IMG/VR virus record: IMGVR_UViG_3300021090_000514
Coordinates: 1-24,429 of that record
Origin: a virus
Length of the DNA stretch: 24,429 nucleotides
Strand: one strand, 5' to 3'
Shown: in pieces, positions 1 to 24,429 of the stretch
Position numbering within the stretch: position 1 is the first letter of the stretch
How the letters are laid out: each line of letters begins with the position of its first letter
Translations under genes and position numbers: made by a program
Notes under the pieces: generated by a model
Told to the model about the DNA's origin: nothing
The model's input: only the letters and a program-made list of their open reading frames with translations
The model's database searches: none

Positions 1-122
1 GCGTGCAGGTTTGTCCCGGTTGGCTGTATTACGGTGACGGTGCTGCGATTCAGACTAAGTTGAGCCTTCGCGCAGAAGCAGCAAGCCAGCAACAGCACCG
101 TGAAATTTCTGGCGAGACGCAT
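1..122 (-). CDS. Exported protein, N-terminal fragment (runs off the left edge)
   Basis: Only the first 40 codons are inside the window. The ATG lies 7 bases beyond the stop of the preceding gene, with AGGAA a few bases upstream. The visible start is a signal peptide: two Arg residues, a hydrophobic core (TVLLLACC) and an AKA-Q cleavage-like site near residue 20, followed by a beta-rich start (LSLNRSTVTV). LLAC also fits a lipobox, so a lipoprotein is an alternative. The function cannot be told from this fragment. It follows another signal-peptide gene in the same operon, so it belongs to the exported cluster at the end of the tail module. Confidence 0.6.
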   Translation of the reverse strand, partial: MRLARNFTVLLLACCFCAKAQLSLNRSTVTVIQPTGTNLH

Positions 123-128
123 GGATTC

Positions 129-869
129 CTAGTTCTGATAGGTGTACCGCACTCCCTCTCCGTTCACTGTTGAGTCGATGAAGACGTCAGCCAGGTTATC
201 CACATTCAGGGTATAGGCTTCGCCCGGCCCGAGCAGTACGCCGGTACCGGTAGCGATGGTCGCATCCACGCCAGTCGCACCGACCGCGATAAACCCGGTA
301 TTGTCCGTCTGGGCCTGAATGGTCACTATCTTGGCGGCCGTGGACCCCGCCAGCGCCACGTCAGTTCCGGCCGTCGTGACTGTCGTGACTCCGTGCCCAA
401 TGCCCGTGATGTCGTGGCCGACCCGGCCAATAGCATTGGTTCCAGTGGGCAGCGCTGTCGCCACGGTGACGTTGATCGTAGATTCGTCGGAGGCCAGCGT
501 GACCGGGAGCGAGTTCGTCATGGTCTGCTGGCCGATGAGCTCAGTCGCCGCTCCCGAGGCCGAGCGCCGCAAGTTGACCCCGGCCACATAAATGGTGCCG
601 CCGCCGGTGTCAATATCGAACACGCGGGCGCCCTGCATGTTCGTGCCGTCATTCCAGCCGGCGGCCGTGCCGGTAGCTGGGAAGGCGGCACCAAAGCTGG
701 ATGAGGTGCCTCCTGCTGCGGCGCCAGCCACCACATTCACGCGCAGGGCGTTGTTGGCGTTGTCTCCGGCCGTGATGACATTCGTGCCATCCGTGAACCG
801 GACAATGTTGCCGCTAAGTTGCCCGAACGCTGGCAGGCACACGAGCAGGAAAAGCAATAGCTTTCTCAT
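129..869 (-). CDS. Exported virion-like protein with signal peptide, 246 aa
   Basis: The ATG overlaps the stop of the upstream gene (ATGA), which fixes the start. Residues 1-17 form a clean Sec signal peptide (MRKLLLFLLVCLPAFGQ). The mature part is Gly/Ala/Thr-rich and beta-like. Its last 60 or so residues (VTIQAQTDNTGFIAVG through VNGEGVRYTY) match the end of the 198-aa structural protein at 2929-3525: NTG, a VG pair, D-x-T, GxGV and a final FID..V.GEGV. I infer a tail-fibre or decoration-type protein that is secreted, or whose signal peptide has another role. The exact function is unknown. Confidence 0.75.
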   Translation of the reverse strand: MRKLLLFLLVCLPAFGQLSGNIVRFTDGTNVITAGDNANNALRVNVVAGAAAGGTSSSFGAAFPATGTAAGWNDGTNMQGARVFDIDTGGGTIYVAGVNLRRSASGAATELIGQQTMTNSLPVTLASDESTINVTVATALPTGTNAIGRVGHDITGIGHGVTTVTTAGTDVALAGSTAAKIVTIQAQTDNTGFIAVGATGVDATIATGTGVLLGPGEAYTLNVDNLADVFIDSTVNGEGVRYTYQN

Positions 870-2011
870 TTACTCTCCTTCGAGACCGGCCCCGCCGGTC
901 CCACTAGCTTCCAGGTCATGTCCCCCTGAAGCCTGTACCCGGTGGGGATGCCGTACTTGACCCTCAATTCCCCTTCCCGTTTGTCGATCTCCTGGTTGAG
1001 GGCGGTAAGCCTTACGTCCGACTTCCGCATCTCGACTTCGGAACGGAGCATGGAGACCTCGTGCTCCTTCAGCTGTAGGGCCACCTGTAGCACATTCACC
1101 TGCATCCGGCGCATCTCAAGTTCATCGTCCGAACCAACTGGGGGATGGCTGGCGATGGCGGCCGGCGGATCTGCCGCGATACTCACAAGAGGAAAGCTCC
1201 CACTCACGATGAACAGGAGGCAGGCAAGACCGGCCACCCGACGCAACCAGTTCCATTTCGATTGCGGTGCAACAACCTGTGGCCGCTCCTCCAGACTGGT
1301 AGCGCGTTTGTCTATCTCAACGACCTGGTCCCTCAAGTCGTCATACCGCTGCGAGGATTCCTTGAGGCTCGAGATGAATTTCTCGTAGAGATCGTTCAGA
1401 CGACTGCCCATAGCCTCTTGCTGCTCTGCGGCATGGCGCGATTGCTCGATGGCGCCGGCGTGGAGCTTTGCCACCTGCCCTTGCAGGCGCTCCCATTGCT
1501 GGGCGGCATCCGCCCTGGAGTCGGCGAGCGCCAATTGGAGTTCCGATAGAAAGGCCCTGGTCCCGGCAGCCTGCTCCGATTGCCGGGCCTGGATGGTCTG
1601 GACTGCCACCTTGAGAGCCTCGAATTCGTCCGGCCGGACTTCGCGCTGGGGCTGTCCGACGAGCCGGATTATGCCTCGCGCAATTCCTACCGACAGCCCC
1701 TCTCGTTCGCCCTGTGAGACTGGCAAGATCACCTGTACCCGATTCTCTGAACGGCTGGTATCGTCTGGCGAGAGGACGACTGGCAGCGCCGTAACCTCTC
1801 GCATAGCGGAAGTGATCGAGCGCTCCAGATCGGAGAGCTGCCCTCGGATCTCGACATACTCGCCGGCGTCCTTGGGTTCATCGATCATGACCGAGTAGAA
1901 TGGCGCCAGCGGATTCTCTGGGGCATTCTCGGAGACGCTCAACCCGGACTTCCCAAGCAGGGTACGGACTGCCCGGGCCGACTCGCAATCGCCTTGGATT
2001 TGGATTCTCAT
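866..2011 (-). CDS. Membrane-anchored coiled-coil protein, 381 aa
   Basis: I chose the ATG at 2011 because it forms an ATGA overlap with the upstream stop; an upstream in-frame extension exists but lies over that gene. Residues 1-120 are a mixed alpha/beta domain (starts MRIQIQG). Residues about 125-240 are Gln/Glu/Ala-rich coiled coil. One transmembrane segment lies at about 258-279 (GLACLLFIVSGSFPLVSIA). A second heptad-rich stretch runs from about 295 to 355, and the C terminus has a YGIPxGY..QGDMTW motif. This is not a recognised virion family. Its place between tail-end structural genes and signal-peptide genes suggests an envelope role such as lysis, exclusion or scaffolding of exported proteins, but that is inference. 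Confidence 0.75.
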   Translation of the reverse strand: MRIQIQGDCESARAVRTLLGKSGLSVSENAPENPLAPFYSVMIDEPKDAGEYVEIRGQLSDLERSITSAMREVTALPVVLSPDDTSRSENRVQVILPVSQGEREGLSVGIARGIIRLVGQPQREVRPDEFEALKVAVQTIQARQSEQAAGTRAFLSELQLALADSRADAAQQWERLQGQVAKLHAGAIEQSRHAAEQQEAMGSRLNDLYEKFISSLKESSQRYDDLRDQVVEIDKRATSLEERPQVVAPQSKWNWLRRVAGLACLLFIVSGSFPLVSIAADPPAAIASHPPVGSDDELEMRRMQVNVLQVALQLKEHEVSMLRSEVEMRKSDVRLTALNQEIDKREGELRVKYGIPTGYRLQGDMTWKLVGPAGPVSKESK

Positions 2012-2349
2012 GCTTGATAGGTTATCACCGCCACAGGGGTTCCAGAAACGGCCTGGAGATACGCGACGATCTGCCCTTTCGAGAACCGCGGCCACGGCAA
2101 CGTAAAGTTGCCCGTGATCGTCTCTGTGACATCGGCACGAAGGAGGTCTTCAGTGTCAGCGTCATTGTTATCGGTACGGAGCTTCATGTCGATTCCAAGG
2201 CTGGTATTGCGAATGATGATGGAGCTGCAAGCCATCGCTGCCCGAATGGGAGTCCAGGTTACATCGTCAAGGGTGATGCGCTGTTTTAGGTAGGTGGGAA
2301 TCTTGGCGAGAACTCCGGCACTCAAGGAAGGACTCCCGTTAGCGTCCAC
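2008..2349 (-). CDS. Hypothetical phage structural protein, 113 aa
   Basis: GTG start (VDANGSPS) overlapping the end of the 209-aa gene by 28 bases. The sequence is soluble and beta-rich, with ITLDDVTWTPI, IIIRNTSLGIDMKLRTDNND and a final AVITYQA strand. This looks like a small tail-accessory or fibre-attached domain, but I do not recognise a named family. The stop overlaps the ATG of the membrane coiled-coil gene, so the two are probably translationally coupled. Confidence 0.65.
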   Translation of the reverse strand: MDANGSPSLSAGVLAKIPTYLKQRITLDDVTWTPIRAAMACSSIIIRNTSLGIDMKLRTDNNDADTEDLLRADVTETITGNFTLPWPRFSKGQIVAYLQAVSGTPVAVITYQA

Positions 2350-2951
2350 GCATCAAAAGCGCAGCCCGTTACGATCTGGTCGATGTTGGCTACCGTCGCT
2401 GTAAGGCTCGCCACAATGTTCACCGCAGCAGACGTATCAGATCCCAGAAGGAGCGGGACAGCCTGGCGCAGGTTGGTGGCTGAGACTGCCACCTTCAGAT
2501 CATAGCCGGTGGTCGCAGAAACCAGATAGAAGTCGGCGCTGGAGGCAGTTCCGAGACCTGTTAGAAGAGTGGTGGTCCCGGTGCAAGCTGTCGAGGATTT
2601 CATCCGGTAGGCTACCAGGTAACCATTGGCAGCAAGCTGAAAAAGTGTTACGCTCTGGGTCAACCCGGCAGCCTTATTGGCCCCCAAAACCCCGTTGATC
2701 TGCCAGCAACCATTGGCATTTGAACAGCCGTTTGTGCCGTTGCCGATCGCTGCAACCGAGTACTTGGACCAGGATGGATACGCGCTGGCCACCTTGCCAT
2801 CGAGCTTCGCTACCGTGGGACTCGGATAGCTACCGGCGAGGTCCCCGCCAGCCACACCTCCGGTCGTGGCGCCGGGCGTGCCTCCCTGCGGACTTGCGGA
2901 TTTTGCAACCAGCAAGAGAAGCAGGACGCTAGTGAATAGCCATCGACCCAT
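2322..2951 (-). CDS. Signal-peptide protein with phage-fibre-type repeat motif, 209 aa
   Basis: The ATG lies 23 bases inside the end of the upstream gene. Residues 1-22 are a Sec signal peptide (MGRWLFTSVLLLLLVAKSAS, cleavage around SPQ). Next comes a Gly-rich stretch with GDLAGSYPSPTV, which matches the GDLxGxYPxPTV motif common in phage tail-fibre and collar proteins. The rest is beta-rich with six Cys (for example NGCSNANGCW), which could form disulfides after export. A fibre-like protein with a signal peptide is unusual. The fibre-like assignment is moderately sure; the biological role is unknown. Confidence 0.7.
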   Translation of the reverse strand: MGRWLFTSVLLLLLVAKSASPQGGTPGATTGGVAGGDLAGSYPSPTVAKLDGKVASAYPSWSKYSVAAIGNGTNGCSNANGCWQINGVLGANKAAGLTQSVTLFQLAANGYLVAYRMKSSTACTGTTTLLTGLGTASSADFYLVSATTGYDLKVAVSATNLRQAVPLLLGSDTSAAVNIVASLTATVANIDQIVTGCAFDAWTLTGVLP

Positions 2952-3525
2952 AGACCCCTTCCCCGCTCACTTCGGCGTCGATCCAGACTTGGCGAATGTC
3001 AAAGGCATTGGGGGCCCCAAACAACCAGGACTCCACGATACCTCCAGCCGTGCGGCTGGCAATGACGCCAAAACCTGTTGTCCGGTCCATGTTTGGAACT
3101 ACACCAACCCAGATTTTCCCAGTGTTGGTAGTAAGGGCCTGCATGACCCACTTCTGGCAGGGCATCGCCAGTGCGCCCGATCCGGCGATCGGACCACTCA
3201 CCAAGGTTGAATAATTCACGGTCGCCTGGGTTGGCGAGGTCAGTATTCCGGCACCAGCAAAGGCATTGGCAAAGACCACATCGAGAGTCAGGTGGGTGGT
3301 ATCCCGAACTTCAACTACCAGATGCGTACCATTAGACTCTGTCGTTCCGGTCACCCCGCTCACGGTCACGTAATCGCCAACCGACTTGCCGTGCGCCGTC
3401 GAAGTTGTGAGTTCGACGTTCCCGGTGTAGGCACCAGCGGCCCGAGAGGCTGCTCCCGATACGACCTTGACGGTGACAGCAATCAGGCCAAGGGACTTGA
3501 TATTCCCGCCCGGTGGATATGCCAA
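2929..3525 (-). CDS. Tail/head accessory structural protein, 198 aa
   Basis: TTG start with GGAGG five bases upstream; no signal peptide. The N-terminal half has a beta fold resembling phage Ig-like or tube-accessory segments (AYTGNVELTTSTAHGKSVGDYVTVSGV). The last 70 residues (QALTTNTGKIWVG through WIDAEVSGEGV) share a domain with the exported 246-aa protein nearer the left edge. This is a probable virion decoration or tail accessory component by position between the adaptor gene and the tail-end cluster. Confidence 0.7.
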   Translation of the reverse strand: MAYPPGGNIKSLGLIAVTVKVVSGAASRAAGAYTGNVELTTSTAHGKSVGDYVTVSGVTGTTESNGTHLVVEVRDTTHLTLDVVFANAFAGAGILTSPTQATVNYSTLVSGPIAGSGALAMPCQKWVMQALTTNTGKIWVGVVPNMDRTTGFGVIASRTAGGIVESWLFGAPNAFDIRQVWIDAEVSGEGVYGSMAIH

Positions 3526-3534
3526 GGTGCCCTC

Positions 3535-3738
3535 CTACTTCTTCATCCGCAGGTCGCCGTCTTCGGCTACGTTCCCGCCGACGCCGGCATTCGGCACCGG
3601 GCCGTGCTTGAGTTCCTGGCACGGCACGGTCGGGTGACCGTGAAACCTGCCACCCGAACAGGTGGCGTCAAATCCCAGGTCGGTCGGCCCCTTGTCGGGC
3701 ACCGGCTTGATTTCTTCCATCGGGCTGTTGAGTCCCAT
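3535..3738 (-). CDS. Small hypothetical protein, 67 aa
   Basis: Start chosen at the ATG 8 bases after AAAGGAG; upstream in-frame codons lie in the end of the adaptor gene. The product (MGLNSPMEEIKPVPDKGP...) is Gly/Pro-rich with two Cys, a His pair near FHGHPTVPC, and a basic tail (RMKK). It has no membrane segment and no recognised family. It lies between the adaptor and a structural gene, so it may be a minor virion or assembly protein. Confidence 0.6.
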   Translation of the reverse strand: MGLNSPMEEIKPVPDKGPTDLGFDATCSGGRFHGHPTVPCQELKHGPVPNAGVGGNVAEDGDLRMKK

Positions 3739-3749
3739 GATTTTCTCCT

Positions 3750-4733
3750 TTAATAACTCGGTGTCCAGCTCGCATGCTGCTGGAGCCACTTGCCGTCCAG
3801 GATTGGTTGTCCCTTGATTGCATCGTAGTGGCCGAGCCACTGCTTGTTGAAAATAGCGCCGTCGCGCCGCTTGAGATCGTTCACACCCTTTTTGTACTCA
3901 GCCTGCGCCGAACCGGCCATGAAGCGCCAGTCGGTTTTGCCGAGATCGGCCGGGAAGCGTGACTTGTTGGCCTCCGCCCACTGGTAGGCGAGGTAGAGGC
4001 CCCGATGCTTCAGCAGGTCATCATGCACCACGAACGGCAGCGGGTGGGTGTCATCGAACGTCGTAACCTTTACCCGGTAAGCGAAATAGTACTGCCGCGC
4101 CGTCACCGGCCAGGGCCACATCTCGAAGATCGGATAGCCGAGGGTCGCGGGGATCAGACTGTTCGAGTGCGAGACGAGGTAGAGTGGCTGCGCCCGTGCC
4201 TGCCTGCCGGGGTCGCGCTGGTCGATCCAGGACTGCGGATAGCCTGTGGTCAGCGGGTACTGGAAGATCGGGTCAACGAACGTCACCCACCGGACGAAGT
4301 TTTGCTCCGGCACCGTGATGAACACCCGGATGACCGTGTAGCTCGCGGTGGGGTTAGTCGCCTCAAAGTAGGGCCGGTCCAGTTCAAGCGTGCTGGTGGC
4401 CCCCACCGTGTAGGACGCCACCATGTAGTAAGGTGGCCCGTTGGTGTCGATGAAGATGGTGTACCCGGCTATGGTTCCAGCTATGAGGTCGAGGGCGGCC
4501 TTGGCTGCGGCATCGAGCGTGACCGTAGTTGACCCATTCACCACCGAGAGGGCTCCCGTGGTGATGGCATCGATGGTGGCTACCTGACCCTGGACGGTGA
4601 GCCACGACCAATCCAGATCCTCTTCGCAGATGTCCGACCAGGCGGCCTGAATGAGACTCTTAGAGAGGGTCGGCGGCAGGACGGGAACCCAGCCGAGAAG
4701 GTAGTTCCACAGGGTCGAATACTGGGATGCCAA
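3750..4733 (-). CDS. Head-tail adaptor-like protein, 327 aa
   Basis: TTG start; an in-frame stop lies two codons upstream, so this is the first usable start. The protein opens with a helical segment (LWNYLLGWVPVLPPTLSKSLIQAAWSDICEE), has a beta-rich middle (residues about 50-140, with GSTTVTLD and STLELDRPYF), then an aromatic helical C-terminal half (FVVHDDLLKHRGLYLAYQWAEANKSR). This architecture resembles the adaptor or head-tail connector proteins of podoviruses and siphoviruses. It follows the capsid and decoration genes as expected. The family call is by pattern, not by a decisive motif. Confidence 0.6.
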   Translation of the reverse strand: MASQYSTLWNYLLGWVPVLPPTLSKSLIQAAWSDICEEDLDWSWLTVQGQVATIDAITTGALSVVNGSTTVTLDAAAKAALDLIAGTIAGYTIFIDTNGPPYYMVASYTVGATSTLELDRPYFEATNPTASYTVIRVFITVPEQNFVRWVTFVDPIFQYPLTTGYPQSWIDQRDPGRQARAQPLYLVSHSNSLIPATLGYPIFEMWPWPVTARQYYFAYRVKVTTFDDTHPLPFVVHDDLLKHRGLYLAYQWAEANKSRFPADLGKTDWRFMAGSAQAEYKKGVNDLKRRDGAIFNKQWLGHYDAIKGQPILDGKWLQQHASWTPSY

Positions 4734-4746
4734 GGCTCACCACTTC

Positions 4747-5658
4747 CTACCCGCCAAGTGCCAGAACCCGCACGATAACGCCGGTGAAGCTCTGCCCGGT
4801 GATGGCCTGCGCCGTCGTGTTGTACTCGATCGACACATCGTCGCCATCGGTCAGGGTCCCGAGCAGCACCGTCTGGGTCGCCACGGTGACCAGCCCTGAA
4901 GGGGACAGGAAAGCTCCATTCTTCGTGATGGAGATGACTGAGCCGGTGGCCGTGAACGGTTGCGGGAGGCCAAGTTGAGACCCAAGGCCAGCCCCGACCG
5001 AAAGAGTCGCTGCCCCCTCATTGGTGACCGTAATCGACGTGATTGTGTCGAACGGCTTGAGGCCGTACTTGGCCCGGAACTTAGCCGCTCCCACCGACTT
5101 GTTCCCAGCAGTCGAAGTGATGGTGATGGTCTCGGTCTGGGCGAGACCTCGGAACGTTCCGATGACAGCAAAGCTCGACACGCCCTCGAACAGGTTGAGG
5201 GCGCCGCCGGTCGTGTTCTCGATAGTGATGCAGACGTTCCTGGGAACATCCGGGTTGAGGGCGATGAGCAGCGCCCCGGCCACCAGGGTCGAGAAAGCCG
5301 CCCGGGTCGAGACGTATTCGCCGTTGGTGACGTCGGACGCCGCATCGGTGTTCTCGGCGTTGGTATTGCCGGAACCCTTAATGTCGCCGCCTCCTGGCGA
5401 GTAGGACTGTAAGCCGCCAGCCCCTTGATTGATGACGAGTTTGCCGGTCTCGTAGTCATAGACCGGGCGGATTCCAGCCGTGATCCCAGCGGTGTTCATG
5501 CTGAGGAGATCCAGGCCGTACAGAAACGACATGCCGAAGAAATTGGCCCCGAGCGGGTAGCCCCCGGCAGGGTAGGAGCTATCCAATGTCACGTCTACGA
5601 CGTGAGCTCGCGTAGAACCAAAAACGTCATGCCGCTTGAAGGTTCGTGTGGCTGCCAT
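4747..5658 (-). CDS. Virion structural protein (decoration-like), 303 aa
   Basis: ATG start three bases after the upstream stop. The N-terminal 100 residues (DVTLDSSYPAGGYPLGANFFGM through YDYETGKLVI) align with the whole 101-aa product of the gene just upstream (LTGDTSYPSNGYSIVPQSVGL through VNSKIVV), so the two are paralogues. The remaining 200 residues are beta-rich (VCITIENTTGGALNLFEGVSSF, TETITITSTAGN). No membrane segment. A probable capsid or tail surface protein; exact role unknown. Confidence 0.7.
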   Translation of the reverse strand: MAATRTFKRHDVFGSTRAHVVDVTLDSSYPAGGYPLGANFFGMSFLYGLDLLSMNTAGITAGIRPVYDYETGKLVINQGAGGLQSYSPGGGDIKGSGNTNAENTDAASDVTNGEYVSTRAAFSTLVAGALLIALNPDVPRNVCITIENTTGGALNLFEGVSSFAVIGTFRGLAQTETITITSTAGNKSVGAAKFRAKYGLKPFDTITSITVTNEGAATLSVGAGLGSQLGLPQPFTATGSVISITKNGAFLSPSGLVTVATQTVLLGTLTDGDDVSIEYNTTAQAITGQSFTGVIVRVLALGG

Positions 5659-5661
5659 CTA

Positions 5662-5967
5662 CTAATCCCCCACAAATCTCATGCGCCAGGTGAGCGTGGA
5701 GATGTTTCCGGAGACTTCCGCCCCAGCTTGGGTGACGACGATCTTGCTGTTCACCTTGTCAAATTGGGCCATGTAGCCGCCTTGACACCACGCCGCGTTG
5801 CCGCCGCAGAGGTGAACCTCCCGAATAGTAGAGAGGCCCACCGACTGCGGGACGATGGAGTAGCCGTTGCTCGGGTAGGAGGTATCTCCAGTGAGATCCC
5901 AGATGGTCGTGAGGTGCTTGCCCCACGTGTCCTGTCCGCCCGAAATGAAGGTTTTCGTGAGCGCCAT
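5662..5967 (-). CDS. Virion structural protein, short paralogue, 101 aa
   Basis: ATG start nine bases after the stop of the previous gene. The sequence is a single beta domain (DTSYPSNGYSIVPQSVGLSTI, then FDKVNSKIVVTQAG, ending TWRMRFVGD). It is a stand-alone version of the N-terminal domain of the adjacent 303-aa protein, which suggests tandem duplication of a virion surface or decoration domain. The DxSYPxxGY pattern recurs in structural genes of many phages. Confidence 0.7.
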   Translation of the reverse strand: MALTKTFISGGQDTWGKHLTTIWDLTGDTSYPSNGYSIVPQSVGLSTIREVHLCGGNAAWCQGGYMAQFDKVNSKIVVTQAGAEVSGNISTLTWRMRFVGD

Positions 5968-5976
5968 GGCCCCGCC

Positions 5977-6576
5977 TTACGGGATGAACCGATGCGGGAA
6001 CAGGTTGAGCAGCTTGAGCGATCCGGCCACCGGCAACTCGATGAACGAGCCGACGACCAGTGCTTCGGTCGCTCCGGTCACCGCGTCATTGGTATCGGTC
6101 GTGTCAACCGTGCCGGCCGCCGTGACCGCAATGCCGATGATTCCGACCGCGGCAGTCCGCGTGAGAGACGAAGCTTTACAGAGCACCGTCGCCACGCCAG
6201 AGACCTGGATGAATCCGTAGTTTCCCTTGGTCACGGAATTCAGGCAGACCCCGGCGATGCTTCCCCCTACGGTCGGGGCGTCCATGGTCACCGCGCCCTG
6301 GCCGGGCAGATCCGGGTCCCAGTAGCACACGAGGCCCTTGGTCGGGGCGAGGGTCGTCCCGGCCTTGAACTTCACGTACTGGTACCGGCCCGAATACAGG
6401 ACTCCGATGGTCGAGTCGTAGCTGATGACCTCCCCGGTGCGGAAGTCGATGGTCTGCCCGACCTGCCCCGGAAAGCGCCCGACCCCGCCGTCTTCGGCCG
6501 CCGAGTACGCGCCGCCAGCAGCGGCGTCGTTCACGTTGTTGATGCCAGTGGCGTTGATTACAGCAATTCCGTTCAT
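5977..6576 (-). CDS. Capsid decoration-like protein, 199 aa
   Basis: Start chosen at the ATG (MNGIAVINATG) after a strong AAAGGAGAGGAG; the longer in-frame extension would overlap the end of the capsid gene. The sequence is Gly/Ala/Val-rich and beta-like: YSGRYQYVKFKAGTTLAPTKGLVCYWD, GSIAGVCLNSVTKGNYGFIQVSGVATVLCKA. The pattern of a reactive or hydrated beta barrel after the major capsid protein matches phage decoration or head-fibre proteins. I infer a capsid-associated role. Confidence 0.65.
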   Translation of the reverse strand: MNGIAVINATGINNVNDAAAGGAYSAAEDGGVGRFPGQVGQTIDFRTGEVISYDSTIGVLYSGRYQYVKFKAGTTLAPTKGLVCYWDPDLPGQGAVTMDAPTVGGSIAGVCLNSVTKGNYGFIQVSGVATVLCKASSLTRTAAVGIIGIAVTAAGTVDTTDTNDAVTGATEALVVGSFIELPVAGSLKLLNLFPHRFIP

Positions 6577-6593
6577 CTGTTTTCTCCTCTCCT

Positions 6594-7709
6594 TTAGGCG
6601 TTGTAGCCGAAGCTCTGCAGGTTCAGGCGGGGCGCAATGCACTCCAGTTGGACCGCCGCTTTGAGGTGCGCGACGACCTTAGTGTTGTCCTGCGCCATGA
6701 TGAACGGGGTGAGTCCGAAGCCGAACTCGGCATCCTCGGCCACGCGCATCAGCCAGCTACGAGTCCGCAGCCAGAAGAACACTTCGCCCGGCACGATGGT
6801 CGTGGTAGCGGGCAGGTTCGACAGGGCTGACGGCGCCGAGCCGGAAGTGAAGTTGGCGGTCAAATTCGAACCCAGGATGGCGTTCGAGGAGCCATAGACT
6901 AGCGACGGAGCGTACTCATCCTTCAGGATGATCGCCTGCATGAACCGGAAGCCAGTCGCGCCGTACACCGGGTCTTTCTCTTGCGCGAACCGCTGTTGTG
7001 GCTGGATGCGCTCGAGGATGTAGGCGAACAGGGCCTTGTTCATCACGGCCAGGTTCGGCTCTTCCTTGCCCACACACGCCCGCTGGTAGGTCTCGATCAG
7101 GTGCCGGTACTCGATCGGTCCGGCCGCTCCGGTCACGCTGTCGCCACCGAAGTAGGGGATCGAGTTCAGGCCGGCCGCGATGGCCCCGTTGCGAGCCTGG
7201 TTCCCATACGAGGTGTAAAGCCCACCGTCGTAGCCGTTCGAAACGCCATCATTCATGGCCTCGGCGAGTCCGGCGGTCTGCTTGATGCGCCCGGCAGTTT
7301 GGCCCTCTTTGTACTGCGCGATGGCCAGGATCGCGTTGAGGGTGTTCATCGCGTTCCGCAGGTCGACGTCGACCAAGGAGATGACCGCGAGCGGCCCGCG
7401 GTTCTGGACCTGGATCAACTCCTTGTACTCGGGGACGGCCACGTAGTAGTACTTGGGCAGGAAGTTCGCGCCCGAGAGCGTCTGGACGCGGTTGATGTTG
7501 AAGGAATCGCCAGGCGAGTAAGCGCCGCCGATCATGGGGGCATACAGGAACGGGAAACTCATGCTCGCCCCGCCGCCGAACGGCACCAAGCACTCGCGGC
7601 GCAGGTACGCCGTGAAGGGCGCACCTTTGAAGAATTCGTCCTCCACGACCTTCGGGTAAATCTCGCGGAGAGTTGTTGCGTTCAGTTCGTCAAAGAGTGG
7701 ATCGGCCAA
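6594..7709 (-). CDS. Major capsid protein, 371 aa
   Basis: TTG start with AGGAG six bases upstream, so a TTG start for the capsid gene looks genuine. The protein has the usual capsid length and order: an N-terminal helical arm (LNATTLREIYPKVVEDEFF), a beta region (GGGASMSFPFLYAPMIGGAY), a central helical domain (LRNAMNTLNAILAIAQ, IEYRHLIETYQRACVGKEEPNLAVMNKALFAYILERIQPQQRF) and a C-terminal beta/alpha segment. It directly follows the scaffold gene. A HK97-fold capsid is inferred from placement and length. Confidence 0.8.
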   Translation of the reverse strand: MADPLFDELNATTLREIYPKVVEDEFFKGAPFTAYLRRECLVPFGGGASMSFPFLYAPMIGGAYSPGDSFNINRVQTLSGANFLPKYYYVAVPEYKELIQVQNRGPLAVISLVDVDLRNAMNTLNAILAIAQYKEGQTAGRIKQTAGLAEAMNDGVSNGYDGGLYTSYGNQARNGAIAAGLNSIPYFGGDSVTGAAGPIEYRHLIETYQRACVGKEEPNLAVMNKALFAYILERIQPQQRFAQEKDPVYGATGFRFMQAIILKDEYAPSLVYGSSNAILGSNLTANFTSGSAPSALSNLPATTTIVPGEVFFWLRTRSWLMRVAEDAEFGFGLTPFIMAQDNTKVVAHLKAAVQLECIAPRLNLQSFGYNA

Positions 7710-7732
7710 CGTGAACTCCTGAAATCAGGCTC

Positions 7733-8713
7733 TTATCTGCCCCCTGTTGCGCCGGTAGCGAAACGCTCCATCATGCCCTGAGCCGCTTTTGCAAGGTGGT
7801 TGTGGTGCTGTAAGGCCGTGTCCCCTTCGGGCGCACGGTTCTCTCGGTCGGTCAGGCCAAGCACGGGCGAGTGTGGCATCTCGGAGATGGAGCCGGGGAC
7901 CCTCGTCATGCGCTGCACGAGTTCCTGCTCCTTGACCTTCATTTCCGCATCGACCCGCTCTTTGACCTTGGCTTCGAAGTCGGAAGTGGCCCTCTCCTGG
8001 AGCTTGGCAGGGACCCCGTAGGCCTCCGACCAGACATCCTCCAGCGGGCGCCCCTGCTCCATGGCTTTCTTGAGCACTGGGGTCAACTCCGGCTCGGTCC
8101 CGAAGATGCTTCGATGCCGGGCGGCGATGTCTGCCACCTCGACGGCCCAGGCTGCTTGCCTGGACTCCATCTGCCGCATCTGATCGGTGATCTGCTCGGC
8201 CGTCAGGCCAACTTCCGCCGGCTGACGCCGCCCGCCGCCACCGCCACCCCCACCCCCGCCGTTCGCCGGCGCCGGGCGCCAGTCGGTGTCCATGGGGGAG
8301 AGAATGGCGGGGTCAACGCCGACTTCCTTGGGATCGAAACCGAACTCCTTTGCAGCTTTTACGAATCCTTCCCGCAGGGATTTCTCGCGGGCCTGGATCT
8401 CTTCCACCTTTTGGTTCGCTTCCAGCAGTTGTTGGTTTACGCCATCTTTCCACTGGGTGAGGGCGCCATAAGAGTTGACGGCCTTTTGTCGCAACTCTGT
8501 GATCTTCTGCATCTCCGCGTCTTTTTCACGCTTGAAGGCGTTCATCTGACGGCTGTAGTCTTCCTGCCGAAGGGACCCCGCGGCCTGCTCTTGGAGCGAC
8601 TTCGCGGCAGCTTCCGACCCGAGATGCTTGAGAATGACTTGCCTTTCGGCGTCGGGGATCTTGTCCGCCCCGCCGACGACTCCGGTAAGCCACTCTTCTA
8701 CTGTGAACGGCAT
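7733..8713 (-). CDS. Scaffolding protein, 326 aa
   Basis: ATG start with AGGAGAAAAAC just upstream. The product is highly charged and helical: long coiled-coil segments at residues about 45-115 (RQEDYSRQMNAFKREKDAEM) and 225-270 (DFEAKVKERVDAEMKVKEQ). A run of ten Gly at about residue 152 splits it into two helical halves. Position directly upstream of the major capsid gene plus this composition is typical of phage capsid scaffolds. No protease motif is visible. Confidence 0.75.
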   Translation of the reverse strand: MPFTVEEWLTGVVGGADKIPDAERQVILKHLGSEAAAKSLQEQAAGSLRQEDYSRQMNAFKREKDAEMQKITELRQKAVNSYGALTQWKDGVNQQLLEANQKVEEIQAREKSLREGFVKAAKEFGFDPKEVGVDPAILSPMDTDWRPAPANGGGGGGGGGGRRQPAEVGLTAEQITDQMRQMESRQAAWAVEVADIAARHRSIFGTEPELTPVLKKAMEQGRPLEDVWSEAYGVPAKLQERATSDFEAKVKERVDAEMKVKEQELVQRMTRVPGSISEMPHSPVLGLTDRENRAPEGDTALQHHNHLAKAAQGMMERFATGATGGR

Positions 8714-8788
8714 GTTTTTCTCCTGCCTTCCGGCTGATGCCGGTTCCGGCGACTTGCAAAATTCTCAACCCGGCTCGGCTTCTGGCGT
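8714..8788 (-). promoter_or_regulatory. Scaffold-gene leader with alternative hairpins
   Basis: On the minus strand the leader holds GCCGG, CCGGC and GCCGG blocks (at 8750-8746, 8743-8739 and 8734-8730). The middle block can pair with either neighbour, leaving a 2-nt or a 4-nt loop. The second pairing ends about 7 bases before the AGGAG ribosome-binding site. No separate gene is seen here. Whether the two folds matter is unknown. Confidence 0.3.
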
Positions 8789-9085
8789 CTACCCCATGGT
8801 TCCTGGGGGCGTGCGCTGTCGGCTTCCGGTTTGAGCTGTGACCAAGACGTTCTGTGCCATATCATCGATCGCATTTCCAGCTACCTCGGCTTGATCGGCC
8901 ACGCCAGGAAACTGGCGGGCAACCCCGTCGATGATGGTGCGTGCCTGGAAAAGCTGTTCGAGGATGCCCCGGACGGCTTCCATCGGGTCCTGCTGGGGCG
9001 GCTGCGGTTGAGCCGACAAAGCCTGCAGAGCCGGTGGTCCGCCTTGTCCGGGCAGAGCGGGGAGCGGTTGTAGAGGAGCGCCCAC
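8789..9085 (-). CDS. Pro/Gln-rich small phage protein, 98 aa
   Basis: I take the GTG start that overlaps the TAG of the upstream 30-codon gene (TAGTG); a longer ATG version would run across that gene. The N-terminal 35 residues are Pro/Gln/Leu low complexity (VGAPLQPLPALPGQGG). The C-terminal part is an amphipathic helix pair (MEAVRGILEQLFQARTIIDG, ADQAEVAGNAIDDMAQNVL). It precedes the scaffold gene and could be a scaffold partner or minor head protein; this is inference. Confidence 0.55.
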   Translation of the reverse strand: MGAPLQPLPALPGQGGPPALQALSAQPQPPQQDPMEAVRGILEQLFQARTIIDGVARQFPGVADQAEVAGNAIDDMAQNVLVTAQTGSRQRTPPGTMG

Positions 9086-9177
9086 TAGCGTTTGCCGCCG
9101 GGCCGCTTCGGAGGACCTTTCGGTGCCCCCTTCGAGCCCATCGGAGTATTCATGCACTCGCCCTTCATCTTCGCCAT
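9085..9177 (-). CDS. Tiny basic protein, 30 aa
   Basis: ATG start with AGGAGG four bases upstream, one of the best ribosome-binding sites in the window. The product (MAKMKGECMNTPMGSKGAPK...) is Lys/Pro/Gly-rich with a pI well above neutral and no hydrophobic segment. Its TAG shares a base with the GTG of the next gene. Short Lys-rich peptides of this kind occur near phage capsid genes, but I do not know a function. Confidence 0.5.
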   Translation of the reverse strand: MAKMKGECMNTPMGSKGAPKGPPKRPGGKR

Positions 9178-9185
9178 GGAGCCTC

Positions 9186-9386
9186 CTATCGTTTCACTGG
9201 GCTGCGACGTGCCGAGGTCCGTTTTGGCTGGCCGTAATGCACGACCGAATTCGCCGCTCGGATGGCTCTTGCGTCATCCCCGGTTCGCTTGAGAACGGAA
9301 TCGGCGACGTGAGCCCACTGGCGAGATTTCGTTGCACCGCCAGAGAACTTCGTGTGCCTCTTCGCATCTTTCGCTTTCCAGGGCAT
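9186..9386 (-). CDS. Small basic conserved phage protein (MPWKAKDAKRHTK type), 66 aa
   Basis: Start at the ATG giving MPWKAKDAKRHTKFSGG; the longer in-frame form would be read through a terminator stem. The order MPW-K-K-RHTK, then QWAHVADSVLKRTGD and AIRAANSVV, matches a widespread family of small basic phage and bacterial proteins whose name I do not recall with certainty. The ATG follows the U-tract of an intrinsic terminator by about 8 bases and lacks a good ribosome-binding site, so expression may depend on read-through. Confidence 0.6.
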   Translation of the reverse strand: MPWKAKDAKRHTKFSGGATKSRQWAHVADSVLKRTGDDARAIRAANSVVHYGQPKRTSARRSPVKR

Positions 9387-9395
9387 AGCCCCAAT

Positions 9396-9443
9396 AAAAA
9401 AGGCCGGCTGGCGCGGGGGATCAGGGTCCCGCACCAACCGGCC
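9396..9443 (-). terminator. Strong intrinsic terminator
   Basis: On the minus strand a 16-bp stem (GGCCGGTTGGTGCGGG with CCCGCGCCAGCCGGCC, two G-U wobbles) closes a 10-nt loop and is followed at once by TTTTTTATT. It separates the packaging genes from the capsid genes. It lies about 50 bases downstream of a TTGACA promoter, so it may act as an attenuator for the capsid operon or end a short RNA. Confidence 0.85.
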
Positions 9444-9492
9444 AGCAACGCTCACCGCATTTCTGCGGAACGTGCTTAGACCTTTACAGCCA
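9396..9492 (-). ncRNA. Putative short leader RNA / sRNA (~97 nt)
   Basis: Bounded by a promoter (TTGACA at 9527-9522, CATACA at 9504-9499) and the intrinsic terminator. If transcription starts about 7 bases after the -10, the product is close to 97 nt and encodes no convincing peptide. It could be a regulatory RNA or an attenuated leader of the capsid operon that is relieved by antitermination. This is inference from the two signals. Confidence 0.4.
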
Positions 9493-9498
9493 ACTAAG

Positions 9499-9527
9499 TG
9501 TATGCGCTATTACGGGTGGGATGTCAA
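9499..9527 (-). promoter_or_regulatory. Sigma70-like promoter before the capsid operon
   Basis: Consensus -35 TTGACA, exactly 17 bases of spacer, then CATACA as a weak -10. It lies in the only sizeable gap (9387-9618) of the minus-strand structural region, pointing toward the capsid genes. The -10 matches only three of six consensus bases. Confidence 0.5.
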
Positions 9528-9618
9528 GTGGATTCTAGATTTTAGTGGCCCGGCCCGATCGTCGCGCTCAAGCGTCGTTGTGACCTGGCCACCTGTTCGG
9601 AAGTGAGTTGACCTGAGT

Positions 9619-9834
9619 CTACTTCCAAAGCGCGTCCCAGTCAACCTCAATCTCAATTACCTTCCGGTCCCCCATGCGCCAGGTGAAGTTCTCACAGAGG
9701 CCGCCGCTGTTGAAGTTCAGCACCAGCTCCCCGGTCAGCTTGCGATCCTTGATGATCTTTGGGAAGCACCCGGAGATGGAGATCATGTCCTTGGCGTTCT
9801 GGCCGTGGAGTTCGCGGGTGACGCGGGCCTTCAT
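9619..9834 (-). CDS. Hypothetical protein after portal, 71 aa
   Basis: The ATG overlaps the portal stop (ATGA). A small alpha/beta protein with a basic start (MKARVTRELHGQNAKDMISI) and a beta C-terminal half (GELVLNFNSGGLCENFTWRMGDRKVIEIEVDW). No membrane segment and no recognised family. It ends the packaging transcription block ahead of the terminator. The gap 9387-9618 after it contains the promoter and terminator listed separately and no other gene that I can see. Confidence 0.65.
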   Translation of the reverse strand: MKARVTRELHGQNAKDMISISGCFPKIIKDRKLTGELVLNFNSGGLCENFTWRMGDRKVIEIEVDWDALWK

Positions 9835-11933
9835 CGGCTTTCGGATATGATCGGTCTCGTGCCGCCATCACGGGTTTCCATGTGGGGCGCGACCTGCGCT
9901 GAAGGCTGCCTGCCTTCGTTCCGGTGGGGCATCCCGGCTGGAGGCTGTTCTGATCCGTTTGTCGGTTGCCCTCCACCTGGGGCCGGAGGCCCGCCCATCC
10001 CGGCCTGCGATAGAATCATGGACGCGATCAATTGAGCTTGGGCCTGCGTTGCCGCCGTGAACTTGGTGCTCTCTTCCATCCACGCCTTCCACTTGTCGTG
10101 GATCGTGAGCGCGTTCGCGGGCGCTTCACCGAACGGGATGTCGAACTCCTTGCCGATGGTCCACGGGTCGATCGGGTAGCCCGAGCGCCACAGTTGCAGA
10201 ATTTTCAACTGGCGCTGGGTCTGGGTGATCTGGTGCGCGGTGTGCGGGACCACGTTGAAGTTGAACAGCTTGTAGAACTGCCGCAGGCGCTCCCCTATCG
10301 GCGTCGGCGAGGCTTTGCTTTGATCTTCCCCGGGCAGGTGTGAGGGGCAGATGCTCCCTGGCTCATAGGTGAAGTCCTCTTTGCTCAGGCCGTCTTTGCC
10401 GCGAATGTCAAAGCGCCGCCGGGCCGTGTAGTGGGTGAAGAACATCGGGAGCCAAAGCTGCCCGAGTTGTCCCAGGCTGCGCTCGATCGACCGCGAGATG
10501 TCCGTGACGATCGGCCCAGAAGCCTCGAGCAGCCGCTCGACCGACTCGCCGGCTGGGATCTGCGCCGCCCGCGCCATGGCCGAGATGTCGGGCAGGGCCA
10601 GCAGGTAATCCATCTGCTGCGGGTAGAATTCCATCAGCATCTTGAGAGCTTCTGGAGGGATGCGGTAGGCGTTCTCTCCCATCAGGGTGCGGATGGGATC
10701 CTGGGACATCGTGAAGTCCATCTTGACCTTCACGCCGGGCTGTCGTGGATCGAACACGTCCATTAGGGCCTGGTCCACGGCGTTCTGGTCATAGCCCATT
10801 GGTGGACGTAGGCCAGCGTTGAGCCGGTCCTGAATGTTCCGAGCCACCTCGTTCATCCCCTTTTGGAGCGGTGCCCCATCCTTGACGGCTGAGAAGCCCA
10901 GGAACTCCCACGGCCAGTCATCGGTCGAGAACTTGGCGAGGGGCACGCGGCCATCCCACCGCGGGGAGGTATTGTCGTAGAAGATGCAGGACGAGCAGCA
11001 CTCGATCAGACGCCGGTAGGGATACATCCGGCAGTCCTCGAAGTCGGATTTGCGGGTCAGGACTCGGCCCTGCTGGTCTCGGATGTTGGTCGGGATCTCC
11101 TGGCCCAGGTAGGGCACCTCGTAGTACCAGGCGCTTCCCGGCTCACCCATCGGGATCATGTGGCCTGAAGTGTTGATCGAGGTGTCGAGCACGTAGCCGT
11201 GGCAGATATCCACCGTGGGGTAGCCGACTGGGACATCTTCTTTCTCGCGCTCGGAGAGCTGGAGCACGGGCGACATGAACCGGCTCAGACGGGTCATGCC
11301 CCGGCGTAGCATTGAGGGTTCGTCGCGGTCGGGCTTGATGCGGCCCTGGAACCGGGGATACATGGCACGAGCTACGTTGATTGGCGTCTCGATGATGACC
11401 CAGACGATGTAGGCTTTCTGGATGTCCATGTCCCGTGGAAGCTGGACCGGCTTGACGTCTTTGGGGCCGAAGATGTTGAGCCGGATATCGCCGCGCCCGG
11501 GCGCCCAGAAGTTGTTGTCCCAGGTCGGGTAGGCCCAACCGGTTCCAAGCGAGACCGCCCACTGGATCGCCTTTTTCACATCCTGATCGGCGAACGTCCC
11601 GGTCCACCAGGACTCCCAGCACTTGTTGACGATATCCTCTTCGCGGATGTAGTTGCGATCGCCGACCTTGTAGTTCCACTCGGGCCGGATGTTCGATTCC
11701 ACCGCGACGATCTCGCGCACCTGGCGCTTGAGCCGGTTGATGTAGATGTCGCTCAGGCTGGACGGGATCTTCTCGGACTCTTCCCCGGAGAGGATGTCGA
11801 GCGCGATCTTGTGGTCCTTGTAGCCCCGCTGGGACTTTAGGAAATTGTCGCCTTCCTGGATGGACTCGCGGATGTAGCCGAGGCGCTCGGTTTCCGGGGC
11901 CGTGCGGGGAGGGATGATCCAGTCACGAGGCAT
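9831..11933 (-). CDS. Portal protein, 700 aa
   Basis: The ATG shares a base with the lysozyme stop (TGATG). Length and order fit large podovirus-type portals: an N-terminal helix (ETERLGYIRESIQEGDNFL), wing-like segments with YINRLKRQVREIVAVESNIRP, a stem/crown region rich in Trp and Tyr, helical PPEALKMLMEFYPQQMDYLLALPDISAMARA, and a disordered C terminus rich in Pro, Gly and Gln (GGPPAPGGGQPTNGSEQPPAG). It would form the dodecameric ring at the DNA-entry vertex and bind the terminase encoded upstream. Confidence 0.8.
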   Translation of the reverse strand: MPRDWIIPPRTAPETERLGYIRESIQEGDNFLKSQRGYKDHKIALDILSGEESEKIPSSLSDIYINRLKRQVREIVAVESNIRPEWNYKVGDRNYIREEDIVNKCWESWWTGTFADQDVKKAIQWAVSLGTGWAYPTWDNNFWAPGRGDIRLNIFGPKDVKPVQLPRDMDIQKAYIVWVIIETPINVARAMYPRFQGRIKPDRDEPSMLRRGMTRLSRFMSPVLQLSEREKEDVPVGYPTVDICHGYVLDTSINTSGHMIPMGEPGSAWYYEVPYLGQEIPTNIRDQQGRVLTRKSDFEDCRMYPYRRLIECCSSCIFYDNTSPRWDGRVPLAKFSTDDWPWEFLGFSAVKDGAPLQKGMNEVARNIQDRLNAGLRPPMGYDQNAVDQALMDVFDPRQPGVKVKMDFTMSQDPIRTLMGENAYRIPPEALKMLMEFYPQQMDYLLALPDISAMARAAQIPAGESVERLLEASGPIVTDISRSIERSLGQLGQLWLPMFFTHYTARRRFDIRGKDGLSKEDFTYEPGSICPSHLPGEDQSKASPTPIGERLRQFYKLFNFNVVPHTAHQITQTQRQLKILQLWRSGYPIDPWTIGKEFDIPFGEAPANALTIHDKWKAWMEESTKFTAATQAQAQLIASMILSQAGMGGPPAPGGGQPTNGSEQPPAGMPHRNEGRQPSAQVAPHMETRDGGTRPIISESR

Positions 11934-12367
11934 CAGGCGCTCTCACCGTTGAATAACCGCATCTCAGCCTCCCGCCGTGCCGTCAGGCCGGCGAGTTGCT
12001 TACCGCCGGACTTGTCCCATCTCGTGAACTCGCGCGACGCCCGCTCGTATTGGTACTCGTTCAACAGTTGCAACAGGGTCGAGCCCACGAATGCTCCCAC
12101 GCCGATATTGTAGATGAGGTTCACTAGGGCGTCGAACTGCTCTTGCTTTAGGGGCACCTTGACGTACTGGTTGACCACAAGTTCGGCTTCTTGAATGTCT
12201 ACCTGGAGCAGTTCGGCGGCCTCTTCCGGCGTGACGACGCTGCCCTCTTCGATCTCTTTGCCGTGGTGCCCGTAGCCGATCGAGAAGCCGTCCCCGTCCG
12301 GATAGGCGTAGGCACTGAAGCCTTCGGAGTGTTTCAAGAGGGCGAGGCCATGCTCAGAGAGTGTCAA
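11933..12367 (-). CDS. Endolysin, GH24 (T4-type) lysozyme, 144 aa
   Basis: TTG start with an AGAGG stretch upstream. The protein matches the T4/P22-type muramidase family over its whole length. LKHSEGF holds the catalytic Glu (E15), AYPDGDGFSIGYGHHG holds the second acid (D24) and the GYGH signature, and later come ALVNLIYNIGVGAF and a C-terminal AGLTARREAEMRLF. It would cleave peptidoglycan for lysis. There is no signal-anchor, so a holin would be needed. It sits between packaging genes and the portal, away from any evident holin. Confidence 0.93.
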   Translation of the reverse strand: MTLSEHGLALLKHSEGFSAYAYPDGDGFSIGYGHHGKEIEEGSVVTPEEAAELLQVDIQEAELVVNQYVKVPLKQEQFDALVNLIYNIGVGAFVGSTLLQLLNEYQYERASREFTRWDKSGGKQLAGLTARREAEMRLFNGESA

Positions 12368-12548
12368 CTTCGCCCTCTCTTTCTTGCCGCGTGATTTCTT
12401 CTTCGTCGCGGCGCATGTGCGCGTGGTCGCACTCGCAGAGGCGGGGCTGGCCGCACTTTGAGCACCGGTCCACTTTATCTTTGGTGCGCTCGCGCCACCT
12501 AACGAGCATCGCGTCCATTTCTTCGAGGGTCACGATTTGGTACGGCAC
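12354..12548 (-). CDS. Small CxxC protein, 64 aa
   Basis: GTG start three bases after the upstream stop. The middle carries RCSKCGQPRLCECDH, a Cys/His cluster that could bind zinc, followed by a highly charged helix (MRRDEEEITRQEREGEV). The end overlaps the TTG of the lysozyme by 14 bases. Unknown role. Confidence 0.6.
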   Translation of the reverse strand: MPYQIVTLEEMDAMLVRWRERTKDKVDRCSKCGQPRLCECDHAHMRRDEEEITRQEREGEVDTL

Positions 12549-12551
12549 GCC

Positions 12552-13112
12552 CTACCACCGCTGCCCCTTCCAGTCCGTGTCCCGGTCCCGATAGATCGCC
12601 CGGTTGGACTGATCTTTGTGGAGGACCTCCAGGAAGAAGTCCGACCCGTTGCCGTTCTTCCGTGGCATCTCATCGGTGCGGCGCATCGCGGCTTCCGCCA
12701 TGGCCCGCCCGAAGGAGCTCATGTGCTTGATACCCGGCAGCGTCTTGAGGGTCCCGTCCGGCATCCGTTGCGAGAAGCCGTTCCGCAGGTCTGACCGCAG
12801 TTTCGACCGAGCCTCTTCCGACATCTGCTGCTCGCGCTCGACGTAGCGCTGGTTACGGCTGCGCTCGGAGGCGTTGAAAGTGCGCTCGAATTGCTCCATC
12901 TGCCGGATGGTCGTGAGTTCCACGCGCTCGAATCCCTTGGGAGGCTTGGCGTCGGAGCGACCCGGGAAGCTCACATTGCCGGCACTGTCGCGGAAGACTA
13001 CGACGGGGCGGAAGCCCGCCCGGCGAGCCGGTTGGCCATGGTCGGCTGGATTTCCCTTGCAGAACGGAAACATCCCCACTTCCAGTTTAGCCTTGCAGTT
13101 TTTGCAAGTCAT
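12552..13112 (-). CDS. Zinc-ribbon phage protein, 186 aa
   Basis: I use the ATG that overlaps the upstream stop (ATGA); a GTG three codons earlier is the alternative. The first 22 residues hold CKNCKAKLEVGMFPFC, a zinc-ribbon-like cluster. A central charged helical region follows (LTTIRQMEQFERTFNASERSRNQRYVEREQQMSEEARS), then a basic tail. Proteins of this layout are often found next to terminase or portal genes in podoviruses, but I cannot name a function. Confidence 0.65.
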   Translation of the reverse strand: MTCKNCKAKLEVGMFPFCKGNPADHGQPARRAGFRPVVVFRDSAGNVSFPGRSDAKPPKGFERVELTTIRQMEQFERTFNASERSRNQRYVEREQQMSEEARSKLRSDLRNGFSQRMPDGTLKTLPGIKHMSSFGRAMAEAAMRRTDEMPRKNGNGSDFFLEVLHKDQSNRAIYRDRDTDWKGQRW

Positions 13113-13510
13113 CGCGGCCACATCTCCGGGTCAGAAGGCTTGGACCAGTACAGCAGCTCCGGCTTCCCGGAGGGCGGAGAGACGGCGCTGTAGATCGGAA
13201 ACTTCTCGTTGTCCACACCTTTCAGGGTGAACAGGGTGTCGGGTAGGTATGGGCCCAAGTCGAGATAGCCTGGATTCTTGTCTAATTCGGATTGAGTTAG
13301 ATTTCGGACTAACTCGTAAGGGCCAGTACCGACCTGTTTCCAGACCTGGATCACGGTCGGGTCTGGGCCTCCGGCCGCATCTACGTGGATGGTGAAGCCC
13401 CCTAGAATGCTCCTTGGTGCCGGAGGCGTCGGTGTAGCCGCCGGCGTGGCCTTCGCCAGCCCGAGGGCCGCAAGGATCGTGCCGAAAAAGGTGCGCCTGG
13501 TGGTTGTCAT
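13109..13510 (-). CDS. Tat-signal exported protein, 133 aa
   Basis: The ATG opens a classic twin-arginine leader: TTRRTFFGTILAALGLAKATPA, with RR followed by FF and a hydrophobic core, then an Ala-Pro linker (residues 23-33). The mature part (GGFTIHVDAAGGPDPTVIQVWKQ..) is a small beta domain of about 95 residues. Tat leaders are rare in phages and imply folded export to the periplasm of a diderm host. It sits between the terminase and lysozyme genes, so a lysis or envelope role is possible. The ATG has no nearby ribosome-binding site. Confidence 0.7.
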   Translation of the reverse strand: MTTTRRTFFGTILAALGLAKATPAATPTPPAPRSILGGFTIHVDAAGGPDPTVIQVWKQVGTGPYELVRNLTQSELDKNPGYLDLGPYLPDTLFTLKGVDNEKFPIYSAVSPPSGKPELLYWSKPSDPEMWPR

Positions 13511-13633
13511 GGTGGTTTGTACGCTGGGCGACTTCGCTACGAAGTTATCATCCCAAGAGATGGCGCGCCGCCCAGCGTGGCTCTGACTTATCCGACCACC
13601 TCCTTCCCGATGAGGGTGTTGACGTTCACGATA
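13511..13633. promoter_or_regulatory. Structured leader of the Tat-protein gene
   Basis: The 123-base gap has no gene. On the minus strand it holds AAGGAGGTGG, an excellent Shine-Dalgarno stretch with no ATG after it. Next comes a 10-bp inverted repeat (ACGCTGGGCG at 13521-13530, CGCCCAGCGT at 13569-13578), which encloses a nested 6-bp hairpin (ACTTCG/CGAAGT, 13531-13545). The frame after the strong ribosome site stays open into the Tat gene. The structure could bring the site nearer to the true start or regulate it. Confidence 0.45.
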
Positions 13634-15763
13634 TTACACCGAAAACGGGTCCCGCGGGGACTGTCCGAACAACTCCCGGCGCTCGGCGCTCCCTGGCAGC
13701 AGATCCCGGACCTGTTGCCCAAAGCTGTACTCCTCATGCTCGACCACAACCTGCTGGCCTTCGATGCGGCGGTGCCCGAACATGGGAAGGAAGTTGTGCC
13801 CCACATAATGCAGGCTCAGAAACGCATAGGCGAGCGCCATCACCCGATCATCGAAGCCGCCGTAGGCGGCCTGAACATTGCGAACTGCCGTGTCTTTTTC
13901 AAGGTTTGAGAACTCGCCCAGCAGCCACGGTGAGTCGATTTCGATGTTGTAGTCCTTGAGGGCCTTGAGGGTGAACTCCAGGGCCATCGTCCTGAACCAA
14001 TGGACGCCCATCACGCCGAGGCGCGTTGCCTTGGACTGATCGATGATCTTGCGATCCGTTCGCATCCACTGGTGGAAGTGACGCCAGCCGAGGTTCCGCA
14101 GCGCCACCTGGGTTGACTCGCCGTTCGCGCCCACGTCGATGACCATCTTGGCCTGCACGCGCCGGCCGGAGACCGTGGGCGAGTAGAACGTCCCGATCGC
14201 GTAGGCGAAGGGGGTCAGGTCAGAGGCAGCCACCGAGTCGCTTGCAAATTCTGCAACCTGGCCGGGGTAGCGGTCGACAGCGGCCCGGCGCAAGACTTCG
14301 AGAGCTGAGCGGTCTTGGGCCACACCCCAGCCGGTATCTACGCCCATGCCGTACTGATAATTCTTATTGGGCCACTCCCAGATGTAGATACGGCCCATCG
14401 GGTCGTCGAAGTCGTAGCCGCGGAACTTGAGCGGCAGCATGGTGTACCGCGCTCCGCTTTCGGTCTTGACCTCGAAAGGCTTGCGCTCCGCGTCGACGTC
14501 GCGGCGATTGGCCTGGAGGCGCAGCGGGATTTCGTCGGTCTTGCCGATCAGGCCGTAGACGCCGAGCGGCGCCCGCGCGTGCTCGCGGTAGACTTCAATG
14601 GTCTCGGTATCGAAGATTGAGTCGTTGGCGTGCTGGAAGGACTGCTCGGCCGAGGCCGGCATCTCGCTGAAGAATTTGTTGAGCGTCTTGTTCTCGCGGG
14701 CGCTTTCGTATTCTGATTCCCAGAACCACATCTGGTGGACAGGCATCTGCCATCCGGCACCCAAGTGCTTCTTCAGGAGCGGCTGCTCGTCCACGTACTG
14801 CGTGGCCCGGCGGGCGTGATTCACCGTCATCTCATTGGGCTTCCACTGGTAGGGGATGGGGTGCTTCTTGAGCCACGTTTCGGTGGGATAGAGGTCGGAG
14901 CCAACGAACCAGGGCAGAAACACGGGCCGCTCATCGGCGGTGCCCTTGGCCCAGTTGCGGACGTTGGCCCGCCACTTCTCGTGCCACCAGTCGTTCATCA
15001 TGCGGGCGGTGGATTCGTAGACCTTGAGCATTCCCGGCGAGGCGTGCATGGCGAACTTGAGGCCCGCTTCGATCTTGTTCTTCGGGTCGTCACAGTAGGC
15101 CGCTTCCGAGACCAGGGCCAAGCGCTTCGTCCCGCTGCGGCCGAGATCGCTCTTCTGGTTGAGCCACTCGATACGCAGGCGCGAGTCCATCTTTCCGAAC
15201 TCGATCAACTCCCCCGCCTGGTAGCCGGTATTCTCGGGGACCAGGTACCAGGGCTGGTTGAGCCACATGCGCATCGGGATCTGGGAGAGGTCCGCCGACT
15301 TCTTTTCGTCCTGCGCCGCCATGAGCGCCGTGGTGTGCTTATAGAACTGGACGCGGTGGACGATGGCCGAGAGGACGATGGTGCTCACGCCAAGCTGGCG
15401 GGCCTTGTCGGACTGCTGTTCGGTTGCGACCCCGCGCTCTTCATCCTCGGCCCAGGTGTCGAGCAGGATGTTCTGAGCGATGTTGGGGACGAGGTAGACG
15501 AGGCTCCCGCCTTCCATCGCCATGATCTTGCAGTAGCGCTCGGCCCAGTAGCGCCACCAAAGGGTGCAGTAGAGCCGCTCCTGCCTGATCCACAGGATCT
15601 CTTCATCGGTGAGTGGCCGGCGCAGCTTGCCGTTTTCTTCGGCGAGGGCGTGGATCTCGGCAGCCCGCTGGCGCACCTCGGAGGCGGGCCGGATGTCCGG
15701 CGTCCAGCCGCGTTTGGTGCAGGCTTTAGCTATATGCTCTTGGGAGAGTCGGTCGGAGTACAC
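13634..15763 (-). CDS. terL: Terminase large subunit, 709 aa
   Basis: GTG start three bases after the upstream stop. The ATPase domain carries the terminase-type Walker A (KARQLGVST, residues 120-128), Walker B ending in Glu (LALVSE, 215-220) and the coupling motif (YESTA, 249-253). The RNaseH-like nuclease domain has GVDTGWG (Asp476), a middle acid in VIDVGANG (about Asp543) and the C-terminal GGFDDR (Asp638/639). The product packages and cuts phage DNA at the portal, whose gene lies four genes downstream. The long N-terminal extension of about 100 residues is typical of podovirus-like terminases. Confidence 0.92.
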   Translation of the reverse strand: MYSDRLSQEHIAKACTKRGWTPDIRPASEVRQRAAEIHALAEENGKLRRPLTDEEILWIRQERLYCTLWWRYWAERYCKIMAMEGGSLVYLVPNIAQNILLDTWAEDEERGVATEQQSDKARQLGVSTIVLSAIVHRVQFYKHTTALMAAQDEKKSADLSQIPMRMWLNQPWYLVPENTGYQAGELIEFGKMDSRLRIEWLNQKSDLGRSGTKRLALVSEAAYCDDPKNKIEAGLKFAMHASPGMLKVYESTARMMNDWWHEKWRANVRNWAKGTADERPVFLPWFVGSDLYPTETWLKKHPIPYQWKPNEMTVNHARRATQYVDEQPLLKKHLGAGWQMPVHQMWFWESEYESARENKTLNKFFSEMPASAEQSFQHANDSIFDTETIEVYREHARAPLGVYGLIGKTDEIPLRLQANRRDVDAERKPFEVKTESGARYTMLPLKFRGYDFDDPMGRIYIWEWPNKNYQYGMGVDTGWGVAQDRSALEVLRRAAVDRYPGQVAEFASDSVAASDLTPFAYAIGTFYSPTVSGRRVQAKMVIDVGANGESTQVALRNLGWRHFHQWMRTDRKIIDQSKATRLGVMGVHWFRTMALEFTLKALKDYNIEIDSPWLLGEFSNLEKDTAVRNVQAAYGGFDDRVMALAYAFLSLHYVGHNFLPMFGHRRIEGQQVVVEHEEYSFGQQVRDLLPGSAERRELFGQSPRDPFSV

Positions 15764-15766
15764 GGC

Positions 15767-16315
15767 TTAGGCATCTCCCGCCGCATCTTCCTCGGGGCTT
15801 GGCAGCTTGGGAGCCATCACGGGCGGACCGCCGGCGTTGACCTGCTGATTGAACTGGAAGGTATGGCCCTGCGGCATCGGGAACCGGCCCGCGGCGCGGA
15901 AGGCCATCTCCATGAACTTCGGGTTGGTGGACTTCAGGGCTTTATCAACCAGCTTCGCAGTCAACTCCGGCTGCGCGATCGCCAGCATGAGTTGCCCCAT
16001 GTCGATGTGGAAGGCGATACCGCCCTTGACGAGCTCCCCCATGAAGTCGGCGTGGCTGATGCGGACCTGCGAGCACAGGGTCTCGATCCTGGTGGTCTGC
16101 TGGATGCCGGGACTCAGGCCGTCCCACAGGGTCACCATCTCGGCGAGGCGCTTGTCGCTCGAGCGCCTGGCGAGTTCCATCATCTCGTTCCGGCCGCCAA
16201 GCAGGTCGGCATAGTAGTCGAGGCCGGGGTGTCCCGAGAAGCGCACAAGGGCGTTCGGGCCGGGAGGGACCTGACCCTTGGCGATGTCGTAGACGCGGCG
16301 GCTACCTTTCCTCAC
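15767..16315 (-). CDS. Probable small terminase subunit, 182 aa
   Basis: GTG start overlapping the upstream stop (GTGA). The protein is largely helical (YYADLLGGRNEMMELARRSSDKRLAEMVTLWDG, CSQVRISHADFMGELVKGG), with a Pro/Gly-rich acidic tail. Directly preceding the large terminase gene is the usual place of the DNA-recognition subunit, and the RIETLCSQVRISHADFMGEL stretch could be a helix-turn-helix. The call rests on position and composition rather than a clear motif. Confidence 0.5.
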   Translation of the reverse strand: MRKGSRRVYDIAKGQVPPGPNALVRFSGHPGLDYYADLLGGRNEMMELARRSSDKRLAEMVTLWDGLSPGIQQTTRIETLCSQVRISHADFMGELVKGGIAFHIDMGQLMLAIAQPELTAKLVDKALKSTNPKFMEMAFRAAGRFPMPQGHTFQFNQQVNAGGPPVMAPKLPSPEEDAAGDA

Positions 16316-16578
16316 TCCCCCTCCGTAGCCCCGAGCCTGGCATCCTGCTTCCCGAACTTCGGCTTGTTGGGGCCGTATAGCCCTTCCCAGGTTTTCATCT
16401 CCTGATCGTAGGCTTTGGCGTCAGTCATCTGGCTCAAGGCTTCCACCCCGATCTTACCCGGTTTCTTGACCAGTGGCGCAGGGAAGGCTCGTTCGGCACA
16501 GGCGGCGAGACGCTCCAGAGCATCGGCGATCCGGCCTAGTTGAGTCCGCGAAATTTGCAGGTTCAGCAGGGGTCCCAT
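16312..16578 (-). CDS. Hypothetical helical protein, 88 aa
   Basis: ATG start with AGAGG upstream. An N-terminal amphipathic helix (LQISRTQLGRIADALERLAACAERAF) is followed by a basic linker and an acidic-aromatic helix (AKAYDQEMKTWEGLYGPN). No recognised family. It overlaps the next gene's GTG, so it is translated together with the probable small terminase. Confidence 0.6.
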   Translation of the reverse strand: MGPLLNLQISRTQLGRIADALERLAACAERAFPAPLVKKPGKIGVEALSQMTDAKAYDQEMKTWEGLYGPNKPKFGKQDARLGATEGE

Positions 16579-16579
16579 A

Positions 16580-16963
16580 CTACCTCTTGTCCCACGGAGC
16601 CTCCCCGGCCTTGTAGTCAGTCATGTCCTGGATCACTCCGTCCCGGTGCACGATGTCCTTCGACGGTGGTTGGATGCCAGCCTCTTCCCGCGCCGCCCCG
16701 GGCCGGGTCTGAAGGGCCGCCCCGATCTTGAGTTTGCGAGTGACTTTCTCTCCAGGGAAGTCGGCCGGGATGGTGTCGGCTTCGACGTGTCGCTGGACCT
16801 CGGTGGTTGAGCTATGTGGCGTCGTGAGGGTCAGGTCGCAGGAGAAGGCGAAGTGGGGGTGGGTGATGGCGACGGAGAACTCGGGCATCTCGGAGAGGTC
16901 GCGGCGCAGCTTCGCCAAGATGTATTCGAGTACTTCGTGACCGCAGAGGGCGGTGGCTGCCAT
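16580..16963 (-). CDS. Hypothetical protein, 127 aa
   Basis: The ATG directly follows the TAG of the previous gene, with GGAGG five bases before. It starts helical (ALCGHEVLEYILAKLRRDL), then has a beta region (VAITHPHFAFSCDLTLTTPHSSTTEVQRHVE) and a charged flexible C-terminal half. It is not recognised; it belongs with the adjacent small genes between the regulatory cluster and packaging. Confidence 0.6.
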   Translation of the reverse strand: MAATALCGHEVLEYILAKLRRDLSEMPEFSVAITHPHFAFSCDLTLTTPHSSTTEVQRHVEADTIPADFPGEKVTRKLKIGAALQTRPGAAREEAGIQPPSKDIVHRDGVIQDMTDYKAGEAPWDKR

Positions 16964-17443
16964 CTACGCCTCCACCGTCTCCGGCGTGAGTTCCAGTTCT
17001 TCCTGGGTCTCGCCGCCCTGCAACTCACCCTGGACTTTGAGTTCCGGGATGGGGTTGCGCTTGAGTTCGAGCAGGACGTTGAAGGCGTGCTTGTCGGCGT
17101 TCATCGTGAACTTGATCTTGCAGAGCGCGATGCCGTCACGTTCGAAGAAGATGACGGCTTTGACCCGGCCCTTGAGCGCCACCGGCTCGGCGCCGGGGTA
17201 TATCGTGACCGTCACCAGGGCATCCCGGACCTGGAGGCCCGGGTTGAAGGTCTTGAAGGGGCGCAGGTAGGGGTTCTCGCCTTCGCGCCAGAGGGCGTGG
17301 TAGGCGTTCTCGCACAGGTCGCGGCAGTTGGCCGGGGAGACCTGGGATTCAAAGTGCATGGTGACAAACACATCGTCACCGGCGTACCCGATGCCGCTAC
17401 CGGAGACACGGGCGCCTTGGAGCGTTACGTCGATGTTGGACAT
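16964..17443 (-). CDS. Hypothetical protein, 159 aa
   Basis: Start chosen at MSNIDVTLQ after AGGAG; an upstream in-frame extension would lie over the 48-aa zinc-ribbon gene. A mixed alpha/beta domain has VFVTMHFESQVSPANCRDLCENAYHAL, VRDALVTVTIYPG and KIKFTMNADKHAFNVLLELKRN, and then an acidic Glu/Gln-rich tail. The tail resembles those of phage single-stranded-DNA-binding or recombination proteins, but the core does not show a diagnostic motif. Confidence 0.6.
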   Translation of the reverse strand: MSNIDVTLQGARVSGSGIGYAGDDVFVTMHFESQVSPANCRDLCENAYHALWREGENPYLRPFKTFNPGLQVRDALVTVTIYPGAEPVALKGRVKAVIFFERDGIALCKIKFTMNADKHAFNVLLELKRNPIPELKVQGELQGGETQEELELTPETVEA

Positions 17444-17571
17444 CCTGACTCCTTTGGTTGCAAAATTTTCGAACATCTCTCGCAAAGGATGGCGGCCTGA
17501 ATCACCTGCCACCACTTCAAATCCAGGAGCACGGTCTCACCGCACATGGCGCACGGGTATTCGCGCTCCAT
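17425..17571 (-). CDS. Mini zinc-ribbon protein, 48 aa
   Basis: The ATG overlaps the XRE stop by one base (TGATG). The product has YPCAMCGE near the start and CERCSK about 20 residues later, the two CxxC knuckles of a zinc ribbon, separated by a tryptophan-rich helix (LLDLKWWQVIQAAIL). The gene is too short for routine ORF cut-offs, but its start overlap and zinc motif support it. A nucleic-acid-binding or small regulatory role is plausible. Confidence 0.65.
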   Translation of the reverse strand: MEREYPCAMCGETVLLDLKWWQVIQAAILCERCSKILQPKESGCPTST

Positions 17572-17816
17572 CAATATCTCCAGTCCACCGGATACTTTCT
17601 CTTTTCAGTCTTACTCATCACGCTCTCGACCGTCTTGGCCAGGTCCCGGATCCTCCGCGAGTGCAGCCGGCGGGGAACCGCTAAGTTCGACTCCCACCTT
17701 GACACTGTAATCTTGTGCGCCCCTACCTGCTTCCCGAACTGGCCCTGGGTCAGTTTCATTGCCCGGCGGAGGCTCCGGATCATCTGGCCGGAAGTTTTTG
17801 TCGGCGCGTCTCTCAT
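17571..17816 (-). CDS. XRE-family helix-turn-helix regulator, 81 aa
   Basis: ATG start well inside the preceding zinc-ribbon frame. The HTH is clear: MIRSLRRAMKLTQGQFGKQV, then GAHKITVSRWESNLAVP, the usual LTQxxFGxxxGxxxxTVSRWE signature of Cro/C1-type DNA-binding proteins. A basic C-terminal tail follows. Its stop overlaps the next gene, which supports this frame as real. A phage transcription switch or transcription factor is likely; its operator is unknown. Confidence 0.75.
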   Translation of the reverse strand: MRDAPTKTSGQMIRSLRRAMKLTQGQFGKQVGAHKITVSRWESNLAVPRRLHSRRIRDLAKTVESVMSKTEKRKYPVDWRY

Positions 17817-18072
17817 AGAACTTGACCATTTTCCGGAGCGCCCGCCCGAAGGTCGGGGCCGTCTGCATGAGCCAGGCGCGAGCCCGGCCGCAGCGGAGGC
17901 AGGGGCAGTAGGGGTTCTTCGGATCGTGGGGAAAGCTGCGCTTGCGGCCTTTTTGCCACCCGCGGCGGCGCATAGGGTCCCTGGTTCTGGCAAGAAATGA
18001 CGCGATCTCCGATCGCGTGATGGTCACTTCTCCTGAGCAGTGGGGGCATAGGATGCGGAAGGGGGAAGGCAC
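17611..18072 (-). CDS. Zinc-ribbon protein overlapping the XRE gene, 153 aa
   Basis: ATG start with a CPHCSG knuckle at residues 9-14 and CPCLRCGRARAW at about 56-67, so a zinc ribbon is likely. Positions 17816-17611 are shared with the XRE gene in another frame, and there the sequence becomes Pro/Gly-rich low complexity. The real functional part may be the first 90 residues, with the tail tolerated as overprint. It follows an intact small gene in the same direction. Confidence 0.55.
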   Translation of the reverse strand: MPSPFRILCPHCSGEVTITRSEIASFLARTRDPMRRRGWQKGRKRSFPHDPKNPYCPCLRCGRARAWLMQTAPTFGRALRKMVKFYERRADKNFRPDDPEPPPGNETDPGPVREAGRGAQDYSVKVGVELSGSPPAALAEDPGPGQDGRERDE

Positions 18073-18267
18073 TCACGTTCCTAGCTTTCCGGCGAACAGG
18101 TCGGTGATCCATTTTCCGGCGCCCTCGAAGAACTGCTTGGCCGCAACGCGGTCTTTGATGCCTTCCATGATGAGGGCCTGGCCGGCGGGAGTCTGTGCCA
18201 GCTTACAGCCTTCCGAGACAGCCTCGGAGACGGCCTTAATGGTGAGCAGGATGGTTTCAGGGTTCAT
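18073..18267 (-). CDS. Hypothetical amphipathic protein, 64 aa
   Basis: Start at the ATG that follows GGAGG by eight bases (MNPETILLTIKAVSEAVSEG); a GTG-started version 12 codons longer is less supported. Two helices (LLTIKAVSEAVSEGCKLAQ and KDRVAAKQFFEGAGKWITDLFAG) suggest a small membrane-associated or oligomeric protein. The function is unknown. Confidence 0.55.
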   Translation of the reverse strand: MNPETILLTIKAVSEAVSEGCKLAQTPAGQALIMEGIKDRVAAKQFFEGAGKWITDLFAGKLGT

Positions 18268-18324
18268 CTTAACAGCCTCCGGCGACCCGGGCGAATTGCT
18301 CACGGCAGAACGAGCGGTCGGAGA

Positions 18325-18984
18325 TCATGGCATCTCCATGATCTGCCTGCCGATGAACTCAGAGTAGGCTGGCGGGATGGCTTGGCTGAGTTCCGCAACT
18401 GTCATCCACGGGATACCGAGGGCTTCCCTGGATTCGGAAACGCAGCCCTTGTATCCCTTACGGTTTGGCGCGAAACGATTTTGGAACCCGCCTCCGTTTC
18501 CATAAACTCCGATCTTCTCGATGCCATCACACTGGCAGCAGGGGCCGATTATCAGCCTACTGCTCTCAAAGAGCCGGTGCCTGCGAAGCGGCCGGCGTAT
18601 GCCATCCGCGCATTGCGCCCCAAGGCCAAACGAGGCGCCGCAAAGAACCAAAGGGAATCGCATGGGTGCCCCCGGCACGTTTTCGATGCACCACTCGGAA
18701 TCGGACCCCATGAGTATGTCTCGTAGCGCATTTACCAGCATCGGGTATTCTTTACGTTGCTTTGGGCGCGACTGCGAGACGCTGTATGCTTGGCACGGCG
18801 GGCTAGCCCAGATAAAGTCGAACCAAGCCAGCGGGAAGATCATTGCGTCGGCCTGCACGAAAGAGTCTCCGCAGTACCGCGGCTGCGGCTTGATATCCAC
18901 GCCCGTGACGTGGAAGCCGGCGCGCTGTAAGCCCTTTGTTGCCCCGCCCGCACCGCAGAATAAGTCAAGGGCTCGCAGCCTCAT
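18325..18984 (-). CDS. DNA cytosine-5 methyltransferase, compact, 219 aa
   Basis: The motifs of the family are in order: I, LDLFCGAGG (residues 6-14); IV, ASPPCQAYS with catalytic Cys64; VI, ENV (101-103); VIII, RRHRLFE (134-140); and a C-terminal SEFIGRQI (motif X-like). At 219 residues it is shorter than typical m5C enzymes, so the target-recognition region (about 141-195) is small. No cognate restriction gene is visible. It probably protects phage DNA from host restriction. A 15-codon frame (19028-18981) precedes the start and overlaps it at ATGA, so coupling is possible. Confidence 0.88.
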   Translation of the reverse strand: MRLRALDLFCGAGGATKGLQRAGFHVTGVDIKPQPRYCGDSFVQADAMIFPLAWFDFIWASPPCQAYSVSQSRPKQRKEYPMLVNALRDILMGSDSEWCIENVPGAPMRFPLVLCGASFGLGAQCADGIRRPLRRHRLFESSRLIIGPCCQCDGIEKIGVYGNGGGFQNRFAPNRKGYKGCVSESREALGIPWMTVAELSQAIPPAYSEFIGRQIMEMP

Positions 18985-19028
18985 ATCCGGCTCAGCCTTT
19001 CCCGCTCCGTCTCCTTTAGCAAAATCAT

Positions 19029-19466
19029 CTACTCATCCCCAGGCAGACCGCAGCCTGCAATCTGGCGGGGCGACATTCCGCGATAGGGGTCGGGAGCATC
19101 CGGGCCGATCGGCCGGCAGAAGGGGCGGTCCTCCGGGATGGGGGCCTGGCGGTCGCCGCCCGGCAGTCCCAGGCGGCGAAGGCGCTCGCGCTCGGCGACG
19201 GGATCTTCGAGGGCGGTCCGGGGAGCCCCCGCAGGCTCCCCGGGCTCAGGCTGCTGCGGAGCTTTCACCCTTCCTGCAGCAGAGCTGTTAACGCCGGGGA
19301 CCTTCATGCTGTCGATCCAGGCGTCAAGATCGGCTGCGGCGAACATCCACTGGCCCCGGACTTCGAAGTGGGTGGGTGGCCGTTCCTCGACGAGGGCCAG
19401 GAAGTCCTTGGTTTTGATCCCGAGGTAGCGGGCGGCCTGGAGGCGGCTCAGGAGTTTCGTCGGCAT
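19029..19466 (-). CDS. Excisionase-type HTH DNA-binding protein, 145 aa
   Basis: The N-terminal 50 residues (LLSRLQAARYLGIKTKDFLALV.. through FAAADLDAWIDSMK) fit the MerR/excisionase-type HTH_17 fold: AARYLGI then a wing ending LDAWI. The remaining 95 residues are Pro/Gly/Arg-rich and flexible. This could be an excisionase (Xis) or another DNA-bending regulator. No integrase is in the window to decide. The start overlaps the end of the upstream coiled-coil gene. Confidence 0.7.
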   Translation of the reverse strand: MPTKLLSRLQAARYLGIKTKDFLALVEERPPTHFEVRGQWMFAAADLDAWIDSMKVPGVNSSAAGRVKAPQQPEPGEPAGAPRTALEDPVAERERLRRLGLPGGDRQAPIPEDRPFCRPIGPDAPDPYRGMSPRQIAGCGLPGDE

Positions 19467-19633
19467 CGTCTAAGGTCCTCAAGGTCTTTCTGCGCTCTTG
19501 CCAGCAAGCGCTTGTATCTTATGGCCCTTTGTTCGACTGCCACAATCCTTCGTTCATCCTCTCTACGCTTCTGCCGCTCGAAGATTCCGGTCATGGCGAT
19601 TCTCAGCCACTCCTGTTTTGCGGCCTTAGCCAT
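19448..19633 (-). CDS. Small coiled-coil protein, 61 aa
   Basis: I took the internal ATG (MAKAAKQEWLRIAM) that overlaps the upstream stop; the longer frame is its upstream shadow. Almost the whole chain is one charged helix (IFERQKRREDERRIVAVEQRAIRYKRLLARAQKDLEDLRR). The function is unknown. Confidence 0.6.
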   Translation of the reverse strand: MAKAAKQEWLRIAMTGIFERQKRREDERRIVAVEQRAIRYKRLLARAQKDLEDLRRCRRNS

Positions 19634-19847
19634 CGAGCTTCTCCCAGGCGTCGAGGGGCCAGAAGCGGGCGTTGCCGGGTGCTTCACCGTCTCTCGAAAC
19701 CAGGACTTGCGGCCGGCAGGCACCGCAAGTGGGGCGCTTCTCGCCGAGTCGAACGACTTTCCCGGTTCGAAGGTGGGCGGCCGGGAAGCTGCCGTGGCGC
19801 AGCCGGACTGGATCGCCTGGAGCGAGCGGCACGGACGCGGGCTTCAT
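19626..19847 (-). CDS. Hypothetical protein, 73 aa
   Basis: The ATG overlaps the upstream stop (ATGA). The sequence suggests a small beta-barrel (VPLAPGDPVRLRHGSFPAAH, TGKVVRLGEKRPTCGACRPQVLV, ARFWPLDAW), possibly an SH3/KOW-like fold with a CxxC. No clear family. Confidence 0.6.
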   Translation of the reverse strand: MKPASVPLAPGDPVRLRHGSFPAAHLRTGKVVRLGEKRPTCGACRPQVLVSRDGEAPGNARFWPLDAWEKLDG

Positions 19848-20329
19848 GCTGAGACGACCTCCCGCTCCAGGCTGGCATCGGACGGTCTGCGAGCGTCCGA
19901 TAATTCGATGAACATTTCGGCGGCGACCACGCAGGGGTGGGGCAGCCTATCCTTATATAGGGCGCCGCCGTCGACGCCGGCACAGAGGGCGCCGCGGTAC
20001 TGGACCTGGATGACGAGGTAGTGGAGCTGGACATAAACCCCATCCACGAAATAGCCTGGCGTTCTCGGGACCCATTCTGGTCGATCGAGCAGGATGTGGA
20101 AGCCGGCCGGATACTGCTCTCCGGACTCGGCCAAGATTGGCTGGCCGGCATTCCAAGCCTGCGCCCAGGTGCCGGGAGAAGGTGGAGATCCGTGGGCGAT
20201 GTTGTTGAATTCTCTGGAGAGTAGCCGCCAGCCATCGGCTGCCCACCGATCGGTCCGGAGGATCACCTTCCATCCGGTCCCTTCGGACCGGATGGCTTCG
20301 GTGGGGAATTCGACGAGTCGTGCCAGCAT
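19844..20329 (-). CDS. Conserved-looking phage protein, 161 aa
   Basis: Start chosen at MLARLVEFP, one base after the upstream TAA; upstream in-frame sequence is shadow of the preceding gene. Features: WKVILRTDRWAADGW, a Gly/Pro linker, PAGFHILLDRPEWVPRT, then DGVYVQLHYLVIQVQYRGAL and VVAAEMFIEL. The GFH core followed by a beta strand with VxVxY recurs in a group of phage-encoded hypothetical proteins, but I cannot give a function. Confidence 0.65.
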   Translation of the reverse strand: MLARLVEFPTEAIRSEGTGWKVILRTDRWAADGWRLLSREFNNIAHGSPPSPGTWAQAWNAGQPILAESGEQYPAGFHILLDRPEWVPRTPGYFVDGVYVQLHYLVIQVQYRGALCAGVDGGALYKDRLPHPCVVAAEMFIELSDARRPSDASLEREVVSA

Positions 20330-20330
20330 G

Positions 20331-20876
20331 TTACGCCCCGATGATCTTCGAACGGATGCCCTTGATCCAGGACTGGGTTGCCTCGGAGCCGAGGTCCAGC
20401 AGGCGGTCTTCGATCTCTTTGCGGCTGAGAGACACCCCGCCCGGGAAGGTCCAGTGGGTGATGCAGACGAATCCGCCTGTTTCTCCCTTCGGAACGACCT
20501 GGGCCCAGTGGGAATGGAGCATCCCTTCGACCGTAAGATCGGCCTGGCCGGCAACCGGCTGGGCCAAGATTGGAAGCAGCACGGACATGGGGGCGAGTTG
20601 CTGCGAATCTAGCAAGGCGTAGACGCTCATGGCTCCGCCGTGGGGTTGGCCGGCACCCGCGGTCAGGTAGCGGCCGTTCGGGTCGAGCCAGTTGTAGGGT
20701 GCACCCTGGTCCTCGAGCCCGGCCAGCTTCGACAGCATGTCGATGTTGCGCTTAGCTCCGTAGAGTGGGAAGTAGACGAGCGAGCCATCCCACCATGGCT
20801 CGCGGTGGATCTGCTGGCCGACGTCGTGGGGTCTAGAGGGTGGCTCGTACCAGCTTGGATTGTCAAATGGTCCCAT
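20331..20876 (-). CDS. Hypothetical phage protein, 181 aa
   Basis: ATG with AGGAG upstream. Aromatic-rich and globular: SWYEPPSRPHD, WWDGSLVYFPLYGAKRN, GYNWL-type turns, APMSVLLPILAQPVAGQADLTVEG, WAQVVPKGETGGFVCITHWTFPGG, and a helical C-terminal EIEDRLLDLGSEATQSWIKGI. It does not match a family that I recognise; it sits next to another unknown of similar size and may work with it. Confidence 0.6.
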   Translation of the reverse strand: MGPFDNPSWYEPPSRPHDVGQQIHREPWWDGSLVYFPLYGAKRNIDMLSKLAGLEDQGAPYNWLDPNGRYLTAGAGQPHGGAMSVYALLDSQQLAPMSVLLPILAQPVAGQADLTVEGMLHSHWAQVVPKGETGGFVCITHWTFPGGVSLSRKEIEDRLLDLGSEATQSWIKGIRSKIIGA

Positions 20877-20899
20877 GTTGTTGATTCTCCTTAGCCGGG

Positions 20900-21127
20900 T
20901 TAGCCGGCGGGGTGTAAATTTTTCTCTCTACTATTGGCCTGATGCTGCCTCCGGAGCTCCTCGCGTCGACTCATGGTCCGGCGGACCTCAAGGTGCATGC
21001 CCTGTGCTGGCCGGGTGGTTGAGGAGTAGGTAAAGATCCACTTCATAGCCGGGCCCTTGCGCTCGGCCACCAGGCACATAGGGCAGTTGCGAAATCCTGT
21101 GAGGTGGCCTTTCGAGCAGATTTTCAT
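20900..21127 (-). CDS. Zinc-knuckle protein, 75 aa
   Basis: ATG start. The first 18 residues give MKICSKGHLTGFRNCPMC, a CxxxxH..CxxC-type zinc site. A mid segment has MKWIFTYSSTTRPAQG and the end is a basic helix (RTMSRREELRRQHQANSREKN). Likely a small nucleic-acid-binding protein. Confidence 0.65.
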   Translation of the reverse strand: MKICSKGHLTGFRNCPMCLVAERKGPAMKWIFTYSSTTRPAQGMHLEVRRTMSRREELRRQHQANSREKNLHPAG

Positions 21128-21357
21128 CGGGCACCGTTGAGGCCGGAGAGAGGCTGGTAGTCCTTTCTAATGGACGTCCCCTCTCCAGCCGGAAACCGGG
21201 AATGGCGGCCCCGGCCCCGAAATGCGCCTCCCCGCCCGGAAGCTGCCCGTCTTTCATGGGCACACGGCATATCAATGCTGGTAGCGGGCATGGGTGTCGA
21301 TCCCATCTTACTGGGGTTATGGGCCCCTGTCGGTCCCGGACCGCCCGCAGTATTCAC
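21124..21357 (-). CDS. Doubtful small ORF, 77 aa
   Basis: GTG start that overlaps the upstream stop (GTGA), and a stop that overlaps the next ATG (ATGA), which is how neighbouring genes are arranged. The product is low complexity (GGAFRGRGRHSRFPAGEG) and its first 25 codons coincide with a tRNA-like cloverleaf at 21279-21349. It may be the read-through of that RNA and not a protein gene. Confidence 0.25.
   Translation of the reverse strand: MNTAGGPGPTGAHNPSKMGSTPMPATSIDMPCAHERRAASGRGGAFRGRGRHSRFPAGEGTSIRKDYQPLSGLNGAR
21279..21349 (-). tRNA. tRNA-like cloverleaf, CAT anticodon, shrunken D arm
   Basis: On the minus strand: acceptor strands TGCGGGC and GCCCGCT (6 of 7 pairs; the 1-72 pair is T-T), a mini D arm (GGTC, loop CGG, GACC), anticodon stem AGGGG/CCCCA (4 of 5 pairs) around loop CCCATAA, five-base variable region, T stem ATGGG/CCCAT (perfect) with loop ATCGACA, then A-CCA encoded. 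The three G-C pairs and the 1-72 mismatch resemble initiator tRNA. The D arm is much too short and T8 is missing, so it may be a degenerate tRNA or mimic. Evidence is structural only. Confidence 0.4.
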
Positions 21358-21515
21358 CTGGCCTCCGTGATGGGCCTGGTCAGGAAATGCACCCCGGCCC
21401 TCTCGAAGCTATCGAACCAAGCCCTACCCTGTTGGACCCAGCCAGGCCCAAAAGCCAGCAGTATCCAGATAGCGATCCCGGCGGCTGGAAGCAGGATAGG
21501 GTGGGTTCGAAGCAT
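21354..21515 (-). CDS. Small single-TM protein, 53 aa
   Basis: ATG start four bases before the stop of the 90-aa gene's reading direction (short overlap). One hydrophobic segment at residues 7-27 (ILLPAAGIAIWILLAFGPGWV) and a polar tail with Arg and Phe. It has the size and layout of small phage membrane proteins (holin, antiholin or exclusion factors), but no specific family signature is seen. The lysozyme gene is 9 kb away. Confidence 0.5.
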   Translation of the reverse strand: MLRTHPILLPAAGIAIWILLAFGPGWVQQGRAWFDSFERAGVHFLTRPITEAR

Positions 21516-21518
21516 GGG

Positions 21519-21791
21519 TTAGGGGGTCGGGACGATCGCGACGGCGGCGCCGAGTGCGGCAGCCGAGGCGTTGAATCGGGCGGTCACGGTGGCGATGGCA
21601 TCCTTGGCAGCCTGGATCGAGATCGCATCGGCCGCGTTATCGGCTTCTAGGGCGGCGGTCACCGCGACGGTGACTTGGACTGCAAAGCCGTTGATGAGCG
21701 CGATGGCGCTCGCTTCGGTTCCCTCCGTTGCGGTGACCTGATCGGTCAGGGCCGAGACGGCGGAGTCAAGTTCGCTGAAATCTGCTGGCAT
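21519..21791 (-). CDS. Small Ala-rich phage protein, 90 aa
   Basis: ATG start; upstream AAAGGAG. Sequence MPADFSELDSAVSALTDQ, then VTATEGTEASAIALINGF, then repeats of Ala-rich helices and a final AVAIVPTP. Proteins of this pattern (an Asp/Ser-rich start, TEG..SAI.LI, Ala helices, Pro tail) are widespread in phages, usually near tail or lysis genes; the function is not known to me. Confidence 0.7.
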   Translation of the reverse strand: MPADFSELDSAVSALTDQVTATEGTEASAIALINGFAVQVTVAVTAALEADNAADAISIQAAKDAIATVTARFNASAAALGAAVAIVPTP

Positions 21792-21803
21792 GTCCTATCT
21801 CCT

Positions 21804-22079
21804 TTATTGTGTGCTGTCTACTGCTTGTTTCAGCCGTTCGGCCGAAGTCTGAATCTTACCAGTCGCCTCACGCACCCGGGCTGTGAGGTCATCGATGATG
21901 CTCTGGTCGATGTCGGGAAGGTCGGTGACCGTCACCAGAGCTTCGATGCGCCCGAGTTGGTCGACGATCTCGGTCTCTCTCTGTAGGATCAGATACGTAT
22001 TCGTCTCGATCCTGACCAACTGGCTTCGCCTGGTGATGAGCTCGTTCAAGATGTTGAGAAGAATGCTGGATATACTCAC
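21804..22079 (-). CDS. Small coiled-coil protein, 91 aa
   Basis: I use the GTG (VSISSILLNILNELI) that overlaps the upstream stop (GTGA); the longer frame would lie over the 57-aa gene. Almost entirely helical: NTYLILQRETEIVDQLGRIEAL, then a DLPDIDQSIIDDLTARVREATGKIQTSAERLKQ amphipathic helix. Likely an oligomeric phage accessory protein, function unknown. Confidence 0.6.
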   Translation of the reverse strand: MSISSILLNILNELITRRSQLVRIETNTYLILQRETEIVDQLGRIEALVTVTDLPDIDQSIIDDLTARVREATGKIQTSAERLKQAVDSTQ

Positions 22080-22249
22080 GGCTTCACCTCGGTTGCGGAT
22101 TTTGCAGGTTCGCACATGCACCGGCTCGGGACTGGTACGTAACTCAATCGACGGATGAACGCGCACGGAGCCTGTATCCACGTCTGAAGCGCGACAGAGA
22201 AGAATATCAATCCTAATCCCGCGATTAAAATGGTGGCAGCATCCCTCAT
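22076..22249 (-). CDS. Small single-TM protein, 57 aa
   Basis: The ATG overlaps the stop of the ribbon-helix-helix frame (ATGA). One TM segment (AATILIAGLGLIFFSVALQTWI, residues 4-25) precedes a short Cys/Pro/Arg-containing tail. The stop overlaps the next GTG. The tight overlaps on both sides support a real gene. Role unknown; envelope protein or exclusion/lysis accessory possible. Confidence 0.55.
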   Translation of the reverse strand: MRDAATILIAGLGLIFFSVALQTWIQAPCAFIRRLSYVPVPSRCMCEPAKSATEVKP

Positions 22250-22866
22250 CCCCGTCGCCCCCTCCGTTCCTGACTGAAATCCTCGTCCGGGAAGTCCTGA
22301 CTCACCGCTTCCCCGGGCCGGACCCTGGCGCCCGCGAGCCGCGCTTCGTTCCGGAGCTGGAAGGCCGCTTTCGGGAGCGGGGCGATCGGCCGGCGCTCTG
22401 GCTGTCCAGGAGAGTAGGCCCCTCCGGCTTCCCGCTCAGACTCCCCTCGAGCGCCACCGCTGCGTTTGCCATCATCACTGCTTCCCGGACCTTCCCCAGC
22501 GAGTCCACCATGTCGGCGCAGTCCGGCGTCTCCCGGAGTATCACCCCCGCAAACACCTTCGCAGCCCGCCGTATCCGCTCGTACTTCCCCCCCTGCTCCT
22601 TCGTAGGCGCGTGATACTCGAACACCCAGTCTAGATCGATCCAACTCCCCCGCTTCCCCCGTCTCACCACCTTGCACCTCCCCGGCCACCAGCCCAGTCG
22701 AATTTTTTGCCCACTCCACCAACGCCGCCTCCACCGCCTCACCCCACCCCAACTCCAGCCTCACCGCTTTCTGCCTCGCCGCGCGTGCCACCTCTCGCGC
22801 TACCCACACGTTCAACCTCGTGTGCGTCGCCGGTGCATCCCGCCGCTTTTGCTCCATTTGCTCCAT
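22246..22866 (-). CDS. Ribbon-helix-helix DNA-binding protein with long tail, 206 aa
   Basis: I chose the ATG at 22866 because the apparent TTG start further upstream is itself the -35 box of a promoter; GTG at 22875 and ATG at 22857 remain possible. Residues 12-55 fit a ribbon-helix-helix: strand TRLNVWV, helix AREVARAARQKAVRLELG, then WGEAVEAALVEWAKN. The remaining 150 residues are Gly/Arg/Glu-rich, low complexity, and share DNA with the Acb2-like gene in another frame. The stop overlaps the next ATG, so the frame is probably used to the end. A repressor of the divergent region is a natural guess. Confidence 0.6.
   Translation of the reverse strand: MEQMEQKRRDAPATHTRLNVWVAREVARAARQKAVRLELGWGEAVEAALVEWAKNSTGLVAGEVQGGETGEAGELDRSRLGVRVSRAYEGAGGEVRADTAGCEGVCGGDTPGDAGLRRHGGLAGEGPGSSDDGKRSGGARGESEREAGGAYSPGQPERRPIAPLPKAAFQLRNEARLAGARVRPGEAVSQDFPDEDFSQERRGRRG
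22302..22670 (-). CDS. acb2: Acb2-like anti-CBASS sponge (nested gene), 122 aa
   Basis: Read in a different frame from the ribbon-helix-helix gene. The GTG at 22670 has GGGGAGG six bases upstream. Residues about 14-75 hold FEYHAPTKEQ, KYERIRRAAKVFAGVIL, PDCAD and LGKVREAVMMANAAVALEG. This fits the Acb2 hairpin family: F.YH.P, then Y..IR..AK..A, then L.K..EAVM.ANA..A. Acb2 proteins form hexamers that sequester cyclic nucleotides made by CBASS (and some Thoeris signals), blocking host anti-phage defence. The last 45 residues are Ser/Arg/Pro-rich and probably an overprinted tail. The symbol marks family resemblance. Confidence 0.75.
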   Translation of the reverse strand: MVRRGKRGSWIDLDWVFEYHAPTKEQGGKYERIRRAAKVFAGVILRETPDCADMVDSLGKVREAVMMANAAVALEGSLSGKPEGPTLLDSQSAGRSPRSRKRPSSSGTKRGSRAPGSGPGKR

Positions 22867-22875
22867 TTGCTCCAC
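22849..22875 (-). repeat. Triplicate 9-bp tandem repeat
   Basis: Three copies of (G/A)TGGAGCAA on the minus strand, coding for (V/M)EQ repeats at the N terminus of the ribbon-helix-helix protein. Each copy holds GGAG and, in two copies, an ATG, so start choice could vary with repeat number. Confidence 0.6.
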
Positions 22876-22882
22876 GCGCCGT

Positions 22883-22911
22883 ATTATGCGCTCTTGCTCC
22901 AAAGTTGTCAA
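22883..22911 (-). promoter_or_regulatory. Strong sigma70-like promoter of the minus-strand block
   Basis: Perfect -35 TTGACA, 17-base spacer, and CATAAT (5 of 6). A start about 7 bases on would fall at 22876, next to the GTG and ATG codons of the repeat, so the RNA would be leaderless or nearly so. This is the best promoter match in the window and it lies over the apparent 5' end of the ribbon-helix-helix ORF. Confidence 0.75.
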
Positions 22912-23135
22912 GAGCCGCTTTTGCGCCGCGCTAAAAAATGTGGACGCGTGAGCAGGTACCTTCCCCCCTTACCTTGGCTCACCCCTCGGACAACTAGCGC
23001 CCTACCTACCCCAACGCCGCCCCATCCATCAACCGGTTTCGACTCGACCGCGGGGGGCCTGGCTGACCTCTCTGGCCTGTGGATCAGAGCACTCGGCAGG
23101 GAAGGATATGCTGGCATAGTCGCTAGGTGATAGAG

Positions 23136-23270
23136 ATGATACGGAATGACTTACGCATGACTACAGGACTACTGCGCGCCGCCGACAAGGGGGCCGGACG
23201 GACAACGAGTGGGCGCGGCGGTGGTGGGCTGCCCATCCCGGCCGGCGTCGGCGACATAGAGCAGGCGTGA
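23136..23270 (+). CDS. Possible 44-aa gene
   Basis: ATG with AGGTGA five bases before. The product (MIRNDLRMTTGLLRAADKG..) has a short basic helix then a Gly-rich tail. It ends just before the repeat array. Could be a leader peptide or chance ORF in GC-rich DNA. Confidence 0.3.
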   Translation: MIRNDLRMTTGLLRAADKGAGRTTSGRGGGGLPIPAGVGDIEQA

Positions 23271-23272
23271 CT

Positions 23273-23361
23273 GGTGTCAGGCTTGACACGTTTATCTAAG
23301 GTGTCAGATTTTGCTGACAGTGTCAGGTTTGGCTGACGGTGGTGTCAGGTTGAGGTGTCAG
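23273..23361. repeat. TGTCAG / CTGACA operator or iteron array
   Basis: Five direct copies of TGTCAG (23275, 23302, 23321, 23343, 23356), most within GGTGTCAG, and inverted copies CTGACA (23314) and CTGACG (23333). CTGACA-G-TGTCAG (23314-23326) is a perfect palindrome around a central G. A TTGACA at 23283 resembles a half-site. Immediately followed by AT-rich DNA and two promoters, this looks like a binding array for a repressor, activator or replication initiator. Confidence 0.7.
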
Positions 23362-23406
23362 TAGATTATTCTTCTATCCTTCTGTCTACTCCTGTCATTT
23401 TTGCGC

Positions 23407-23435
23407 TTGACATCGGGATGGGGTGGGAGTATGGT
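23407..23435 (+). promoter_or_regulatory. Plus-strand promoter P1
   Basis: Perfect -35 TTGACA, 17-base spacer and TATGGT (4 of 6). Lies about 50 bases downstream of the TGTCAG array and upstream of the first well-supported plus-strand gene. Confidence 0.6.
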
Positions 23436-23439
23436 GTTT

Positions 23440-23469
23440 TTGACGATGTTTTCAGCATCCACTTATATG
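23440..23469 (+). promoter_or_regulatory. Plus-strand promoter P2
   Basis: TTGACG (5 of 6), then TTATAT at 17 bases or TATATG at 18. Overlaps the downstream flank of P1 and could fire independently toward the gene at 23529. Confidence 0.45.
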
Positions 23470-23528
23470 ATGCAACTACTGGTGGTTGCTGACTGTATTG
23501 CTAACTTTCACTTGGAGGCTTTTGACCT

Positions 23529-23726
23529 GTGATAACAGCACCTGAAGCAAGAGAGTACTTCTTGCGCTGCGCGGTGGACACCCACACAGGACGTGACATC
23601 CTGCGACGTCTCGGATACTCTGCCGTGATCCCTGATCCTACCGGCGGAGAAGACGCCAGCACTATCACCATCGCCACCCGAGTGGCTGCCGAGTTCTCGC
23701 GCCGCTATCTGGGGGTGGCCCGTTGA
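23529..23726 (+). CDS. Hypothetical early protein, 65 aa
   Basis: GTG start with GGAGG about ten bases upstream; the next gene starts at its stop. Helical at the start (APEAREYFLRCAVDTHTGRDILRRLGY), a Gly/Thr-rich turn, then a second helix (TRVAAEFSRRYLG). No known family. First gene after the tandem promoters, so probably an early product. Confidence 0.6.
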   Translation: MITAPEAREYFLRCAVDTHTGRDILRRLGYSAVIPDPTGGEDASTITIATRVAAEFSRRYLGVAR

Positions 23727-23869
23727 ACCCCCTACACCTCACCGAGGCCCAGGCCGCCGAGCTCGCAGAAGCCCAGGCCAGCGACCTCGCCCAGCGGCTC
23801 AGCTTGGAGCTTGCCCAGCCGCTTCCGGCGCCGGCCGCCTCGCGGTCAGGCCGATACACCGCTGTTTGA
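23723..23869 (+). CDS. Ala-rich small protein, 48 aa
   Basis: TTG start that overlaps the TGA of the previous gene (TTGA). Sequence (M)NPLHLTEAQAAELAEAQASDL, with repeated EAQA units and a Pro/Ala tail. Helical, no membrane segment. The overlap supports it; function unknown. Confidence 0.45.
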   Translation: MNPLHLTEAQAAELAEAQASDLAQRLSLELAQPLPAPAASRSGRYTAV

Positions 23870-23890
23870 ACAGCAGGAGGAGTTATTTCG

Positions 23891-24100
23891 ATGAATCATG
23901 ACAAACTCTTTCAGTTTCAATGCGTTAAAGAGGGAACTCTCTTTTATTACCAAACTGGTTTGACTGTCCGCAGCAGTCGCCAGTACGTCATAACCCGCTG
24001 CCCTGTCTGCGGCAGCACGCGAGTTCTTGAGACCGGCCGCTCTTACCCGCCATTGAATGAGCAGAAGAGAAAGCGGAAACTTCGAGGTAACGGCATATGA
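23891..24100 (+). CDS. Zinc-ribbon-like protein, 69 aa
   Basis: ATG with AGGAGG upstream. Beta-rich start (FQFQCVKEGTLFYYQTGLTV), a CPVCGS knuckle near residue 37, and a basic C terminus (NEQKRKRKLRGNGI). Only one CxxC pair is evident, plus an earlier Cys. Probably nucleic-acid-binding. Confidence 0.6.
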   Translation: MNHDKLFQFQCVKEGTLFYYQTGLTVRSSRQYVITRCPVCGSTRVLETGRSYPPLNEQKRKRKLRGNGI

Positions 24101-24306
24101 GCCGCGCCACCGCCCAGCGCATCGCTGAGAACTTCCACCGCATCCAGGCTCATGTGGCCCTGGTAGCTGACATCCAGCAAGCGCGAGACTCCGGCCGCAC
24201 ACCCCAGGATGGCTGGAGGTGTCTGGAGGATCGGGCCCGCCGGCTCGATGCCGAGATTATCGCCCTGGAACTCGCCGACCTGGAACGGGCCACTTGCAAC
24301 CTCTAA
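24097..24306 (+). CDS. Small helical protein, 69 aa
   Basis: The ATG overlaps the previous stop (ATGA). Two amphipathic helices (TAQRIAENFHRIQAHVALVADIQQAR and CLEDRARRLDAEIIALELADLERA) suggest a coiled-coil hairpin. Unknown function. Confidence 0.55.
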   Translation: MSRATAQRIAENFHRIQAHVALVADIQQARDSGRTPQDGWRCLEDRARRLDAEIIALELADLERATCNL

Positions 24307-24340
24307 CCGGGCCTTTGGCCCAGATTGGACCTTTACCGCC

Positions 24341-24429
24341 ATGACCTTACAGTTTTGGAACGTCTACAACTACATCGCCAGGAACTGGTACGAGTTCGAA
24401 TATGGCCAGATCGAGGACCGCGAGCGCTG
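24341..24429 (+). CDS. N-terminal fragment of a plus-strand gene (runs off the right edge)
   Basis: ATG opens MTLQFWNVYNYIARNWYEFE, aromatic-rich. No good ribosome-binding site; a GGGCC-TTT-GGCCC hairpin lies about 20 bases upstream and has no U-tract, so it is not a terminator. Too short to identify. Confidence 0.45.
   Translation, partial: MTLQFWNVYNYIARNWYEFEYGQIEDRER

Follow-up and report, generated by a model that had tools for sequence, protein, structure and literature searches.

Two long reading frames share the same DNA in an uncultured phage, and the question is whether both are genes. The window, meaning the whole stretch of 24,429 nucleotides that was analysed (positions 1 to 24,429 of IMG/VR record IMGVR_UViG_3300021090_000514), is a metagenomic fragment without a close relative. 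A preliminary description had placed an Acb2-like anti-CBASS gene at 22302-22670, overprinted within the gene of a ribbon-helix-helix (RHH) repressor. It named no strand; the frame lies on the minus strand. Read directly, it runs from a GTG (22670-22668) to a TGA (22302-22304) and encodes 122 aa. A Shine-Dalgarno-like GGGGAGG (22683-22677, minus strand) is found 6 nt upstream of the GTG at 22670, from which translation would start. The coordinates and lengths in the preliminary description were correct, and the motifs FEYHAP, YERIRRAAK and KVREAVMMANAAVA were all recovered exactly. A second minus-strand frame, at 22246-22911, does span all of 22302-22670. It lies in the -1 register, contains the shorter frame entirely, and counts 206 aa from an ATG at 22866 (22246-22866) or 221 aa from a TTG (22246-22911).

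The frame at 22302-22670 (minus strand) is genuine, and its product is a member of the Acb2/Tad1 hairpin family. It matched the Pfam family PF24729 (Acb2/Tad1, hairpin domain) with E=1.7e-9 and 38.2 bits (cut-off 27), over profile positions 2-57 of 58, as well as two PHROGs families of unknown function (E=9e-16 and 2.5e-10). Hundreds of phage proteins were 45-62% identical to it over about 65-75 residues. Judged by these homologues and by the PF24729 E-value, the frame is more than a chance opening. Relatives found by tblastn were from Myrna-type mycobacteriophages (50-53% identity), Tunturi_1 (47%) and Gordonia phages (44%). Two profile-guided scans of IMG/VR gave 318 and 251 confirmed relatives; the two sets overlap, more than 300 relatives were confirmed, and the best 80 of the 318 and the best 80 of the 251 were kept. 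The profile-guided scan of prokaryote genomes gave 23 confirmed relatives, and a plasmid search gave no match.

Across 78 aligned sequences, F17, A68 and N69 were invariant, and Y19, H20, P22, Y30, R34, P49, A57, E63, V65, M66, A70 and A73 were nearly so. The alignment delimits a conserved hairpin core (22440-22622, minus strand), from F17 to just past A73, with the F-x-Y-H motif N-terminal and two long antiparallel helices. Some relatives carry additional N-terminal sequence. In the locus L006 (2752-3207), the hairpin is preceded in frame by a Cys-rich stretch (CECG...CLAC) that may represent a zinc-ribbon fusion. Three proteins from Paenibacillus and Cohnella genomes (L104, L105 and L106) have in-frame N-terminal extensions of at least 55 aa, and the one in L106 resembles a small domain, common in phages, joined to the hairpin.

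The predicted structure has the fold of the family. The AlphaFold model, a monomer predicted from an alignment without the GenBank phage loci, had a pLDDT of 89.5, with helices at residues 13-16, 24-47 and 52-73 and values of 90-99 in the hairpin block; a short N-terminal helix is thus followed by two long antiparallel helices. Foldseek against 350,542 PDB chains placed T4 Vs.4 with cGAMP at ranks 1-3 (prob 0.66-0.85, E 0.45-0.65) and Acb2 8h2j at rank 8, the weak E-value (0.45) being due to a small, helical protein. In the BFVD viral library, rank 1 was the Acb2/Tad1 hairpin protein of Phabba (E=1.7e-5, prob 1.00). Membership in the Acb2 sponge family, which the preliminary description had proposed, therefore holds by sequence, profile and structure, and the Foldseek search that it had suggested returned Acb2-type structures (Vs.4, 8h2j and Phabba).

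Studied members of the family take up alarm molecules that bacteria produce when infected; a functional Acb2 sponge is a homo-hexamer which sequesters cyclic di- and trinucleotides uncleaved and relieves CBASS restriction of phage. Among solved structures, T4 Vs.4 (7uq2) was the best match to the window protein, at about 18% identity in the fold alignment. For Vs.4 and for Acb2 of the Pseudomonas phages PaMx33/PaMx41 (8h2x, 8h2j), sequence identity to the window protein is near the limit. Unlike these, the window protein falls in an F-x-Y-H-[AP]-P branch of the family. The family profile found 'Acb2 homolog 43' (9ptq) in the PDB at E=7e-4 to 9e-4, whereas T4 Vs.4 and Tad1 were weak and below significance. 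Homolog 43 matches over 60 of 71 positions (E=7e-4), including the F..H start and the hairpin, but it has 76 aa and lacks the Y-H-A-P and T-A-N-A motifs. Also among the closest described counterparts are Tunturi_1 gp101 (XJP11592.1) and the Myrna/Phabba proteins (gp211; YP_010056887.1), all hypothetical in their records, with 47-53% identity to the window hairpin. Tunturi_1 gp101 is, unlike the window frame, a stand-alone, non-nested ATG gene of 71 aa that stops at the hairpin, while the Myrna-type proteins continue into an unrelated tail of ~70 aa.

The protein could also be an Acb2/Tad1-fold sponge for a signal outside CBASS, such as the gcADPR used by Thoeris or the 2',3'-c-di-AMP used by Panoptes-type systems. 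We consider this a possibility worth keeping in mind, though not a probable one. The Pfam family unites Acb2 with Tad1, which binds gcADPR and also CBASS nucleotides, and different Acb2 homologues bind different ligands (both reviewed in PMC12043709). Tad1 (8kbb-8kbh, 7uav) shares its C-terminal hairpin with the window protein, with weak profile matches of ~20 residues. However, its N-terminal beta-sheet domain is absent from the window protein, in which only 16 residues precede F-x-Y-H, and the sequence and structure matches are nearer to Acb2 homologues than to Tad1. Ligands vary within the family and cannot be deduced from sequence.

Which of the two frames is coding was assessed by codon usage. 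Codon models were trained on ten minus-strand ORFs of the window, and log-odds against non-coding were calculated per segment, because a scan that also allowed antisense and non-coding states proved noisy in short windows. Over the hairpin (22671-22441), the Acb2 frame scored +10.5 and the long frame -21.4; a coding signature in both frames of the shared hairpin DNA was thus not found. Over the following segment (22440-22303), the values were -3.3 for the Acb2 frame and +4.5 for the long frame. The long frame scored +2.7 in its first 54 codons, the RHH-like part (22866-22705), and +5.6 in 22428-22249. The same frame switches appeared in a three-frame scan, with the Acb2 frame favoured over the hairpin. 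From the per-segment log-odds, the hairpin part is therefore well supported as coding and the tail of the 122-aa frame unsupported, and the signals on both sides of the hairpin are weak. This C-terminal tail of about 45 aa (22302-22439, minus strand) is doubtful as translated protein. It is also unusual; nearly all relatives stop 1-4 residues past the hairpin.

Taken together, we think it very probable that the locus encodes a single functional Acb2/Tad1 hairpin protein, from 22670 to about 22440 (or 22302), acting as a cyclic-oligonucleotide sponge. The longer frame would be a small upstream gene that stays open through Acb2 by chance in G+C-rich DNA, its run-on, if translated, bearing no sign of function.

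The upstream part of the longer frame was examined for an identity of its own. The TTG at 22911 that is listed as its start belongs to the -35 hexamer of a sigma-70-like promoter, TTGACA-N17-CATAAT (22911-22883, minus strand, 11/12), which precedes both the RHH-like and the Acb2 frames. Since the TTG is the -35 box, an ATG at 22866 or 22857 is the likelier start. Another candidate control region lies nearby. Three tandem, near-palindromic copies of ~21 nt, GTGTCAG...GCTGAC-GT (23301-23362), stand just before a plus-strand TTGACA-N17-TATGGT (23407-23435) in a long gene-poor stretch, and the arrangement looks like an operator/promoter region.

By eye, TRLNVWVAREVARAARQKAVRLELGWGEAVEAALVEWA of the upstream frame could be a strand-helix-helix. 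The frame had no match in Pfam (E up to 5), NCBIfam (10), PHROGs (1) or phage genomes, none that was significant or credible in the PDB, and no RHH profile match; no relatives of the protein were found. A single-sequence model gave helices at 14-37 and 41-60 and no strand (pLDDT 79.6). The RHH repressor of the preliminary description was rejected as unproven. Moreover, the RHH-like stretch (22866 to about 22700) lies wholly upstream of Acb2, and only the run-on overlaps. At its other end, the terminal TGA of the long frame overlaps the ATG of a short ORF (22079-22249, minus strand) as ATGA. This ORF has one membrane-like hydrophobic segment, MRDAATILIAGLGLIFFSVALQTW, as read directly; it has no family match, and codon usage gives it no support.

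The upstream frame reaches Acb2 without meeting a stop, so that its run-on is translated unless the frame changes at the A-run GCA AAA AAT (about 22710-22702). A -1 slip there, programmed or from an assembly indel, would lead into the third frame, which stops at a TGA overlapping the tandem GTG where Acb2 begins; another indel of this kind, near 22440, would terminate Acb2 directly after the hairpin, as in its relatives. The run fits the X XXY YYZ pattern, and a third-frame end exactly at the Acb2 start would restore the usual coupled gene order. Another third-frame TGA occurs just past the hairpin, where relatives stop. But third-frame stops are common, codon usage in the handful of codons ahead of Acb2 is mildly in favour of the unslipped frame, and neither an independent assembly nor a relative of the site was found. 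We regard such a slip or indel as unlikely, somewhat more so than a ligand outside CBASS.

True dual coding is less probable again, and we give it little credence. An RHH-like protein of ~206 aa would then share the DNA of its C-terminal part with Acb2, both products would matter, and its stop would be set by the start of the next gene (ATGA). No stop interrupts the long frame between 22866 and 22246, its codon usage looks mildly coding on both sides of the hairpin, and its TGA overlaps an ATG. A similar layout was found in L031 (2691-3245). There, a gene-like frame begins upstream, passes through all of Acb2 in the same -1 register and terminates in a TGATG shared with the start of the next gene. 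In L110, too, an upstream gene-like frame runs through Acb2. The layout recurs, though its partners differ: by eye, the upstream frame of L110 is nuclease-like and that of L031 RHH-like, the latter with only a sub-threshold, unrelated match in Pfam.

Against dual coding stands, besides the strongly negative score of the long frame within the hairpin, the ease with which such frames stay open. Among Acb2 relatives with a GC content of at least 60%, no stop interrupted the -1 frame over the hairpin in 15 of 37 loci and, with more loci, in 29 of 56; the +1 frame was never open there. When the hairpin of the window protein was resampled synonymously, the -1 frame was open in 8-13% of trials (P=0.08-0.13). 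For the whole 122-aa frame, the tail of which is possibly non-coding, the figure was 2-5%, and for the hairpins of two relatives it was 38-45% (P=0.38-0.45). Because of these counts and resampling figures, an open -1 frame is ordinary and provides no evidence of dual coding, and the coexistence of the two long frames is not beyond chance. BLAST showed no similarity between the upstream protein of L031 and that of the window, and the extension of the long frame matched nothing. Long-frame peptides at other loci do resemble one another, most simply because the underlying Acb2 DNA is homologous. The overprinting put forward in the preliminary description hence comes down to ORF geometry, and the second frame through Acb2 was most likely left open accidentally by the G+C-rich DNA, without being a genuine overprinted gene. 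A nested pair, with an Acb2-type sponge inside the extended frame of a co-expressed regulator and hence a counter-defence gene inseparable from that regulator, is the least probable arrangement and hardly to be expected.

The phage itself has only distant relatives among isolates. By portal and terminase, the nearest are Tunturi_1 and Tunturi_2, each at about 30% identity, which infect Tunturiibacter (Acidobacteriota). In Tunturi_1, the nearest isolate that has the gene, the Acb2 relative shares its first base with the end of the gene in front of it and lies about 2 kb before the terminase on the circular map; in the window, Acb2 precedes the terminase by about 6.5 kb. No close relatives were found in IMG/VR by terminase, major head protein, the RHH-like protein or an exact junction DNA pattern. 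A portal search gave one relative, L186 (IMGVR_UViG_3300042196_000161), with 43% identity in the portal, 43% in the terminase and 51% in the head protein. It is syntenic with window positions 2932-19466, from the head genes to the gene at 19032; no Acb2 was found in L186, the contig of which ends before the Acb2 region. These comparisons point to an undescribed group of phages that includes L186 and the window and is a distant relation of the Tunturi phages. The window also carries a C-5 cytosine DNA methyltransferase at 18325-18984 (PF00145, 2.9e-7; phrog_363, 2e-31), a possible anti-restriction gene.

If the locus encodes a single Acb2-type sponge, the following course of events can be proposed. 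A small all-helical protein would be made during infection from the promoter at 22911-22883 and, by analogy with T4 Vs.4 and Acb2 of Pseudomonas phages, would assemble into a compact oligomer. This oligomer would bind the cyclic di- or trinucleotides of a CBASS-type enzyme of the host, or a related cyclic-nucleotide signal. The bound nucleotides would be held uncleaved, so that the suicide effector stays off.

An uncultured phage would thereby gain a counter-defence gene, and its nearest isolates infect Acidobacteriota (Tunturiibacter), in which such genes are little studied. The presence of Acb2 relatives both in the window phage and in Tunturi_1 suggests that cyclic-nucleotide immunity acts on this phage group. 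In G+C-rich Acb2 genes, about half of the -1 frames are open, so the rule of keeping the longest ORF could bury short Acb2 genes in such DNA, and overprinting could be assumed by mistake.
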